Assembly (NCBI RefSeq): GCF_040537815.1 | Contig: NZ_JBEWSZ010000001.1 | Location: 3,100,001 to 3,164,000, forward strand | Reading direction: 5' to 3' | Length of the DNA stretch: 64,000 bases | From: Mesorhizobium shangrilense | Lineage (GTDB): Bacteria; Pseudomonadota; Alphaproteobacteria; Rhizobiales; Rhizobiaceae | Shown: in pieces, positions 1 through 64,000 of the stretch | Layout: every line of letters starts with the position of its first letter | Position numbering within the stretch: the stretch's first letter is position 1 | Program-made: the position numbers and the translations under genes | The notes under the pieces: model-generated | The model's input: the letters and a program-made list of their open reading frames with translations, nothing else | What the model was told of the DNA's origin: nothing | Databases searched by the model: none

Positions 1-92
1 CCGTAGCGGCGCTGCGGCACGACGGTCAGGCGCGAGACCGCCTCGGCGACGCCCGGCTCGATGCGTATCTCGGTTGAGTGGGCCACGCCCAT
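1..92 (-). CDS. Probable polar amino-acid ABC transporter permease, 5' end only
   Basis: Only about 30 N-terminal codons lie in the window; the gene runs off the left edge. The ATG follows a good ribosome site (GGAGAAGCAGCG then ATG). The readable peptide begins MGVAHSTEIRIEP and ends in VVPQRRYG, a pre-membrane N-terminus common in polar amino-acid ABC permeases. The next gene upstream in the same direction encodes a family 3 substrate-binding protein, which fits a binding protein-permease operon. The reading frame is visible; the permease assignment is inference from a short stretch plus context. Confidence 0.5.
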   Translation of the reverse strand, partial: MGVAHSTEIRIEPGVAEAVSRLTVVPQRRY

Positions 93-160
93 CGCTGCTT
101 CTCCTGGTCTCCGTCCGGAAACGGCGCCCGATGCGGGATCGGGCGCCTACAACCGCGTAT

Positions 161-202
161 CGCATTGGTCCGAAAATCGGAATCGATTTTCGGACCAATG
201 CG
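161..202. repeat. Perfect palindrome with CCGAAAATCG core
   Basis: Two 19-base arms starting CGCATTGGTCCG flank a 4-base spacer (GAAT) and pair perfectly. It lies between the substrate-binding protein stop and the permease start, so on RNA it would form a strong hairpin inside the presumed operon. The CCGAAAATCG/CGATTTTCGG core recurs at 25390-25413. It may be a small dispersed palindromic repeat, and may hold transporter subunits at different levels. Confidence 0.75.
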
Positions 203-255
203 AAGATTCAAACTTCCTGGGCACACTTGATGTGCCCTGATGAAGACGTTCCGTA

Positions 256-1113
256 CTAGTCGGCGCGGAGAGCCTCCATGCTGCCGACGAAATAGGGCTC
301 CTTGATCGCGTAGGCGCCCATGCCGTACTTTTCGAGGATGGCCTTGTAGGTGCCATTCTTGAACAATTCCGAGAGCGCACCGACCATCATGTCGGCGGTC
401 TCTTTGTCGTCCTTGGCGATCGCCAGGCCGAGCGGGGCAACTTCGTAAAGGGTGGGCAGCACGACGAGCTGGCCCTTGCTGGTGACCTCAAAATAGCTTG
501 ATGCCGTCGCATCATCCATGCGGGCGTCGAGACGGTCGGACAGCACGCCCTGGACGATGTCCGTCGAGGAGTTGAACACGGACTTCTGGATTGCCGCCTG
601 ACCTTTGTCGGTGCAATCCTTGGTCAGCTTGTCGACGAGGAAGTCCGACGCGCTGCCCGCCGAAACGCCGATCCGCTTACCACAAAGCGGGGTGTCGCCG
701 GTGAAACTCGCCTTCTTGTCAGGCGATGTCGAGACCGCGAGGCCTGCCTTCAGGAACATGACGAAGTCGACCTGCTTGAGCCGCTCGGGCGTGGCCGAGA
801 ACGTTTCCCAGGCGATCTTGAAACGGCCGGCCGCGAGCCCCGGCACCATCGACGGGAAAGGCGTACGCGCCACGTCCAGCTTGGCGTCGACCAGCTTGGC
901 CACTTCGCCAGCCAGTTCGATGATGATGCCGGTCTGCTTGCCGTCGGCGTCGAGATATTCGAACGGTGCAAAGTCCAGCGTGTTGGCGATGGTCAGCATG
1001 CCGGTCCGCTGAACCTCCGCCGATTTTGTCACTTCGGCGGCGTTCGACGATCCGCTCCAGGTCGCGGCAAATGCGGCCAGCGCCAGGCCGGCGATGTGCA
1101 AATGTGATCTCAT
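256..1113 (-). CDS. ABC transporter substrate-binding protein, family 3 (polar amino acids)
   Basis: A 285-residue periplasmic binding protein of the SBP_bac_3 type. A signal peptide covers about residues 1-25. The mature N-terminus has the family signature LTIANTLDFAPFEYLDADGK, followed by the lobe 1 segment that binds the amino group of the ligand. The start is supported by AAAAGGGGAACGAAA before the ATG. The next gene in the same direction looks like the membrane permease, so this is probably the first gene of an amino-acid or opine-like uptake operon. The ligand cannot be read from sequence; the neighbouring oxygenase and nucleoside hydrolase do not settle it. Confidence 0.88.
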   Translation of the reverse strand: MRSHLHIAGLALAAFAATWSGSSNAAEVTKSAEVQRTGMLTIANTLDFAPFEYLDADGKQTGIIIELAGEVAKLVDAKLDVARTPFPSMVPGLAAGRFKIAWETFSATPERLKQVDFVMFLKAGLAVSTSPDKKASFTGDTPLCGKRIGVSAGSASDFLVDKLTKDCTDKGQAAIQKSVFNSSTDIVQGVLSDRLDARMDDATASSYFEVTSKGQLVVLPTLYEVAPLGLAIAKDDKETADMMVGALSELFKNGTYKAILEKYGMGAYAIKEPYFVGSMEALRAD

Positions 1114-1150
1114 TTTCGTTCCCCTTTTTTGATGACAATGGTTTCCTGCA

Positions 1151-2158
1151 TTATGAACTGGCAGTCTCCGCGGCCTTCTTCTTGCGGTAGTGATAGTTCT
1201 TGTCGATGCGCTCCATCAGGTAGTCGCCGTAGAGCACCGGCTCGTATTTCGGCTGGCTACCAGAGGGCACGCAGACCGGCAGCGCCTCGATCGTTTCATC
1301 CATCGACGGATCGAAGAAGAAGGGCTGTGAATAGCGCTCGCGTCCCGACCGGTTGATGACGCGATGCGGCGTGGAGACAAACTGGTCGTTCGACCAGCGC
1401 GCCAGAATGTCACCGACATTCATCACGAAGGAATCCGGGACCGGCGGCGCGGGAACCCAGTCGCCAGCCTTGTTCTTGACCTCGAGGCCACCGACATTGT
1501 CCTGCGCGAGCAGTGTGATGAAGCCGTAATCAGTGTGCGGCGCCGAGCCGAAGAGCCCCTCTTCGTGAGGCTGCGTCGGATAGTGCAGCAACCGCAGGAA
1601 GGTCGTCGGCTGCTCGAAATAACGGTCGAGGCTGTCGGTCGGAAGCCCGAGCGAGAGCGCGATGGCGCCGACCATCTTGCGGGCGAGCGTGCTCATCTCA
1701 TCCACATAGCGTTCGATCGTGGGCCTGAAGCCGTCGAGCGCCGCCTCGTCCGGCCACTGGTTGGGACCCTGTAGTGGCTGGTCGGCCAACGCCCGGGGAT
1801 CGTCGGCCTCGACCTCGTGCATGAAGAAGATCGATTCGCTCTGGTTCGGCTTACTGACGGTCGCCACCGAGGACGTCACGATGGTCGAGCCGGCAAAAGG
1901 CAGGTAGCCCCGGAAATTCTTGTCGATCTTCAGCGCGAGCTTCTGCTCCTCGGGCAGAGCGAAGAAACGCTTGCTGGCTTCGCGGACCGCTTCGACATCG
2001 GCGGGCGGAATCGGATGCCCCACGACGTAGAGAAAGCCGATCGTCTCGAGATAGCGGCGCAGCGTCGCGGCCGTGCTGGCGATCGCAGCGTCATCGCCAC
2101 CGTAAAGCGCCGATACGTCGAGGATCGGGATTTCTGAAAAGTCGCCGCGTGCGTCCAT
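1151..2158 (-). CDS. Isopenicillin N synthase-like 2-oxoglutarate/Fe(II) oxygenase
   Basis: About 335 residues with an N-terminal DIOX_N region (PILDVSALYGGDD) and the C-terminal Fe(II)/2-oxoglutarate dioxygenase fold. Iron ligands are His208 and Asp210 (PHTDYGF) and His265 (PHRVIN). The 2-oxoglutarate-binding RxS is Arg275/Ser277 (RYSQPF). The ATG at 2158 was chosen because AAGG sits 8 bases upstream; a GTG at 2167 is possible. In rhizobia such enzymes act on small molecules and are not penicillin enzymes; the substrate is unknown. It is divergent from a nucleoside hydrolase across a palindromic operator, so a nucleoside or nucleobase-related substrate is possible (inference). Confidence 0.87.
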   Translation of the reverse strand: MDARGDFSEIPILDVSALYGGDDAAIASTAATLRRYLETIGFLYVVGHPIPPADVEAVREASKRFFALPEEQKLALKIDKNFRGYLPFAGSTIVTSSVATVSKPNQSESIFFMHEVEADDPRALADQPLQGPNQWPDEAALDGFRPTIERYVDEMSTLARKMVGAIALSLGLPTDSLDRYFEQPTTFLRLLHYPTQPHEEGLFGSAPHTDYGFITLLAQDNVGGLEVKNKAGDWVPAPPVPDSFVMNVGDILARWSNDQFVSTPHRVINRSGRERYSQPFFFDPSMDETIEALPVCVPSGSQPKYEPVLYGDYLMERIDKNYHYRKKKAAETASS

Positions 2159-2184
2159 CTCGAACACCTTGTCTTGAACATAAG

Positions 2185-2198
2185 ATACAGTACTGTAT
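2185..2198. promoter_or_regulatory. Perfect 14-bp palindrome, probable operator
   Basis: ATACAGTACTGTAT is a perfect inverted repeat in the short gap between the divergent oxygenase and nucleoside hydrolase genes. Its size and symmetry suit a dimeric TetR-type repressor, and a TetR gene lies just beyond the nucleoside hydrolase. The palindrome is seen directly; the pairing with that regulator is inference. Confidence 0.6.
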
Positions 2199-2260
2199 TT
2201 CTACACATCCAAATCGGCTCAGCAATAGGCTTTTCACCAGCAGGGGATAACCGCGTCACA

Positions 2261-3205
2261 ATGGCACCACGCAAGATAATCATCGACACCGACCCCGGTC
2301 AGGACGACGCGTTCGCGATCCTCTTTGCATTGGGTTCACCGGCCGAACTCGAGGTGGTCGGCATCACCACGGTCGGCGGCAACGTACCGCTCGCACTGAC
2401 GTCGAAGAACGCGCTGAAGGTCGTGGAACTGGCCGGACGGCCGGATGTGCCTGTCTATGCCGGCTGCCCGGCCCCGATGGTGCGCAAGCTGATCACTGCC
2501 GAATATGTCCATGGCGAGACCGGCCTCGACGGCGCCGATCTCCCCGAGCCGGTGACGCCGCTGCAGAGCGAACACGCGGTAAACTACATGGTCCGCACGA
2601 TCATGGACGCTGACGAAGGCGAGCTGACCGTCTGCACGCTGGGACCGATGACCAATCTGGCCATGGCCATGACCATGGAGCCGAGGATCATTCCCCGGCT
2701 GCGCGAAGTCGTTCTGATGGGCGGCGGCTTCTTCCAGGGCGGCAATGCCACGCCGGCCGCGGAATTCAACATCTTCGTCGACCCGCATGCGGCGCACAAA
2801 GTTTTCGACAGCGGCGTCCCGGTGACGATGGCCGGCATCGACTGCACCTACACCGCCCTGATGACGCCGGAATGGCTGGACCGCCTGCGCGCCACCGGCA
2901 GCCGCGCGGCCATCGAGGCCGCCAACCTCGCGGACTTCTTCCGTCAATACGGCACGCATAAATTCGCCACGGAAGCCCGCCCCATCCACGATGCCTGCGT
3001 CACTGGCTATCTGCTGGCCCCGCAGATCTACGAACAGCGCCAGTGCGCCGTGACGGTCGATATCGTCTCGCCGGAGACCATCGGCATGACCGTGGTTGAT
3101 TGGTGGCATGTCACCGGCCGGCGCAAGAATTGCAACGTGCTGCGCCGGATCGATCCGGCTCCGTTCTTCGAATTGATGCTGGAGCGGATCAGCGCACTGC
3201 CTTGA
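2261..3205 (+). CDS. Inosine-uridine preferring nucleoside hydrolase family protein
   Basis: A 314-residue nucleoside N-ribohydrolase that would cleave ribonucleosides to base and ribose. The N-terminal Ca2+-binding motif DTDPGQDDA is at about residues 9-17. The mid-protein segment TLGPMTNLAMA and the late HDA (about residue 240) are the other family signatures. The ATG giving MAPRKIIIDTDPG was chosen because the metal motif normally sits within 10-15 residues of the start; an upstream ATG at 2174 would add a non-homologous extension. It is divergent from the oxygenase gene and followed by a TetR regulator. Confidence 0.92.
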   Translation: MAPRKIIIDTDPGQDDAFAILFALGSPAELEVVGITTVGGNVPLALTSKNALKVVELAGRPDVPVYAGCPAPMVRKLITAEYVHGETGLDGADLPEPVTPLQSEHAVNYMVRTIMDADEGELTVCTLGPMTNLAMAMTMEPRIIPRLREVVLMGGGFFQGGNATPAAEFNIFVDPHAAHKVFDSGVPVTMAGIDCTYTALMTPEWLDRLRATGSRAAIEAANLADFFRQYGTHKFATEARPIHDACVTGYLLAPQIYEQRQCAVTVDIVSPETIGMTVVDWWHVTGRRKNCNVLRRIDPAPFFELMLERISALP

Positions 3206-3210
3206 AAATA

Positions 3211-3282
3211 GGTGCCACCCGATGGACGGTGGCACCCGAAATTGCGAAGCACGAGAGGCGGCGACTCGATTGGCGAGTCGCC
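3211..3282. terminator. Two consecutive hairpins after the nucleoside hydrolase gene
   Basis: GGTGCCACC (3211-3219) pairs with GGTGGCACC (3228-3236), and GGCGACTCG (3260-3268) pairs with CGAGTCGCC (3274-3282). Neither is followed by a T-run, so they could be factor-assisted termination or mRNA-stability hairpins. The second lies 35 bases before the TetR start and could affect its translation. Confidence 0.45.
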
Positions 3283-3316
3283 CACGATTGCGCAGGGCGA
3301 CGAAGGTCTCTGATCG

Positions 3317-3991
3317 ATGAACGAGCAAGGCGCGCCGACCAACCCCAAGAGAACGCGCAGCCAGGCTCCGCGTTCGAAATCGGCGCGGCAGACGCTGAGC
3401 CGCGAGGCCTGGATCGGCGCGGCCCGCAAGGTGCTGGAAAAACGCGGCATCGGCGAGGTCAAGATCGACCGTCTGGCGCATCAGTTCAAAGTCACACGCG
3501 GCAGCTTCTATTTTCATTTCGCCAGCCTGGCCGACCTGCGCGACAGCCTGTTGCAGGAATGGAGAAACAGCAACTGCGCGCCGTTCTGGGCCATGCGCGA
3601 CATCAGCGATATCGACGGCCTGCAGTTCTTCACCGACATCGTGCATGTGTGGGTGGATGAAGCGCCGTTCAGCCCGCTGCTTGATCTTGCCATCCGCGAC
3701 TGGTCGCGAACGTCGAAGAAACTCGCCCAGGAAGTGACGGACATCGACAATCTGCGGATTGGTTTGCTGATCCGCTCTTTCCGCGCCATGGGCTATCCGG
3801 AGGATGAGAGCGTGGTTCGGGCGCGCATCACCTATTTCCACCAGATCGGCCAGTACACGCTGTCCTTCAAGGAGGACCCCGCCGTACGCCGCAGCTATCA
3901 ACCGCTGTTCGGAGAGGTGCTGTTGGGGCCGCTCGTGCAGGAGCCGGGCTCAGCGCCAAGACCGTCGGAAAACCGGACAGACCGCCGTTAA
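3317..3991 (+). CDS. TetR/AcrR family transcriptional regulator
   Basis: A 224-residue repressor-like protein. A basic N-terminal tail is followed by the HTH at about residues 40-75, with the helix motif KIDRLAHQFKVTRGSFYFHF typical of TetR. The C-terminal ligand domain shows no recognisable family signature. It lies in the same direction as the nucleoside hydrolase, 111 bases downstream, and is the best candidate to bind the palindrome at 2185-2198. The next gene, an acyl-CoA synthetase, converges on it, so a lipid-related ligand cannot be excluded. Confidence 0.88.
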   Translation: MNEQGAPTNPKRTRSQAPRSKSARQTLSREAWIGAARKVLEKRGIGEVKIDRLAHQFKVTRGSFYFHFASLADLRDSLLQEWRNSNCAPFWAMRDISDIDGLQFFTDIVHVWVDEAPFSPLLDLAIRDWSRTSKKLAQEVTDIDNLRIGLLIRSFRAMGYPEDESVVRARITYFHQIGQYTLSFKEDPAVRRSYQPLFGEVLLGPLVQEPGSAPRPSENRTDRR

Positions 3992-4004
3992 TCTCGGCCG
4001 CTGC

Positions 4005-5777
4005 TCACGCCGTCTTCTGCGTCACCAGCCCGAGTTCCTCGACCATCGCATTGCGCATGAGGAATTTTTGCGGCTTGCCGGTCACCGTCATCGGCAGTTC
4101 GGTGCGGAAGCGGACGTAGCTGGGGATCTTGTAGTGGGCGATCTGGCCCGCGCAAAAGGCCTTGATCTCCTGTTCGGTGGTGATCTGACCCGGCTTGAGC
4201 ACGATCCAGGCGCAAAGCTCCTCGCCATATTTCGGATCGGGAATGCCGAACACCTGCACCTCCTTCACCTTCGGGTGGCGATAGAGGAACTCCTCCACCT
4301 CGCGCGGATAGACGTTCTCGCCGCCGCGGATGACCATGTCCTTGACCCGGCCAACGATGTTGCAATAGCCCTCGGCATCGATGGTGGCGAGGTCGCCCGT
4401 GTGCATCCAGCCATCGGTGTCGATCGCCTCGCGGGTCTTTGCCTCGTCCTCCCAATAGCCCTTCATCACCGAATAGCCGCGCGTGCAAAGTTCACCGGGC
4501 TCACCGACCGCAACAGTCGCGCCATCGGCATCGACAGCCTTGACCTCGACGTGAGGATGGATGCGGCCAACTGTGGAAACGCGCTTTTCCAGGGGATCGT
4601 CGACGCCGCTCTGGAACGAGACCGGGCTGGTTTCGGTCATGCCGTAGGCGATGGTCACCTCGGCCATGTGCATCAGCGACACCACCTTCTTCATCACTTC
4701 GATCGGGCATGGCGAACCGGCCATGATGCCGGTGCGCAGGCTGGAAAGATCAAAGGATTGGAAATCCGCATGGTCGAGAATGGCGACGAACATGGTCGGA
4801 ACGCCATAGAGGCCGGTGCAGCGCTCCTGGGCCACCGCCGTCAGCGTGGCGCCGGGATCGAACCCTTCGCCCGGGAAAACCATGGTCGCGCCCTTGGAGA
4901 CGCAGCCCATCGTGCCCATCGACATGCCGAAGCAATGATAGAGCGGCACGGGGATGCACAGCCGATCATCAACGGTGAGCTTGATGGCGGAGGTGACGAA
5001 ATGGCCGTTGTTGACGATGTTGGTGTGGGTCAGCGTCGCGCCCTTCGGCGCGCCGGTCGTGCCTGAGGTGAACTGGATGTTGATGGCGTCGCTCGCCTTC
5101 AGCCCCTCCGATATCCTGTCGAGACTATCGTGCTCATCGCGTCCGGCCATGGCCAGGACATCGCCGAAATTGAACATGCCGGGCGAATTCTCCTCGCCCA
5201 TGCGGATGACGATCTTCAGGCTCGGCAGCTTGCTCGCCTTGAGCTTGCCCGGTGTGGTCGTGGCGAGCTCCGGTGCCAGCGTCTCGATCATGCCGAGATA
5301 GTCGGAGCTCTTGAACTGGGCCGCCGTGACCAGCGCCTTGCAGCTGACCTTGTTCAGCGCATATTCGAGTTCGGTCAGCCTGTAGGCGGGATTGATGTTG
5401 ACCAGGATCAGCCCGATGCGGGCGGTGGCGAACTGCGTGACCAGCCACTCCCAGCGGTTGGGCGACCAGATGCCGACGCGGTCGCCCTTTTCCAGGCCAA
5501 GCGCGAGGAAACCGGCGGCCAGCGCGTCCACCGTGTCCGACAGTTCGCTCCAGGTGAAGCGCTTGTCCTGCGCGACGAAGACAGCGGCATCTTGCGTGGC
5601 GTATTTGGCGGCGGTCTGAGAAAACAGCGCCGGGATGGTGTGCGGCAGCAAGGGCACCGACCGCTCGCCCGACACATGCGCCCTGCCGTCGACGGGTGCG
5701 ATAAAGACGCTGCCGGTACGCGCAGCGCGTCCGCGCAGATTGGTGGCGTTCTTTAGCTCGTCGAGATTGACCGGCAT
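4005..5777 (-). CDS. AMP-binding acyl-CoA synthetase
   Basis: A 590-residue ANL-superfamily adenylate-forming enzyme that activates a fatty or aryl acid with ATP and joins it to CoA. Core motifs are [16 protein letters not shown] (about residues 235-250), [11 protein letters not shown] (about 385) and TGDLA followed by [20 protein letters not shown] (about 470-500). The catalytic lysine lies in TVTGKPQKF near the C-terminus. The ATG follows a strong GGAGGAGA site. It resembles the medium/long-chain fatty-acid ligases often just annotated AMP-binding protein. No beta-oxidation gene is adjacent, so the acid is not known. Confidence 0.92.
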
Positions 5778-5855
5778 CGCTGTCTCCTCCCAGACGCGCT
5801 TGAGTCTATCAGCCTGCCGGGATGGTGGAAATCCCGTCGATGGTACTGGGGATCT

Positions 5856-5986
5856 CCTTCCCCTTGAGGGGAGGGTGGACAGCCGCCGAAGGCGGATGGA
5901 CGGGTGGGGTCCTTGCGGAAGTGCTCGACGCGAGACGACCCCACCCGCCTCGCTTCGCTCGGCACCCTCCCCTCAAGGGGGAGGGA
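5856..5986. repeat. Mosaic palindromic repeat, copy 1
   Basis: The outer arms CCTTCCCCTTGAGGGGAGGG (5856 on) and its near-complement around 5964-5984 enclose inner inverted segments (GCCGAAGGCGGATGGACGGG and a CCGCCTCGCTTCGCTCGGC-type stem). The organisation matches the copies at 7801-7959 and 25069-25214, though sequence details differ. The right arm reaches into the last codons of hisG, whose stop TGA at 5973-5975 lies inside it. This is the kind of intergenic mosaic element known from Rhizobiaceae. Confidence 0.75.
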
Positions 5987-6674
5987 GGGCGCTCATCCTT
6001 GCGGCTATATCGCGCAAGATGGCTTCATCCGCTGCGGCGCGATCCTTCCTCGACGCCACGAGACAGGCCTGCGACTTCAGCACAACCCCGTCACCCAGCA
6101 CCTTGAGATGATTGGCGCGGAGCGTCGAGCCAGTTGTGGTGATGTCGACGATGATATCCGCGAGGCCCGCCGCCGGCGCACCTTCGGTGGCGCCCAGGCT
6201 TTCGACGATGCGATAGACTTGGATGCCGTGCTTCTGCGAGAAGAATTGCTGGGTCAGCCGCCAGTATTTGGTGGCGATGCGCAGCCGCCTGCCATGGCGC
6301 TGGCGAAAATCGGCGGCGACATCGTCGAGATCGGCCATGGTGTCGACGTCGAGCCAGATGTCGGGCACGGCAACCACGACGTCGGCGCTGCCGAAGCCGA
6401 GACGGGTAACGATTTCGGCGCGGGCTTCCCAGTCGGCGAGGTTTTCGCGCACCAGATCCTCGCCGGTGATGCCGAGATCAACCGCGCCTTGCCCGATTTC
6501 GCCGGCGATCTCGGAGGCCGACAGGAATGCCACCTCGACATTCTCCAAGCCTTCGACGCGGGCGTGGTACTTGCGCTCGTCGCTGGGCATGCTGACGGCA
6601 AGCCCGGCCTTGGCCAGCACTTCCAGCGCCTGCTCCTTGAGCCGGCCCTTGGAGGGGATCGCCAGCGTGATCAT
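5973..6674 (-). CDS. hisG: ATP phosphoribosyltransferase catalytic subunit, short form
   Basis: A 233-residue short-form HisG that catalyses the first step of histidine synthesis, joining ATP and PRPP. It opens [12 protein letters not shown]. The PRPP-binding loop lies around residues 150-165 ([13 protein letters not shown]). The short form lacks the C-terminal regulatory domain and needs HisZ, encoded directly upstream with a 4-base ATGA overlap. The final residues (SALPPP) and the stop codon are supplied by a palindromic intergenic repeat, which suggests insertion of that element reshaped the C-terminus. Confidence 0.95.
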
Positions 6675-7792
6675 TGCGCCGTCTCCCGCAAGGCTTCGAT
6701 GCGGTCGAGCCAGACCGAAAAGCCAACGCCGGGGATCGCGGTTTTCGCGCCAAGCAGGGTCAGCAGCCGGTCGTAGCGGCCGCCGCCGGCCAGCGGCCGA
6801 TCGCCTTTTTCCGCTGATATCTCGAAGACGAGCCCGGTGTAATAGTCGAGCGGACGGCCGAACGCGGCGTCGTACTGGATCTTTCCGGTCGGCAGACCCA
6901 GCGCTTCGACGGCTTTGGCGCGGGCCGCGAATTTCTCCAGCGCCACGCCCAGCGACAGGCCGGCACCCGCCGCGAATGTTTCCAGCGCGGCGGCCGCGCC
7001 GTCGAGCGGCACGTCGATCGACAGAAACCCCTTCAGTGCCGCGAACGCTTCGTTCGAGAGCCTGACGCTGCGCAGTTCGGCCTTTTCGATCAATCGCCGC
7101 GCGATGTCGGCGGGTGCGCGTCCGGCCGACGCCGAAAGACCGGCCTGTTCCATGCCGCCAGCGATGTGCTGGGCAAGACCGTCAAGATCGCCATCGAGCA
7201 CCAGGGCCGCGACCGGGCCGGAGAGCTGTCCATTGCGCGGCGGGTTGGCGAGATCGGCGAGCGCTGCCTGCAGCATCGGCGCCGAGCCGAAAGCGCGGGC
7301 AAGCCGCATGCGCCAGCCGCGCGGCAAACCAAGTGCAGCCAGCACCGCCTCGAAAATCGTCTGGTCGCCAAGGGTAATCTTCAATGGCTGACCCGGCAGC
7401 GCCAAGGACAGCAGCGCATGTGCGTCGGCTACCGAGCGCGCATCGGCCTGCGCCGTGTCGCGGTCACCGAGATCCTCGATACCGGCCTGGAAGAATTCAT
7501 TGCCGCCTTCGCGGCGCTGGCGAAAAACCTCGCCGAGATAGGAATAGCGGCGCGGTGTGCCGGCTTGCGAACTGATGTGGTCGAGGCAGACCGGAATGGT
7601 GAACTCCGGCCGCAGGCAAAGGGTCTGGCCGGTCTCGCTTTCGGTCAGGAAGATACGGCGGCGCAGATCCTCGCCGGCCATGTCGAGGAACGGGTCGGCC
7701 GGCTGCAGGATGGCAACCTCGACCGCATGCGTGTTGCGTGCGGCGAAGAGGTTTGTAATGTCGGCTGATATGGCGGGGTAGCGGGAGGTCAT
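6671..7792 (-). CDS. hisZ: ATP phosphoribosyltransferase regulatory subunit
   Basis: A 373-residue class II aminoacyl-tRNA synthetase paralogue without charging activity. It forms a hetero-octamer with short-form HisG and carries histidine feedback control. Synthetase-like motifs remain: [10 protein letters not shown] (about residues 60-70), [14 protein letters not shown] (about 82-95) and [10 protein letters not shown] (about 305-315). It overlaps hisG by 4 bases. The purine-rich stretch upstream of its ATG (AAGGGAAGGG) belongs to the outer arm of palindromic repeat copy 2, so the element seems to provide its ribosome site. Confidence 0.93.
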
Positions 7793-7800
7793 ATGCCGCG

Positions 7801-7959
7801 CCCTTCCCTTCTCCCCTTGTGGGAGAAGGTGGATTGGCGCGCAGCGCCAAGACGGATGAGGGGTGCTGGAAGAAATGAGGCGTTGGCATTCCCTGGAACA
7901 CCCCTCATCCGTCCTCGCTTCGCGAGGCCACCTTCTCCCACAAGGGGAGAAGGGAAGGC
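7801..7959. repeat. Mosaic palindromic repeat, copy 2 (between hisS and hisZ)
   Basis: The left arm begins CCCTTCCCTTCTCCCCTTGT and pairs with a right arm at 7930-7958. Inner stems include TTGGCGCGCAGCGCCAA, and GATGAGGGGTG pairs with CACCCCTCATC. The element fills almost the whole gap between hisS and hisZ and is a close relative of the copy at 25069-25214. As RNA it would fold into a long stem inside the his operon. Confidence 0.85.
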
Positions 7960-7966
7960 TAGCGCC

Positions 7967-9466
7967 CTACTTGCCACAGGCCCTCTCCTCAGCCTGCGCC
8001 GCCAGGATCTTCTTCACCTCGGCGACCAGTTCGCTTTCCGCCACCGTCACCTGAGCCGGGCGCGCCGCGCGCCATTCGGCGTTGTCGGTGATCTCCGCCG
8101 ACATGCGCGCGCCTTCGATCAAGTCCTTGATCTGCAATTCGCCCTTGGCGCGTTCATCGCCGCCCTGAATGATTGCGACCGGGCAGCCGCGACGGTCGGC
8201 ATATTTGAGCTGCGCCTTCATGCCGGCTCCGCCGAGATACATTTCGGAGCGGATGCCGGCGGAACGCAGCTCCGCCACCATCTTCTGGTAGCGGCCGAGG
8301 CTTTCGGTGTCCTTGTCCATCACCAGCACGACGACCGGCGCGATGACATCGGCGCTGTCGAGCTTGCCGAGGTTCTTCAGTGCGGTCATCAACCGGGACA
8401 CGCCGATGGAAAAGCCGGTCGCCGGCACCGGCTCGCCGCGAAAGCGCGAGACGAGGCCATCATAACGGCCGCCGCCACCGACCGAGCCGAAGCGCACGAT
8501 CTGGCCATCCTCATTGGGGATTTCGGCCAGCAGCTCGGCCTCGAAGACGGGGCCGGTGTAATATTCAAGGCCGCGTACGACAGAGCGGTCCATGGCAATG
8601 CGGTCTTCGCCGTATCCTGCCGCCCTGACCAAGGCTTCAATCGTGGAGAGTTCACCAACGCCTTCCTGGTAGATCGCGTTCGCACTGACATTGGAATCCT
8701 GGCGGGCCTGTTCCCTGGCTGTCGCGAGAAGAACCGCCTCGGCTTGCCCCTCATTCAATCCGGCGCCCTTGGCGAAATCGCCCTCGCCTTCCTTGCCGCC
8801 GTCCCAGCGCCCGGGCCCAAGCAGCAGTCTCACGCCTTCCGGCCCGAGCTTGTCCAGCTTGTCGATGGCGCGCAGCACGGTCAGCCGGCGGCCGGCATTG
8901 TCCTCGCCGCCGAGGCCGATCGCCTCCAGCACGCCATCCAGCACCTTGCGATTGTTGACCCGGATGACGTAGTCGCCGCGCTTGATGCCAAGCGCCTCCA
9001 TGACATCGGCCATCATCATCGCCATCTCGGCATCGGCGGCGACGCCCGGCGTGCCGATCGTGTCGGCGTCGAACTGCATGAACTGGCGGAAGCGGCCGGG
9101 GCCGGGCTTCTCGTTGCGGAACACCCAGCCGGAGCGATAGCTGCGGTAAGGCTTTGGCAGGCGCTCGTAATTCTCGGCCACGAAACGCGCCGTTGGCGCT
9201 GTCAGGTCATAGCGCAGCGACAGCCATTGGTCGTCATCGTCCTGGAACGAGAACACGCCTTCGTTCGGCCGGTCCTGGTCAGGCAGGAATTTTCCCAGCG
9301 CATCGGTGTATTCGATCAGCGGCTGGTCGGCCGGCTCGAACCCATAAAGTTCGTAGACCGAGCGGATCGCCGCCATCATCTTCTCGACGGCCCGGATGTC
9401 TTCGGCGCTGCGGTCGGCAAAACCGCGCGGCAGCCGCGCTTTCGTCTTTTCCGATTTATCGGCCAT
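7967..9466 (-). CDS. hisS: Histidyl-tRNA synthetase, alphaproteobacterial type
   Basis: A 499-residue class II synthetase that charges tRNA-His. Visible are motif 1 in the N-terminal third, motif 2 around [18 protein letters not shown], and the histidine-binding motif RGLEYYTGP (about residue 295). An anticodon-binding domain forms the last 90 residues. Most alphaproteobacterial HisRS enzymes recognise an atypical tRNA-His lacking G-1 and have a changed motif 2 region; the [10 protein letters not shown] continuation here fits that group. It heads the order hisS-hisZ-hisG, placing synthetase and pathway enzymes in one transcript. Confidence 0.96.
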
Positions 9467-9510
9467 GGGTGCTTGCTCGGTGTTTGTGGCGCTGGCAGGT
9501 CAGTACTGGT

Positions 9511-9543
9511 GCGATTTTCACAACATGATGCGATTTTCGCAAC
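9511..9543. promoter_or_regulatory. Direct repeat GCGATTTTCNCAAC upstream of hisS
   Basis: GCGATTTTCACAAC (9511-9524) and GCGATTTTCGCAAC (9530-9543) match at 13 of 14 positions with a 19-base period, 45-77 bases upstream of hisS. The spacing would place the copies on nearly the same DNA face. It could be a tandem operator for the his operon or part of its leader. No known factor was recognised. Confidence 0.45.
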
Positions 9544-9708
9544 GCGCGTGTCCTAACCGATGCCGCATGGAGCGGCAAGGCCGAGCAAAGCCTGGCTTGC
9601 CCTAGCTGCAACAAAGCACTGCGGAAATGAAACAATTCCGCCATAAGCCCGGCATTCTGCCGACACAATCGCAGCCGATAAAGCGCGCCGAAACAAGGGG
9701 GTCGGGCC

Positions 9709-9960
9709 ATGGCGATGGCGCGGAAATTCGACATCGGCGATGGCATCAGCCACGTGCAGGCACATCTGCGCCCGGCCGACACCAACACTCACAAAATAAC
9801 AAGCCAGGCAGCCGGTCCGTTCGAGCCTTCAGCCGAGGAAGGCATCAGCCCTACCATGCGCGATGCGCTGGTAACCGGCTTGCTGGTGATCTATCCGGCC
9901 CTCGCCATCGTGGCCGCCATCGTCATCGGGCTTTATCTCGCCGGCGCCAGCGGCGCCTGA
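9709..9960 (+). CDS. Small membrane protein of unknown function
   Basis: An 83-residue protein with a polar N-terminal 50 residues and one C-terminal membrane helix (about residues 54-77, LLVIYPALAIVAAIVIGLYL). A GGGG stretch precedes the ATG at about 8 bases. No domain was recognised. It stands alone between hisS and the convergent tag gene. Coding potential is supported by codon use and the well-formed helix; function is unknown. Confidence 0.6.
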   Translation: MAMARKFDIGDGISHVQAHLRPADTNTHKITSQAAGPFEPSAEEGISPTMRDALVTGLLVIYPALAIVAAIVIGLYLAGASGA

Positions 9961-9992
9961 GATGTGCCGGCCTGCTCCCGCGAGCGCCGCCG

Positions 9993-10628
9993 CTATTTCG
10001 GCCGCTTGAAGGCCTTTCGATCCTTCTCGACCTCTTCGCGGCAGACGCAGCCCTCGATATGGTCGTTGACCAATCCCATCGCCTGCATGAAGGCGTAGAC
10101 CGTGGTTGGACCGACAAAGCTCCAGCCACGTTTCTTCAGCTCCTTCGAAATACGAACCGAGACGGCCGTGGTCGGGTTGGCGCGCAGGTGCGCGAGATCG
10201 ACGATCTCGGGCCGCTCGTCCTTGCCGGGTTCGAACTTCCAGAACCACGCCGCCAGCGAGCCGAATTCATCGACCATTTCGCGGGCGCGCTTGGCGTTGT
10301 TGATGGTCGAGACGATCTTGCCGCGATGGCGGATGATGCCGGCATTGCCAAGCAGGCGCTCGACATCCTTGTCGGTGAAGGCGGCGACCTTGTCGAAGTC
10401 GAAGCCGGCGAAAGCCTCCCGGAAATTCTCCCGCTTGCGCAATATCGTCAGCCAGGACAGGCCGGACTGAAAGCCTTCGAGGCAGATCTTTTCGAACAGC
10501 CTGCGGTCGTCGGCGACGGGCCTGCCCCATTCATGGTCGTGGTAGTGCAGATAATCGGGCAGGTTGCCGTGCCAGAAGCAGCGCGTGATGCCGTCGGGGC
10601 CGGCCAGCAGGCCAGTGTTTTCATTCAT
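9993..10628 (-). CDS. tag: DNA-3-methyladenine glycosylase I
   Basis: A 211-residue base-excision repair enzyme that removes 3-methyladenine from alkylated DNA. Family motifs include RCFWHG (residues 16-21) and YHDHEWGRPV (about 29-38), which contain the N-terminal zinc Cys/His and the conserved catalytic Glu. The helix-hairpin-helix region lies around residues 85-120. A C-terminal segment NDHIEGCVC supplies the other zinc ligands. Its 3' end converges on the small membrane protein gene. Confidence 0.94.
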   Translation of the reverse strand: MNENTGLLAGPDGITRCFWHGNLPDYLHYHDHEWGRPVADDRRLFEKICLEGFQSGLSWLTILRKRENFREAFAGFDFDKVAAFTDKDVERLLGNAGIIRHRGKIVSTINNAKRAREMVDEFGSLAAWFWKFEPGKDERPEIVDLAHLRANPTTAVSVRISKELKKRGWSFVGPTTVYAFMQAMGLVNDHIEGCVCREEVEKDRKAFKRPK

Positions 10629-10837
10629 CGCAAAATTCCATTCGTTAAGGCGCTTTGGCGCTGCTTTACTTCGGCTTTACCAGATTCCTGAACCCGGCGG
10701 TAACCACACCAAAAGGTTTACTGACATCTCGGCATTTTACGCATTCCGATTCATGTTTCGGTTGCTGCTCGCCGCCAATGATCGCGACACAAGGGCCCGT
10801 TCCGCCCTGGCATGTTCGACGATCAAGGTGCGTCCCG

Positions 10838-11587
10838 ATGAAGACAGTCTTGCTTACCCTGCTCAGTGCCGCGACCATTGTCGCCGCTGGCGCCACCCCC
10901 TCCAAAGCCGGCGACCGTTATGCCGACAGGCCGCCGGTCATGGTGAGCCCCGACCTTTCAGCGCCCTGGGTGCTGCAGCTTGGCCGCGCACCGGGCATTG
11001 TCAGGCAAAACCGGCAGGTAGCCCAGCAGCCACGCCTGCGCACCGCGCAGCCGGCACTGCAGCGACCCGATCGCGTGCAGACGGCGGCGGTGCAGGCGCC
11101 TGCCAGGCGCATGGTCATGCGCCCCCAGATCAACCCGATCTACCTGCCGCAGGAAGTCGCCTATAAAGGCTCGCAGAAGCCGGGCACGATCGTCATCGAT
11201 ACCACGCAGAATTTCCTCTATCTGGTCGAGAAGGACGGCAGGGCGCGGCGCTATGGCGTCGGCACCGGCAAGCCGGGCTTCGAATGGGCCGGTACGCACA
11301 AGATCTCACAGAAGAAGGAATGGCCGGAGTGGCGCCCGCCGACGGAGATGATCGCGCGCGAAGCCGCCAAGGGCCGCTATCTGCCGACCTATCTGGCCGG
11401 CGGCATCGAGAACCCTCTCGGCGCACGCGCGCTCTATCTCGGCTCGACGCTCTACCGTATCCATGGCACCAACCAGCCTTGGACCATCGGCGGCGCGGTG
11501 TCGTCGGGCTGCATCCGCATGCGCAACGAAGATGTTGTGGACCTCTACGAGAGGGTCAATGTCGGAACGACCGTCGAGGTGATATAG
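10838..11587 (+). CDS. L,D-transpeptidase (YkuD domain), exported
   Basis: A 249-residue cell-wall enzyme that would form 3-3 peptidoglycan cross-links or attach proteins to the wall. The chosen ATG gives a clear signal peptide (MKTVLLTLLSAATIVAAG, cleaved near residue 26). A low-complexity linker is followed by the YkuD domain from about residue 110. The catalytic motif is SSGCIRMRNEDV with the nucleophilic Cys, and the upstream His is in YRIHGTNQP. An in-frame start at 10655 would bury the signal peptide and is unlikely. Followed by a terminator. Confidence 0.9.
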   Translation: MKTVLLTLLSAATIVAAGATPSKAGDRYADRPPVMVSPDLSAPWVLQLGRAPGIVRQNRQVAQQPRLRTAQPALQRPDRVQTAAVQAPARRMVMRPQINPIYLPQEVAYKGSQKPGTIVIDTTQNFLYLVEKDGRARRYGVGTGKPGFEWAGTHKISQKKEWPEWRPPTEMIAREAAKGRYLPTYLAGGIENPLGARALYLGSTLYRIHGTNQPWTIGGAVSSGCIRMRNEDVVDLYERVNVGTTVEVI

Positions 11588-11604
11588 TAACTGCAGCGAA
11601 TCAC

Positions 11605-11684
11605 TTGGTCCGGTAGGCAGCACGCCCACGGACCATTGTAAGGAATAACGGGGGACGGGCCGTATGGGGATGCGGCCGGTCAGG
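11605..11684 (+). ncRNA. Possible structured RNA upstream of a terminator
   Basis: Two hairpins lie between the L,D-transpeptidase stop and an intrinsic terminator. TGGTCCG (from about 11607) pairs with CGGACCA (to about 11635), with an inner GGC/GCC stem. GGGCCG (from about 11656) pairs with CGGCC (to about 11678). With the terminator hairpin they make a compact three-stem transcript of about 110 bases. It could be an independent small RNA or just the 3' UTR of the upstream gene. No family match can be claimed by eye. Confidence 0.35.
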
Positions 11685-11720
11685 AAAAGGCAGCACGGCA
11701 AGCCGCGCTGCCTTTTCTGT
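11685..11720 (+). terminator. Intrinsic terminator
   Basis: AAAAGGCAGC (11685-11694) pairs with GCTGCCTTTT (11707-11716), followed by TCTGTTTCTG. The stem has an inner CGGC/GCCG-type extension. It would end transcription from the L,D-transpeptidase or the possible small RNA before folD. Confidence 0.8.
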
Positions 11721-11858
11721 TTCTGTCGGAATTAACCAGGATCCGGGCAAGGCTGCGCCAGAAGGTCGCGCCAGGGCCATGGCGGTACGCTTTCACGCTG
11801 CCCTTCCCGCCGTTCTTTTGCTATGGGGGCGGCAACATTCCCGTACAAAGGTTCAGCC

Positions 11859-12779
11859 ATGTCCCTGTCCGATGACAGCCGCTACCTGAAAGGTGGGCCG
11901 GTCGCCCAGCGTATCATCGCATCCGTGCGCGAGGACGCGGCGATCGCCACAGCCGAAGGTTTCCCGCCAAAGCTGGTGTCGATCACCGTTGGAGACACAG
12001 CGGCTGTGGGTGTCTATGTGCGCAACCAGCGCGCCAAGGCGGAACTCGCCGGCATTGGTTTCGAAGAGCGGCGGTTTCCTGCCGACATCACCGCCGCCGA
12101 ACTCGAGGCCGCGATCCACGGCCTCAATGCCGATCCGCGCGTCACCGGCATCATCATCCAGCGGCCGGTTCCCGCGCATATCCCGGTCAGGACGCTGCAG
12201 TCGGCCGTGCATCCGCTCAAGGATGTCGAAGGCATGCATCCGGCCTCGATCGGCAACATCGTCTACAACCAGCTCGACCTCGCGCCCTGCACGGCGGCCG
12301 CATCGGTCGAACTGCTCAAGGAAACCGGTCTCGACCTCAAGGGCCTGGAGGTCGTGGTCGTCGGTCATTCGGAAATCGTCGGCAAGCCAATCGCTTTCCT
12401 TTTGATGAGCGAAGGCGCGACCGTGACGGTCTGCCACCACATGACGCGATCGGTGGCGGCCCACGCGCGCCGCGCCGACGCGCTGTTCGTCGCCGTCGGC
12501 AAGCCGCGCTTCATCAAGGCCGACATGGTCAAGCCAGGTGCCGCGGTCATCGACATCGGCATCAATTCCGAAATCGGCCCGGATGGCTCCAGCCGCATCG
12601 TCGGCGACGTCGACACCGAGAGCGTCAAGGACGTCGCGTCCTGGATCACGCCGGTGCCAGGCGGCGTCGGCCCGATCACGGTGTCGATCCTGCTGCGCAA
12701 CACGATGGTGGCGCTCAGCCGGCAGCGCGCGCTCTATGAGGCGACCTACGGTACGGTGGACAAGCTCGCGGCGGAGTAA
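11859..12779 (+). CDS. folD: FolD-like methylenetetrahydrofolate dehydrogenase with altered active site
   Basis: A 306-residue FolD-family protein; the usual enzyme oxidises 5,10-methylene-THF and hydrolyses the methenyl product. Conserved parts are present: YV at residues 53-54, QRPVP at 101-105, VVVGHSEIVGKP (about 178-189) and PVPGGVGPITVS. Compared with E. coli FolD, Tyr50 is Tyr53 and Gln98 is Gln101. Lys54 is replaced by Gln57, and Asp121 by Glu124 (KDVEG instead of KDVDG). The lysine is needed for cyclohydrolase activity in studied enzymes, so this may be a dehydrogenase only (inference). The ATG at 11859 gives the normal length. Confidence 0.88.
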   Translation: MSLSDDSRYLKGGPVAQRIIASVREDAAIATAEGFPPKLVSITVGDTAAVGVYVRNQRAKAELAGIGFEERRFPADITAAELEAAIHGLNADPRVTGIIIQRPVPAHIPVRTLQSAVHPLKDVEGMHPASIGNIVYNQLDLAPCTAAASVELLKETGLDLKGLEVVVVGHSEIVGKPIAFLLMSEGATVTVCHHMTRSVAAHARRADALFVAVGKPRFIKADMVKPGAAVIDIGINSEIGPDGSSRIVGDVDTESVKDVASWITPVPGGVGPITVSILLRNTMVALSRQRALYEATYGTVDKLAAE

Positions 12780-12795
12780 GCGTCGCGAGAGCCGA

Positions 12796-14121
12796 CTATT
12801 CCGCCGCGACGAGCGTGTTGTCGGCGACACCTTCCGGCTTCGGACCGCCATAGGCCCAGTCGAGCAGCTTAATCGTGTGCACCACCGGCAGCTTTGCCGC
12901 CGAGGCGATCTGGGTGATGCAGCCGATGTTGCCGGTGGCAACTATTGAAGCCCCCGTCGCCTCGATGTTCCTGACCTTGCGGTCGCGCAGCTTTGCCGAG
13001 ATCTCGGACTGCAGGATGTTGTAGGTGCCGGCCGAACCGCAGCACAGGTGTCCCTCGCGCGGCTCGCGCACGATGAAGCCTGCCTTGGCGAGAAGCTCCT
13101 TCGGCTGGCGTGTGATCTTCTGGCCGTGCTGCATTGAACAGGCCGAGTGATAGGCGACGATGGTGCCGGGCTTGCGCACGGGTTCGGGCAGATCGAGACC
13201 AGCCAGATACTCGGTGATATCCTTCGCCAGCGCTGACACCCGCGCCGCCTTGTCGGCATAGGCCGGCTCCAGCCGCAGCATGAAGCCATAGTCCTTGATC
13301 GTCGTGCCGCAGCCGGATGCGGTGATGACTATGGCATCGAGCCCGCCCTGGTCGATCGCACGCGTCCAGGCGTCGACATTCTGCCTCGCCGAGGCAAGGG
13401 CCGCCTCTTCGCGCCCCATGTGATGCACGAGCGCGCCGCAACAGCCCTCGCCTTGCGGCACCACCACCTCGACACCGAGCCGCGTCAGCAGCGAAATCGT
13501 CGTGTCGTTGATGGCGGGATCAAGCACCGATTGCGCGCAACCGGTGAGGATGGCGACGCGGCCTTTCTTCGTCCCCTTTCCGGCATGGATGCCGGGAGAG
13601 GCCATCGGCGAGGCCATCGGGATCGATGCCGGCGCGAGCTTGAGCATCGCGCCGAGCGGCTTCAGCGCCGGGACCTTTTCGAACAGGCCAATGAACGGCT
13701 TGCCAAGCTTGGCCAGCTTGAGCGCGGCGCGGAAACGCGTGGGGTATGGCAGGACGAAGGCGAGCATGGCCCGGGTCAGGCGGTCGAGCAGCGGACGCTT
13801 GTAGGTTTCCTGGATATGGGCGCGGGCATGGTCGACCAGATGCATGTAGTTGACGCCCGACGGACAGGTGGTCATGCAGGCAAGGCACGACAGGCAGCGG
13901 TCAATGTGGGTGACGATCTCCTTGTCGGCGGGCCGGCCGTTCTCCAGCATGTCCTTGATCAGGTAGATGCGCCCGCGCGGCGAATCCAGCTCGTTGCCGA
14001 GCGTCACATAGGTCGGGCAGGTCGCGGTGCAGAAACCGCAATGCACGCATTTGCGCAGGATCTTCTCCGATTCCGCGACATGCGGATCGGCAAGCTGGGC
14101 AAGCGAAAAATTGGTCTGCAT
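12796..14121 (-). CDS. glcF: Glycolate oxidase iron-sulfur subunit
   Basis: A 441-residue membrane-associated electron-transfer subunit of the GlcDEF glycolate dehydrogenase. Two 4Fe-4S ferredoxin motifs stand near the N-terminus: CVHCGFCTATCPTY (about residues 26-39) and CLSCLACMTTCPSG (about 77-90). Two cysteine-rich CCG domains follow, with GEGCCGALVHHMG and GHLCCGSAGTYN. It passes electrons from the flavin subunits GlcD and GlcE to the respiratory chain. It is the last gene of the minus-strand glc cluster, 10 bases after glcE, and converges on folD. Confidence 0.95.
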   Translation of the reverse strand: MQTNFSLAQLADPHVAESEKILRKCVHCGFCTATCPTYVTLGNELDSPRGRIYLIKDMLENGRPADKEIVTHIDRCLSCLACMTTCPSGVNYMHLVDHARAHIQETYKRPLLDRLTRAMLAFVLPYPTRFRAALKLAKLGKPFIGLFEKVPALKPLGAMLKLAPASIPMASPMASPGIHAGKGTKKGRVAILTGCAQSVLDPAINDTTISLLTRLGVEVVVPQGEGCCGALVHHMGREEAALASARQNVDAWTRAIDQGGLDAIVITASGCGTTIKDYGFMLRLEPAYADKAARVSALAKDITEYLAGLDLPEPVRKPGTIVAYHSACSMQHGQKITRQPKELLAKAGFIVREPREGHLCCGSAGTYNILQSEISAKLRDRKVRNIEATGASIVATGNIGCITQIASAAKLPVVHTIKLLDWAYGGPKPEGVADNTLVAAE

Positions 14122-14131
14122 CGCTGATGTC

Positions 14132-15337
14132 CTAGGCCATGCGGCCGGGATTGAGGATGTTCTTCGGGTCGAATTCCTGCTTCAGCCGCTGGCTGAGTGC
14201 GGCCAGCGCCGGCGCCTGTGGCTCGAACACTGGCAGGGCGGCGCGATGAGCAGGTGCGGCGCGCACCAGCGTCGCGTGGCCGCCGCCATGTTTTCTCAAG
14301 AGGCCACGCAGCAGAGCGGCTTCCGGATCGCCCTCCTCCATGCGCAACCAAACCAGCCCGCCCTGCCAGTCATAAAAAGCGTTGACAGCGGCCTGCATGC
14401 GCAGCGTCAACACCATCTGGTGGCCCTGGGACGGCGTCATCGATACGCGCCAGACCGGCTTTTCACTGCCGTCGGCGAACGGCCTGCAATCGCACACATC
14501 ACGCCAGATCACCGCTGAAGTCTCGCCTGAAATCTCTTCCAGCGGCCCGGCATTGCCGAGCAACGTTTTCAGCGCGGCGATGCGATACGCGACGGAAGGG
14601 CCAAAGCCTTCGACACGCAACAGCGTCGCGGCTTCGCTGCCAAGCGTACCACCGGCGACACGCGCGGCGATCCGCTCCGGCAGATGGGCCGCGCTCGAGA
14701 CTTCCGCGCTAGAGCCGAGCGCCAATGCCATGGCGGCGGCCGCCGCATCGTCAAGCAATCCCCTGATTGCCAGCGTGACTTCGGTCTCCGCTGCCGGAAG
14801 CACCTTGAAGGTGACATCCGTGAATACAGCCAGCGTGCCCCAGCTGTTGGCCATCAGCTTGGACATGTCGTAGCCGGTGACGTTCTTCACCACGCGACCG
14901 CCGGACTTGAAGGCTTCGCCGCGGCCGGAAACCACATTGATGCCCAAGATATGATCGCGCGCGGCGCCCGCCTTCAGGCGGCGTGGACCGGAAAGGTTTG
15001 CGCCGAGCACGCCGCCGATGGTGCCTTTTCCGGGCTCGCCGCCGAGCAGGGGGCCGTAGTCCATTGGCTCGAAGGCGAATTGCTGGTCGTTTTCCGCCAA
15101 CAGCTTCTCGATCTGGGCAATCGGCGTGCCGGCTTTTGCCGACAGCACCAGTTCAGCGGGCTCGTAGAGCGTGACGCCGGACAGTTTCGACAGGTCAAGC
15201 GTATGCTCGGTCTGCAGTGGACGGCCGATGCCGCGCTTGGAGCCATGGCCGAGGATTTCGAGCGGCGTCTCTTCCGAAACCGCCCAGGCAACGGTGGAGA
15301 GGACTTCTTCTGACGTCGCTGGAGTGAAAGTGGTCAA
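14132..15337 (-). CDS. glcE: Glycolate oxidase FAD-binding subunit
   Basis: A 401-residue FAD-linked oxidase (PCMH-type) subunit of glycolate dehydrogenase. The FAD-binding segment includes LGHGSKRGIGRP, GGVLGANLSGPRRLKAGAAR and GRVVKNVTGYDMSKL. The TTG at 15337 was chosen: it overlaps the stop of the upstream gene in a TTGA junction and gives MTTFTPATSEEVLSTVAWAV, the normal N-terminus. Starting further upstream would add about 85 residues with no resemblance to the family. Confidence 0.92.
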   Translation of the reverse strand: MTTFTPATSEEVLSTVAWAVSEETPLEILGHGSKRGIGRPLQTEHTLDLSKLSGVTLYEPAELVLSAKAGTPIAQIEKLLAENDQQFAFEPMDYGPLLGGEPGKGTIGGVLGANLSGPRRLKAGAARDHILGINVVSGRGEAFKSGGRVVKNVTGYDMSKLMANSWGTLAVFTDVTFKVLPAAETEVTLAIRGLLDDAAAAAMALALGSSAEVSSAAHLPERIAARVAGGTLGSEAATLLRVEGFGPSVAYRIAALKTLLGNAGPLEEISGETSAVIWRDVCDCRPFADGSEKPVWRVSMTPSQGHQMVLTLRMQAAVNAFYDWQGGLVWLRMEEGDPEAALLRGLLRKHGGGHATLVRAAPAHRAALPVFEPQAPALAALSQRLKQEFDPKNILNPGRMA

Positions 15338-15918
15338 AGCCTGTGCTCCCGCAGTTTTTCGAGCACGGCCTCGCCCCTTGGCGACAGCCGGTAACCGACA
15401 TCGAGGCTCTCGGTGAGGCCGAGTTCCTTGAGCTTGCGGACGTCCTGCTTGAATTTCAGCGTCTCGACGCCGGCCCTGGCGGCCAAGGCGCCAGCCCGCA
15501 CTTCCGGATGGGCACCGATTGCCCGCAGGATCGACGGGAAATAGCCGGGTGCTGTTTTGTCCCAGCGTGCGAAGCGCATGGTCAAGGCGTGCCAATCCTC
15601 GTCGGAAAGCACGGCTTCGTCGCGCAAGGCGACGCGCTCGTCGGGTTCGATGCCATTGATCTCGATGCGGAAGACCGGCGTGCCGTCGTCGGGGCCCAGC
15701 ATTTCCTGAAGCGCGGCGCGTGTCGCGAAGCCGGCCGCGACCGCATCCTTCTCCGTCAATTTGGAAGTATCCGCGATCGTGATGCTACCGATCAGCACCA
15801 CGCCTGATGCCGTGCGGGTCCGCCCGCCCGCCTTGACCGTCGGCCGCCTCCAGCGGCGGAAGGCGAGCGAAATCTCGCCCGACTCAATCCCCTCAAGGGT
15901 TTGTTGCCGAAACAGCAT
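15334..15918 (-). CDS. ASCH-domain-like protein inside the glc operon
   Basis: A 194-residue protein between glcD and glcE, separated from glcD by 4 bases and overlapping glcE by 4. The N-terminal 110 residues look like an ASCH (PUA-like, RNA-binding) domain: GEISLAFRRWRRP, a GxR-rich strand, SGVVLIGSITIAD, then TEKDAVAAGF. The C-terminal 85 residues look like a small winged-helix (AGVETLKFKQDVRKLKELGLTE broken here as AGVETLKF then KLKELGL). Start chosen at MLFRQQTLEG. No enzymatic role is evident; tight coupling suggests co-expression with glycolate oxidation, perhaps regulatory (inference). Confidence 0.72.
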   Translation of the reverse strand: MLFRQQTLEGIESGEISLAFRRWRRPTVKAGGRTRTASGVVLIGSITIADTSKLTEKDAVAAGFATRAALQEMLGPDDGTPVFRIEINGIEPDERVALRDEAVLSDEDWHALTMRFARWDKTAPGYFPSILRAIGAHPEVRAGALAARAGVETLKFKQDVRKLKELGLTESLDVGYRLSPRGEAVLEKLREHRL

Positions 15919-15922
15919 CCGC

Positions 15923-17419
15923 TCAAAACCTCGGAATGTCCGGAAACGGCAGCTTGCCGCCCGAAATGTGCATGCGTCCGAGTTCGGCACAGCGGCGCAG
16001 TTGCGGGAAAACCTTGCCCGGGTTGAGCAGGTGATTGGGATCGAAGGCGCATTTGACCCGCATCTGCTGGTCGAGGTCGACCTGGTTGAACATTTCGGGC
16101 ATCAGGTCGCGCTTCTCCACGCCGACGCCGTGTTCGCCGGTCAGCACGCCGCCGACCTTGACGCAGAGCCGCAAAATGTCGGCGCCGAAACTTTCCGCCT
16201 TGTCAAGTTCGCCGGGCACATTGGCATCATAGAGAATGAGCGGATGCAGATTGCCGTCGCCGGCATGGAAGACATTGGCGACACCCAGACCGTATTTTTC
16301 GGAGAGCTCGCGCATGCCGTGCAGCACGCGCGGCAGTTCCTTGCGCGGGATGGTGCCATCCATGCAGTAATAGTCGGGCGAGATGCGGCCGACCGCCGGG
16401 AAAGCCGCCTTGCGGCCAGCCCAGAAGCTCAGCCGTTCCTGCTCCGACTGCGAAATGCGGCAAGTGGTCGAGCCATTGCGGATGGCAATCGCCTCAACAG
16501 CCGTGATGAGATGGTCGACCTCGACACCCGGCCCATCGAGTTCGACGATCAGCAGCGCCTCGACATCCAAGGGATAGCCGGCGTGGACGAAATCCTCGGC
16601 GGCGTGGATGGCCGGGCGATCCATCATCTCCATGCCGCCCGGAATGATGCCGGCGCCGATGATGTCAGCGACGCACTGGCCGCCCTGCTCGCTTGTCGGA
16701 AAGCCGATCAGCAGCGCGCTGGCTGTCTCCGGCTTCTTCAGGATGCGAACCGTGACCTCGGTGACGACGCCAAGCAGGCCTTCCGAACCGGTCATCACGC
16801 CAAGCAGGTCATAGCCTTCCGCATCGAGATGATTGCCGCCGAGCCGCACCACCTCGCCGTTCATCAGCACCATTTCGATACCCAGCACATTGTTGGCGGT
16901 GAGGCCGTATTTCAGACAGTGCACGCCGCCGGAATTTTCCGCGACATTGCCGCCGATCGAGCAGGCGATCTGGGAGGATGGATCGGGGGCGTAGTAGAAG
17001 CCCTCCTGCTCGACGGCGGTGGTGATGCCGAGATTGGTGACGCCCGGCTGGGCGATGACCGTGCGATTTGGAAAATCGATCGCAAGGATGCGGTTAAAGC
17101 GGCTCATGACCAGCAGTATGGCGTCCTCGAGCGGCAGCGCGCCGCCCGACAGCGAGGTGCCGGAGCCGCGCGGCACGACGCGGATGTTGCGGTCGTTGCA
17201 GTATTTCAGCACGCGCGAAACCTGCGCCACGGTTTCAGGCAACACCACGACCAGCGGCAACTGACGATAGGCGGTGAGCCCGTCGCTCTCGAAGGCGCGC
17301 ATTTCGTTGGTCGCGTCGACGACGCCTTCGCCTGGCACGATGATGCGCATGTCGGCGACGATCTCGTCGCGCCGGCGCATCGTTGCGTCGTCAGGTTTCG
17401 GCATGGCCAGGCCGGACAT
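15923..17419 (-). CDS. glcD: Glycolate oxidase FAD-linked subunit
   Basis: A 498-residue VAO/PCMH flavoprotein, the catalytic subunit oxidising glycolate to glyoxylate. Motifs include VVPRGSGTSLSGGALP, GNVAENSGGVHCLKYGLT (FAD-binding), and the C-terminal HAGDGNLHPLI followed by GGVLTGEHGVG. The ATG at 17419 is preferred because TGAGG lies 6 bases upstream; an ATG at 17431 would sit almost on the operator-like palindrome. First gene of glcD, ASCH-like gene, glcE, glcF. Confidence 0.94.
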   Translation of the reverse strand: MSGLAMPKPDDATMRRRDEIVADMRIIVPGEGVVDATNEMRAFESDGLTAYRQLPLVVVLPETVAQVSRVLKYCNDRNIRVVPRGSGTSLSGGALPLEDAILLVMSRFNRILAIDFPNRTVIAQPGVTNLGITTAVEQEGFYYAPDPSSQIACSIGGNVAENSGGVHCLKYGLTANNVLGIEMVLMNGEVVRLGGNHLDAEGYDLLGVMTGSEGLLGVVTEVTVRILKKPETASALLIGFPTSEQGGQCVADIIGAGIIPGGMEMMDRPAIHAAEDFVHAGYPLDVEALLIVELDGPGVEVDHLITAVEAIAIRNGSTTCRISQSEQERLSFWAGRKAAFPAVGRISPDYYCMDGTIPRKELPRVLHGMRELSEKYGLGVANVFHAGDGNLHPLILYDANVPGELDKAESFGADILRLCVKVGGVLTGEHGVGVEKRDLMPEMFNQVDLDQQMRVKCAFDPNHLLNPGKVFPQLRRCAELGRMHISGGKLPFPDIPRF

Positions 17420-17435
17420 CGACAGCCTCATTCGC

Positions 17436-17461
17436 TTGACTGGTCAAAATCTTTTACCAGT
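17436..17461. promoter_or_regulatory. Operator-like site upstream of glcD
   Basis: TTGACTGGTCAA (17436-17447) is a near-perfect inverted repeat, followed by a second ACCAGT (17456-17461) that pairs with ACTGGT. Read on the minus strand the site is TTGACCAGTCAA. That matches the TGACCAGTTGG and TGACCAATTGG copies in front of the FadR-type regulator at 19029-19060. The regulator probably controls the glc operon through it (inference). Confidence 0.55.
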
Positions 17462-17578
17462 GAAGCCTGTCCGTTGCAAATCCTGCTTTGGTGGAGAATC
17501 CGGCGTCAAGGCCGAGACGAGCTTCCGCAGCGGCAATCTGCCGCTGCCTGATATGCCGCCCGGCCTTTTTGGAGGCGG

Positions 17579-18901
17579 CTATTCGCCCGGATGCTTGCCG
17601 GGCTCTGAGTGCATCAGGCGCACGCGGCGTACGCCCCACCAGACCAGCAGGATGGCGACCGGCACTGAGGCAGCGGTGACGACTTCCGGCGCAAAGGCAT
17701 GGCCAAAGATCGAGGCGCCCTTGGCGACATAGCCGATAAGCCCGACGACATAGTAGGAGACGGCCGCGACCGAAAGGCCTTCGACGGTCTGCTGCAGGCG
17801 CAATTGCAGCCGGGCGCGATTGTTCATCGACGCCAGCAGGTCACGGTTCTGCTTCTCGACCTCGACGTCGACCCAGGTGCGCAGCAGCGTGGTGGCGCGG
17901 GTGAGTTTTCGCGACAGATTGGCCTGGCGCTCCTCGACCGAGCGGCAGGTGCGCATGGCGGGCGCGACGCGGCGCTGCAGAAAACCGCCCCAGGTGTCGT
18001 AGCCGGGGACTGCCTCTTCCTCCAGCGCTTCCAGCCGCTCGACGACGATGCCGTCATAGGCGCGGCTGGCGCCGAAACGGTATAGGCTGGACGCGGCATC
18101 GGCTTCCAGCTCCGCCGCAAGTTCGGTCAGGTCGGCCAGCAGCGTCTGGCTGTCGCGGGTCTCCGCCGCCTTCATTTCAAGCGTGGTCTGGGCCAGCCTG
18201 TCCTCGATGCGCCGCGCGCGGCCGGACAAGGTCAGCGCCAGCGGCAAGCCAAGCATGGCAAGCGTGCGGTAGGTTTCGATGTCGATCAGCCGTTGCGACA
18301 GCGCGCCGGTACGGGCCGGCGTCAAGCCACGATCGAGCACCAGTATGCGCGTCATGCCGTCGCCGTCCTGGCGGAAGTCAGTGACGATAGCGGCGTTGCC
18401 GCGCTCAACCAGCGAATAGCACAGGCTGGTCGGGTCGAAGTCCGCGATCAGTTCCTCGCTTAATTGCGTCCATTTGCGGATTTCGAGCCTGATGCCGGAA
18501 ATGACGGTGCCCGGCGGGCAAAACCCGTTGCCGAACGGCGAGTCCTCCTGCGCCCTGCTGGTTTCGGACAGCGGTCCTTCCCACAGATAAGTCGAGAACT
18601 CGGTATGCCGCTCCCAGCGCAGCGAGCCCTTGCCCCACTTCATCGCATGGTGGCGGGCATGGCGGTCAGGCGCGGCGATACCAAGCCGGCGCGACAGTTC
18701 GGAAAGCACCGCATGGTCCACGCCCGAGCCACCCTCGGTCATGAAGGCGAGTTGAATGAGAACACGCGGTTTTTCGATCAGCGGATGCGGCCGGGCGTGG
18801 ACTTCGCCAAGCGCGCCGGGTCGTCCTTCATGCGCCGGGAAACCCATCACGCTGCCCTTGGCGCGTGGCTGGAATTCGAGATTGGACGGGTCGTCTGACA
18901 C
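17579..18901 (-). CDS. DUF3422 family membrane protein
   Basis: About 440 residues from a GTG start at 18901 that follows a GGGGGA ribosome site. The N-terminal motif RPGALGEVHARPHPLI is the hallmark of DUF3422. The middle is soluble, with a helical coiled region around residues 270-380. Two membrane helices lie near the C-terminus (about residues 375-430, SVAAVSYYVVGLIGYVAKG and VVTAASVPVAILLVWWG). Function is unknown; members are widespread in proteobacteria, often near respiratory or lactate genes. Here it lies between the glc operon and the lldD regulator. Confidence 0.85.
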   Translation of the reverse strand: MSDDPSNLEFQPRAKGSVMGFPAHEGRPGALGEVHARPHPLIEKPRVLIQLAFMTEGGSGVDHAVLSELSRRLGIAAPDRHARHHAMKWGKGSLRWERHTEFSTYLWEGPLSETSRAQEDSPFGNGFCPPGTVISGIRLEIRKWTQLSEELIADFDPTSLCYSLVERGNAAIVTDFRQDGDGMTRILVLDRGLTPARTGALSQRLIDIETYRTLAMLGLPLALTLSGRARRIEDRLAQTTLEMKAAETRDSQTLLADLTELAAELEADAASSLYRFGASRAYDGIVVERLEALEEEAVPGYDTWGGFLQRRVAPAMRTCRSVEERQANLSRKLTRATTLLRTWVDVEVEKQNRDLLASMNNRARLQLRLQQTVEGLSVAAVSYYVVGLIGYVAKGASIFGHAFAPEVVTAASVPVAILLVWWGVRRVRLMHSEPGKHPGE

Positions 18902-19028
18902 GGCTGATCCCCCAGGCTTCCTTGAACCATCTTGCAATCGCGTCCCTCTAGAGCCAATAGCCGGATGACGCAAACAGCAAAGTTTAGCCGAAGATGATAT
19001 GACTTCGGGCGATGAACCCGACATGGCC

Positions 19029-19060
19029 TGACCAATTGGATAAATAATTTGACCAGTTGG
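19029..19060. promoter_or_regulatory. Tandem operator-like sites before the FadR-type regulator
   Basis: TGACCAATTGG (19029-19039) and TGACCAGTTGG (19050-19060) differ at one base and start 21 bases apart, two helical turns. They lie between the divergent DUF3422 and regulator genes. The same core (TTGACCAGT) forms the palindrome at glcD. A FadR-type GntR dimer bound here could autoregulate and control lldD, glc and possibly DUF3422. Confidence 0.55.
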
Positions 19061-19110
19061 CGACGCAGGCTTTATCCTGCGCGATACCGGTTCAATCCCA
19101 GGCACCCCCT

Positions 19111-19914
19111 TTGAGCGATATCTTTTCAAGGATCGAGCATTCGCGCACCGCCGACGAGGTGGTGCAGCAGATCGAGAACCTCATCCTCGAAGGCGTGCTG
19201 CGCACCGGCGACCGGCTGCCGGGCGAGCGCGAGCTGGCACGCCAGTTCGATGTGTCGCGGCCGATCCTGCGCGACGCGCTCAAGGCGCTCGAAGGACGCG
19301 GACTGCTGACGACGCGACCCGGCGGCGGCACCCATGTCGCTGACGTCATTGGCCAGCTGTTCACCAAGCCGGTGACGGATCTGATCTCGATGCACCGCAA
19401 GGCGGTGACGGACTATCTGGAGTATCGCCGCGAGATCGAAGGCGTGGCGGCCGAATACGCGGCGCGACGTGCCACGGCAGATGATCTGGCGCTGCTCGAC
19501 CGCATCATGGCGCGCATGGACGAAGCGGACCGTACCGGCGATTTCGACGACGAAGCCGAAATCGATGTCGAATTCCATCACGCGATCTGCGAATGCGCGC
19601 ACAATATCATCCTCCTGCACACGCTGCGCTCCTGCTACCGGCTGCTTTCGGAGGGCGTGTTCCAGAACCGGTTGCTGGTGTTCAGCGTGCCCGGCGCTCG
19701 CGAGGCGCTGCTTGCGCAGCACCGGGCGATCCATGCGGCGGTGAAGGCCGGCGACCCCGCCGCTGCCCGCCAGGCCGCGATGGACCACATCACCTATGTC
19801 GAACGGTCGATGGCCGAGGCTGAGCGCAGCGGCGACTGGCAGCGCGTGTCGCGGCTCAGGCTCAGGCAGCGCGCCGACGCCACAGACACCGAACCCGCAC
19901 GCAAACGCTCCTAA
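19111..19914 (+). CDS. FadR-subfamily GntR regulator (lactate/glycolate type)
   Basis: About 267 residues. The winged HTH covers residues 15-80, with DRLPGERELARQFDVSRPIL and LEGRGLLTTRPGGGTHV typical of GntR. The C-terminal FCD ligand domain (from about residue 95) keeps the metal-site pattern with His residues in EFHHAICECAHN and QHRAIHAAVKAGDP. The TTG at 19111 (SDIFSRIEH) was chosen by resemblance to related regulators; a TTG at 19057 would overlap the operator. lldD follows by 18 bases, so a 2-hydroxyacid such as lactate or glycolate is the likely effector. Confidence 0.86.
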   Translation: MSDIFSRIEHSRTADEVVQQIENLILEGVLRTGDRLPGERELARQFDVSRPILRDALKALEGRGLLTTRPGGGTHVADVIGQLFTKPVTDLISMHRKAVTDYLEYRREIEGVAAEYAARRATADDLALLDRIMARMDEADRTGDFDDEAEIDVEFHHAICECAHNIILLHTLRSCYRLLSEGVFQNRLLVFSVPGAREALLAQHRAIHAAVKAGDPAAARQAAMDHITYVERSMAEAERSGDWQRVSRLRLRQRADATDTEPARKRS

Positions 19915-19932
19915 TCTCGAAACGGGAAGCCC

Positions 19933-21069
19933 ATGAGCCAAATCCTGACCATCGCCGACCTCAAGGACCTCGCGCGCCGGCGGGTGCCCAAGATGTTCTT
20001 CGACTATGCCGACTCGGGCGCATGGACCGAGAGCACTTACCGGGCGAACGAGGAAGACTTCCAGAAGATCAAGTTCCGCCAGCGCGTGCTGGTCGACATG
20101 AGCAACCGCTCGCTGGAATCGACGATGATCGGCGAGAAGGTGGCAATGCCAGTGGCGCTGGCGCCAACCGGCCTGACCGGCATGCAGCACGCCGATGGCG
20201 AGATGCTGGCGGCACAGGCGGCGGAAGAGTTTGGCGTCCCGTTCACCCTGTCGACGATGAGTATCTGTTCGATCGAGGATGTCGCCTCGGTGACCAAGAA
20301 GCCATTCTGGTTCCAGCTCTATGTGCTGCGCGACAAGGATTTCGTGCTCGACCTGATCGACCGGGCGAAGGCTGCGAAATGCTCGGCGCTGGTGCTGACG
20401 CTCGACCTGCAGATTCTCGGCCAGCGCCACAAGGATGTGCGCAACGGACTGTCGGCGCCGCCCAGGATGACGCTGGCCAACATCGCCGATATCGCGATGC
20501 GTCCGCGCTGGTGGATGGGCATGGCCGGCACGCAGCGCCGCACCTTCCGCAACATTGTCGGCCATGCCAAGGGCGTCGGCGATGTCGCCTCGCTGTCGTC
20601 ATGGACAACGGAGCAGTTCGATCCGCATCTGTCGTGGAAGGATGTCGCCTGGATCAAGGAGCGCTGGGGCGGCAAGCTGATCCTGAAGGGCATTCTCGAC
20701 AAGGAGGACGCGCTGATGGCGGCCAAAACCGGCGCCGACGCGATCATCGTCTCCAACCATGGCGGGCGCCAGCTTGATGGCGCATCGTCTTCGATCATGG
20801 CGCTGGAGGAGATCGCCGACGCGGTCGGCGACACGATCGAGGTGCATATGGATGGCGGTATCCGCTCCGGCCAGGACGTGCTGAAGGCGCTGTGCCTGGG
20901 CGCCAAAGGCACCTATATCGGGCGGCCCTTTCTCTATGGCCTGGGCGCGCTCGGCAAGGAAGGTGTTACCAAGGCGTTGGAAATCATCCGAAAGGAGATG
21001 GACATAACGCTGGCTTTGTGCGGAAAGCGGCTGGTCACCGACATGGGCAAGGACCAGCTCCGGCGCTAA
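19933..21069 (+). CDS. lldD: L-lactate dehydrogenase, FMN-dependent
   Basis: A 378-residue member of the alpha-hydroxyacid dehydrogenase family, oxidising L-lactate to pyruvate at the membrane. The catalytic His is His276 in SNHGGRQLDG. The FMN phosphate loop is DGGIRSGQDVLKAL followed by GAKGTYIGRPFLYG. Also present are PVALAPTG (about 73-80) and the Tyr of FWFQLY (130). It is downstream of a FadR-type regulator and opposite the glycolate oxidase operon. A related hydroxyacid such as glycolate or mandelate cannot be ruled out as substrate. Confidence 0.92.
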   Translation: MSQILTIADLKDLARRRVPKMFFDYADSGAWTESTYRANEEDFQKIKFRQRVLVDMSNRSLESTMIGEKVAMPVALAPTGLTGMQHADGEMLAAQAAEEFGVPFTLSTMSICSIEDVASVTKKPFWFQLYVLRDKDFVLDLIDRAKAAKCSALVLTLDLQILGQRHKDVRNGLSAPPRMTLANIADIAMRPRWWMGMAGTQRRTFRNIVGHAKGVGDVASLSSWTTEQFDPHLSWKDVAWIKERWGGKLILKGILDKEDALMAAKTGADAIIVSNHGGRQLDGASSSIMALEEIADAVGDTIEVHMDGGIRSGQDVLKALCLGAKGTYIGRPFLYGLGALGKEGVTKALEIIRKEMDITLALCGKRLVTDMGKDQLRR

Positions 21070-21107
21070 AGTCTGGTGACTGTCCGACCACGGAGACGAC
21101 GCAGGCA

Positions 21108-21881
21108 TTGACGACCCCCGGCATCCACTTCCTCGACGCGCACGGACCGGACGGCGTGCGCCTCTACGCCATCGGCGACGTGCACGGCAGGCTCGACCTG
21201 TTGGCCGCCATGCATCACCGGATCGAGGAGGAGATCGAACGGGACTCGCCGACTGACTGGCGCGTCATCCATCTCGGAGACTATGTCGACCGTGGCCCCG
21301 ATTCCAAAGGCGTCATCGATTTCCTTGTCGAAGCGCGGCAGCGCGATCCCCGTCACCTGATGCTCACCGGCAATCACGACATCGGCTTTCTCGATTTCCT
21401 GAGAGCCCCTGATCCCGAGGGGCTTTTCATCCGCTATGGCGGCGTGCAGACGGCGCAATCCTATGGCGTGCCGCTCAACGAAGGCGCCAATGCCTGGTTC
21501 GGCAAGGCCGAGACGCTGTTGCGAAAAGGGCATGCGGCGCTGGTCGAGGCGGTGCCGCAGGCTCATGTCGACTTCCTGCGGTCGCTGCCATTCTCGATGA
21601 CGTTCGGGGACTTCTTCTTCTGCCATGCCGGCATCAGGCCGGGCATTGCGCTGGAAAACCAGAGCCAGCTGGATCTGATGTGGATTCGTGACGTCTTCCA
21701 CGATCATTCCGGCCTCTATCCGAAGATCGTGGTGCACGGCCACACACCCGTGCCGGAAGCCGAGGTGATGGCCAACCGCGTCAATGTCGACACCCTCGCC
21801 TGGCAGTCAGGAAACCTTACCGCACTCGTCGTGGACGGCGCGGATAAACGTATCCTGTCGATGGCCGGTAAACGGGGTTAG
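21108..21881 (+). CDS. Serine/threonine protein phosphatase-like metallophosphoesterase
   Basis: About 257 residues of the calcineurin-like phosphoesterase fold (PrpA/bacteriophage lambda phosphatase type). Metal-binding motifs appear in order: GDVHGR (about residue 24), LGDYVDRGPDS (about 55-65), GNHD (about 87) and HGHTPV (about 220). The TTG at 21108 was chosen because GGAG lies upstream and earlier codons overlap lldD. It follows lldD by 38 bases and may be cotranscribed, although no functional link is known. Confidence 0.84.
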   Translation: MTTPGIHFLDAHGPDGVRLYAIGDVHGRLDLLAAMHHRIEEEIERDSPTDWRVIHLGDYVDRGPDSKGVIDFLVEARQRDPRHLMLTGNHDIGFLDFLRAPDPEGLFIRYGGVQTAQSYGVPLNEGANAWFGKAETLLRKGHAALVEAVPQAHVDFLRSLPFSMTFGDFFFCHAGIRPGIALENQSQLDLMWIRDVFHDHSGLYPKIVVHGHTPVPEAEVMANRVNVDTLAWQSGNLTALVVDGADKRILSMAGKRG

Positions 21882-21937
21882 AGCGCTGCTGGCGCTTGAT
21901 CTTTTCGAAAACCGATGCCGGCTTTCGAGAGCGCTTG

Positions 21938-22078
21938 CTAGCGAAGCGAGGCGGTGACGCCGTAGCCGTCGACGGCGTTGTGGTTGTTGGCTGCGTCGGC
22001 GGCATAGATGCCAAGGCCGCAGATCACGATCGCGGACAACATGGCGAAGGACAGAAGCGCTGCTTTCACGGAGGTCAT
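21938..22078 (-). CDS. Possible 46-residue exported or membrane peptide
   Basis: A short frame starting MTSVKAALLSFAMLSAIVIC with a hydrophobic N-terminal helix (residues 5-25) and a small polar tail ending GVTASLR. AGAG lies just before the ATG. The composition (basic start, hydrophobic core, A-D-A possible cleavage) fits a signal peptide or single membrane anchor. No homology can be claimed. It lies in an otherwise empty gap after the phosphatase gene. Confidence 0.45.
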   Translation of the reverse strand: MTSVKAALLSFAMLSAIVICGLGIYAADAANNHNAVDGYGVTASLR

Positions 22079-22358
22079 CTCTTGTTGAGCTTCCTGCATC
22101 TGTGCATGAGGCGGTTACCAATGCGTTGAAACGAAAAATACGCCTCAAAGTTTCGACGATTTTGCGCTTCTATGTGTGTTCTGTATCGACGGTGTGTCGC
22201 GCGGGTCACACAAAAGGTTCATCGCGGTTGCACGGCCGATGCAGAGCGCGTGCCTTCTAGGGCAGCAAGCGGACACACTCCAAGGATGAACGATGTTTTC
22301 CCCGGCGGTTTCACCGCCGCGTGCCAATTATGTCACGCCGCATGATGCGGCAGTGCGC

Positions 22359-23057
22359 TCAGATCGTTGCCACCCAGGCGCGGGCGATCGCCAGGCCGGC
22401 GGCGTCGGCGTCCGGTCCGTTGCGGGCCATCTCGCCGTCGAGATTGCCGGCCCAGTCGGGATGGCGCGCGGCAATGACGGGCGCGAACGACGTGCTCCAG
22501 TCCTTAACCATCGGCCGGTCGGCCTCGAAATGGAACTGGAAGCCGTAGACGGCGCGGCCGACGCGGAACGCCTGGTTCTCGGCAACATCGTTGCCGGCCA
22601 GCCGCACGGCGTTTTCGGGCAGCACGAACGTATCGTCATGCCACTGGAAGATCGGGAATTTTTCGGGAAGCGCGCCGAGCACGGCATCGGTCCTGGCGTT
22701 GGGCGTCAGCGACACGCCGCGCCAGCCGAATTCATTGGCGCCGCCGATCTTGTTCTCGCCACCAAAGGCGCGGGCGACCAGCTGGCTGCCAAGGCAGATG
22801 CCGAGCACGGCGCGGTCCTTGTCGGCGAAATCGCGGGTCAATTCGAGCAGGGCGGGAAAATAGGGATAGTCATCATCCGCCAGCGCATTCTGGCCGCCGC
22901 CCAGCACGACCATGGCGTCGTGTTCGGCCGCATCGTCCGGCAGCGGGTCACCTTTGTAAGGAAGACGCACGTCAAGATCCGCGCCTGCTTCCGCAAGAGC
23001 GGCGCCGACCTGACCAAGGCCGGTATTGTCGTAGTTCTGGACCACCAGCACCCGCAT
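22359..23057 (-). CDS. Class I glutamine amidotransferase-like protein
   Basis: A 232-residue stand-alone amidotransferase domain (GATase1). The nucleophile elbow is GICLGSQLVARAFGG, with the Cys at about residue 85. The catalytic His is in VYGFQFHFEADRP (about 178). The ATG at 23057 gives MRVLVVQNYDNTGLGQ, the usual start. Stand-alone members include GMP synthase-like proteins and gamma-glutamyl hydrolases; the substrate is unknown. It is divergent from the next gene across about 88 bases. Confidence 0.86.
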   Translation of the reverse strand: MRVLVVQNYDNTGLGQVGAALAEAGADLDVRLPYKGDPLPDDAAEHDAMVVLGGGQNALADDDYPYFPALLELTRDFADKDRAVLGICLGSQLVARAFGGENKIGGANEFGWRGVSLTPNARTDAVLGALPEKFPIFQWHDDTFVLPENAVRLAGNDVAENQAFRVGRAVYGFQFHFEADRPMVKDWSTSFAPVIAARHPDWAGNLDGEMARNGPDADAAGLAIARAWVATI

Positions 23058-23145
23058 CGCAAAACCCTGCTGACATGAAAAAGATGGTGCGAGCGATATC
23101 ATGCCGCCAGCATCACGGCCAAGATGCGCATTCGGAGAGAAAACT

Positions 23146-23781
23146 ATGCCACTGCAAAACCGGGTAGACCCGTTCGGCGCCATTCACGCTGTACCTGAGC
23201 GCGGGCTGTTCACCGGCAATCGCGGCATCATCCACGACCCGGAGACCAAGACACTCCTAAGGAAACGCTGGGCGCTTCAGGCCTGGATCATCTGCGTGTG
23301 CGAATTCCGCAATGTGCGGCGCGAGCCGATGGGCCGAAACCGGCTAGGTGGAAAAGCCGGCTGGACGGAGCTTTTCTTTCTGGATGAGGTGACCGCACTT
23401 GCTGCCGGGCATCGCCCCTGCTTCTTCTGCCAGCGCGAACGGGCGAAGGATTTTGTCCAGCGCTTCGGCGCGGCCTTTCGCATTGCCGAGCCGCGCGCGC
23501 CGCAGGTCGACAAGCGGCTGCACAAGGAGCGGCTGGCATCGGGCGGGAGCGCGATCGGGCTCAGTACGGAGACACTTGCGGATCTGCCGGATGGAACGAT
23601 GATCTTGTCGGGTCACAAGCCTTACGCGCTTCGTGACGGTTGCGCGCTGCCCTGGAGTTTTGGCGGCTACCAGCCGCCAGTCAGGTTCGGCGATCCGCAT
23701 CTGGCCGATCCCCTGCTGATCACACCGCCGACAAGCGTGGCCGTGCTTCGCGCCGGATATTGTCCAGTCTGGGCGGCCTGA
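23146..23781 (+). CDS. Conserved hypothetical protein with CxxC motif
   Basis: A 211-residue protein with no recognised family. It has a possible zinc or redox pair in RPCFFCQRERAKDF (about residues 85-98), a second cysteine in WIICVCEF (about 45), and several conserved-looking aromatic patches (SGHKPYALRDG, WSFGGYQPP). No signal peptide or membrane segment is seen. The start follows GGAGAGAAA. It converges on a GFA-family gene. Codon use is normal for this replicon, so it is probably a real resident gene. Confidence 0.65.
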   Translation: MPLQNRVDPFGAIHAVPERGLFTGNRGIIHDPETKTLLRKRWALQAWIICVCEFRNVRREPMGRNRLGGKAGWTELFFLDEVTALAAGHRPCFFCQRERAKDFVQRFGAAFRIAEPRAPQVDKRLHKERLASGGSAIGLSTETLADLPDGTMILSGHKPYALRDGCALPWSFGGYQPPVRFGDPHLADPLLITPPTSVAVLRAGYCPVWAA

Positions 23782-23786
23782 CCGGG

Positions 23787-24182
23787 TTAATCCAGTTCCG
23801 ATTGCGGGATCACGCGCACCGCCGGCAGATCGTAATAATCGCCGGCGGATTCCGGGTACAACTGACTTTCCATCTTCAGGCCGGTCTTGCCGTCGATGGT
23901 CCCGGCCCAAACGGAAATGAACGGGCTGTCGAACCGACGCCAGAACAGGTTGCCGCCACATACCGAACAGAAACCGCGCTCGGCCTGTTCCGACGACTTG
24001 AACCAGCGCAGCGTGTCGCCCGTGATGGTCGCACGCTTCTGCTCGACCTGCGTGGCGGCGACGTAATGGCCGCTGGCCTTCCTGCACTGGTTGCAGTGGC
24101 AGGCAACGATCGGGCGCAATTCACCATGCAATTCGTAGCTGACGGCGCCGCACAGACAGCCGCCTCGTGTAATCCTGTCCAC
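23787..24182 (-). CDS. GFA (glutathione-dependent formaldehyde-activating/CENP-V) family protein
   Basis: A 131-residue zinc protein of the GFA fold. Zinc-binding cysteines are in GGCLCGAVSYEL (residues 7-18), CHCNQCRKASG (about 33-43) and FCSVCGGNLFW (about 80-90). The founding member condenses glutathione with formaldehyde, but most small homologues have no proven activity, so the formaldehyde role is not asserted. Stop codons of this gene and the upstream hypothetical gene are 5 bases apart, convergently. Confidence 0.88.
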   Translation of the reverse strand: MDRITRGGCLCGAVSYELHGELRPIVACHCNQCRKASGHYVAATQVEQKRATITGDTLRWFKSSEQAERGFCSVCGGNLFWRRFDSPFISVWAGTIDGKTGLKMESQLYPESAGDYYDLPAVRVIPQSELD

Positions 24183-24325
24183 TCCAAAGCCTCCGAGCCG
24201 CGTTATCCTGCGCTCAAGAGTGCGCGACAGGGCAACAAACCGGCATCGCTATTCCGACAGCGCGGTGTCGTCTTTGAAGCGATGCATATCTTGACGACAG
24301 CGACCGGCTCGCCCATTCCTCGGCG

Positions 24326-25060
24326 ATGCGCGCGAATTACAAGATGCAACGGCTGTTCGTCCCGGATGATCTCGGACCAGACATCGCGTTCGATGCCGGT
24401 CAGCAGCAAAGCCACTATCTCCAGCATGTGCTGCGACTTGGCGAAGGTGCCGAAATCTTGCTGTTCAATGGCCGCCATGGCGAGTGGTCGGCGACCATTG
24501 CAGCGAAATCCAAGAAAGCGGTCAGGCTGAAAGTGCTGGAACTGCAACGACCGCAGCCGCCGCTGCCCGATCTGGTCTATTGCTTCGCGCCTTTGAAGCA
24601 GGGACGACTCGACTATCTGGTGCAGAAGGCCGTCGAAATGGGCGCCGGCGTGCTTCAGCCGGCGATCACCCAGCATACGCAAGTGGCAAAACCTTCCATC
24701 GATCGCCTGCGCGCCAATGTCATCGAAGCCGCCGAACAGTGCGGTATCCTGGCGGTGCCGGAGGTGCGCGAGGCGGAAAAATTCGAACGCCTGCTGGCGA
24801 GCTGGGACAAGGGGCGCCGGCTGATCTTCTGCGACGAGGATGCGTCGACCAACAATCCGCTGCCAGCGCTGCAAGCCGTGCGGGAAAGAAAACTCGGGCT
24901 TCTGGTCGGGCCGGAGGGCGGCTTTTCCGACGAGGAGCGCAAGATGCTGCGCGCGCTTCCTTTCGTGACGGCCATCCCGCTGGGATCGCGTATCCTGCGC
25001 GCCGATACGGCAGCGGTCGCCGCCCTGGCGGTGATGCAAGCGACGATCGGGGACTGGTAG
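24326..25060 (+). CDS. rsmE: 16S rRNA (uracil-1498-N3)-methyltransferase
   Basis: A 244-residue SPOUT methyltransferase acting on U1498 of 16S rRNA. An N-terminal PUA-like region ([11 protein letters not shown] onward) precedes the knotted SAM domain, with [31 protein letters not shown] (about residue 190) and [16 protein letters not shown] (about 218-233). Closely related rhizobial proteins start [11 protein letters not shown], so the ATG at 24326 is kept. A mosaic palindromic repeat follows directly. Confidence 0.94.
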
Positions 25061-25068
25061 GGGTTTTG

Positions 25069-25214
25069 CCTTCTCCCCTTGTGGGAGAAGGTGGATTGGC
25101 GCACAGCGCCAAGACAGTTGAGGGGTGCTGGACGGAACACCAACTGCACCAAGCTGGAACACCCCTCATCCGACCGAGCTTCGCTCGGCCACCTTCTCCC
25201 ACAGGGGGAGAAGG
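25069..25214. repeat. Mosaic palindromic repeat, copy 3
   Basis: CCTTCTCCCCTTGTGGGAGA at the left pairs with TTCTCCCACAGGGGGAGAAG at the right. Inner blocks TTGGCGCACAGCGCCAA, GAGGGGTGCTGG/AACACCCCTC and CCGAGCTTCGCTCGG match copy 2 (7801-7959) block by block, differing mainly in the loop. It lies just after rsmE and may also act as its transcript end. Confidence 0.85.
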
Positions 25215-25375
25215 AAGATCCACCCCATCAATCAATTCCTGTTGACGTGTGGCTCAGGATTTTTCGCTTGATCGGCTACTGACATTTCGTCCATCTAGCG
25301 CCGGCGGTCGTCCGGCCGCCTGCAGCGCCGCCGTGTCCTTTCGGACTGGCAAAGGACACTGTAGCATTTGGGTTG

Positions 25376-25423
25376 GCGCATGATCCCTGCCGAAAATCGA
25401 GGTCGATTTTCGGAATCATGCGC
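25376..25423. repeat. Palindrome upstream of the glutamate-cysteine ligase gene
   Basis: GCGCATGAT (25376-25384) pairs with ATCATGCGC (25415-25423), and CCGAAAATCGA (25390-25400) pairs with TCGATTTTCGG (25403-25413). The core is shared with the palindrome at 161-202. It stands 14 bases before the ligase ATG, so in RNA the hairpin would be close to the ribosome site. Confidence 0.7.
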
Positions 25424-25437
25424 TGAGAGGGCTTCTC

Positions 25438-26811
25438 ATGGCGCGCGACACAACCGATTTCACGCCGATCGAAGGCATCGACGAACTGGTCGAGCACCTG
25501 GCCGAAGGCAACAAGCCGCGCGACAAATGGCGCATCGGCACCGAGCACGAGAAGTTCCCGTTCTATGTCGACGGCAATGCGCCGGTGCCCTATGGCGGCG
25601 ACCGCGGCATCCGCGCCATCCTCGAAGGCATGCAGCAGAAGCTTGGCTGGGACCCGATCATGGACGCCGGCCGCATCATCGGCCTGGTCGAGCCGACCGG
25701 CCAGGGCGCGATCTCGCTCGAGCCCGGCGGCCAGTTCGAACTCTCGGGCGCACCGCTGGAAACGATCCACCAGACCTGTCGCGAGGGCAATGCCCATCTG
25801 GCGCAGGTGCGCGAGATCGCCGAGCCCATGGGCATCCGCTTTCTTGGCCTCGGCGGCAGCCCTAAATGGTCGCTGGCCGAGACGCCGAAAATGCCGAAGT
25901 CGCGCTACGAGATCATGACGCGCTACATGCCCAAGGTCGGCACCAAGGGACTCGACATGATGTACCGCACCTGCACGATCCAGGTGAACCTCGATTTCGA
26001 GAGCGAAGCCGATATGCGCCGCAAGATGCAGGTGTCGCTGAAGCTGCAGCCGCTGTCGACGGCGCTGTTTGCCAACTCGCCCTTCACCGAGAGCCGGCCG
26101 AATGGTCTGCAGAGCTGGCGTGGCGATATCTGGCGCGACACCGACAACCGGCGTTCGGGCCTGCTCGAATTCTGCTTCTCGCCCGATTTCGGTTTTGCCG
26201 ACTACGTCGAATGGGCGCTCGACGTGCCAATGTATTTCGTCATCCGCGACGGCAGTTATCACGACATGACGCACATCACCTTCCGCCAGTTCATGGCGGG
26301 GGCCGCGCGCAACGAGGTGCCGGACGGGCTGCCAACGATGGGTGATTGGGCGAACCATCTTTCGACGCTGTTCCCGGACGTGCGGCTGAAGCGTTTCCTC
26401 GAAATGCGCGGCGCCGACGGCGGGCCGTGGCGTCGCATCTGCGCGCTGCCGGCCTTCTGGGTCGGGCTGCTCTATGACGAGGCCGCGCTCGATGCCGCCG
26501 AGGCGCTGACCGCGAGCTGGACCTATGAAGAAGTGCTGGCGATGCGCAATGCCGTGCCCGAACAGGGCATTTCCGCGCCCTTCCGCAACACCACGCTGCG
26601 GGACATCGCCCGCGACGTGCTTGCCATCTCGCGCACGGGGCTGAAGAATCGCGGCAGGAAAAACCGCGACGGCTATGACGAAACCTCTTTCCTCAACACG
26701 CTGGACGAAGTCGTCGCGCGCGGCACCACCAGCGCCGAGGAGATGCTGTCGGCCTACCACACCCGCTGGGGCGGCTCGATCGAGCCGGTATTCATGGAAT
26801 ACGCTTACTAA
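25438..26811 (+). CDS. gshA: Glutamate-cysteine ligase (plant/alphaproteobacterial type)
   Basis: A 457-residue ligase for the first, rate-limiting step of glutathione synthesis, joining glutamate and cysteine with ATP. Family features are GTEHEKFPF (about residue 38), EPGGQFELSGAPL (about 98-110), MYRTCTIQVNLDF (about 180) and the Arg-rich LFANSPFTESRPNG. This is the class found in rhizobia and plants, unlike enterobacterial GshA; plant members are redox-controlled by disulfides. A CGCTGAGAGGGCTTCTC leader supplies the ribosome site. Its stop is 2 bases from the convergent methyltransferase stop. Confidence 0.93.
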   Translation: MARDTTDFTPIEGIDELVEHLAEGNKPRDKWRIGTEHEKFPFYVDGNAPVPYGGDRGIRAILEGMQQKLGWDPIMDAGRIIGLVEPTGQGAISLEPGGQFELSGAPLETIHQTCREGNAHLAQVREIAEPMGIRFLGLGGSPKWSLAETPKMPKSRYEIMTRYMPKVGTKGLDMMYRTCTIQVNLDFESEADMRRKMQVSLKLQPLSTALFANSPFTESRPNGLQSWRGDIWRDTDNRRSGLLEFCFSPDFGFADYVEWALDVPMYFVIRDGSYHDMTHITFRQFMAGAARNEVPDGLPTMGDWANHLSTLFPDVRLKRFLEMRGADGGPWRRICALPAFWVGLLYDEAALDAAEALTASWTYEEVLAMRNAVPEQGISAPFRNTTLRDIARDVLAISRTGLKNRGRKNRDGYDETSFLNTLDEVVARGTTSAEEMLSAYHTRWGGSIEPVFMEYAY

Positions 26812-26813
26812 GA

Positions 26814-27503
26814 TCAGGCATCGAGCTGACGTTTGCCGATTGCGAATGTCGCGAAAAGCGCACGGACACACGAGATCACATTCCGGGGCCGAGACGAGCG
26901 CGACCTCGCCTTCCTGATGACGACCTGATAGCCACGATGCACGTCCTGGAATTGGCCTTCTATCGATCCAAGGAACGCATCTATGCCGGCCTTCGGTCGA
27001 TCCTCGACAGGCTCGTCTGGCATCCAGAGATAGTCGTCCAGAATCATGGTGCCGCCCGGTTCCAGAACCCGCCAGGCCAAAGACGCATCGGCAAAACTGT
27101 TCGCGGCACGGTGATCGCCGTCAACATAGACCAGCCCAAATGTCCGGCTCTCCCGGCGAAGTCTCGGCAGGATTTCAATCGACAGTCCCTTGAGCTTCTC
27201 CAGCCTGCTTCCGAAGGGTGCGAGATTGTCGTCGAATCTTGATTCGACGAAGTTCATATCCGCCTCATATTGAGAACCGCTTGTAAGATGCTCCTGGTTC
27301 CCCGCGAATGTGTCGACACATGTAATTTTTGATCGCTCGAAAAACGACAAAAAGAATATCGCCGACAGTCCTTCGAAGGAGCCGATCTCAAGTATTTCAA
27401 TTTTCCTGTTCTTCATTCTTTCAAACAGGTGCTCCCATTTCGGGATATGCGAAGATGTCCAATCATGCGAAAATTTCTTTTCCGCAAAATAATCCTGGCT
27501 CAA
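26814..27503 (-). CDS. Class I SAM-dependent methyltransferase, lower GC
   Basis: A 229-residue Rossmann methyltransferase of the Methyltransf_24/cephalosporin hydroxylase-like group. The SAM-binding motif is EILEIGSFEGLSAIFF (about residues 35-50), and the acidic loop is VDTFAG. A GLVYVDGDHRAANSF segment and LEPGGTMILDDYLW follow. The 5' part is visibly A+T-richer than neighbouring genes, suggesting recent acquisition. Such enzymes often modify surface sugars or small secondary metabolites; the substrate is unknown. Confidence 0.82.
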   Translation of the reverse strand: MSQDYFAEKKFSHDWTSSHIPKWEHLFERMKNRKIEILEIGSFEGLSAIFFLSFFERSKITCVDTFAGNQEHLTSGSQYEADMNFVESRFDDNLAPFGSRLEKLKGLSIEILPRLRRESRTFGLVYVDGDHRAANSFADASLAWRVLEPGGTMILDDYLWMPDEPVEDRPKAGIDAFLGSIEGQFQDVHRGYQVVIRKARSRSSRPRNVISCVRALFATFAIGKRQLDA

Positions 27504-27734
27504 ATTCGGCTCCGATCGGTACCGGGTTTCCTTCTTTTCGTTCTCTCATCGTTTCGCAAGCCAGAGCAAGGCGCATGTACGCGGGAAGCACAGCGTTTAC
27601 CGCAATGTGGAAAGCCTCATCCGAACGTTTGACGTTTGCGTGCGGGGAGATGCTCTCGCACCCGTGTCGGCCCTTCAACCAAACCGGGAAACGGGTTAGG
27701 CTTCGGAAGGCACGGAACTTTCGAGGAGAAATCA

Positions 27735-28736
27735 ATGCCTTCCTTGTTCGACATGCTGGCGCAGGCCCAGAACGGCAACGGAATGGACGCGCTTGCCCGG
27801 CAGTTCGGGCTTTCGCAACAGCAGGCGCAATCGGCTGTCGCCGCCTTGCTGCCGGCCTTTTCGCAAGGGCTGCAGCGCAACACGGCGGATCCTTACGGGC
27901 TCGGCGCCTTCATGACGGCGATGGCCAGCGGCCAGCATGCCCAATATTTCGAGGACGCGACCAGAGCCTTCTCGCAGCAAGGCGTCGACGAGGGCAACGG
28001 CATTCTGGGACATCTGTTCGGCTCGAAGGATCTGTCGCGCGCAGTTGCTGCCCAAGCCGCGCAGGCCAGCGGTGTCAGCCAGCAGGTGTTGCAGCAAATG
28101 CTGCCGGCAATCGCCACGATGTTGATGGGCGGACTGTTCAAGCAGACCACCAATCAAATGCAGGGCGCCGGAGGATTCGGAGCAGCCAGCAATCCACTCG
28201 GCGAGATCATCGAGCAGATGATGCGGCAAGGTGGAGGCATGCAGGCTCCGCAACAGCGCCAGGCGCCGCCACCGCAGAACCCAATGGAAAATCCGCTTGG
28301 CAAGGTGCTGCAGGACATGTTCGGCGGTGGCGCACAGCAGCCGCCAAGCCAGCCGCAGCAGACGCAGAATCCCTATGGTGACAATCCGCTCGGCAAGGTG
28401 CTGCAGGATATGTTTGGAGGCGGCGCTCAGCAGCAAGCGCGACCCCAGCCAACGCAGAGCCCTTATGGCGACAATCCGCTCGGGAAGATTTTCGCGGATA
28501 TGCTGAAGCCAGGCGGCGGCTTCGGCATTCCTGGCGCGCAGCCGGCGCCGCCGCAGCCACAAGCGCCTCCGCAGCCGGCGCCCCAACCGCAGACCAACCC
28601 AAGCGGCAGGCCGCGAAACCCGTTCGACGATCTGTTCGGCAAGATGTTCGAGACCGGCGCCCAGCAGCGCGACGACTACCAGAAGGGCATGGAATCGATC
28701 TTCGATCAGTTCAAGCGCGGAATGGACCGGCGGTAA
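27735..28736 (+). CDS. DUF937 domain protein with internal 30-residue repeats
   Basis: A 333-residue protein. The N-terminal 150 residues form a DUF937 domain (MPSLFDMLAQAQNGNGMDAL, LSQQQAQSAVAALLPAF, VLQQMLPAIATMLMGGLF). A Pro/Gln-rich region then carries copies of NPLGKVLQDMFGGGAQQ starting near residues 153, 186, 217 and 247, with a weaker NPFDDLFGKMFETGAQQ near 290. Two copies are identical at 17 residues. AGGAGAAATCA precedes the ATG. The function of DUF937 is unknown; the amphipathic repeats suggest protein or membrane contacts. Confidence 0.85.
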   Translation: MPSLFDMLAQAQNGNGMDALARQFGLSQQQAQSAVAALLPAFSQGLQRNTADPYGLGAFMTAMASGQHAQYFEDATRAFSQQGVDEGNGILGHLFGSKDLSRAVAAQAAQASGVSQQVLQQMLPAIATMLMGGLFKQTTNQMQGAGGFGAASNPLGEIIEQMMRQGGGMQAPQQRQAPPPQNPMENPLGKVLQDMFGGGAQQPPSQPQQTQNPYGDNPLGKVLQDMFGGGAQQQARPQPTQSPYGDNPLGKIFADMLKPGGGFGIPGAQPAPPQPQAPPQPAPQPQTNPSGRPRNPFDDLFGKMFETGAQQRDDYQKGMESIFDQFKRGMDRR

Positions 28737-28752
28737 GACCGCCCCTCCAAAA

Positions 28753-28782
28753 AAGAAAAGCCCGGTCCTGGGAGGACCGGGC
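28753..28782 (-). terminator. Intrinsic terminator of the DUF1127 gene
   Basis: GCCCGGTCCT (28760-28769) pairs with AGGACCGGGC (28773-28782) around GGG. On the minus strand the stem is followed by TTTTCTTTTTTGG. It therefore terminates the DUF1127 transcript coming from the right, and its stem could also mark the end of the DUF937 transcript. Confidence 0.85.
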
Positions 28783-28898
28783 AGCGCGCAGGCGGGCCGG
28801 TGGGGATACCGGCAGGGAGTGGGGAGCCTGCGATGGTTGTTGGTCGCGTCGAACTTCAGAAAGGTTCACGGCAACCGAAACAATCGACAACAACGTAA

Positions 28899-29189
28899 TC
28901 AGGCGACCTTGCGGGCGAGATCCTCGATGGTCTCGGCACGCTCGACCGCGATAGAGCGGAGCCTCACCGTCGGATCGCTGCCGAACGGCACGTCGATGGC
29001 GACATGGAGGTCGGCGCGCGTCAGGCCGATATCGGCGAGTTCGGAGTCCGACATCTCGCCGAGGCGATAGAAGGCACGACGGTTTTTCCAGGCGCGGTAG
29101 AAATTGAAGACGGTATTGGCCACGCGCATCGCAACGGCCGGACGCGAGGTGATGCGCGAGGTCTCGGTGGCGAAATCGAGCGTGGTCAT
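28899..29189 (-). CDS. DUF1127 small protein
   Basis: A 96-residue protein whose middle carries the DUF1127 signature: an aromatic/basic helix (NTVFNFYRAWKNRRAFYRLG, residues 25-44) then MSDSELADIGLTRADL. Rhizobial DUF1127 proteins are small, Arg-rich and in some cases bind RNA or affect phosphate and stress responses. The gene is divergent from a LysR regulator resembling LsrB/VtlR. In Brucella, VtlR activates several DUF1127 genes, which fits this pairing. Confidence 0.85.
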   Translation of the reverse strand: MTTLDFATETSRITSRPAVAMRVANTVFNFYRAWKNRRAFYRLGEMSDSELADIGLTRADLHVAIDVPFGSDPTVRLRSIAVERAETIEDLARKVA

Positions 29190-29361
29190 GTCGGTCTCCT
29201 TTCAGACTCGAACGTGCGAAACCCAACGATCGGCGCTGGCGACAGCGGCCGTTCCGGTCTCGATTCACATGCCTTCATGTGGATGATGCGAATTTGCCAT
29301 CGTCTGATTGATTAATCCAACGAATGTTTCTAATCTTTAGCATCAACAACAATGATGGATC

Positions 29362-30324
29362 ATGCCGATGAAAGCGCCGCTCGATCTCGATCAGTTGCAG
29401 ACCTTCATCTCGATTGCCGATACCGGCAGCTTCACGCGGGCAGCCGAAGAGGTACACCGGACCCAGTCGGCGGTGTCCATGCAGATGCGGCGGCTGGAAG
29501 AGCGGATCGGCAAGCCGCTGTTCGAGAAGGACGGTCGCACCAACAAGCTGACCGAGGAAGGCGACAAGCTGCTCTCCTACGCAAGACGGCTGCTCTATCT
29601 CAACCGAGAAACGCTGGCCGCCTTCGACGACCGGCGGCTTGAGGGCACGATCCGCATCGGCACGCCCGACGACTACGCCGATCGCTTCCTGCCCGAGATC
29701 ATGGCGCGCTTTACACGCTCCAACCCGCGCGTCGAGCTGACCGTCATCTGCGAGCCGACGCCGGGGCTGGTCGAGCATATCAAGCGCGGCAATCTCGATC
29801 TGGCGCTGGTGACGCACAACGACACGCGCGGCCAGTCGGAAGTGGTGCGGCGCGAGCCGCTGCTGTGGGTCACGTCCGCCAACCACGCAACGCATGAGCA
29901 GGAGACGCTGCCGATGGCCTTCGGCCGACCGAATTGCATCTGGCGGCGCGCCGCCGTCGATGTGCTCGACCGGCAGAACCGCGACTATCGCATCCTGTTC
30001 ACCAGTTTTTCCGCGACCGTCATCACTGCCGCCGTGCTGTCAGGCCTGGCGATCTCTGTGCTACCGGAATGCGCGCTGCGACCCGGCATGCGCGTGCTGG
30101 GCGAGGCCGACGGTTTTGGTGCCCTGCCCGATTGCCGTATCGGCATCATGCGCGGCCAGACGTCGCGGCCGGAGATCGTCGACGCGCTGGCGCGCCATAT
30201 CTCGGAAAGCCTCGACAACATTTCGGTGCCGACCGGCGAGGAGACAGGGACATTCGACTTCGCGGCGCTGGCCTTCAGCAAGATGAAGCGGACCAAGCCC
30301 AACCAGATCCTGCCCGGCTGGTAG
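29362..30324 (+). CDS. LysR-family regulator, LsrB/VtlR-like
   Basis: A 320-residue LysR protein. The HTH occupies residues 8-65 (LDQLQTFISIADTGSFTRAA, QSAVSMQMRRLEERIGKPLF). The effector domain starts near residue 95 with GTIRIGTPDDYADRFLPEIM. Several cysteines (VICEP, RPNCIW, LPECAL, LPDCRI) could be redox-active; cysteine sensing is described for S. meliloti LsrB. The wording of the N-terminal half and the divergent DUF1127 neighbour suggest the LsrB/VtlR group, which controls oxidative stress, envelope and symbiosis or virulence functions. Group assignment is from memory and not proven. Confidence 0.82.
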   Translation: MPMKAPLDLDQLQTFISIADTGSFTRAAEEVHRTQSAVSMQMRRLEERIGKPLFEKDGRTNKLTEEGDKLLSYARRLLYLNRETLAAFDDRRLEGTIRIGTPDDYADRFLPEIMARFTRSNPRVELTVICEPTPGLVEHIKRGNLDLALVTHNDTRGQSEVVRREPLLWVTSANHATHEQETLPMAFGRPNCIWRRAAVDVLDRQNRDYRILFTSFSATVITAAVLSGLAISVLPECALRPGMRVLGEADGFGALPDCRIGIMRGQTSRPEIVDALARHISESLDNISVPTGEETGTFDFAALAFSKMKRTKPNQILPGW

Positions 30325-30385
30325 GAAGAGCGGGACGAGGACACAGGCGTCTTGACGCGGACGGCCAAGGACGCGCCAATCAGCT

Positions 30386-31951
30386 ATGAGCGACGCAGCA
30401 TCCGAATCACGCACGAACGCCGCCGAATACACGGTGAGCGAGATTTCCGGCGCCCTGAAGCGCACGGTCGAGGACGTCTTCGGCAATGTGCGGGTGCGCG
30501 GCGAGATTTCGGGCTATCGCGGGCCGCATTCCTCCGGCCATGCCTATTTCGCGCTGAAGGATGATCGCGCGCGGCTCGACGCCGTGGTGTGGAAGGGCAC
30601 GATGAGCCGGCTAAAATTCCGCCCCGAAGAGGGGATGGAGGTGATCGCCACCGGCAAACTCACCACCTATCCCGGCAAATCCAACTACCAGATCGTCATC
30701 GACAATCTTGAACCTGCCGGCGCCGGCGCGCTCATGGCGCTGCTGGAAGAGCGCAAGCGCAAGCTGCAGGCCGAGGGCCTGTTCGATACCGGCCGCAAGC
30801 GGTTGCTGCCTTTCATGCCGCGCGTCATCGGCGTGGTCACCTCGCCGACGGGCGCGGTGATCCGCGACATCATCCACCGGATCAAGGACCGGTTTCCGCT
30901 GCATGTGCTGGTCTGGCCGGTGCGCGTGCAGGGCGAAACGGCGGGCGCGGAAGTGACCGCCGCCGTCAATGGCTTCAACGCGCTGGCATGGGACGGCCCG
31001 ATCGCGCGCCCGGACCTGTTGATCGTGGCGCGCGGCGGCGGCAGCCTCGAGGACCTCTGGGGTTTCAACGACGAGGCTCTGGCCCGCGCTGTCGCTGCCT
31101 CCCACATTCCGGTTATTTCAGCGGTTGGCCACGAAACGGACTGGACGCTGATCGACCTTGTCGCGGATGTGCGGGCGCCGACACCGACGGGCGCCGCCGA
31201 AATCGCCGTGCCTGTGCGGGCGGATCTCGAAGCGACGCTTGCCAGCCTTGGCGCGCGGCTCAAGGCGGCGGTGTCGCGCAATTTCGAACGCAAGCGGCAG
31301 GCGGTGCGGGCGGCGGCCCGTGCCCTGCCGTCGCCCGATCAACTGCTGGCGCTGCCGCGCCGACGCCTCGACGAAGCGACAAGCCGGCTCGGCCGGGCGC
31401 TGTCCGTCAGCGTCGACCGCAAGCGGGCGCGGCTCGCGGCGCAGCGGTTGACGCCGGCCACCCTGTCACGCCGCATCAATGAAGCCCGCACGCTGACAGG
31501 CCGTGACCTCGCCCGTGCGCAAGCGGCGTTCTTCGCCATAGTGCGTGAACGGCGCGCGCGATTTTCGCGTAGCGCGCCCCGGCTGTCGCCGGCACCGATC
31601 GAACGACGCCAGAAGCTGCAGGGTGATGCGCTGGCGGCGCTGGCTCGGCGGCAGGACCGGGGGATTTCGGTGCGGCTCGAGCGCCTGCGTGGACAACTGA
31701 CGCAGGCCGAACGCCTGCTGACCACGCTTTCGCACAAGGCCGTGCTGGCGCGGGGCTTCGCATTGGTGAAGGACGCCGATGGCGCCGTGATCAAGCATGC
31801 CGCCGATGTGGCGTCCGGGATGGCGCTTTCGCTGGAGTTCGCCGATGGCATCGCCGATGCGGTCGCCACAAGTGGCCCCGTGCGGCCAAAACCCGCTGTG
31901 AAGCCGGCGGCCAAGGTCAAGGAACCCGGCAACCAAGGCTCCCTGTTCTGA
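30386..31951 (+). CDS. xseA: Exodeoxyribonuclease VII large subunit
   Basis: A 521-residue nuclease subunit that, with XseB, degrades single-stranded DNA. The N-terminal OB-fold is seen in [20 protein letters not shown] and [19 protein letters not shown]. The catalytic core includes [14 protein letters not shown] (about residue 150), [20 protein letters not shown] (about 210-230) and [17 protein letters not shown] long coiled-coil follows (about 270-480), with a C-terminal tail. xseB is not in the window. It follows the LysR gene by about 60 bases. Confidence 0.95.
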
Positions 31952-31959
31952 GTGCGATC

Positions 31960-33078
31960 ATGACCGATAATCCGCATCACCTGAAAACGCCGTCAGGCAA
32001 GCCGCGCGCCCGAAGCTTCAGCATTACCTTCGACGGGACGCCCGGACCGTTCAACGCCATCACCGACGTGCCGGGTGTCTCGGTTGGCTATTCGACGCTG
32101 ATCGAGGGGGACGGCCCGCTCGTCGTCGGCAAGGGACCGGTGCGCACCGGCGTGACCGCCATCCTGCCCCGTCCACGCGACAAACTTGCCACGCCGGTTT
32201 TCGCCGGCATTTTCAGCCAGAACGGCAACGGTGAATTGACGGGGTCGCATATCGTCGAGGAAACCGGCGCCTTCAATTTCCCGATCACCATCACCAACAC
32301 GCATTCCTGCGGCGTTTCGCGCGACGGAACGCTGCGCTGGATGCACCAAGTGCTGCCGGCGGCTCTCGACAGCGCCTGGGGCCTGCCGGTGGCGGCGGAA
32401 ACCTATGACGGGTTTTTGAACGATATCAACGGCCACCATCTGACGTTCGACGACGTTGCCTCCGCGCTCGATGGCGCGACCGACGCAGCGATCGAGGAAG
32501 GCAGCGTCGGCGGCGGCACCGGCATGATCACTTTCGGCTTCAAGGCGGGTTCAGGCACCGCATCGCGTGTCGTCAAATGGCAGGACAACAGCTATACGGT
32601 CGGCGCGTTCGTGCAGTCGAATTTCGGCAAGCGGCGCAACTTCACCATTCGCGGCGAGCGCGTCGGGCTCGACCTGACGGAGCCGGCGATCCGCGAAGGC
32701 ACGCCACGCGCCGAAAAAGGCTCGATCATCGCAATCATTGCCACCGATGCGCCATTCCTGCCGCACCAGATGAAGCGGCTGGCCCGCCGCGTGCCCATCG
32801 GCGTCGCCATGACAGGCGGCTTCGGCTACCACAGTTCGGGCGATATCTTTCTTGCCTTCTCGACCGCCAATCCCGGCGCGGCATTGGCGCCGTCCGGCCA
32901 TATCGCCAACGCCGACTTCATCCCCGACACCGACATCGACCCGTTCTTCGACGCCGTGATTCAAGGCGTCGAGGAAGCCACCCTCAACGCGCTGGTGGCC
33001 AATGATGACATGACCGGCCGTGACGGCAATTTCGTGCCGGCCCTGCCGAAGTCGTGGCTGAGAAATAGATTTGGCTGA
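31960..33078 (+). CDS. P1 family peptidase (DmpA/BapA-like aminopeptidase)
   Basis: A 372-residue N-terminal nucleophile peptidase related to DmpA of Ochrobactrum, which removes D- or L-amino acids or beta-amino acids from peptides. Motifs are TDVPGVSVGYSTLI, GSVGGGTGMITFGFKAG (about 181-197) and GSIIAIIATDAPFLPHQ. By comparison with DmpA the self-cleavage would be between Gly254 and Ser255, making Ser255 the nucleophile. HSSGDIFLAFSTAN follows. It has no signal peptide. It starts 8 bases after xseA and is likely cotranscribed. Confidence 0.9.
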   Translation: MTDNPHHLKTPSGKPRARSFSITFDGTPGPFNAITDVPGVSVGYSTLIEGDGPLVVGKGPVRTGVTAILPRPRDKLATPVFAGIFSQNGNGELTGSHIVEETGAFNFPITITNTHSCGVSRDGTLRWMHQVLPAALDSAWGLPVAAETYDGFLNDINGHHLTFDDVASALDGATDAAIEEGSVGGGTGMITFGFKAGSGTASRVVKWQDNSYTVGAFVQSNFGKRRNFTIRGERVGLDLTEPAIREGTPRAEKGSIIAIIATDAPFLPHQMKRLARRVPIGVAMTGGFGYHSSGDIFLAFSTANPGAALAPSGHIANADFIPDTDIDPFFDAVIQGVEEATLNALVANDDMTGRDGNFVPALPKSWLRNRFG

Positions 33079-33133
33079 AACGAAGACGCGAGCCGAATAG
33101 GCCCGCGCACTCAAGGTAGGTTATCCCGTCCGG

Positions 33134-33388
33134 TCATTCAGCGGCTTTGCCCGCAGGCTGATGGCTCTGGTCAGCTTCGGCAGCTTCTTCGAGACGCGAA
33201 GCGATAAGCTCCTGGATGTCGCCGACCTCTTCCTGGATATCCTCCAGGGGTATGCCGGCTTCGGCCGCCTTGGCGGCGCATTCCCTGGCCAGGGTCTCAG
33301 CCTGCTTTTCGATCTTGATCGCCGAGGGCTGGCAATGGACCTTTTCGCCGATCCATCCCCGCAAGAATTCGATCGCGTGTTCACTCAT
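33134..33388 (-). CDS. DUF768 family small protein
   Basis: An 84-residue acidic helical protein starting MSEHAIEFLRGWIGEKVHC. The pattern (MSxHAxxFLxxWIxEN/K, then a charged helix with QEEVGDIQELIASRL) is that of DUF768, a multicopy family largely confined to Mesorhizobium. It is useful as a taxonomic hint. Function is unknown. The ATG at 33388 was chosen because the family starts there; an ATG 7 codons earlier is possible. Confidence 0.82.
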   Translation of the reverse strand: MSEHAIEFLRGWIGEKVHCQPSAIKIEKQAETLARECAAKAAEAGIPLEDIQEEVGDIQELIASRLEEAAEADQSHQPAGKAAE

Positions 33389-34063
33389 ACTGCTGTTCCC
33401 TGGCGGCAATGCCGGTTGGTAATCATAAACGTGAACACCCGCAAAAGGATGCAGGTCCCATTCCAGCCGAGTCGCTGTCGCCCGGCAAGCCGATGTTATC
33501 CAAGCTCCACAGAGCCGAAGGAAATCGAGGTTTCAAGGAACACGTCTATCGTTGAGATGATTGTTACCGCTGGCTGGGATCAAGCCCAGAATCGTGCCGT
33601 TGTTTCTATTTGCTTTTTTCCGGTTTTCACGCCGATTTGCATCACAATAGTTGTCACAATACAGAGCACGTTCACAGCTGCTTCATGGGCGCATCCCGAA
33701 GGCGCGCGGTCGAAGCCGCCGCTATATAGTGACATCCTCACATAATGTCGACTCTCGTTCCACAGCTGCTTCTTTCCGCCGCGTCATGGGCAAAACGACT
33801 GCGTCGTTTGAGAGCCTGCATCGGCCCGGGGAGGCCGTGCGCAACGACATTTCATCAGGTGGAGATTGCTGAAGCCGCGGGCAAGGCTCCGGCTGGTTGA
33901 GGTCCTGGTCGGGTCAACCGATGGAACTGCAAATACGTGGATTGTACGGCAGCGGAAATCCAGCAGCTATCGCGGCCTTCGGATGGTTTTCCGAAGGCCG
34001 CCTGCCTGACAGGCCAGTTTGAATTCCGGCCCCTGGGGGTTGCCGGCAACGAAGAACCGCTGG
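33389..34063. other. 675-base gap without a convincing gene
   Basis: No frame here has a plausible start, length and composition. About 33520-33760 is A+T-richer than its surroundings and contains promoter-like stretches such as TTGCATCACAATAG, TTGTCACAAT and TATATAGTGACA. Some may drive the DUF768 gene or an unseen small RNA. The right part holds the inverted repeat at 33972-34001. Confidence 0.5.
33972..34001. repeat. Strong hairpin downstream of minE
   Basis: GCGGCCTTCGG (33972-33982) and CCGAAGGCCGC (33991-34001) pair perfectly over 11 bases around ATGGTTTT. It lies 62 bases beyond the minE stop and probably protects or ends the min transcript. No clear T-run follows on either strand. 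Confidence 0.6.
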
Positions 34064-34354
34064 TCAAGCCAGCAGTGGCATCTCTTTGGACTGGGTGGCC
34101 AGCACGGTGCTCTTGTTGGGGATCTGGATATCGATCTCCAGCGTCGACATTGTCTCGCCGCGGTCCATGCTCACCTGCAGATAGTCCTGGTCGATCTGAA
34201 CGTGCCTGGCAATGACGGCCATGATCTCCTCGCGCAACACGGAGACGAGATCGGGCTGGTTGCGGTTGCGGCGTTCGTAGGCCAGCAGGACTTGCAAGCG
34301 CTCGCGCGCCACAGGCGCGCTGCGGCGGCGCTTGAAGAGGTCCAGAAGCATCAT
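34064..34354 (-). CDS. minE: Cell division topological specificity factor MinE
   Basis: A 96-residue MinE. The N-terminal amphipathic membrane-targeting and MinD-binding part is [20 protein letters not shown] with [10 protein letters not shown]. The C-terminal topological domain has [14 protein letters not shown] and the beta strand [10 protein letters not shown]. MinE drives MinD off the membrane and sets up pole-to-pole oscillation so that division occurs at midcell. It overlaps minD by 4 bases at the end of the minCDE operon. Confidence 0.95.
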
Positions 34355-35166
34355 GCCGCCCTCCTTCCCAACAGCCGATCGAGGAAGCCCTTCCGCTCGA
34401 AAGGCACCACAACCGGGAAATCCTCGCCTTCAAGCCGCCTTGCCGCGTCGATGTAGGCGCGGGCAGCGGAATTCATGGTCTCGCTAAGCGTAACCGGCGC
34501 GCCCATGTTGGATGCGCGCAAGATGTCCTGGCTCTCCGGAATGATCCCCAACAGCGGCGTGGACAGGATTTCCAGGACGTCATCGATGCTGAGCATTTCG
34601 CCGCGAGAAGCGCGCGCCGCGTCGTAACGGGTGACCAAGACATGCTTCACGATCGACTCGCCCTGCTCCGCCTTCATGGTCCTGGCGTCGAGCAGCCCGA
34701 TGATGCGATCGGAATCGCGGACGGAACTGACTTCCGGGTTGGTCACGATCACCGCCTCGTCTGCGAAGCGCATAGCCAGTTGCGCGCCTCGCTCGATGCC
34801 GGCCGGACTGTCGCAGAAGACGTAGTCGAATACCGAGCGGAGTTTGTCGATCACTTCGCCGACGCCCTCCTCGGTCAGCGCATCCTTGTCGCGCGTCTGC
34901 GACGCCGGCAGCAGGAACAGTGATTCGACCCGCTTGTCGCGGATCAGCGCCTGCGAAAGCTTGGCCGTTCCCTGGATGACATTGACGATATCGAACACGA
35001 CCCGCCGCTCGGCGCCCATGATCAGATCGAGATTGCGCAGCCCGACATCGAAATCGACCAGGGCCACCTTCTTGCCGGTCTTCGCGACCGCCGCTCCAAG
35101 GGCGGCCGTCGAGGTGGTCTTGCCGACGCCTCCTTTGCCGGAAGTGACCACGACTACTTTGCCCAT
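34351..35166 (-). CDS. minD: Septum site-determining ATPase MinD
   Basis: A 271-residue ParA/MinD ATPase. The deviant Walker A motif is [16 protein letters not shown] (residues 9-24), with [14 protein letters not shown] at about 38-51 and [11 protein letters not shown] around 118-128. The C-terminus ends with a basic amphipathic membrane-targeting helix ([11 protein letters not shown]). The ATG at 35166 follows GGAGG by 8 bases. With ATP it dimerises on the membrane, recruits MinC and is released by MinE. Confidence 0.97.
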
Positions 35167-35201
35167 GTTTAATGCCTCCATTGTTGTTGCTTGAGCGATT
35201 G

Positions 35202-35930
35202 TTAGGCGAACGATGCGATGCGCAGCACGTCGTTTTCGAGAAAGGCCTGTATCGTCCGTCCCCGCGAAGACGGTTCCATCTCCTCGGCCGTGCAATACCA
35301 GCCGTCGACAGACAGTAGTTCGGCTTCGTTCTTGCGGCAGAAGATACGAGCCCCGGCATTTCCCTGGGCGCCGGCGGAAGCGCGCCCACGCAGCGTGCCG
35401 TAGACGTGGATGGATCCCCCGGCGATGATCTCGGAACCGGACGCGACAGAGCCGAGAACGATCACATCGCCATGCGGATGAATGATCGACTGGCCGGATC
35501 GTATCGGCGACTTGATCATCAACGAGCTCGGCGACTGCGGTTCCTTGACCTTGGGCTGCGCGGCGGCCTTCTCGTTCTGCTCCGGCTGCTGCATGAGCAG
35601 CGCGTCGCCCATGGCTTCCTTGGCTCCGGTAAGCCGGGGCGGCAAGTCGGCGCCCAGCGTGGTATCGCTGTCAGCTTCTATCGCATAGACGCGTATGCCA
35701 CGCTCGCCAAGTTCCGCGATCAGGCCAGCGATCTCGTCCGCCAGCGGCTTCAACATGTTCAGGTCAAGCACGACCGGGCGGCCGGCAAAGAAGCCGGGAG
35801 AGTTGCCTACCCACTGATCCAGGTCCTGCAGCCAGTCACTCAAGGGCGCTTCGGGGGTGAGCGTGAAGGCCACAAACGAGCGCGCCCGAAAGCGTATGGA
35901 TTTCTTCTGGATGGGAGTGGCGCAGGTCAC
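35202..35930 (-). CDS. minC: Septum site-determining protein MinC
   Basis: A 242-residue FtsZ assembly inhibitor. The N-terminal domain (about 1-105, VVLDLNMLKPLADEIAGL) binds FtsZ. A Gln/Lys/Pro linker (about 120-140) leads to the C-terminal beta-helical domain with RSGQSIIHPHGDVIVLGSVA and GSIHVYGTLRGRASAGAQGN, which binds MinD and dimerises. It is the first gene of minCDE. A CtrA-like box sits about 45 bases upstream. Confidence 0.95.
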   Translation of the reverse strand: MTCATPIQKKSIRFRARSFVAFTLTPEAPLSDWLQDLDQWVGNSPGFFAGRPVVLDLNMLKPLADEIAGLIAELGERGIRVYAIEADSDTTLGADLPPRLTGAKEAMGDALLMQQPEQNEKAAAQPKVKEPQSPSSLMIKSPIRSGQSIIHPHGDVIVLGSVASGSEIIAGGSIHVYGTLRGRASAGAQGNAGARIFCRKNEAELLSVDGWYCTAEEMEPSSRGRTIQAFLENDVLRIASFA

Positions 35931-36268
35931 GCGGGCGATTCCTTACTGATTGGTTAAGGCTAGCCAGCGATGGTTAACGAAAAGTAAATATCGAGGTCAC
36001 GGAGGGCTTTTTGGCGTAACCATTTCCCGACAATTTTGGCCGGATGGACCGAGACGCCTTGCGACGCGCGGACCCTTCGCAACCAAATTCACCGCCGGAA
36101 TCCAATTTGGCCCTTGAAAGCGCAACCCATCGCTCCCAACTCTGCGGTGCGGGCCGGGCCCCTCTGACTGTCGCCATTGGCGATTGTGATGTCGGACCGC
36201 AGTAACGGGCCCCATTTCATACCTTTCGGTCAATCGGGCTCATTCCTTATTCGGTCGGAGATCCCCGC
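35931..36268. other. Divergent intergenic region between minC and the zinc-ribbon gene
   Basis: The left 60 bases carry the CtrA-like box and minC promoter. The rest has no convincing gene. A TCGGTCGGAGATCCCCGC leader provides the ribosome site of the zinc-ribbon gene. A GC-rich block (CGGGCCGGGCCCC) and a TGTCGCCATTGGCGATTGT stem lie in the middle. Confidence 0.5.
35972..35989 (-). promoter_or_regulatory. CtrA-like box upstream of minC
   Basis: Read toward minC, the sequence TTTACTTTTCGTTAACC matches the CtrA consensus TTAA-N7-TTAACC with one mismatch in the first half. A further TTAACC half-site lies nearer minC (35952-35957). CtrA control of minCDE has been reported in Sinorhizobium meliloti, which makes this a sensible cell-cycle regulatory site. 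Confidence 0.55.
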
Positions 36269-36565
36269 ATGACATCATCTATCCTAGGCCTGGCTTGCCC
36301 CACCTGCCGCGTCGCGCTCGTGATGAGCGAACGGCAAGGCATCGAAATCGACTATTGCCCGCAGTGCCGTGGCATCTGGCTTGATCGGGGAGAACTCGAC
36401 AAGATCATCGAGCGCGCCGGCAAGGAAGCCGCGCCCGCGCCACAGGCACCTCCCGCATACGCCCAGCCACAGCACAGCCGGGGCCGTGATGACGACTACT
36501 CCCGCTCACAGGGACATCACTACCCGAAGCGGAAGAAGTCATTCTTCGAAGAGCTGTTCGACTGA
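36269..36565 (+). CDS. Zinc-ribbon protein (zf-TFIIB family)
   Basis: A 98-residue protein. Four cysteines form a TFIIB-like zinc ribbon: CPTC (residues 10-13) and CPQC (about 31-34), followed by RGIWLDRGELDKIIERAG, a strongly conserved family motif. The C-terminal half is low complexity, rich in Pro, Ala, Arg and Asp, ending in KRKKSFFEELFD. Such proteins are common in proteobacteria; their role is unknown, possibly nucleic-acid or chaperone contacts. Confidence 0.88.
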   Translation: MTSSILGLACPTCRVALVMSERQGIEIDYCPQCRGIWLDRGELDKIIERAGKEAAPAPQAPPAYAQPQHSRGRDDDYSRSQGHHYPKRKKSFFEELFD

Positions 36566-36643
36566 CCTTTGAGACCGCTGGTCCCTCACGGGCCGGCGTT
36601 GCCGAGACCTTGCCAAACTGCCGCCGTGGAGGGCCGCCTGACC

Positions 36644-37627
36644 ATGATTTCAAGAACAAACCGATTTGCCGCGCTGCTTGCGGGATTATTCCTGGCCTTT
36701 TCGTTGGTCGCGATCGATCACGCCGAAGCGCGGCGCGGCGGCAGTTTCGGCAGCCGAGGCACGCGCACGTTCCAATCCGCCCCGCCCACGAACACCGCGC
36801 CGGCGCAGACCGCTCCGGTCGAACGCTCGATGACACCCAACACCGGGACGAACACCGCGGCTCGACAGCCGCAGGCCAGCCCGCAGCGGCCGGGCTTCAT
36901 GAGCGGCTTCGGCGGGACGATGATGCGCGGTCTGCTGCTTGGCGGCCTCATCGGATTGCTGGTCGGGCAAGGGTTCGGCGGCCTCGCCGGCATGTTCGGG
37001 TTTCTGCTTCAGGCGCTGCTGATCGGTGGCGCGATCATGCTGGCCATCCGCTTCTTCCGCTCGCAGTCCGCGCGCGGCCCTGCCTTTGCCGGGGCCGGGA
37101 CTGCCGGAGCTTCGGGATTTGAAAACCGTGCCGCCACGCCGCGCGACATGGGAAATGCGCCTTCCTTCACGATTCCCGGCTTTGGCGGCGGCTCGGGCGG
37201 AAGCACCCCGGCCGATTCAGACGAGATCACTCTAGGCCGGAGCGACCTCGACAGCTTCCAGCAATTGCTGACCGAGGTGCAGGAAGCCTTCGGGCGCGAA
37301 GACCACGCAGCGCTGCGCCGGTTGGTGACGCCCGAGATGGTATCCTACCTGTCCGAGGAACTGGCGGACAATGCCCAGAAGGGGGTCAAGAACGAGGTGA
37401 CGGACGTCAACCTGCTGCAGGCCGACATTGCGGAAAGCTGGCGCGAGGGCGACCGCGACTATGCCACCGCCGCATTGCGCTACGAGTCCCGCGACGTGAC
37501 GCGCGAGCGGGCCAGTGGCAAGGTCGTCGACGGCAACGCGGACCACCCGACCGAAACGACCGAGTTGTGGACGTTCACGCGCCAGAACGGCTCGGACTGG
37601 AAGCTCTCGGCCATACAGCAGGCCTGA
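36644..37627 (+). CDS. Tim44-domain membrane protein
   Basis: A 327-residue protein with a signal peptide or first membrane helix (about 8-26), a Thr/Ala/Gln-rich linker, and two glycine-rich membrane segments (about 90-135, GLLLGGLIGLLVGQGFGGLA and GFLLQALLIGGAIMLAI). The C-terminal TIM44-like domain begins about residue 200 (SDLDSFQQLLTEVQEAFG) and ends ELWTFTRQNGSDWKLSAIQ. Mitochondrial Tim44 is an import motor anchor; the bacterial role is unclear. Start chosen at the ATG after GGAGGGCC. A perfect terminator follows. Confidence 0.88.
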   Translation: MISRTNRFAALLAGLFLAFSLVAIDHAEARRGGSFGSRGTRTFQSAPPTNTAPAQTAPVERSMTPNTGTNTAARQPQASPQRPGFMSGFGGTMMRGLLLGGLIGLLVGQGFGGLAGMFGFLLQALLIGGAIMLAIRFFRSQSARGPAFAGAGTAGASGFENRAATPRDMGNAPSFTIPGFGGGSGGSTPADSDEITLGRSDLDSFQQLLTEVQEAFGREDHAALRRLVTPEMVSYLSEELADNAQKGVKNEVTDVNLLQADIAESWREGDRDYATAALRYESRDVTRERASGKVVDGNADHPTETTELWTFTRQNGSDWKLSAIQQA

Positions 37628-37693
37628 TCGCCGCGATCGGCCGGCCGGATATGTCTCTGACAATGGCTGGCTGATCCTTCACCCCATCGACCC

Positions 37694-37740
37694 GCGCCTC
37701 GCAATCAAGCATCTCAGCTTGATTGCGAGGCGCATTTTTA
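37694..37740 (+). terminator. Intrinsic terminator, 17-bp perfect stem
   Basis: GCGCCTCGCAATCAAGC (37694-37710) pairs perfectly with GCTTGATTGCGAGGCGC (37717-37733) around ATCTCA, followed by ATTTTTAT. It ends the Tim44-domain gene. Confidence 0.92.
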
Positions 37741-37922
37741 TGACGACACGATCCCCCTCCCCGCAAATCCTGACAGGGTCGGCGTCTCGCTTTGCCCAGG
37801 CACAGTGTGATCCCGGGATTGGCCCTTGAACGCTCAAGTCGGACCCGCGTAACATCGCGATATCTGAATTGAGTCTGCTTCATTCGTCCGGGCTAGTGCC
37901 CGGATGGGTCTGGATATTTTCC

Positions 37923-39779
37923 TTGAATACGCAAGCAAGCAGCAGCGCGACGGAGCGCGGCAAATCGTTTGCCCATGTGGCGGAAGCCTCCTGGGGCAAG
38001 GGCCTCAGCACCTTGCTGCGTATCGTGCGCATGACGCTGCGCCATCCCTGGCAAGTCGCGATCACTCTCGTCTCGACCTTCATCGCCGCAACGCTGCAGC
38101 TTTTCATTCCACGCCTGCTGGGACGCGCCATCGACCAGGCGCAAGGCGTGATGGCCGCAGGTGCCGGTGCGGCGGCGCAGCAGGCATTGTGGAACACGGC
38201 GTTGACGCTGCTCGTCGTCAGCATCCTGCGCGGTCTCTTCACCATGGCGCAAAACTATTATGGCGAAGCCGTCGGCCATCGGACCGGCTATGAACTGCGC
38301 CTGGCTTTCTACGAGAAGATCCAGCGCCTGAGCTTTTCCTACCACGACAAGGTCCATACCGGCGATCTCATCACGCTCGGGCTGCTCGATCTCGACGGCG
38401 TGCGCATGTTCTTTTCCACCGGCATTTTGCGCGTCGTGCTGCTTGGCGTGCTGATCGGTGTCGGCGCGTACCTGCTGATCAGCACCGATCTTGTGCTCGG
38501 TCTGCTCAGCCTGAGTTTCGTGCCGTTTGTCGCCTGGCGATCCTCGGTCACCCAGCTCAAGTTGCGCAGCACCTGGCTGACGTTGCAACAGCGACTGTCG
38601 GTGCTGAGCCGGGTGATGGATGAGAATCTCGGCGGCATCCGTGTGGTGCGTGCCTTCGCGGCGCAGCGCCACGAGCTCGAAAAGTTCGACCGCGCCAAGC
38701 AGGATGCGCTGGACCTTGCCAATGAGCGCGTCGACATCCGCGTCGGCAACACCGGCGCCATGAACTTCTCGTTCCTGGCGGCCATGGGCCTGGTGCTCTG
38801 GTTCGGCGGCCAGAAGGTGATTGCCGGTCAGATCAGCGTCGGCACGCTGGCCCAATTCCTCACCTTCATGACCATCCTGCAGATGCCGGTGCGCCAGCTC
38901 GGGCTGATGGTCAATTCGTTCGCGCGCGCCTCGACCTGCGGCACGCGGCTGTTCGAACTGCTCGACGCCGAACTCGACATCAAGGACGCGCCTGATGCGA
39001 AAGATCTCGTCGTCACCGAGGGCGTGCTGCGTTTCGACAATGTCGGCTTCCGCTATGAGAGCGCGGGCGACCGTCCGACCCTGTCCGGTATCTCCTTTGA
39101 GGCGAAGCCCGGCGAGACGATCGGCATAGTCGGCCCGCCTGGCAGCGGCAAGTCGACGATCGCGCATTTGATCCCGCGCTTCTACGACGTGACATCGGGT
39201 GCGATCACCATCGACGGCCAGGATATCCGTGAGGTCACGCTGCAATCGCTGCGCAAGACCGTCGGCGTCGTGCAGCAGGACGCGTTCCTGTTCACCACTT
39301 CGATCGAGAACAACATCGCCTATGGCAATCCCTGGGCGCGCGAGACCCGCATCGGGCAGGCAGCTGAATATGCCCAGTTGCACAATTACATTATCGGGCT
39401 TCCGGCCGGCTACACCACTGTGGTCGGTGAGCGCGGCGCTTCGCTTTCCGGTGGCCAGCGGCAGCGCCTGACCATTGCGCGCAGCCTGATGCTGCGGCCA
39501 TCGGTTCTGGTCTTCGACGATTCCACCGCGGCCATCGATGCCGGCACCGAGCAGCGCATCCGGGCGGCGATGAAGCGTTTTGCCCGGGACCGCGTCACGC
39601 TCATCATCTCGCACCGGCTGAGTTCGCTGATGCATGCCGACCAGATCCTGTTCGTGGAGGGCGGCCGGATCGTCGAGCGCGGCACGCACGAAGAACTGCT
39701 GGCGCTCGGTGGACGCTATCGCGCGCTCTACGACCTGCAGCTTCGTCCGGACGACGATCGAGCCGTGGGAGCAGCGTGA
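37923..39779 (+). CDS. ABC exporter half-transporter 1 (degenerate ATP-site partner)
   Basis: About 618 residues: a six-helix ABC_membrane domain (about 30-310) and a C-terminal ATPase. Walker A is VGPPGSGKST, the Q-loop is in GVVQQDAFLF, and the signature is LSGGQRQRL. Walker B reads VLVFDDSTAAID, with Asp in place of the catalytic Glu, and the switch His is IISHRLSSL. The start is uncertain: TTG at 37923 or 37869, both with weak ribosome sites. Its stop overlaps the next half-transporter (TGATG), so they form a heterodimer. Lipid, drug or peptide export is possible. Confidence 0.9.
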   Translation: MNTQASSSATERGKSFAHVAEASWGKGLSTLLRIVRMTLRHPWQVAITLVSTFIAATLQLFIPRLLGRAIDQAQGVMAAGAGAAAQQALWNTALTLLVVSILRGLFTMAQNYYGEAVGHRTGYELRLAFYEKIQRLSFSYHDKVHTGDLITLGLLDLDGVRMFFSTGILRVVLLGVLIGVGAYLLISTDLVLGLLSLSFVPFVAWRSSVTQLKLRSTWLTLQQRLSVLSRVMDENLGGIRVVRAFAAQRHELEKFDRAKQDALDLANERVDIRVGNTGAMNFSFLAAMGLVLWFGGQKVIAGQISVGTLAQFLTFMTILQMPVRQLGLMVNSFARASTCGTRLFELLDAELDIKDAPDAKDLVVTEGVLRFDNVGFRYESAGDRPTLSGISFEAKPGETIGIVGPPGSGKSTIAHLIPRFYDVTSGAITIDGQDIREVTLQSLRKTVGVVQQDAFLFTTSIENNIAYGNPWARETRIGQAAEYAQLHNYIIGLPAGYTTVVGERGASLSGGQRQRLTIARSLMLRPSVLVFDDSTAAIDAGTEQRIRAAMKRFARDRVTLIISHRLSSLMHADQILFVEGGRIVERGTHEELLALGGRYRALYDLQLRPDDDRAVGAA

Positions 39780-41671
39780 TGTCGACACAAAGCGACGACG
39801 AGAAAGACGACACCAGCGGACGGCCGACAAAGGCTGTCGTCGGCTCGCATCGCGACGAGGAAGAGGTTTTTGGCAAAGCCTACGACCCGCGCATTGTCAG
39901 GCGTATCTGGAGTTTCGTGAGGCCGTATCAGGGCAAGATCCTGATCTCGGTCGCCGCGGTGCTGGTGTTCACGCTGACGCAGCTGGCGATCCCGCTGGTC
40001 ATCCGCTACGCCATCGACCATGGCATGGCGGCGGGCAGGCTCGACCAGTCGGTGATGATCTCCGCGATCGGCGCCTTCACGGTGATCATCCTGATCAACT
40101 ATGCCGCCAGCCATGTACAGGAAAGCGTCGTCGGCAAGGTGGCCGAGAATGTGCTGTCAGACCTGCGCCGCGCCATGTTCAGTCATCTGCAGCGGGTGTC
40201 GCTGAGCTTCATGGACAAGACCGAGGTCGGCCGGCTGATGTCGCGCCTGCAAGGTGATGTCAATTCGATGCAGGAGTTCCTCGAGACATCCGTCATGTCG
40301 GTGGGCGACATCGTGCTTTTGTTCGGCATCGTCAGTGTGTTGCTGTGGCTCGATTTCCGGCTTGGGCTGCTGACGCTGTCGACCATGCCGGTGCTGTTCA
40401 TCGTGCGCCTGTTCTGGCTGCCACGCGCCAAGGTCGCCTTCATGGCCGCGCACGAAACCAACTCCATCGCCAACGGGGCGTTGGCCGAAGGCATCCATGG
40501 CGTGCGTACCGTGCAGAGCCTGGAGCGCCAGCATGTCAATTTCGACCTCTACGACGAGAAGGTGCTGGCCAACCTCAACGCCCATCTGCGGTCGGCGAAG
40601 TACGCACAGGTGATGGTGCCGATCGTCGACACGCTGACCGGCATTGCCATGGCGACAGTCATCGTTGTCGGCGGTTCGATGGTGCTCTCGCACAGCCTCG
40701 ACGTCGGCGTCATGGTGGCGTTCCTGTTCTACATCCAGCGCTTCTTCGACCCGATCCGCTCGCTCACCATGCAGTACAGCGTGATGCAACGCGCCATGGC
40801 CTCGGGGCAGCGTATTTCCGAAGTGCTCGACGTGCCGGTGGATGTCAGCGACAAGGAAAACGCCGTGGCGCTGTCGCGCGACATGGATGGCTCGGTCGAG
40901 TTCAGGAATGTCACGTTCGGCTACCGGCAGAACCTGCCGGTGCTGAAGAACATCTCCTTTCGCGTCAATCCGGGCGAGACTGTCGCGCTGGTCGGCCCGA
41001 CCGGATCGGGCAAGTCCAGTTCCATGGCGCTGGTGCACCGCTTCTACGATGTCTGGTCAGGTGAGGTTCTGGTCGGCGGGCACGATGTGCGTGACCTGAC
41101 ACAGGATTCGCTTGGCGACCAGGTGGCCATGGTCCTGCAGGAGCCGTTCCTGTTCTCCGGCTCGGTGCTGGAGAACATCCGCTACCACAAGACCTCGGCC
41201 AGCCGCGAAGAGGTGGTCCGCGCGGCACAGGCCGTCGGCGCGCACGACTTCATCGAGCAGCTGCCCAATGGCTACGACACCGAACTCGAACAGCGTGGCG
41301 GCAATCTCTCGCTCGGCCAGCGCCAGTTGATCAGCTTCGCGCGGGCGCTGGTGGCCGATGCCAAGATCCTTGTGCTCGACGAGGCCACGGCCAGCATCGA
41401 TTCCTACACCGAGATGCTGATCCAGAAGGCGCTGATAAAACTGCTGGAAGGCCGCACCGGTCTCGTCATCGCTCACCGGCTGGCCACCATTCGCGGCGCC
41501 GACCGCATCATCGTCCTGCAGAATGGCGAGATCGTCGAAAGCGGCAACCACGAGCAATTGATGGAAAGAAAAGGCCTCTATGCCCGCCTCTACAACATGA
41601 ACTACGCCTCGTTCGACGACATCGCGGAGGGCGAGATGGAACTGGAAGCGGCGGTCGGCAAGGCGACGTAA
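39779..41671 (+). CDS. ABC exporter half-transporter 2 (canonical Walker B)
   Basis: A 630-residue half-transporter with a charged N-terminus, a six-helix membrane domain (about 45-330) and an ATPase. Walker A is VGPTGSGKSS, Walker B is ILVLDEATASID with the catalytic Glu, and the switch is VIAHRLATI. The signature is changed to LSLGQRQ. Paired with half-transporter 1, one composite site has both defects (Asp for Glu and LSLGQ), and the other is intact. This asymmetry is known from heterodimeric exporters such as TM287/288. The substrate is unknown. Confidence 0.92.
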   Translation: MSTQSDDEKDDTSGRPTKAVVGSHRDEEEVFGKAYDPRIVRRIWSFVRPYQGKILISVAAVLVFTLTQLAIPLVIRYAIDHGMAAGRLDQSVMISAIGAFTVIILINYAASHVQESVVGKVAENVLSDLRRAMFSHLQRVSLSFMDKTEVGRLMSRLQGDVNSMQEFLETSVMSVGDIVLLFGIVSVLLWLDFRLGLLTLSTMPVLFIVRLFWLPRAKVAFMAAHETNSIANGALAEGIHGVRTVQSLERQHVNFDLYDEKVLANLNAHLRSAKYAQVMVPIVDTLTGIAMATVIVVGGSMVLSHSLDVGVMVAFLFYIQRFFDPIRSLTMQYSVMQRAMASGQRISEVLDVPVDVSDKENAVALSRDMDGSVEFRNVTFGYRQNLPVLKNISFRVNPGETVALVGPTGSGKSSSMALVHRFYDVWSGEVLVGGHDVRDLTQDSLGDQVAMVLQEPFLFSGSVLENIRYHKTSASREEVVRAAQAVGAHDFIEQLPNGYDTELEQRGGNLSLGQRQLISFARALVADAKILVLDEATASIDSYTEMLIQKALIKLLEGRTGLVIAHRLATIRGADRIIVLQNGEIVESGNHEQLMERKGLYARLYNMNYASFDDIAEGEMELEAAVGKAT

Positions 41672-41770
41672 CTCGTGCTGATGGAGGCCCGCCGCGAGGG
41701 CAACCATACCCGATATGGTTCACAGCGGGAGCCCCCGATCATGAGCCAGTCGGCATAGGCTTCCGCAGTT

Positions 41771-41812
41771 GACTTTCCGAACATAAACATATTTTTATTG
41801 ATCGGAAAAGTC
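41771..41812. promoter_or_regulatory. Inverted repeat and A/T-rich motif upstream of the M81 peptidase gene
   Basis: GACTTTCCGA (41771-41780) is mirrored by TCGGAAAAGTC (41802-41812) with one extra base. Between them lies AAACATATTTTTATTGATCG (41785-41804). The inner motif resembles those at 49244-49261 and 50012-50030, at the other promoters of the locus. It starts 70 bases before the peptidase ATG and probably contains promoter plus operator. Confidence 0.5.
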
Positions 41813-41840
41813 GTTTCAAGTCAGCGCCTGAGGTGGTTTC

Positions 41841-43307
41841 GTGAAGTTGTTCATTGCCGGGCTGGATACTGAAACCAACACGTTTTCTCCGATACGCACC
41901 GGCCATCACGCATTTGTCGAGGGACAGATCGCGCATGGCGATGCCACGACGAGGCCGCTGAATTGCTGTTCCTCGCAGCTTTTTGTCTGGCGCAATGCGG
42001 CGCGCGACCGCGGCTGGAATGTGGTTGAAAGCCTGTGCGCCGTGGCGGAGCCCGGCGGCACGACGACACGCTCTGTCTACGAGGATTTCCGCGGCGAGAT
42101 CCTGCGCGACCTCAAGGCCGCCATGCCCGTCGACGGAGTACTTCTCGCCCTGCACGGCGCTTGCGTCGCCGAGGGCTATGACGATGTCGAAGGCGATCTT
42201 TTGGCCCATGTCCGGGCGCTGGTCGGACCCGATATTCCCATAGGCGCGGAACTCGACCTGCACTGCCATCTGACTGATCGCATGGTCGAAAACGCCACCA
42301 TGATTGCGGCCTACATGGAATACCCTCACACCGATATCGAGGAACGCGCCGGCCATCTGTTCGAGCTGATGGTCAAGGTGCTGGCGGGAGAAATCCATCC
42401 GGTGATGGCGCTGTTCGATTGCCGCATGATCGGCACCTTCAGGCCTCATCAACAGCCCTTGCGCGGGCTGGTCGACCGGATGAAGGCGCAACAGGGTCGC
42501 GACGGCATTCTGTCGGTATCGTTCGGCCACGGTTTCCCGTGGGGCGATGTCGCCGATGTCGGCGCCAAGATGCTGGTCGTTGCTGATCGCGATGCCAACA
42601 AGGCGCACCAAGTCGCAGCGGCCTTTGGCCGGGAGATCTTCGCCCTGCGCGAAGCGCTCGAGCCTCATCACCTCAGCATCGACGACGCGCTTGATCGCGC
42701 CATGGCGATCGAGGGTGGCCCAGTCGTGCTGGCCGATGTCTCGGACAATGCGGGCGGCGGCGCTCCGGGCGACTCCACCTTCATCATTCGCCGGGTGATC
42801 GAGCGCGGCATACGCGGTGTCGCCAGTTGCCTGTACTGGGATCCGATCGCGGTGCGGCTGTGCCAGGCCGCCGGCGAAGGCGCGACGTTGCCGCTTCGGA
42901 TCGGCGGCAAGATCGGGGCGGCATCGGGCGAACCGATCGACCTCAATGTCACCGTGCGCCGCATCGCTTCAGGCGTTACCCAACGCTTTGGCGTGGTGCC
43001 GCTGCCGATCGGCGACGCCGCCTGGGTCAGCGCCGACGGTATCGATCTGGTGATCAACAGCGTGCGCACGCAAACCTTTCATCCCGAATGCATGACCGCG
43101 CTCGGTCTTGATCCCGCCACCCGCAAGATCGTGATCGTCAAGTCGAGCAACCATTTCCGGGCCGGCTTCGAGCCGATCGCCAGAGACATTCTTTATGTTG
43201 CCGCGCCCGGAGCGCTGCAGCCCAATTTTCGCGATCTGGCATACACCAAGCTGCAACAGCCATACTGGCCGAAGGTCGCGGAACCATTCGCGGAATTGGC
43301 GCTGTAA
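41841..43307 (+). CDS. M81 family metallopeptidase (MlrC-like)
   Basis: A 488-residue member of the M81 family, named from microcystinase C (MlrC), which cleaves linear microcystin fragments containing D-amino acids and Adda. The likely zinc ligands are Asp139 and His141 (ELDLHCHLTDR) and His163 (YMEYPHTDIEERA). The N-terminal MlrC domain opens LFIAGLDTETNTFSP. The C-terminal domain starts near residue 300 with ADVSDNAGGGAPGDSTFIIR. There is no signal peptide, so it acts in the cytoplasm after peptide uptake. It faces the transporter genes convergently. Confidence 0.9.
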   Translation: MKLFIAGLDTETNTFSPIRTGHHAFVEGQIAHGDATTRPLNCCSSQLFVWRNAARDRGWNVVESLCAVAEPGGTTTRSVYEDFRGEILRDLKAAMPVDGVLLALHGACVAEGYDDVEGDLLAHVRALVGPDIPIGAELDLHCHLTDRMVENATMIAAYMEYPHTDIEERAGHLFELMVKVLAGEIHPVMALFDCRMIGTFRPHQQPLRGLVDRMKAQQGRDGILSVSFGHGFPWGDVADVGAKMLVVADRDANKAHQVAAAFGREIFALREALEPHHLSIDDALDRAMAIEGGPVVLADVSDNAGGGAPGDSTFIIRRVIERGIRGVASCLYWDPIAVRLCQAAGEGATLPLRIGGKIGAASGEPIDLNVTVRRIASGVTQRFGVVPLPIGDAAWVSADGIDLVINSVRTQTFHPECMTALGLDPATRKIVIVKSSNHFRAGFEPIARDILYVAAPGALQPNFRDLAYTKLQQPYWPKVAEPFAELAL

Positions 43308-43382
43308 TCAACGCCAAGGTTTAGTGTTCGCAGCGCGGAAACAGGACAGTTCGACCGCCGCGCCCAGCGCCACCATCCGCTT

Positions 43383-44408
43383 TCAGATATCACCCGCCTG
43401 CGCGCGGTGACAGCGCACCGAGCGCGGCCATGCCGCCTTGTCCGACGGTGACATGGCGACGGTTCCGGTACGATCGCCGAATTCGACGAGCGACTGCGGG
43501 CGATCACAGCCGGCTGCGGCAAAGGAGCAGCGGTCGCGATAGTAGCAGCCGGTTGGCAGGATCCTGTTGTTGGGAAGCTCGCCGACACGGGTCGCGGCGA
43601 GTTCGGGCAGCGGGTGCTTGAGGCTCGGAACCGTGGCCAGCAAGGTCCTGGTGTAGGGATGCGCCGGAGAATCGAGCACCTGTACCGCCGGCCCGGCCTC
43701 GACAATCTGGCCAAGATACATCACCGCCACGCGGTCGCAGAAGTGGCGCACCAGCGAAACGTCGTGCGAGATCATCAGATAGGCGAGGCCTAGCTCTCGC
43801 TGAAGTTTCAGCAGCAGGTTGATGATCTGCGCCTGGACGGAGACGTCGAGCGCGGATGTCGGCTCGTCCAGGATCAGCAGATCCGGATCGGTGCTGATCG
43901 CGCGCGCAACGGCGATGCGCTGGCGCTGGCCGCCGGAGAATTCATGCGGGCGCCGGTCGAGGTGTTCGGGCCGCAGGCCGACGGAAGCCGCGAGTTCGGC
44001 GGCACGCGCCCGCAGTTCGGCCTTCGACATTCCGCCGCGCACATGCAGCGGCTCGGTGATCAACCGCCACACAGGCAGGCGCGGATCGAGCGAGGATTGC
44101 GGATCCTGGAACACGATCTGCATCTGCTGGCGGATTTCACGTTTGCGCTTGCCGCGCGCGTCGTGGAAATCCTGACCGTCGATCAGCACCTTGCCCGAAC
44201 TGCGCTCGACGAGGCCGATGATCGCTTGGACGAGCGTGCTCTTGCCGCAGCCGGATTCACCGACGATGCCAAGACTCTCGCCAGGGCGGATTGTCAGGTC
44301 CACCTTATTGACGGCATGAACATGCGAGGTGGCCCCGCCGAACCAGCCGCCGGGAATGGGAAAGTTGACGGTCAGATCCTCGACACTGAGAAGAGGCGCG
44401 GTCGTCAT
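43383..44408 (-). CDS. dppF: Dipeptide/oligopeptide ABC transporter ATPase (DppF type)
   Basis: A 341-residue ATPase. Walker A is GESGCGKSTLVQ, the signature is FSGGQRQRIAVARA, and Walker B is LLILDEPTSALD. The C-terminal oligo_HPY extension has a cysteine set (GCYYRDRCSFAAAGCDRP) that binds an iron-sulfur cluster in related proteins. ATG at 44408 overlaps the dppD stop. It is the last gene of the order binding protein, dppB, dppC, dppD, dppF. Confidence 0.93.
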   Translation of the reverse strand: MTTAPLLSVEDLTVNFPIPGGWFGGATSHVHAVNKVDLTIRPGESLGIVGESGCGKSTLVQAIIGLVERSSGKVLIDGQDFHDARGKRKREIRQQMQIVFQDPQSSLDPRLPVWRLITEPLHVRGGMSKAELRARAAELAASVGLRPEHLDRRPHEFSGGQRQRIAVARAISTDPDLLILDEPTSALDVSVQAQIINLLLKLQRELGLAYLMISHDVSLVRHFCDRVAVMYLGQIVEAGPAVQVLDSPAHPYTRTLLATVPSLKHPLPELAATRVGELPNNRILPTGCYYRDRCSFAAAGCDRPQSLVEFGDRTGTVAMSPSDKAAWPRSVRCHRAQAGDI

Positions 44409-45445
44409 AGCGTGGCCTCGCTCATGATGCTCGATGGTTGGATTGCCCCGCGCCGCCAGCAGGCGACGAGATGCCCGGGAGCGGTCGCCACGGAAGGAGG
44501 CTTTGCCAGGCACTGGTCGTTGGCTTCCGGACAGCGCGGCCGGTAGAAGCAGCCTTGCGGCGGATCAAGCAGGTTGGGCACGGTTCCGGGGATGGCCTCC
44601 AGTTCCGCTTTCGGCTCCACCCGTTCAGGCAGGCAGCGCAGCAGCGCCTGCGTGTAGGGGTGCTGCGGCGCTTCCAGCACCGCCCGCGTCGGGCCGGACT
44701 CGACGATGCGGCCGGCATACATGACGTAGAGCCGGTCGCAGAGCTGCGAGACAACAGCGATATTGTGCGAGATGAAGACGACCGACGTGCCGGTCCGCTT
44801 GGCGCGGTCCAGGATCAGCCGCAGGATCACGGCCTGCACCGTCACGTCCAGGGCTGTCGTCGGCTCGTCGGCGATGATCAGGCCGGGGTTGCACGAGAAA
44901 GCCATGGCGATAAGCACGCGCTGGCGCATGCCGCCCGACAGCTCGAACGGATAGGCCTTCATGATCCGCTCGGGTTCGCCGATCAGCATGTCCTTGAGGA
45001 TGCCGCGCGCGGTGCGCTCGGCCTCCGCCTCGCTGACCGCTTCGTGGCGCTGGATGACGCCGACCAATTGCTTGCCGATGCGGATGGTCGGGTTGAGCGC
45101 GTTCATCGGCTCCTGGAAGATGGTCGAGACCAGCTTGCCCCTGACATCCTGGAGTTCGGTTTCGCCCATGGCGAACGGGTCGCGGCCGAACAGACGGATA
45201 CTGCCGGCGGTGACGCGGTAGCGGCCTTCGGGCAGAAGCCGTGTCGCCGCCATCGTGGTCACCGACTTGCCGCAGCCTGACTCGCCTACGAGGCCGACAA
45301 TCTCGGAGGTACCGATCTCGATCGTCACGTCGTCGAGCGCCTTGATGGCGCCGGCATAGGTCGGGAATTCCAGCGACAGGCCTTCGATAGTCAACGCTGC
45401 GGGTTTTTGCCCGGCGGGCTTCAGGGTTCCGGATGCCACGTCCAT
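44405..45445 (-). CDS. dppD: Dipeptide/oligopeptide ABC transporter ATPase (DppD type)
   Basis: A 346-residue ATPase partner of DppF. Walker A is GESGCGKSVTTMAATRLLP, the signature is LSGGMRQRVLIAMA, and Walker B is LIIADEPTTALDVTVQ. The C-terminal oligo_HPY domain contains PQGCFYRPRCPEANDQC. The ATG at 45445 shares a TGATG junction with dppC, and the frame further upstream is antisense-like and without homology. Powers inward peptide transport with DppF. Confidence 0.93.
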   Translation of the reverse strand: MDVASGTLKPAGQKPAALTIEGLSLEFPTYAGAIKALDDVTIEIGTSEIVGLVGESGCGKSVTTMAATRLLPEGRYRVTAGSIRLFGRDPFAMGETELQDVRGKLVSTIFQEPMNALNPTIRIGKQLVGVIQRHEAVSEAEAERTARGILKDMLIGEPERIMKAYPFELSGGMRQRVLIAMAFSCNPGLIIADEPTTALDVTVQAVILRLILDRAKRTGTSVVFISHNIAVVSQLCDRLYVMYAGRIVESGPTRAVLEAPQHPYTQALLRCLPERVEPKAELEAIPGTVPNLLDPPQGCFYRPRCPEANDQCLAKPPSVATAPGHLVACWRRGAIQPSSIMSEATL

Positions 45446-46341
45446 CACCGTCCTCCCAACCGTGGATCGAGCATGTCGCGGATGCCGTCGCCAAGCAGGT
45501 TGCAGCCCATGGCGGTGATCAGGATGGCAAGGCCGGGGAAAGTGCAGTACCACCATTGGTCGAGGATGTAGTTGCGGCCGGTGCTGACCAGCGCGCCCCA
45601 TTCGGACGTCGGCGGCTGTGCGCCCAGCCCGATGAAGCTCAGGGCGGCTGCGATCAGCACGATGCCGCCGAGGTCGAGCGTTGCCTGCACGATGATCGGC
45701 GACAGCGCGTTGGGCAGGACATGCCAGCGCAGGATGTAGAGCGGCGAAGCGCCGAAGGTGCGCGCCGCCTTGACGAAGACCCGCTCGCGCAAGGACAGCG
45801 TCTGCCCGCGCGCCAGCCGCACATAGGCGGGGATACGCACCAGCGCCACGGCCAGCATCGAGTTGACCAGGCTGGGGCCTAGTGCCGCCGCAAGCGCCAT
45901 GGCCAGAACCAGCGCCGGCAGCGCCATGATGACGTCCATCAGCCTCATGATCGCGGTGTCGATGCGGCCACCCAATATGGCTGACATGCATCCGATCACC
46001 ACACCGACACCTACAGATATCAGGACGATCATGAACGCCGCGACGCATGAGGCGCGCGACCCATAGATGATGCGTGAAAACAGGTCGCGCCCGACCTCGT
46101 CCGTGCCGAACCAGTGCTGCGCGCTCGGCGGTTGCAGACGCGCCGACAGCATCAGCTTGTCGGGATTGTAGGGTGCGATCAGGGGTGCTGCGACGATCAT
46201 GATGATGACCATGACGATGATCGCCGCGCCAACCAGCGTCAGCGGGCTGCGGCGGGACAGGTACCAGAGAAAATGCAGCCGCGACTTCCAGCCCGAAGCG
46301 GCAGGGACGGCCTGTGTCGCGGAAGAGGCCACGCTCATCAT
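45445..46341 (-). CDS. dppC: Dipeptide/oligopeptide ABC transporter permease (DppC type)
   Basis: A 298-residue inner-membrane permease with an N-terminal OppC_N segment and six helices (first about 30-55, LTLVGAAIIVMVIIMIVA). The motif HWFGTDEVGRDLFSRIIYG is diagnostic for DppC/OppC. The EAA loop lies at about residues 200-225 (KAARTFGASPLYILRWHVLP). It forms the channel with DppB, whose gene it overlaps by 4 bases. Confidence 0.94.
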   Translation of the reverse strand: MMSVASSATQAVPAASGWKSRLHFLWYLSRRSPLTLVGAAIIVMVIIMIVAAPLIAPYNPDKLMLSARLQPPSAQHWFGTDEVGRDLFSRIIYGSRASCVAAFMIVLISVGVGVVIGCMSAILGGRIDTAIMRLMDVIMALPALVLAMALAAALGPSLVNSMLAVALVRIPAYVRLARGQTLSLRERVFVKAARTFGASPLYILRWHVLPNALSPIIVQATLDLGGIVLIAAALSFIGLGAQPPTSEWGALVSTGRNYILDQWWYCTFPGLAILITAMGCNLLGDGIRDMLDPRLGGR

Positions 46342-47354
46342 CCGATCTCCCTGATCTGCGGATCGGCGAACATGTAGGCGATGTCGACGATCAGGTTGAT
46401 GAGGACGTAGCCGATCGATGCGACCACGGTGAATCCCATGATCGCGGGAAAATCGAGTGTCTGGATCGAGGTCACGACATAGGTGCCCATGCCCGGCCAG
46501 GCGAATACGGTTTCGGTCAGCACCGCGCCATAGAGAAGGTCGCCCAGCGCCAGGCCAAGCAGGGTGATCGACGGGATCAAGGCGTTTCGCAACGCATGAT
46601 TGAAGATGATGACACGGCGGCGCAGGCCGCTGGCGCGCGCGGTCCGGATGTAGTCCTCCTGGAGCACATCCAGCATCGATGCCCGGATCTGGCGCGTGAT
46701 GACGCCGAGATTGGCGAAGGCAAGCACGAAGGAGGGCAAGATGAGATGCCGCACCGAACTCCAGAACGCGTCCATGCGGCCTTCAAGCAAGGAATCGATC
46801 AGGAAGAAGCCGGTGACGCGCGTTGGCAGGGCAATGCCCATGTCGATGCGTCCGCTGCCGGGCAGGATGTGCAGCTTGGCGTAGAACAGCAGCACCAGCA
46901 CCAGCGCGAACCAGAACACCGGCATCGAAATGCCGCAGACCGAGATGGTGCGCGCCACCTGATCGATCGGGCCGTCCTTGTAGATGGCGGATGCTACGCC
47001 GAGCGGAATGCCGATCACGATCGCCAGGATCAGCGAGATGGCGCCGAGCTCCATCGTCGCTGGCAGGAAGGTGGCGATATCGCCGGCAACCGAGCGGCGC
47101 GTGCGCAGCGAGGTTCCGAGGTCGCCATGCAGCAGGTTGCTGACGTAGATGGTGAACTGGTCCCATACCGGACGGTCGAGCCCGAGGTCGCGCCGCACGC
47201 TCATCAGCGTTTCGGCGCTTGCCCTGTCACCGGCGATCATCCGGGCAGGATCGCCGGGGATCAGGTGGGAAATGATGAAGGTGATGACTGCGACGCCGAA
47301 GACGACGAAGAACAGCATCACGAAGCGGGGAATGATAATGCGCATGATCGTCAT
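46338..47354 (-). CDS. dppB: Dipeptide/oligopeptide ABC transporter permease (DppB type)
   Basis: A 338-residue permease. The first helix is FVMLFFVVFGVAVITFIISH, followed by LIPGDPARMIAG, the usual DppB/OppB N-terminal signature. The EAA-type loop DYIRTARASGLRRRVIIFNH is at about 220-240. The last helices include VVASIGYVLINLIVDIAY. It starts 254 bases after the binding-protein gene, a gap with a short hairpin that may reduce permease expression relative to the binding protein. Confidence 0.94.
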   Translation of the reverse strand: MTIMRIIIPRFVMLFFVVFGVAVITFIISHLIPGDPARMIAGDRASAETLMSVRRDLGLDRPVWDQFTIYVSNLLHGDLGTSLRTRRSVAGDIATFLPATMELGAISLILAIVIGIPLGVASAIYKDGPIDQVARTISVCGISMPVFWFALVLVLLFYAKLHILPGSGRIDMGIALPTRVTGFFLIDSLLEGRMDAFWSSVRHLILPSFVLAFANLGVITRQIRASMLDVLQEDYIRTARASGLRRRVIIFNHALRNALIPSITLLGLALGDLLYGAVLTETVFAWPGMGTYVVTSIQTLDFPAIMGFTVVASIGYVLINLIVDIAYMFADPQIREIG

Positions 47355-47577
47355 GTGAGGTTGGTCCTCGTGGCGCTGCGGGCTTCTTTATGCCTACGGA
47401 ACATGGTGATCGGCAAGGCGTTGCGCCTCACCGACCGTCGGACATTGTTCGACGCTTCCCGGGTTGTTGAGACTGCACGGCCAGACGCTTCCGGCAACCG
47501 ACCGGAAGACATCTGGCGTGACAGCATTCTGCAGAGCAGGGATGCCGAAGATGTCAGGTTCCATATGTGCGACGAAC

Positions 47578-47597
47578 GGGAGCGCCATTGGCGCCCC
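47578..47597 (-). promoter_or_regulatory. Short hairpin between binding-protein gene and dppB
   Basis: On the minus strand GGGGGCGCC and GGCGCTCCC pair around AAT, just after the binding-protein stop. Hairpins at this position in ABC operons commonly stabilise the binding-protein part of the transcript. The remainder of 47355-47608 shows no gene. Confidence 0.35.
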
Positions 47598-47608
47598 CTC
47601 GTACGCGG

Positions 47609-49150
47609 TCATTCCGACTTCGACATGGTGGCGAAGTTGTAGACCTGGATCAGCATCGGATTGTAGACGTAGCCCTTGACCACCGCGCGGCGCGCGAAGA
47701 TGTCGTTCTTCTGCATCAAATAGAGATAGGGAGCGTCCTGCGTCGAGAGCTTCTGTGCCTCGAGATAGAGCTGCTCGCGCTTCGGCTGGTCGATGATGCT
47801 GGCGGCCTCGCGAACAAGGCCGGCGACCTTGGGATTGTTGTAGAAGGCGCGATTGCCCGGGCCGCCCATGCGCTCCGGATCGAACCAGTAGTTCATGAAC
47901 ATGTAGGGGTCGGCGAAATCGGGCGTCCATGCGCCTGGCGCCAAATCGTAGTTGCCGCTCGCCGCCATTTCGCGCTTGGTGGTGTCGGCAACGGCCTGCA
48001 GGTCGAGCTTGATGCCGATGTCGGCCAGGTTGGCCTGCAAGGCGAGACCGACCGGCTCCCAGGCCGTATCGGCTTGCGAGAATGTGTAAGTGAGATGGAT
48101 GTCGGACTTGCCGGCCTCCTTCAACAGCGCTTTGGCCTTTTCGGCATCGTAGCTGTACTGGAAGCCGTTGGGGTCATGCCCCCACATGCCATCGGGAACA
48201 GCACCGCGCATCTGCTCGGCCTGGCCCTGCATGATGCCGTCGACGATGCCCTTGTAATCCACCGCGTAGGAGATCGCCTGGCGCACGCGCACATCATCGA
48301 GCGGCGGCCGTTTGTTGTTCATATAGATGTAGTTGACGTAGAGGCTCGGATTGCTCTCCACAACGATGTTGGAATCGCCTTTCAGCGCGGCGGCCTGGTC
48401 GACCGGAACCTGTTCGATGATATCGGCATCGCCATTGACGAGTTGCAGGCGGCGCGCCGAGATTTCACCGACGGTGCGCACGACAATCTGCTTCAAGGCC
48501 GGAGTCGGGCCGCTGTAGTGCTCGTTGCGGTCGAGCACGACACTCTGGTTTCGTTCCCAGCTGGTGATCTTGTAGGCGCCGCTGCCGGCGGTGTGCTCGG
48601 CCAGCCAGGCCTTGGCCATGTCGCCGTCTTTTTCATGTTCCATCACCTTGGGATTGATGATGGCGGCACCCGAAACGGCCATGGTCGAGAGGAACGGCGC
48701 GAACTGCGACGACAGGATGAACTTGACGGTACCGGGATCGACGACCTGAACTTCCTTCAGCACGGGAAAGGCATCCGAAGGTCCGGCCTTGAGCTTCATC
48801 GCCCGGTCGAAGCTGAACTTGACCGCCGCCGCATCGACATCCGTGCCGTCATCGAATTTGTGGCCCTTGGCCAGCTTGAAGGTCCAGACGGTGTTGGTGT
48901 CGTCGACGGACCAGCTTTCCGCAAGCTCGGGAACGACGTCGGTGGTGGCGCCCTTGTAGGCCACCAGATGCTCGTAGGCTGCGTAGATGAAGGTATAGCC
49001 GCTGTTGCTGATCTCGACGCCGGGGTCCGCGGTCGGCGCGTCCTCCGCTCGGCTGAGAACCAGCACATCCGACGCGGCCCAAGCCGCTTGCGTCAGCGAT
49101 GAGGTGACCAAAAGGGCAAAGCCCAGCTTCTTCCAGTGCGCGAAAACCAT
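47609..49150 (-). CDS. Peptide ABC transporter substrate-binding protein, family 5
   Basis: A 513-residue periplasmic binding protein (DppA/OppA fold). A signal peptide covers about residues 1-25 (HWKKLGFALLVTSSLTQAAW). Family markers are VVPELAESWSVDDTNTVWTF (about 70-90), GHKFDDGTDVDAAAVKFSFD and RQAISYAVDYKGIVDGIM. The ATG at 49150 follows AGAGGGTAGAG; the upstream in-frame stretch has no signal. It defines what the Dpp transporter imports. In this locus the ligand is probably a peptide with D- or unusual residues (inference). Confidence 0.93.
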   Translation of the reverse strand: MVFAHWKKLGFALLVTSSLTQAAWAASDVLVLSRAEDAPTADPGVEISNSGYTFIYAAYEHLVAYKGATTDVVPELAESWSVDDTNTVWTFKLAKGHKFDDGTDVDAAAVKFSFDRAMKLKAGPSDAFPVLKEVQVVDPGTVKFILSSQFAPFLSTMAVSGAAIINPKVMEHEKDGDMAKAWLAEHTAGSGAYKITSWERNQSVVLDRNEHYSGPTPALKQIVVRTVGEISARRLQLVNGDADIIEQVPVDQAAALKGDSNIVVESNPSLYVNYIYMNNKRPPLDDVRVRQAISYAVDYKGIVDGIMQGQAEQMRGAVPDGMWGHDPNGFQYSYDAEKAKALLKEAGKSDIHLTYTFSQADTAWEPVGLALQANLADIGIKLDLQAVADTTKREMAASGNYDLAPGAWTPDFADPYMFMNYWFDPERMGGPGNRAFYNNPKVAGLVREAASIIDQPKREQLYLEAQKLSTQDAPYLYLMQKNDIFARRAVVKGYVYNPMLIQVYNFATMSKSE

Positions 49151-49243
49151 CTCTCTACCCTCTGAGGTTCGGCGGACTCGAACGACGCCTGTTTCCGGCA
49201 ATTTTGTCCGCACGATCAGATTAGGCAACGATTTTCCGAAGCG

Positions 49244-49261
49244 CAACTTATTTTCTTATCG
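49244..49261. promoter_or_regulatory. A/T-rich motif upstream of the binding-protein gene
   Basis: CAACTTATTTTCTTATCG lies about 95 bases upstream of the binding-protein ATG and overlaps the last codons of the XRE-cupin gene. Preceded by TTTTCCGAA, as the M81 promoter motif is preceded by CTTTCCGAA. It is a candidate site for the XRE-cupin regulator. Confidence 0.4.
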
Positions 49262-49952
49262 TACGCGCCACTTGCTCGGTCTTGGCACGTGGCGCCAATT
49301 TTGAAATGGCACTTTCCTCGATCTCGGAAGAGCCGATCGCATCGATCAGATCTTTCTCCGTCGTGGAGCAAATGCAGATGAAGCGCGCCGGCTTCTCGCT
49401 CGCCGTCACGTAGGCATGCCCCATGGTTGCATCAAAATAGACGGAGTCTCCCACCTTCAAGACCACCGGTTCATAGTGCTCGGTGTGGAGCTCAAGTTCT
49501 CCTTCCACCACATAGGTATATTCTTCGCCGACATGGCGGATGAAAGAGCCGAACTCTTCCATCGTTCGGGCGTGCGCCACGCCGAACATCGGGACGATCG
49601 ATTTTTTCGAGATGTCGGTGCACAAATAGAGATAGTCGTAGTTCTTCGTCTTGATGGAGCGGCCATCGCCGGCCCTGCTGATCGTGCGGCGCCCGAGCGG
49701 ACTCGGGCTGGTTTCCGAGGCACGGGTCCCGAACAATTCGACAATGTCGACCTTCAGCCCCTCGGCCAATTGAACGATGCGGTCGTAGGTCAACGACATC
49801 TGGTTGTTTTCAACCTTGGACAGCGTTGATATGGCGAGCCCGGTCATCGCGCTGACTTGCGACAAGGTCCAGTGATTGCGCGTGCGGATTTCCCGCAGGA
49901 AATCGCCCAGGCTGGCTTTCTGATCCGTCATATTCGTTGCCGCATCCCGCAT
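49248..49952 (-). CDS. XRE-family regulator with C-terminal cupin
   Basis: A 234-residue regulator. An N-terminal XRE HTH (about 15-75, TLSQVSAMTGLAISTLSKVE) is fused to a C-terminal cupin_2 domain (about 125-200, EFGSFIRHVGEEYTYVVEGE, VLKVGDSVYFDATMGHAYV). Such proteins often sense a metabolite through the cupin and control amino-acid or amine degradation. It sits between the transporter operon and the divergent FAD oxidoreductase operon, the usual place for a local regulator. Start at 49952 or 49931; neither ribosome site is strong. Confidence 0.9.
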   Translation of the reverse strand: MRDAATNMTDQKASLGDFLREIRTRNHWTLSQVSAMTGLAISTLSKVENNQMSLTYDRIVQLAEGLKVDIVELFGTRASETSPSPLGRRTISRAGDGRSIKTKNYDYLYLCTDISKKSIVPMFGVAHARTMEEFGSFIRHVGEEYTYVVEGELELHTEHYEPVVLKVGDSVYFDATMGHAYVTASEKPARFICICSTTEKDLIDAIGSSEIEESAISKLAPRAKTEQVARTIRK

Positions 49953-50011
49953 TTCAGGTCACCAACGATAGTACACTCTAATTTTTTGCGCGATATGGAA
50001 AACTGCTTGAT

Positions 50012-50030
50012 CTATAGGAAAAATAAGTTT
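50012..50030. promoter_or_regulatory. A/T-rich motif between XRE-cupin and FAD oxidoreductase genes
   Basis: CTATAGGAAAAATAAGTTT here is, on the minus strand, AAACTTATTTTTCCTATAG. This is close to CAACTTATTTTCTTATCG (49244) and AAACATATTTTTATTGATCG (41785). It lies in the divergent promoter region of the regulator and the four-gene catabolic operon. Confidence 0.45.
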
Positions 50031-50057
50031 CTGATGAGACCAATCAGTATCGGGTGA

Positions 50058-51212
50058 ATGATGTTCGACTTTGTTGTGATCGGCGGCGGCATGGCGGGCG
50101 CTTCCGCTGCCTATGAGTTGGCCGATGGCGCGAGCGTCCTGCTGCTCGAGCGAGAAGAGCATTGCGGCTATCACACGACGGGCCGCTCGGCCGCACTCTT
50201 TTCCGAAACCTATGGCAACGCCACCATCCGGTCGCTGACGAGAGCCAGTCGCGGTCTGTATGAGGCGCCACCGGCCGGCTTTGCCGAGCACCCCCTGCTG
50301 ACGCCGCGTCCTGTGCTTTTCATCGCACGCGCCGATCAGGAAGCAAGCATCGCGGATATGGCCGAGATATTCGCGTGGACGGGCGGAAAGCCGTCGCGGG
50401 TTCTCAGTGCCGACGCTGTGCGCGAGCGCGTGCCGATCATGCGTGCCGACTATGTGGCACAGGCCCTCCTCGACGAGACGTCGATGGACATCGACGTCCA
50501 CGCCTTGCATCAAGGTTATCTGCGCGGCGCGCGCGCCCGGGGCGCCCGCATCGCGGTTTCCGCCGAAGTCCTCGATATCGATCGGGATTCCTCCGGCTGG
50601 CGGATCACCACGGCCAGGGAGCAGTTCAAGGCGAGGATCATCGTCAATGCCGGTGGCGCATGGGCCGATACCATCGCTGCCATGGCCGGCGTTGCAACAG
50701 CCGGACTGACGCCGCTGCGACGCACCGCCATGATGCTGGACCTGCCCGATGGCGTTGACGCTTCGTCTTGGCCGCATGTGATCGACGTCGATGAGGAGTT
50801 CTATTTCAAGCCCGATGCCGGGCGGCTTCTGGCGTCGCCGGCGGACGAGACGCAGAGTGAACCTTGTGATGCACAGGCCGATGAGTTTGACATCGCGGTT
50901 GCCATCGACCGCATCCAGCAAGCGGCCGACCTGCCGGTGCGTTCGATTTCGCGCCGCTGGGCGGGCCTGCGCACTTTCGCTGCGGATCGCAGCCCTGTGG
51001 TTGGCTTCGACCCGCGTTGCGAGGACTTCTTCTGGCTGGCAGGCCAGGGCGGCTATGGCATCCAGACTGCCCCGGCGCTGGCCAAGGTGGCCGCCGCACT
51101 GGCCCACCGCAGGCCCATTGCCGACGCTATCCTCGATGCTGGTTTCGATCCCGATGAGGTGTCGCCCGCTCGCGCCGGGATTGGCCGCGCGGCCCATACC
51201 GCCGCCGCATAA
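50058..51212 (+). CDS. DAO-type FAD-dependent oxidoreductase
   Basis: A 384-residue flavoprotein of the D-amino-acid oxidase superfamily. The N-terminal dinucleotide motif is VVIGGGMAGASAAYEL (residues 6-21), followed by HTTGRSAALFSETYG. A late segment ISRRWAGLRTFAADRSPVVG and FWLAGQGGYGIQTAPA completes FAD binding. It likely oxidises a D- or N-substituted amino acid or amine to an oxo acid. First gene of an operon with a PLP enzyme and two D-peptide type hydrolases, which supports a D-amino-acid substrate (inference). Confidence 0.87.
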   Translation: MMFDFVVIGGGMAGASAAYELADGASVLLLEREEHCGYHTTGRSAALFSETYGNATIRSLTRASRGLYEAPPAGFAEHPLLTPRPVLFIARADQEASIADMAEIFAWTGGKPSRVLSADAVRERVPIMRADYVAQALLDETSMDIDVHALHQGYLRGARARGARIAVSAEVLDIDRDSSGWRITTAREQFKARIIVNAGGAWADTIAAMAGVATAGLTPLRRTAMMLDLPDGVDASSWPHVIDVDEEFYFKPDAGRLLASPADETQSEPCDAQADEFDIAVAIDRIQQAADLPVRSISRRWAGLRTFAADRSPVVGFDPRCEDFFWLAGQGGYGIQTAPALAKVAAALAHRRPIADAILDAGFDPDEVSPARAGIGRAAHTAAA

Positions 51213-51235
51213 CTCTGATCCGGGGGAGATCATCA

Positions 51236-52498
51236 ATGGCCTTCAATCTTGACGCACTGGCGTCGGTTGCCCTGGACGACAGCATCAAGGGCATTCCGTT
51301 CGGCGCCAGGCTCAGGCTCGCCGATGTCGCCGATCAAGGCTGGAATTTGCTTTCCGGCGACCTGCCGCTGCCCGCTGCGATCATCCGCGCCGACGCGCTG
51401 GCGCACAATTCGCGCTGGATGCAACGTTTCGTCGCCGAGCGCGGCGCGCTGATTGCCCCGCACGTCAAGACGACGATGTGCCCGCAGATCATCGCCCGCC
51501 AGATCGCCGATGGTGCCTGGGCTGTGACCGTCGCGACGGTCCAGCAGATGCAGGTCTGCCGCGGCTTCGGCGCGGAGCGCATCATCCTCGCCAATCAGGC
51601 GGTCGGACGGCTGGAACTCGATGCGATCGCCGCCATGGTCGGGGAACCCGACCTCGATTTCATGATGATCATCGACAGCGCCGCCGGCATCGAGGCGGCA
51701 GCAGAAGCGGTGCGGCGCAACCAGCTTGACCGCCCGCTGCAACTGCTTCTCGAACGCGGCTACCCAGGCGGCCGCACCGGCTGCCGGACCAATGACAGCG
51801 CGCTTACCCTTGCCAGGCAGATACGCGCCACACCGGGGCTTCGCCTTGTCGGGATCGAGGCCTTCGAGGGCCTGATAAAGGCAGAAAACGGGTCGGCCGA
51901 GCAGGCGGTCGGACTTTTCATGGATGAAATCGCCGCGCTCTTTGGCCTTTGCGCGGATGAAGGTCTGTTCGAGAGCGACGCGCCGCTGGTCACCGCCGGC
52001 GGCTCCTCCTACTACGATATCGTCATCGACAGGCTGGCGCAGTGCGGCGCCCGCGTGGTGACGAGAAGCGGCTGTTACGTCACGCATGATTCCGGGCTTT
52101 ACCAGAGTGCCCACCAACGCCTGCAGGCCAAGACCGGCGAGCAGGACGGCCTGCGCCGTGCGCTGGAAATCTGGGCCTATGTGCAGTCGATTCCTGAGCC
52201 AGGACTTGCCCTGCTGACGGCCGGCCGGCGCGACTGCGGAACGGATTCGGGATTTCCGGTGCCGCTCCTCCTGTCCCGCGCAGGCGCCCATCCGCAGGAC
52301 TTGCCGTCGGGATGCGAAGTGATCAACCTCAACGATCAGCACGCTTACATGCGCTTCCCGGCCGATCTGCGGCTTGCCGTCGGCGACCGTGTCGGGCTCG
52401 GCATTTCCCATCCATGCACGACGTTCGACAAATGGCAGATCATCTACCTTGTCGACAGTGACTACAGGGTGGTGGAAGCCATGAAGACCTACTTCTGA
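51236..52498 (+). CDS. D-threonine aldolase/D-serine dehydratase-fold PLP enzyme
   Basis: A 420-residue fold-type III PLP enzyme. The N-terminal alanine-racemase-like barrel carries the PLP lysine Lys78 in APHVKTTMCP. The C-terminal DSD1-like domain has the zinc ligands, a His in NDQHAYMRF and a Cys in SHPCTTFD. Related enzymes deaminate D-serine or cleave D-threonine, and several annotated amino-acid deaminases belong here. It follows the FAD oxidoreductase by 24 bases (GGGGGAGATCATCA before the ATG). It fits removal of free D-amino acids released by the peptidases. Confidence 0.88.
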   Translation: MAFNLDALASVALDDSIKGIPFGARLRLADVADQGWNLLSGDLPLPAAIIRADALAHNSRWMQRFVAERGALIAPHVKTTMCPQIIARQIADGAWAVTVATVQQMQVCRGFGAERIILANQAVGRLELDAIAAMVGEPDLDFMMIIDSAAGIEAAAEAVRRNQLDRPLQLLLERGYPGGRTGCRTNDSALTLARQIRATPGLRLVGIEAFEGLIKAENGSAEQAVGLFMDEIAALFGLCADEGLFESDAPLVTAGGSSYYDIVIDRLAQCGARVVTRSGCYVTHDSGLYQSAHQRLQAKTGEQDGLRRALEIWAYVQSIPEPGLALLTAGRRDCGTDSGFPVPLLLSRAGAHPQDLPSGCEVINLNDQHAYMRFPADLRLAVGDRVGLGISHPCTTFDKWQIIYLVDSDYRVVEAMKTYF

Positions 52499-52557
52499 AG
52501 CTTCTCGCGGCGATGTCCTGTTGATTGCTTCCGATTGATATTGCGAGGAGACCACCG

Positions 52558-54228
52558 ATGAGCCGACTTTCCGCCGCCGCAGTCGAACTGTTCGAGGACC
52601 TGATCCGCCAGCAGGTCGAGGACAAGGCGATCCCCTCCATCTCCTATGGCCTTGTCGACCGCGACGGGCTGATGGCCGCGGGCCATATCCAGCGTCATGA
52701 CCGTGGCTTCGCCATGGGCGACGACACCTGTTTCCGGATCGGCTCGATCACCAAGACATTCACCGCCCTGTCGATCATGCAGCTTGCCGAAAAAGGGCTT
52801 GTCGATCTCGATGCCGACGTCTGCGAATACCTACCGGGCTTCAAGCCGCTCAACCCGTTCGCCGGGCGCGAAGGCGGTCCCCATGGCGCGCGGATCAGCC
52901 TGCGCAAGCTGCTGAGCCACACCGCCGGCCTCGTGCGCGAGCCCAAGAGCGGCCACTATCTCGACGCAGCGCGGCCGCCGCTGGCCGACACCGTGGCCGA
53001 ACTCGCCAGCTCGACGCTAAAACAGGATCCGAGCCTGGGACAGATGCATTACTCCAATGCCGGCATTGCCGTGGCCGGAAGGGTCATCGAGACGGTGACG
53101 GGCAAGAGCTACGCCGAATACGTCACCGATCATATGCTGAAGCCGCTTGGCATGGACCGGACCTCGTCGGGCCTGGCGCCAGGCATCGCCGAGCGGCTCG
53201 CGCCCGCCGACATGTGGACGCTGGACGGCGACAGCCCCGCTCCCGTGTTCGACCTTGGCGGTCCGCCGGCCGGCAACATCTATTCCACCATTGGCGACAT
53301 GGCCCGCTATGCCCAGTGCCTGCTGCGCGGCGGCTTCGCGCCGGATGGCCGGGCGATCGCATCGCCCGCCTCATTGCGCGAGATGTGGGTGCCGATCGGC
53401 AAGCGCGCCTCCGGAGAAAGGGTGGCGAACACCTATGGCCTGTGTTTCGGTGTCGGCGATGTCGATGGCTGGACCTCCGTCGGCCATGGTGGCGCCGTCT
53501 ATGGCTACGCCTCGCAGATGATCCTGCTGCCCGCCGCCGGCGTCGGCGTGCTGATCTTCTCGACGCTGGATTTCTCCAACCAGATCGGCGCGCGGCTTGG
53601 CGTCGAGGGGCTGCGCATCGCGCTGGCCGAACGCCGGATGGGTACGCTGCCGTCGCGGCGGCAGAGCCTGCCTGCCGTCGCCGCCGACCAGCTTGCGGCA
53701 CTGCCCGGCCACTACCGGCACGAAACTTCCGGCGAGGTCGTCGAGGTCAAGGCCAAGGGCGGCAAGCTCTATCTGATGGGCGAAGGCGTGCCGTTGCAGA
53801 TCCGCCCGGTCGCCGGTTCGGATTTCACCATTGACGGGCGCATCTATGGACGCGACGCCGAATATCCACACATGAAGCTGTCATTCCCCGCTCCCGGCGC
53901 GCTGGTGTGGAAGGCAGCGAACTGGTCACGCATTGAGGCACTGCCCACTGAGATAGTGCCGGCCGAGATTGCGCCGCATCTCGGCGAATACGGCCCGGAT
54001 TTCAACGTCACCTATCTCAGCTACAGCCATGGCGAGCTGAAATGCCTGATAGAGTATTTCTGCACGCACAGCTGTGAGCCGGAGGAGGCCGGGCGCTATC
54101 GCATGCATGGCATCCTGTACGAGGAAGAAATCCTCGAACTCGACGCCGTCGACGATCACGGCCGGCGCGGCATCCGGGTCGGCCCGATGTTCCTCGAGCG
54201 CCGGCCCGCTGCAAAAGCGAGCGGCTGA
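52558..54228 (+). CDS. Beta-lactamase-fold serine hydrolase (class C type), possible D-aminopeptidase
   Basis: A 556-residue protein with an N-terminal serine beta-lactamase-like domain. The nucleophile motif SxxK is Ser63-Lys66 (GSITKTF), YxN is Tyr165-Asn167 (HYSNAGI), and the third motif is VGHGGAVYGY (about 310). The last 200 residues form beta-barrel-like domains, as in D-aminopeptidase DAP and related esterases. No signal peptide is seen, so it acts in the cytoplasm. Not a resistance enzyme by context. AGGAGACCACCG precedes the ATG. Confidence 0.86.
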   Translation: MSRLSAAAVELFEDLIRQQVEDKAIPSISYGLVDRDGLMAAGHIQRHDRGFAMGDDTCFRIGSITKTFTALSIMQLAEKGLVDLDADVCEYLPGFKPLNPFAGREGGPHGARISLRKLLSHTAGLVREPKSGHYLDAARPPLADTVAELASSTLKQDPSLGQMHYSNAGIAVAGRVIETVTGKSYAEYVTDHMLKPLGMDRTSSGLAPGIAERLAPADMWTLDGDSPAPVFDLGGPPAGNIYSTIGDMARYAQCLLRGGFAPDGRAIASPASLREMWVPIGKRASGERVANTYGLCFGVGDVDGWTSVGHGGAVYGYASQMILLPAAGVGVLIFSTLDFSNQIGARLGVEGLRIALAERRMGTLPSRRQSLPAVAADQLAALPGHYRHETSGEVVEVKAKGGKLYLMGEGVPLQIRPVAGSDFTIDGRIYGRDAEYPHMKLSFPAPGALVWKAANWSRIEALPTEIVPAEIAPHLGEYGPDFNVTYLSYSHGELKCLIEYFCTHSCEPEEAGRYRMHGILYEEEILELDAVDDHGRRGIRVGPMFLERRPAAKASG

Positions 54229-54315
54229 TGGTGCCTACAAAGCATTCGCCCAAGCAAATCGACCAGCTGCCGACGTCGATGACCGGGCTTCTTTAACATC
54301 CAGGGAGGACAGACA

Positions 54316-55113
54316 ATGAAGGTATTCATCAGCGCCGATATCGAAGGCACCGCCGGCATCACCAATTGGGACGAGGCCAAGAAGGGCAATCCCGACTATG
54401 CCGAGTTTCGCGAATACATGACCGACGAACTGGTCGCCGCCTGTGAGGGCGCGAAGGCGGCTGGCGCCACCGAAGTGGTGGTGAAGGACGCGCACTCCAC
54501 CGCGCGCAACCTCATCCTGTCGAGGCTGCCGGACTATGTCCGCATCGTGCGCGGCTGGAGCGGCCACCCCGACATGATGATGTTCGGCATCGACGACAGC
54601 TTCGCCGCCGCACTCTACACCGGCTACCACAACAAGGCGGGGACGGACACCAACCCGCTGGCGCATACCTTGACCGGCACCGTCTCGCGGCTGCTGATCA
54701 ATGGCGAGGTCGCCTCGGAATACACGCTGAACGCGCTCTGCGCGGCACGCTACCGCGTGCCTTCGGTGTTCCTGAGTGGCGACGCCGGCATGTGCGCCGA
54801 AGCGAAGGTTCTGGTGCCGGCCATCGGCACGGTGGCGACCAGCGAAGGATTTGGCCCGGCGACCTCATCGATGACGCCTGGAGCCGCAGTCAAGGCGATC
54901 CGCAACGGGGTCGAAGCGGCACTGTCACGCGACCTCTCGGTCTGCCTACCCCCGCTCGCCGACAGCTTCGAACTGGTGGTCGAATACACCACGCCGATCG
55001 AAGCCTATCGGGCCAGCTGGTACCCGGGCGTCGAGCACGTCGCGGCGCGCACGCTCCGCTTCAAGGCAACGGATTTCTTCGACATCCAGCGCGCGGTCCG
55101 TTTCATCGTCTGA
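54316..55113 (+). CDS. dppA: M55 family D-aminopeptidase (DppA type)
   Basis: A 265-residue zinc peptidase like Bacillus subtilis DppA, which frees D-Ala and Gly from D-containing peptides. Zinc ligands correspond to Asp8 and Glu10 (ISADIEGTAG), His60 (KDAHSTARN), His105 (GYHNKAG) and a Glu in NGEVASE. Length is normal for the family. GGAGGACAGACA precedes the ATG. The gene name follows the Bacillus enzyme and must not be confused with the enterobacterial DppA binding protein. Last gene of the catabolic operon. Confidence 0.9.
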   Translation: MKVFISADIEGTAGITNWDEAKKGNPDYAEFREYMTDELVAACEGAKAAGATEVVVKDAHSTARNLILSRLPDYVRIVRGWSGHPDMMMFGIDDSFAAALYTGYHNKAGTDTNPLAHTLTGTVSRLLINGEVASEYTLNALCAARYRVPSVFLSGDAGMCAEAKVLVPAIGTVATSEGFGPATSSMTPGAAVKAIRNGVEAALSRDLSVCLPPLADSFELVVEYTTPIEAYRASWYPGVEHVAARTLRFKATDFFDIQRAVRFIV

Positions 55114-55296
55114 GGTTGGGTAATACCGCCGAGATCGGGAGACACTGATTTCGGCGGCCTCGCTGACCAGACTCCTGCTGGGCGACACGACATCGCAGGG
55201 CATGCTTCGAGACAACCGTCACCGTCGAGCCCCTATTGATGGCGTGGCGGCTTGGTCTGTCGAATCGGGTCGTCGCTTTCCTCAAGATACGTCTAC

Positions 55297-55541
55297 GCCC
55301 TTCGACAAGCCGACCTCCACACTCGACCCCGAAATGGTGGGTGAAGTGCTTCAGGTCTTCAAGACGCCGGCGATCGAGGGATGACAATGGTGGTCGTCAC
55401 CCATGAGATGGGTTTTGACCGCAACGTCGGGCACCGGGTGATCTGGATGACGGCCTGATCGTCGAGGAGGCAGCCCCCCGAGCGCTGCTCTCGAATCCGC
55501 AAAGGAGCCGCACGAAGAGTTTTCTGGCGAAAATCTTGTAG
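55297..55541 (+). pseudogene. Remnant of an amino-acid ABC transporter ATPase (GlnQ/HisP type)
   Basis: Pieces of the C-terminal third of a polar amino-acid ATPase are readable in different frames. They are FDKPTSTLDPEMVGEVLQVF (Walker B and D-loop, Glu changed to Lys), then MTMVVVTHEMGFDRNVGHRV (switch His), then DGLIVEEAAPRALLSNPQRS and TKSFLAKIL before a TAG. At least two frameshifts separate them and nothing of the N-terminal part remains. It is a clear gene fossil just after the D-peptide operon. Confidence 0.82.
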
Positions 55542-55702
55542 GCGAGAAACATCTCGGCAGGCAGCTGCGAACCCGGCGCACCCACGCCGCAAAAAAAACA
55601 AAGTCCGCTCCCGGCTATACGATCGGTAGCCGATAGGAGAAGATGCCTCGACGGCTTCCGTTCGCGATGCCGGTGAACCAAATCGGCTTGATCGGGACGA
55701 AA

Positions 55703-56635
55703 ATGCAAGAATGGCCTGAAATTCCGTACGGCGCGTGGCGGGAGACATGTGCTGCGCTGCACCGCTACGCGCAGATTGTCGGCAAATACCGGCTCGCCCG
55801 CACACCGTGGATAAACCACTCCTGGCACGCCACCCTTTATCCCAACGCGCGCGGTTTCACGACGGGTCTGGTGCCGGACGTGCGAGGCGGCATCGAACTG
55901 AGTTTCGATCTCATCGACCATCAGGTGGTCGGTACGGCAACAGGGGGAGGGACGGCTCGGCTTGCGCTTGAGCCTATGTCGGTCGCATCGTTTCACAAGC
56001 GCCTGTTGGATCTGATCCGTACCCTCGGCGGGACGCCGGAACTGGACGGCAGGCCAAATGAGATTCCCGATGGCGTCCCTTTTGCCATGGATACCATCGA
56101 GCGGCCGTATGACGCCAGCGCCGTGACACGGTTCTTCCGTGCCTGCGTGGCTGCGACGAACGTATTCCAGACCTTCCGCACGTCCTACCTCGGCAAGGTC
56201 AGTCCCGTCCATCTCTTCTGGGGCAGCTTCGATCTCGCGGTGACCCGGTTCTCCGGCAGGCGGGCACCTTTGCATCCCGGAGGCATTCCAGGTTTGCCTG
56301 ACGAAGTCACATGCGAGGCGTACAGTCACGAAGTCTCGTCGGCCGGGTTCTGGCCTGGAGGAGGAAGCATCGACTTCCCAGCCTTCTACTCCTACGCATA
56401 TCCGACTCCCGCGGGGTTCGCGTCGGCGAAAGTATTCCCCGATGCCGCGCACTTCGACGCCGCGCTCGGAGAGTTTTTGCTGCCCTACGATGCAGTTCGC
56501 AACGCCGCCGATCCCGACGCCGTCTTGATGGCCTTCCTGGAGAGCACATATCGTGCTGCGGCCGATCTCGGCCATTGGGACGTCGCCGCGCTCGAATGCG
56601 CGATAGGAGAACCTCGACGGCCACGGTTGCTGTAG
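55703..56635 (+). CDS. DUF5996 family protein
   Basis: About 310 residues starting at MQEWPEIPYGAW, or 330 if the upstream frame start at 55643 is used. Characteristic segments are WPEIPYGAWRETCAALH, TPWINHSWHATLYPNARGF, TVHLFWGSFD-like VSPVHLFWGSFDLAVTRFSG and AYSHEVSSAGFWPGG. These are typical of DUF5996, a widespread family without a known function. No signal peptide or membrane helix. It stands alone after the pseudogene and converges on the dioxygenase-like gene. Confidence 0.8.
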   Translation: MQEWPEIPYGAWRETCAALHRYAQIVGKYRLARTPWINHSWHATLYPNARGFTTGLVPDVRGGIELSFDLIDHQVVGTATGGGTARLALEPMSVASFHKRLLDLIRTLGGTPELDGRPNEIPDGVPFAMDTIERPYDASAVTRFFRACVAATNVFQTFRTSYLGKVSPVHLFWGSFDLAVTRFSGRRAPLHPGGIPGLPDEVTCEAYSHEVSSAGFWPGGGSIDFPAFYSYAYPTPAGFASAKVFPDAAHFDAALGEFLLPYDAVRNAADPDAVLMAFLESTYRAAADLGHWDVAALECAIGEPRRPRLL

Positions 56636-56694
56636 CGCGGCGATTGCTGGTTTGACCCAGTTGACGGGATTGGCGGGTCCGAGGTGGCGATATC

Positions 56695-57120
56695 CTATGC
56701 CGGTATGGTCGGGGTGGTATTCGGGAGCAATGCCTCCTCTGCCTCATGGTCTTCGGGAAGGCTCTCGCCGTGGAGAAGCAGTGGTGTGCCTATCCAGACC
56801 GGGTCAATCAAATGGTCTCGCCGCGGGTTCGTGGTGTTCGGATGAACGAGAATGCTGAGGCCGCGATGGTTGAGCATCAGCCATGGCACCAGGGCAGGAA
56901 AAACCTCGTTGGCGAATGAGACCTGAAACATCGATTGATCATGCGGCCCGACCTTCCCGTCATGCCAATTCCCAAGCCGAACCAGAAAGCGTTCGCCGAT
57001 CGCCGCGCGCAGCCACTCCGCTACTGGGCGGGTCGTCTGTCGGTCGTAATAGACATGTGCATGATAGCTGGCGATTTCCGACAGAAGCCTAGGCTCATTT
57101 TTCGCACCGGAAAGGCTCAT
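56695..57120 (-). CDS. DOPA 4,5-dioxygenase family protein
   Basis: A 141-residue protein of the DOPA_dioxygen family. His-containing motifs are SYHAHVYYD (about residues 16-24), [20 protein letters not shown] (about 45-65) and LSILVHPNT (about 91-99). Plant and fungal relatives open the catechol ring of DOPA in pigment synthesis; bacterial ones are poorly studied and may act on other catechols. The ATG at 57120 follows GGGAGATATGAA; an in-frame extension to 57405 overlaps the divergent gene and is unlikely. Confidence 0.84.
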
Positions 57121-57286
57121 TTCATATCTCCCACGCTCTCGCTGATCCGACCGTTCTGGCAATCGATACACATAAGGGCTGTCGCTCAAGGTGCCCAGCA
57201 ATTTAGTCCTGGAGAATAGCCTTCCTTGACGGGCACGGCAAAGCGACCAATGTACGGGGCGATATCTGCCCGTGGGGAATTTGGCT

Positions 57287-57835
57287 ATGACAGCCTCGAT
57301 CCGTGACATTCCGTTCAGCCGTGCCGACGGCTCAGCCACAAGCCTTGGCGAATATACCGACAAGGTCCTGCTGATCGTCAATGTCGCCTCGAAATGCGGC
57401 TTCACCAGGCAGTATGATGGGCTGGAGGCGCTCTATCGCTCGTATCGCGATCAGGGCCTGGTGGTGCTCGGCTTTCCGGCCAATGACTTTGGCGGCCAGG
57501 AGCCCGGCACGGACGGCGAAATCCAGGAATTTTGCCGGCTAACCTATGGTGTCGACTTCCCGGTGTTCGCCAAGATCGCGGTGAAAGGGCCACGCAAGCA
57601 TCCGCTCTATCAGGCGCTTATCGAGGCGCAGCCGAAGGCTGCGTTCAGGCCGGACAGCACGCTTCTCACCCGGCTGGCCGGGAAAGGCGCGGCGCCCTCA
57701 CCCGCCGAAGTGAGTTGGAATTTCGAAAAGTTTCTGATCGACAGGCAGGGAAATGTGGTTGCCCGCTACCGCTCCGACACGGAACCGCAGGACGAGACGA
57801 TTGTCGCCCCTGTCCGCAGGCTTCTGGCGACCTGA
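57287..57835 (+). CDS. Glutathione peroxidase family (Cys type)
   Basis: A 182-residue thiol peroxidase. The catalytic tetrad is visible: Cys37 (NVASKCGFT), Gln71 ([12 protein letters not shown]), Trp144 and Asn145 ([11 protein letters not shown]). A second conserved Cys83 (EFCRLTYGV) is the usual resolving residue of thioredoxin-dependent members. It reduces hydrogen peroxide and lipid hydroperoxides in the cytoplasm. Start chosen at [15 protein letters not shown]. The SDR gene follows by 121 bases on the same strand. Confidence 0.93.
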
Positions 57836-57956
57836 CGCAACAAACCGCCGCCCCACCGCGCCCTTGGACATCCGGCCATACAACAGGTTGCGGCACTATT
57901 GTCGTCTTACCGCTTCGGCGGTGAAACCCGCCCACATAAGCCGAGGAGAACAGGTC

Positions 57957-58757
57957 ATGGATCTGCAACTGAATGGTAGACGTGCTTTGGTCACTGGCGG
58001 CAGCAAGGGAATCGGCCGCGCCATCGCCCGGCAACTGGCCCTGGAAGGCGTGGATCTTGTCGTCGCCGCCCGCGACGCCGCCGATCTGGACATTGCCGTG
58101 CGCGAACTGGCGGCGGAGACCGGACGCAAGATCGTCGGACTGACCGTCGACACACAGGACGACGGCTCGGTCAGGGCACTCGTGGCGGGAACGGTCGCGG
58201 CGCTCGGCGGCCTCGACATTCTGGTCAACGCCGCTGCCAAACCGGGCGGGCAGACACCGCCGCCAAAGCTGGCCGAGATCACCAACGACCTGTTCTGGGA
58301 TGACGTGGACGTCAAGGTGATGGGCTATCTTCGCACGGCGCGTGAGGCCGCTCCTCATATGGCTGCCGCCGGCTGGGGCCGGATCATCAACATAAGCGGC
58401 CTCGCCGCACGCCAGACTGGCTCAATCATCGGCTCGATCCGCAATGTTGCCGTCTCTGCCCTGACCAAGAATCTCGCCGACGAATTGGGCCCGAAGGGGA
58501 TCAACGTGACGGTGGTCCATCCCGGTCTGACCCGCACCGAAAAGACCGCTCCCGTGGTCGCCGCCCGCGCGGCTTCGGCCGGTGTGGCGCCTGAGGAAAT
58601 CGAACGACGCCTGGCCGCCAATGTCACGATCGGGCGCCTCGTCGATATGGCCGAAGTCGCTGACGTCGTTGCCTTCCTCGCCTCACCGCGAAGCGTTGCC
58701 ATCAACGGCGATGCGATCGCCTGCGGCGGCGGGATCACAGGGCCGATACACTACTAA
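57957..58757 (+). CDS. SDR-family protein lacking the catalytic Tyr and Lys
   Basis: A 266-residue short-chain dehydrogenase/reductase-like protein. The nucleotide-binding motif TGGSKGIG (residues 13-20) and NAAA (91-94) are normal. Ser147 is present (NISGLAAR). The YxxxK motif is absent: the segment GSIIGSIRNVAVSALTKNLA has Gly159 and Asn163 at the aligned places. The C-terminal VVHPGLTRTE is typical. It may bind NAD(P) without normal SDR chemistry, or use other residues. GAGGAGAACAGGTC precedes the ATG. Confidence 0.85.
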   Translation: MDLQLNGRRALVTGGSKGIGRAIARQLALEGVDLVVAARDAADLDIAVRELAAETGRKIVGLTVDTQDDGSVRALVAGTVAALGGLDILVNAAAKPGGQTPPPKLAEITNDLFWDDVDVKVMGYLRTAREAAPHMAAAGWGRIINISGLAARQTGSIIGSIRNVAVSALTKNLADELGPKGINVTVVHPGLTRTEKTAPVVAARAASAGVAPEEIERRLAANVTIGRLVDMAEVADVVAFLASPRSVAINGDAIACGGGITGPIHY

Positions 58758-58808
58758 AGCGCGTCGCGTCGAAACGGATTCATGCGACGCGCTTGGCTCT
58801 TTTGTTTC
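58757..58808 (+). terminator. Terminator hairpin after the SDR gene
   Basis: AAGCGCGTCGC (58757-58767) pairs with GCGACGCGCTT (58784-58794), then GGCTCTTTTGTTTC. It starts within the stop codon of the SDR gene. Hairpins of this exact look recur in Mesorhizobium genomes together with the palindrome just downstream. Confidence 0.75.
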
Positions 58809-58810
58809 TA

Positions 58811-58854
58811 TGCATGTCGTTTTCCCAAAACCGAGGCCACTTGGCCGACATGCA
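58811..58854. repeat. Palindrome of the GCATGTCG...CGACATGC type
   Basis: TGCATGTCG (58811-58819) pairs with CGACATGCA (58846-58854), enclosing CCAAAACCGAGG and GGCCACTTGGCC. It is related in layout to the palindromes at 161-202 and 25376-25423 and may be a decayed member of the same dispersed family. Confidence 0.55.
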
Positions 58855-58855
58855 T

Positions 58856-59619
58856 TGGCCAGCAATCAAACAACCTATTGCGTCACCGCCGAAGCAGCCG
58901 CCCGCCGCCGTGGGCCCCTCCTCTGGCGGGCCAACGGCACGAACCAGACTGTCTCCAGATGACCTTCCTTGGGGTCCTCGTAACAAGTACGTTACAGTGA
59001 CAGCACCGGCCTGGAACGCCCGGACCAGCCCGGATAAGAGTTCGAAATGCCTGGTCGAACGGTCGATCGCGTCCACGTCACCGGATGGCCACGCCCTCAG
59101 CCATATTGCCGACTACCCTGGTCCCTTTGGCCCGAGGAACCCTGCCTGCACAATCACCGGCGCGTAGCGTGTTCAGCGCTATTCCCAGCCGTGGTTTCAA
59201 TGGTGAGGTCGAATCCGTCGTCAACGCATTGCGGAGGTGCATTCGCAGTCAAGGAGCGCGCTGATTGATATGGGATCCAGGACGAATCCGCGTTCACATG
59301 CCGCCAGGGCATCCGAGGCTCGGTTCGTCCGAGCTGTCGAGCAAATCGCGGTCGGTATTGCCGGCAACTCATCGCCTTGTGCGCGCCTGGGAAGGGACCT
59401 CGCCATAAACTCTTCGAGTTGACCCCCAGATCGCTCCCCCGGATAGCAGTTCTTGGTGCAGGCTGCATACTGCAAACCGAATAGATGGTTAAACTCGCAT
59501 CCAAATACACTGTGATGGATCGATGGCACAAACTGCATAGCGCTGCAATTACTGACGATTTAACCTCGATCTCTGGGCAGGAATACGCGGAGACCCGTCC
59601 AAGATCGAGGGAACATGTC
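58856..59619. other. About 760 bases without a convincing gene
   Basis: All frames are short or badly composed. A GTAACAAGTACGTTAC imperfect palindrome lies at about 58980. The stretch 59440-59620 is A+T-richer and probably carries the promoter of the TPR protein gene, whose ribosome site (GAGGGAA) is at 59607-59613. The middle could be decayed coding sequence, but no family was recognised. Confidence 0.45.
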
Positions 59620-61056
59620 ATGGACACGACCCACGAAATCGATTTGGAGCCGGAAAAATACTTAGTGGTTTCTTATGCGGAGGCCTGGAAAGAACTTGAG
59701 TTCCTGCTTTTGGACCCGCGGTTTCACTGCTCGGATCGCAACAAGAGGTTCCTCCGCTGTGTTTCTGAAGAACTCTTCGCCGGGCGCGAGAGCGCGCTGA
59801 AGGCATACTGCATTGCCGTCGATGTCTTTGGCCGGCCTTCTTCCTTTGACGCGTCGACCGACCCTATTGTTCGGATCGAGGCGACGCGGCTTCGGTCGGC
59901 TCTCACCCATTACTATGAATCGTCCGGACGGGATCGGGACATCAGCATCGAGCTTCCGAAAGGCCGGTACGTACCGGTGTTTTCCCGGCAGGCACGAGAT
60001 ACGAGCGAACGGTGTGACCGCCCTGGCATCATGCAGTTTCATGCCGGGGAGACAGCGGCAACTGGTGCAGTCCCGCGCCGGGGGGTAGGCCCAAACACCA
60101 TCACGTTGCTGAAACTTGGCTTGGGAATGGTCTTGTGTGGCGGCATTGTGCTGTTTGCCAATTACCCGCTGAGCAGCCCAGTCCATACCGCCATATCGGA
60201 ACGGCCCTCCCTCTCAGTCGATCTCATGCCAGACGATCCTCAAGATCTCGGGGCAATCGTCTTGCGCGATACGCTCATCAGCGCGCTTTCAGGCTTCGGC
60301 ACGCTACACCTGCTGGCCCCGGACACCTACACCTCAAGCACAATCGAAGATGCCTCCGCCGCGCCACTGCGCAGCCGCTATCGGCTTGTTTTGAAGTATA
60401 GCTCGGATCGGATCCAGAGATCGGTCTGGTGGCAGGTCATCGATGAGCAGACCGGGGAGGCTCTCGAGTCGAACCGCGACAGTGTACGTGTCGATGCCGC
60501 TTCGTCCATCGATCCGACCGAACTGCTGGTTTCACGTCTGGCTGCGCGCATCGCCTCGGGTGACGGCGTCATTGACGCCGTCGAAGCCAGTCAGGACCTG
60601 AAGCATCCGACGCTAGGCAATGGATGTGTGTTGCGCGCCAACCGCGCGCTCAGTACGCGTTCGGCACAGGCCCTGCGGCAGGCCAGGTCCTGTCTGGAGC
60701 GCACGCTGCAACATCGCCCCTACGATGCGGATACCCATGCGATGCTGGCCCTGGTCCTCCTGTCCATCGATCCGGAGGGTGCATCGAAAGACGTGACGGC
60801 CGCGGCCGAAGAACATGCCGATCGCGCTGTTGCACTGGGTCCTCAATCCTCCCGCAGCTTGATGGCCAAGATGATGGCGGAGTTTCGAGCAGGCAACAGA
60901 GAAGCAGCGATATCGGCGGGTCGCAGCGCAATGACGCTCAACCCTTATGACACCAAGTTGGTCGCGACATTCGCCAGGATTCTCTACTCCACCGGAGAGC
61001 GGAACGAGGCGGCGATGCTTGCCAGCAAAGCCCTGGAGATCGACAGGCCCCTTTGA
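59620..61056 (+). CDS. TPR-containing membrane protein of the cyclase-associated type, 3' end probably frameshifted
   Basis: A 478-residue protein from an ATG after CGAGGGAA. The N-terminal 125 residues form a domain seen in many rhizobial TPR and adenylate cyclase-like proteins (RFLRCVSEELFAGRESALKA, VDVFGRPSSFDASTDPIVRI, ELPKGRYVPVF). One membrane helix lies near residues 170-188. The periplasmic part has a TolB-like SLSVDLMPDDPQ region and TPR-like helices from about 345. The frame stops after ALEIDRPL, while homologous-looking text (FDNAGWALAFDAIAEG, YLPELPLEAAFG) continues in other frames to about 61300, suggesting damage. Confidence 0.7.
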   Translation: MDTTHEIDLEPEKYLVVSYAEAWKELEFLLLDPRFHCSDRNKRFLRCVSEELFAGRESALKAYCIAVDVFGRPSSFDASTDPIVRIEATRLRSALTHYYESSGRDRDISIELPKGRYVPVFSRQARDTSERCDRPGIMQFHAGETAATGAVPRRGVGPNTITLLKLGLGMVLCGGIVLFANYPLSSPVHTAISERPSLSVDLMPDDPQDLGAIVLRDTLISALSGFGTLHLLAPDTYTSSTIEDASAAPLRSRYRLVLKYSSDRIQRSVWWQVIDEQTGEALESNRDSVRVDAASSIDPTELLVSRLAARIASGDGVIDAVEASQDLKHPTLGNGCVLRANRALSTRSAQALRQARSCLERTLQHRPYDADTHAMLALVLLSIDPEGASKDVTAAAEEHADRAVALGPQSSRSLMAKMMAEFRAGNREAAISAGRSAMTLNPYDTKLVATFARILYSTGERNEAAMLASKALEIDRPL

Positions 61057-61321
61057 CAATGCGGGATGGGCGCTCGCGTTCGACGCTATCGCCGAGGGCA
61101 GCTCAGTGAAGCACCCGCGACGAATACCAGCAGGCTATGCTATCTCCCCGAGCTCCCGCTTGAAGCAGCGTTCGGCGAGAAGAAGCCCGCGGCTCTGGCA
61201 ACCGCTGACCGTCCCGCGCCATTGAAGCCGGATGCAGGTGCCCGTTTTGCAGGGTCGCTCCGACAACGCGTGGGCTGTTCGCCTGATCGCAAAAGCTCCT
61301 CCAATCGGCAGATCGTCGTCC

Positions 61322-61906
61322 TTACGAGCGCAGTGTTCGCAACGTGATTGAATAGCGATGGTCGGCCAAGGGTGGAATGCTGTGTTCCCATTCGCTGCGT
61401 GCCGGGCCTGACATGAGATAGGCCGATCGCGGTTCGACCGTGACCGTGCGACGATCCCATTTCTGGCCATTCTTGCGGCGGAGCCGGAAATCGCAGGACG
61501 ACAACAGGGAAACGCCAGAAATCAAATCGTAGTGCGGCTTGTCGCGATGCCAGCCAATACCGGCGCCCGGCCGATATTCATTGATCAGAACCTGAACGAA
61601 GTCCTGATCAGGTCGGCCGGCAAACGTTGCGACTTTATGCCTAAGCGGGAGGAGAAATTCTGGTATGGGCGGCGCGTCAACCAATTGACGTCGCTGGTAG
61701 TCGTAGCGCGTTCCAAAGCTGGCGACATGGCGATTGGCGAGATGCCCGTGGAAATCGAAAGGTTCGAACTTCAGTTGCTGGAGCGCCCCAACCAGAAAGC
61801 TCTCGTCGTCACGCGTGATCAGGTCAGGCAGGTACTGGAAGCCATTCGGCAAGGCGCTGGCGGGACTGAAAAGATCTTGCTGAATATGAAAAGCCTTCGA
61901 GATCAT
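61322..61906 (-). CDS. AlkB-like 2-oxoglutarate/Fe(II) dioxygenase
   Basis: A 194-residue AlkB-family protein that may repair alkylated nucleic acids by oxidative demethylation. Iron ligands are the His and Asp of GIGWHRDKPHYD (about residues 116-127) and the His of WEHSIPPL (about 174). The 2-oxoglutarate-binding Arg residues are in RYSITLRTL at the C-terminus. INEYRPGAGIGWHRD is a typical strand. The ATG at 61906 was chosen because upstream codons show no similarity; the ribosome site is weak. Confidence 0.87.
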   Translation of the reverse strand: MISKAFHIQQDLFSPASALPNGFQYLPDLITRDDESFLVGALQQLKFEPFDFHGHLANRHVASFGTRYDYQRRQLVDAPPIPEFLLPLRHKVATFAGRPDQDFVQVLINEYRPGAGIGWHRDKPHYDLISGVSLLSSCDFRLRRKNGQKWDRRTVTVEPRSAYLMSGPARSEWEHSIPPLADHRYSITLRTLRS

Positions 61907-61979
61907 AGCGTAAGAATGGAACTCAGCCAGACTGACAAATGAGCCCCCGATCCCGATCCGATCGGCACCAGCATGAGGT

Positions 61980-62243
61980 TTATGGTTTGCGATCCCCTCC
62001 GGGCTTGCGGGCTGCGTTGGGAGTTCGCTCGGACTGTGAGTTGTGGACAGCATCGCCGTCATCAATATGCGTATAGTCGGGCGTATTGGCTCCGAAAATA
62101 TCCTTCTCAACCATCCTGTGCCATACGGTGTCCGCGTGCCGGGGTGATTGGGCAGCATCTCGTCCCTGCGAGATGTTTGTAAGCGAACGCCGCGAGAGCC
62201 ATGCCGGCATCAACTCACGGATCAGGCTGACAAACTGGACCAT
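61980..62243 (-). CDS. Possible 87-residue protein overlapping the end of otsB
   Basis: A short frame (MVQFVSLIRELMPAWLSRRS onward) with AAAAAGGAG at an ideal 8 bases before the ATG. It begins inside the last codons of otsB in another frame and overlaps by 22 bases. The tail is polar and low complexity. No family was recognised. The ribosome site may be chance because it is itself otsB coding sequence. Confidence 0.33.
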   Translation of the reverse strand: MVQFVSLIRELMPAWLSRRSLTNISQGRDAAQSPRHADTVWHRMVEKDIFGANTPDYTHIDDGDAVHNSQSERTPNAARKPGGDRKP

Positions 62244-63004
62244 CGAGCATCTCCTTTTTGCCCTGTGCTTTCAGCCAGCCATGCCAAGGCTTGATCGACA
62301 CTCGAAAGCGCGTAGCGAGCGGACGTCTGACGCGGCGGCCCTATTCTCACTGACAGGCCGCCCATCTCGTTGACCGTGTCAAACCCCGGCTCATCCGACG
62401 TGTCGTCGCCCAGGAAGATAGGCTGCTTGCCGACAAAGGCGGGCAGGTCCATGAAACGCCGGATCGCTGCGCCCTTGGCCGCCTGCAAAGGCATAAGCTC
62501 CACCCCGGCGTTGCCAGCGAGCACCCGGTACCCTTTTGGCAAGTGCTTCAGGGCCTCTTCCACCAACTGGGTTGCGCGCGGGAGCAGATGGGGAGCGGCG
62601 CGCGTGTGGATGGCAAGGATCGGCCCCTTGCGCTCGACATAGACGTTTGCAACCCCGAGTTCAGCCTCTATTTCCTGCGCCAGTGCGGCAATATCGGCCG
62701 GCTCGCTGGCCGCCAAGACCGGACCATTCATCTCAAGTCTGTGTTCCAGGCCATAGAGACCCGCGGCCCGCAACCTGAGCGGCTTGAAAAGCCGGTCCGC
62801 GACCGAAATAGAACGCCCTGTGATGAACGCCAGCGCTCCATCAAGTTTGGTTTCGAGTTCCACCAGAAGTGTTCTCAGCCGCTCGCCAACGACGACTGCA
62901 TCGGGGTGTTCGGCGTGCTCCAGGAGGGTTCCGTCGATGTCGAGGAACAAAGCCCAGTTTGCGTCCGGGACTTGCGGCGGTGGCAGGTAGGACGATGCGG
63001 ACAT
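62222..63004 (-). CDS. otsB: Trehalose-6-phosphate phosphatase
   Basis: A 260-residue HAD-superfamily phosphatase, the second step of trehalose synthesis. HAD motif I is LFLDIDGTLLEHAEHPDAV (about 18-36) with the nucleophilic Asp, motif II is AFITGRSISVADRL, and the last motif is FLGDDTSDEPGFDTVNEMGG (about 198-217). The ATG at 63004 overlaps the otsA stop (TGATG). Trehalose protects rhizobia during drying and osmotic stress. Confidence 0.94.
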   Translation of the reverse strand: MSASSYLPPPQVPDANWALFLDIDGTLLEHAEHPDAVVVGERLRTLLVELETKLDGALAFITGRSISVADRLFKPLRLRAAGLYGLEHRLEMNGPVLAASEPADIAALAQEIEAELGVANVYVERKGPILAIHTRAAPHLLPRATQLVEEALKHLPKGYRVLAGNAGVELMPLQAAKGAAIRRFMDLPAFVGKQPIFLGDDTSDEPGFDTVNEMGGLSVRIGPPRQTSARYALSSVDQALAWLAESTGQKGDARWSSLSA

Positions 63005-64000
63005 CACAGGGCCGCCACGCGTTTGCGATCGATGATCGAGACCACGTTCCCGTCGTTCGACGGCACAGTTCCGACAGCACGATCAATGTCATTGCGCTTC
63101 CGAAGCCGTGCGGCGTCCAGCAGCATGCTGCCGGCCCAGCGGTAGACATTGTTGTCGCGGACCACTCCACGCATGCTTTTCATGCGTTGCCCCTGTTCCG
63201 AAGGCGCCATCGTCAATGCCTGCAGAAGCGCATCCGCCATCATCGCCGCGTCATACGGATTGACGATGAGTGCTTCCAGAAGTTCCTTCGAGGCACCAGC
63301 GAACATGCTGAGCAGCAGCACACCCTGCTCGTCGTCGCGTGCCGCGACAAACTCCTTGGCGACAAGGTTCATGCCGTCATGCAGGCTGGTGACCATGCAG
63401 ACGTCGGCTGCACGGTAGATTTCGTAGACCTGGTCCTGTGAATGGTGTTCCGCCACCATCACCACAGGGACATAGCCTTCGCGACCGTAGCGCAGGTTCA
63501 AGGCTTCGGCTTTGCTCATGCATTCCTCATGCAGTTGCTGATAGGCAGGGAGCGTGCCGCGGCTGGGTGCCGCGATCTGCAGGAATGTCACCTTGCCGAT
63601 CCATTCGGGATGGCCCTCCAGCAATTCCTCAAAGGCCTGGAAACGATCAAGAATGCCCTTGGTGTAGTCCAGGCGCTCCACGCCGACGCATAGCTTGATG
63701 TCACCCGACAGGCCGAATTTCTCCCGAATGCGCTTGCGGCATTCGCCAATGGTGGGTGCGTTTTCAAGGCGTGATGGCGGCCATTCGATCGAGATCGGAT
63801 AGGGATGGACCAGGCTGGTCTGGCCGCCATAGGAGATGGCCGCGTCTTCACGCTCGATCCGGCTCTCGAGGAAGCGATCGACGCTCTCGATGAAGTTGTT
63901 GCAGTGGAATTGGGTGTGGAAGCCGACAATTGAGCTGCCAAGCAATCCTTCGAGGATTTGCTCCCGCCACGGGCAGATGCTGAACACTTCGGAGTTTGGC
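63004..64000 (-). CDS. otsA: Alpha,alpha-trehalose-phosphate synthase, 3' part
   Basis: About 331 C-terminal residues of a GT20 glycosyltransferase; the 5' part lies beyond the right edge. The enzyme makes trehalose-6-phosphate from a nucleotide-glucose donor and glucose-6-phosphate. Motifs seen are FSICPWREQILEGLLGSSIV, GFHTQFHCNNFIESVDRFL, VGVERLDYTKGILDRF (donor binding) and HDGMNLVAKEFVAA. It is translationally coupled to otsB. Confidence 0.95.
   Translation of the reverse strand, partial: PNSEVFSICPWREQILEGLLGSSIVGFHTQFHCNNFIESVDRFLESRIEREDAAISYGGQTSLVHPYPISIEWPPSRLENAPTIGECRKRIREKFGLSGDIKLCVGVERLDYTKGILDRFQAFEELLEGHPEWIGKVTFLQIAAPSRGTLPAYQQLHEECMSKAEALNLRYGREGYVPVVMVAEHHSQDQVYEIYRAADVCMVTSLHDGMNLVAKEFVAARDDEQGVLLLSMFAGASKELLEALIVNPYDAAMMADALLQALTMAPSEQGQRMKSMRGVVRDNNVYRWAGSMLLDAARLRKRNDIDRAVGTVPSNDGNVVSIIDRKRVAAL

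Follow-up and report, generated by a model that had tools for sequence, protein, structure and literature searches.

The eleven genes at positions 41841-55113 of the window (the whole 64-kb stretch of DNA that was analysed) probably work together as a unit in the catabolism of small D-amino-acid-containing peptides. The observations behind this reading are the families to which the genes belong, the active-site residues of their products, the order of the genes and their joint occurrence across genomes. The eleven-gene block is a real unit and more than a set of chance neighbours, as established by its common order in three other genomes and by the strong co-occurrence of its members.

Layout and conservation of the locus

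All eleven reading frames (ten genes and an XRE-cupin regulator) are open and intact, and the Pfam domains of each of the eleven proteins score above the family cut-off, bearing out the original prediction of ten genes around one XRE-cupin regulator with the families as named there. The features are as follows.

41841..43307, + strand: M81 / MlrC-family zinc metallopeptidase (M81), 488 aa; Pfam PF07364 (DUF1485/M81) and PF07171 (MlrC_C); PDB 7ylq, E=1.3e-101
43383..44408, - strand: DppF-type importer ATPase, 341 aa; PF00005 (ABC_tran) and PF08352 (oligo_HPY)
44405..45445, - strand: DppD-type importer ATPase, 346 aa; PF00005 and PF08352
45445..46341, - strand: DppC-type permease, 298 aa; PF00528 (BPD_transp_1) and PF12911
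46338..47354, - strand: DppB-type permease, 338 aa; PF00528 and PF19300
47609..49150, - strand: family-5 solute-binding protein (SBP), 513 aa; PF00496 (SBP_bac_5)
49248..49952, - strand: XRE-cupin regulator, 234 aa; PF01381 (HTH_3) and PF07883 (Cupin_2)
50012..50037, no strand: candidate operator in the XRE/FAD divergent promoter, two overlapping opposite-strand matches with GAAA-N6-TTTC half-sites; weak statistics
50058..51212, + strand: DauA-like FAD D-amino-acid dehydrogenase, 384 aa; PF01266 (DAO); PDB 3nyc (D-arginine dehydrogenase), E=1.9e-93
51236..52498, + strand: fold-III PLP enzyme, D-serine-deaminase-like, 420 aa; PF14031 (D-ser_dehydrat) and PF01168 (Ala_racemase_N); PDB 3gwq, E=4.8e-96
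52558..54228, + strand: S12 serine hydrolase, 556 aa; PF00144 (Beta-lactamase)
54316..55113, + strand: M55 DppA-type D-aminopeptidase, 265 aa; PF04951 (Peptidase_M55); PDB 1hi9, E=3e-27

The dppBCDF reading frames overlap by 1 to 4 bases and the intergenic gaps in the FAD-PLP-S12-M55 run are 23, 59 and 87 bases, a spacing that fits two operons diverging from the XRE-FAD intergenic region.

Conservation of gene order in relatives had been set beforehand as a refutation test of the original prediction, and all eleven genes do occur in one common order in the window and in G156, G091 and G076 (4 genomes). The M81, SBP and PLP genes are found in an identical set of 11 of the 146 genomes of the genus and the S12 gene in 13 of the 146, including all 11 of that set, so that the joining of these genes into a single unit now has both conservation and co-occurrence behind it. 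M55 is present in 12 of the 13 S12-bearing genus genomes when counted at an identity of at least 82%, a count that leaves out matches at 58-65% identity and a truncated 94% match in G020; the genus counts do not include L007-L010, L012, L013 or plasmid records. Two genomes count against a D-peptide unit, G128, with M55 present and S12 absent, and G020, where S12 is absent next to the truncated M55. The M81 frame is split in G156, and hence M81 may be dispensable. The view of FAD as a core gene is weakened, as this gene occurs in 8 of the 11 module-A loci (see below) and its family as such in 66 of the 146 genomes, and in G153 the M55, XRE-cupin and FAD genes are absent from the 40 kb fetched around the locus.

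Across a class-wide sample of 385 genomes S12 was found only in the window's own genome, with at most three first-look S12 candidates scored per genome both here and in the family-level sample; for family-level matches outside the genus, 9 of 11 loci were examined, leaving out G898 and G926. The S12 loci listed number at least 80, comprising 7 close relatives (62-76%) and 73 generic S12 proteins at 26-34% that were left out of all counts, and one locus, L011 (4.3 kb), was too short for mapping. The distribution of S12 is accessory and partly plasmid-borne. The genes flanking the block vary between genomes, so that the block occupies different sites, an observation in keeping with chance neighbours; that explanation is refuted by the identical order in four genomes and the identical genome sets of three genes, and we assign it practically no probability.

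In relatives the genes fall into two modules. Module A consists of M81, a Dpp importer, XRE-cupin, the PLP enzyme and usually the FAD enzyme, and module B of LysR, S12 and M55 together with another Dpp importer and, in many cases, a BioF/Kbl-like enzyme. In the window module A is joined by S12-M55 and the second importer is missing. The original description of the locus as 'complete' is weakened in that relatives add this importer, LysR and often the BioF/Kbl-like enzyme. The latter has no place in the D-peptide scheme and counts against it. In the related locus of Nitratireductor sp. OM-1, a module-A-type importer 49-61% identical to that of the window has as its neighbour a D-serine ammonia-lyase, DsdA, that scores above both NCBIfam cut-offs. 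Behind S12 this locus carries a dipeptide-epimerase relative, and no M55 was found there. DsdA and the epimerase relative are the best hints of D-residue substrates, with the score of the latter, below its NCBIfam cut-offs (best model 214 vs 500 bits), counting against. Tentatively, and as a possibility rather than an expectation, these loci could be versions of a pathway for D-residue peptides that is modular, moves horizontally and draws on two different Dpp-type importers. In such a pathway unrelated enzymes would stand in for one another, the D-peptide being handled by M55 or by a dipeptide epimerase and D-Ser by DsdA or by a fold-III metal PLP enzyme. Its signature enzyme would be S12, as a new subfamily, and in many relatives a BioF/Kbl-like enzyme would process an unusual amino acid from a new peptide.

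Active sites of the hydrolases and of the FAD and PLP enzymes

The M55 protein scores 288.9 bits against Pfam PF04951 (cut-off 25 bits) and keeps 6 of 6 DppA active-site residues, D8, E10, H60, H104, H115 and E133, which we take to be the metal and catalytic residues of DppA. With 141.7 bits it misses the 430-bit cut-off of the NCBIfam model for Bacillus DppA (NF058634), and it is thus a member of the M55 family and not a Bacillus DppA equivalog.

The SxxK (S63, K66) and YxN (Y165-S-N167) motifs originally noted in S12 are confirmed, being unchanged in all 16 aligned proteins; of the third motif, 15 of the 16 proteins retain H310 and G312 and 13 retain the middle Gly (one row gapped, two Ser). 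Past the catalytic domain a structure model gives a C-terminal region of mainly beta structure. Compared with solved folds, the model has as its top match, over model residues 1-552 and tied with Pab87, the DL-peptidase Lip3 (9sn1), and at Foldseek rank 9 the Ochrobactrum anthropi D-aminopeptidase (1ei5; 583 alignment columns). Like the window S12, the O. anthropi enzyme and Lip3, from Paenibacillus, have the S12 fold with additional C-terminal domains; identities in the two fold alignments are 17-21%. Esterases and other beta-lactamase-fold enzymes match about equally well, which counts against a D-peptide reading. The protein has the SxxK, YxN and HxG motifs and extra C-terminal domains of D-aminopeptidase (DAP) and falls short of the cut-off of the NCBIfam D-aminopeptidase model NF009622 (29 vs 443 bits), and by these sequence measures the window S12 is a subfamily different from DAP. 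Its membership of the Beta-lactamase Pfam family might point to beta-lactam resistance or a cell-wall PBP function, with the other genes unrelated, an explanation that is highly improbable given an N-terminus that is not signal-like, scores far below each class C beta-lactamase cut-off listed and conserved gene partners; on the first two of these points S12 was ruled out as a beta-lactamase.

M81 retains the zinc ligands E11, D139, H141 and H163 (E39, D167, H169 and H191 of MlrC). Among ten substrate-site residues of MlrC four are kept (N41, D341, S392, R492) and six are lost (W59, F67, E70, F96, Q468, S485), including E70, the proposed general base (excerpt of PMC9982164), and the NCBIfam MlrC model NF041767 is missed with 372.6 vs 999 bits. 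The microcystin analogy drawn in the original prediction therefore stands for the zinc site and fails for most of the substrate site, and a microcystin-specific enzyme is ruled out. The mlr cluster of sphingomonads likewise pairs an SxxK enzyme, MlrB, with the M81-type MlrC, the target being a peptide that has both D-residues and unusual ones (excerpts of PMC4810221 and PMC9982164, which mention neither an ABC importer nor M55 or D-amino-acid enzymes for the cluster). A natural product with D-residues, lipopeptide or microcystin-like, might thus be eaten or detoxified instead of small generic peptides, in part a sub-case of the D-peptide unit. The similarity of S12 to Lip3, which reportedly acts on the lipopeptide syringafactin, and the accessory, partly plasmid-borne distribution of S12 would agree with this; the six residues lost in M81 argue against it, as does the apparently cytoplasmic location of the hydrolases (a crude test, see below), by which a large lipopeptide would need Dpp-type import, and we regard it as unlikely.

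The FAD enzyme keeps R222, R305, Y53, E246 and Y249 of DauA and lacks H48 and E87. In DauA R222/R305 bind the carboxylate, Y53, E246 and Y249 are named along with them, and E87 is the residue for the Arg side chain (excerpt of PMC11193025). With E87 replaced by V86 the enzyme is DauA-like and not Arg-specific, and a D-arginine-specific function was ruled out; position 249 is Tyr in the window and Phe in the aligned chain 6p9d.

The PLP enzyme has the metal pair H392/C394 in a His-Pro-Cys motif that is invariant in 10 of 10 aligned proteins, an alignment that leaves out the unrelated DsdA protein. In D-serine dehydratase the pair is His and Cys and in D-threonine aldolase His and Asp, with His and Cys also given for a predicted aldolase/racemase (excerpt of PMC4401734). 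The enzyme thus appears to carry the metal-pair type of a fold-III D-serine dehydratase, with a predicted D-Ser to pyruvate activity. A strict D-threonine aldolase was ruled out, the pair being His-Cys instead of His-Asp, and so was BhcC (69.8 vs 690 bits, NCBIfam). Together, the DauA-like FAD enzyme, the dehydratase-type metal pair, the six DppA residues of M55 and the DsdA and dipeptide-epimerase relative of the related locus place the D-amino-acid chemistry on a firmer footing than in the original prediction.

Import, regulation and the proposed pathway

Aligned to E. coli DppA, the SBP retains the amino-group contact Asp436 as Asp413 and has Thr364 in place of the carboxylate contact Arg383 (515-aa translation numbering; contacts from an excerpt of PMC12136057). 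The replacement makes plain DppA-style dipeptide binding doubtful, as judged from the alignment. The N-terminus of the SBP is signal-peptide-like and those of M81, S12, M55 and the PLP enzyme are not, as judged from inspection and a crude hydropathy scan, and on this crude N-terminus test the hydrolases look cytoplasmic; it counts against the test that the scan fails to tell the SBP from the FAD enzyme.

The XRE-cupin gene adjoins enzyme and transporter genes, as in XRE-cupin local functional units. With an operator matrix built from sites that were chosen by visual inspection of promoters in relatives (SBP, n=7 genomes; XRE/FAD, n=3), the two matches at 50012-50037 rank first and second across the 64-kb window. 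In a weak control in which bases were shuffled inside 200-base blocks (n=20), 1 of 20 shuffles scored above the first match and 3 of 20 above the second. No site was found in the window's M81 and SBP promoters, which counts against the D-peptide unit.

The pathway that we infer, with its substrate class, sequence of steps, location in the cell and regulation, is as follows. The SBP would capture a D-residue peptide in the periplasm and DppBCDF would carry it into the cytoplasm, where S12 (DL-peptidase/D-aminopeptidase-like), M55 and M81 would cleave it. From freed D-Ser or D-Thr (beta-hydroxy D-amino acids) the metal-dependent PLP enzyme would produce ammonia and 2-oxo acids by deamination, the DauA-like FAD dehydrogenase would oxidise neutral D-amino acids, and XRE-cupin probably represses the adjoining divergent promoters until it senses a compound of the pathway.

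In the psdR-dppA3/mdpA unit of P. aeruginosa an XRE-cupin regulator similarly lies beside Dpp-type uptake and a metallopeptidase, PsdR directly represses its neighbours dppA3 and mdpA, and MdpA is a metallodipeptidase induced by X-Pro dipeptides; unlike in the window, genes for M55, S12 or a dehydrogenase or dehydratase of D-amino acids are not mentioned there (excerpt of PMC7901475). By this precedent, and with the amino-group Asp kept in the SBP, the locus could serve general di- and tripeptide scavenging, with ordinary L-peptides as the imported food and side functions for the D-acting genes. We consider this quite improbable, since the importer shares genomes with enzymes that have D-amino-acid relatives (PLP, M55, S12 and mostly FAD) and since DsdA and the epimerase relative occur in the Nitratireductor locus.

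Within the D-peptide unit a sub-case of overlapping probability is that D-Ala- or D-Glu-containing cell-wall peptides serve as food. M55 enzymes and dipeptide epimerases are tied to murein peptides in other bacteria, in support of such scavenging. Rhizobiales are without AmpG, which also favours it, whereas their peptidoglycan recycling has been assigned to YejBEF-YepA (excerpt of PMC9790009) and the window locus, present in 11-13 of 146 genomes, is accessory. Moreover, none of the eleven genes encodes a sugar or muramic-acid enzyme by Pfam, and ordinary peptidoglycan gives D-Ser deamination no obvious role, so that this specific source is on the unlikely side, if worth keeping in mind.

Related loci and significance

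The window locus is a variation on known peptide-import and D-peptidase loci. Bacillus subtilis dppABCDE similarly combines an M55 D-aminopeptidase, DppA, with a dipeptide ABC importer and differs in that it is not known to include M81, S12, PLP, FAD or XRE-cupin genes; the DppA structure (1hi9) matches the window M55, which lies below the DppA NCBIfam cut-off. The E. coli D-Ala-D-Ala locus ddpXABCDF resembles that of the window in joining a Dpp-type importer to a D,D-dipeptidase, with the difference that DdpX is assigned to another family. A literature search for a described equivalent returned none among the matches listed.

Cell-wall and non-ribosomal peptides with D-amino acids withstand many ordinary proteases, and their reuse by soil and root bacteria is poorly mapped. 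If the proposed D-peptide unit is true, it would provide a substrate class both for an S12 subfamily hitherto without one and for genes annotated merely 'amino acid deaminase' or 'serine hydrolase', and the locus would allow feeding on D-peptides to be tested cleanly by genetics in rhizobia.

Gene content and conservation of the block

The eleven genes originally predicted at 41841-55113 are intact and correctly placed, and Pfam agrees with the family assigned to each protein. The M81 peptidase gene points rightward, those of the Dpp-type importer (dppF, dppD, dppC, dppB and the solute-binding protein, SBP) and the XRE-cupin regulator leftward, and those of the FAD enzyme, the PLP enzyme, the beta-lactamase-fold serine hydrolase (S12) and the DppA-type D-aminopeptidase (M55) rightward; successive genes of this last run lie 23, 59 and 87 bases apart. 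The SBP start was set at ATG 49150, in place of an upstream TTG from the ORF list.

All eleven genes keep the window order in three relatives (G156, G091 and G076), with proteins 87-100% identical; G091 and G076 have one additional gene between S12 and M55. The M81 frame of G156 is split (map 9274-10735, L100), through decay or assembly error. Four of five tested window neighbours recur in G156, whereas none is found in the G076 and G091 stretches, the upstream side of the latter being a contig end; the block therefore seems to move as one piece. Directly upstream in the window (37869-41671) is a pair of adjacent genes for ABC transporters, both of which carry, as read by eye, an ATPase domain in fusion; the pair is conserved beside the locus in G156 and was not found in the G076 stretch. 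A 330-aa ORF after M55 (55643-56635) is unmatched in the G156 stretch; M55 is there followed immediately by the gene that comes next in the window, an apparent insertion or loss.

Two modules among relatives

Distribution and gene order across relatives resolve the gene sets into two modules: A, comprising M81, importer, XRE-cupin, PLP and usually FAD genes, and B, with a second importer, LysR, S12, M55 and often a BioF/Kbl-like gene. The window joins module A to S12-M55 and has a single importer. Six genomes (G142, G138, G141, G145, G082 and G132) carry the set at 50-88% identity in rearranged order, with a LysR gene and a second, different Dpp-type importer upstream of S12. G153 has S12, PLP, M81 and importer genes, while M55, XRE-cupin and FAD genes were not found within the fetched 40 kb. 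In G069 and G095 the S12-M55 module occurs with the second importer, and module A was not found nearby, save for a 49% PLP relative adjoining S12-M55 in G095. Outside the genus, 9 of the 11 genomes found were fetched; the second importer, LysR, S12 and the extra gene are each present in all 9 and M55 in 8 (seven at 85-89%, G767 at 63%). In another genus (G893; L147, L148), module B has near it, at the far end of the 40-kb map, a row of genes distantly resembling module A: M81 at 49%, Dpp-type genes at 40-47% and an S12 relative at 27%.

S12 relatives at E <= 1e-100 occur in 13 of 146 genus genomes, 13 of 394 family-sample genomes (G095 and the window's own genome, G000, being common to both) and 1 of 385 class-sample genomes, the window's own, which is also the single hit among 61 in the relatives sample at E <= 1e-60; at E <= 1e-80 there are 11 in 72,556 plasmid records, Ensifer accounting for 9 and Ochrobactrum and Nitratireductor for 1 each. 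M81, SBP and PLP proteins, at identities of at least 65%, 66% and 60%, respectively, are each found in 11 of the 146 genus genomes, and these sets are identical and contained in the 13 with S12; there is a further 53% SBP copy in G069, and seven more genomes have PLP at 46-51%. M55 at 82% or more is found in 13/146, 12 of them with S12; G128 has M55 without S12, as does G020, where the 94% match is truncated. Hypergeometric values for co-occurrence are 1e-15 to 1e-14, on an assumption of independent genomes that does not hold here. The FAD enzyme is less tightly tied to the block than M81, SBP and PLP: its family occurs in 66/146 genus genomes, and of the 11 module-A loci 8 contain its gene, none being seen in the stretches fetched from G142, G082 and G153.

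A candidate operator

Pseudomonas XRE-cupin proteins repress their neighbours, PsdR repressing dppA3 and mdpA (PMC7901475). Among relatives with the rearranged set, seven genomes have a similar site at the SBP promoter and three have one at the XRE/FAD promoter; in G141 a 14-mer is shared. A weight matrix built solely from the relatives' sites gives in the window:

50012-50037, both strands: candidate operator at the XRE/FAD promoter, two overlapping opposite-strand sites ranked 1 and 2 in the whole window

Together these make XRE-cupin control of the whole block plausible, and it is put no higher because 1 of 20 shuffled windows scored above the best site and the same matrix found no outstanding site at the window M81 and SBP promoters.

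Additional genes and the likely substrate

The gene filling the S12-M55 gap in many relatives (e.g., G091:C217, G076:C1, L009, L010), absent from the window and G156, encodes a BioF/Kbl-family PLP enzyme of ∼365 aa that scores under every listed equivalog cut-off; the proposed D-peptide pathway gives it no place. It is in pieces at ∼20.0-21.1 kb of the G076 map (L103/L104), through decay or assembly error.

The window's own genome has a second M55 gene, 64% identical (G000:C2:681821-682606; L001, L123, L124), and in the surrounding 40 kb the other locus proteins were matched only distantly, by ATPase and LysR relatives. There are four M81/MlrC-type genes in this genome, one of them (G000:C1:3085909-3086442, L004) ∼14 kb before the window start. 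In G128 (L168:7166-16005) the 82% M55 adjoins a Dpp-type importer and an enolase-superfamily gene, 31% identical to a dipeptide-epimerase-like protein that follows S12 in a Nitratireductor locus; beyond lie genes resembling, by eye, Tn7-type transposition genes.

Known loci already combine a Dpp importer and a D-peptidase. The present combination, its two-module build and the enzyme replacements were not described among the open-licence literature matches listed. The predicted locus is real and conserved, and the proposal that it handles D-residue peptides was a reasonable one; on balance the evidence favours D-residue peptides, which may derive from cell walls or from natural products, as the substrates.
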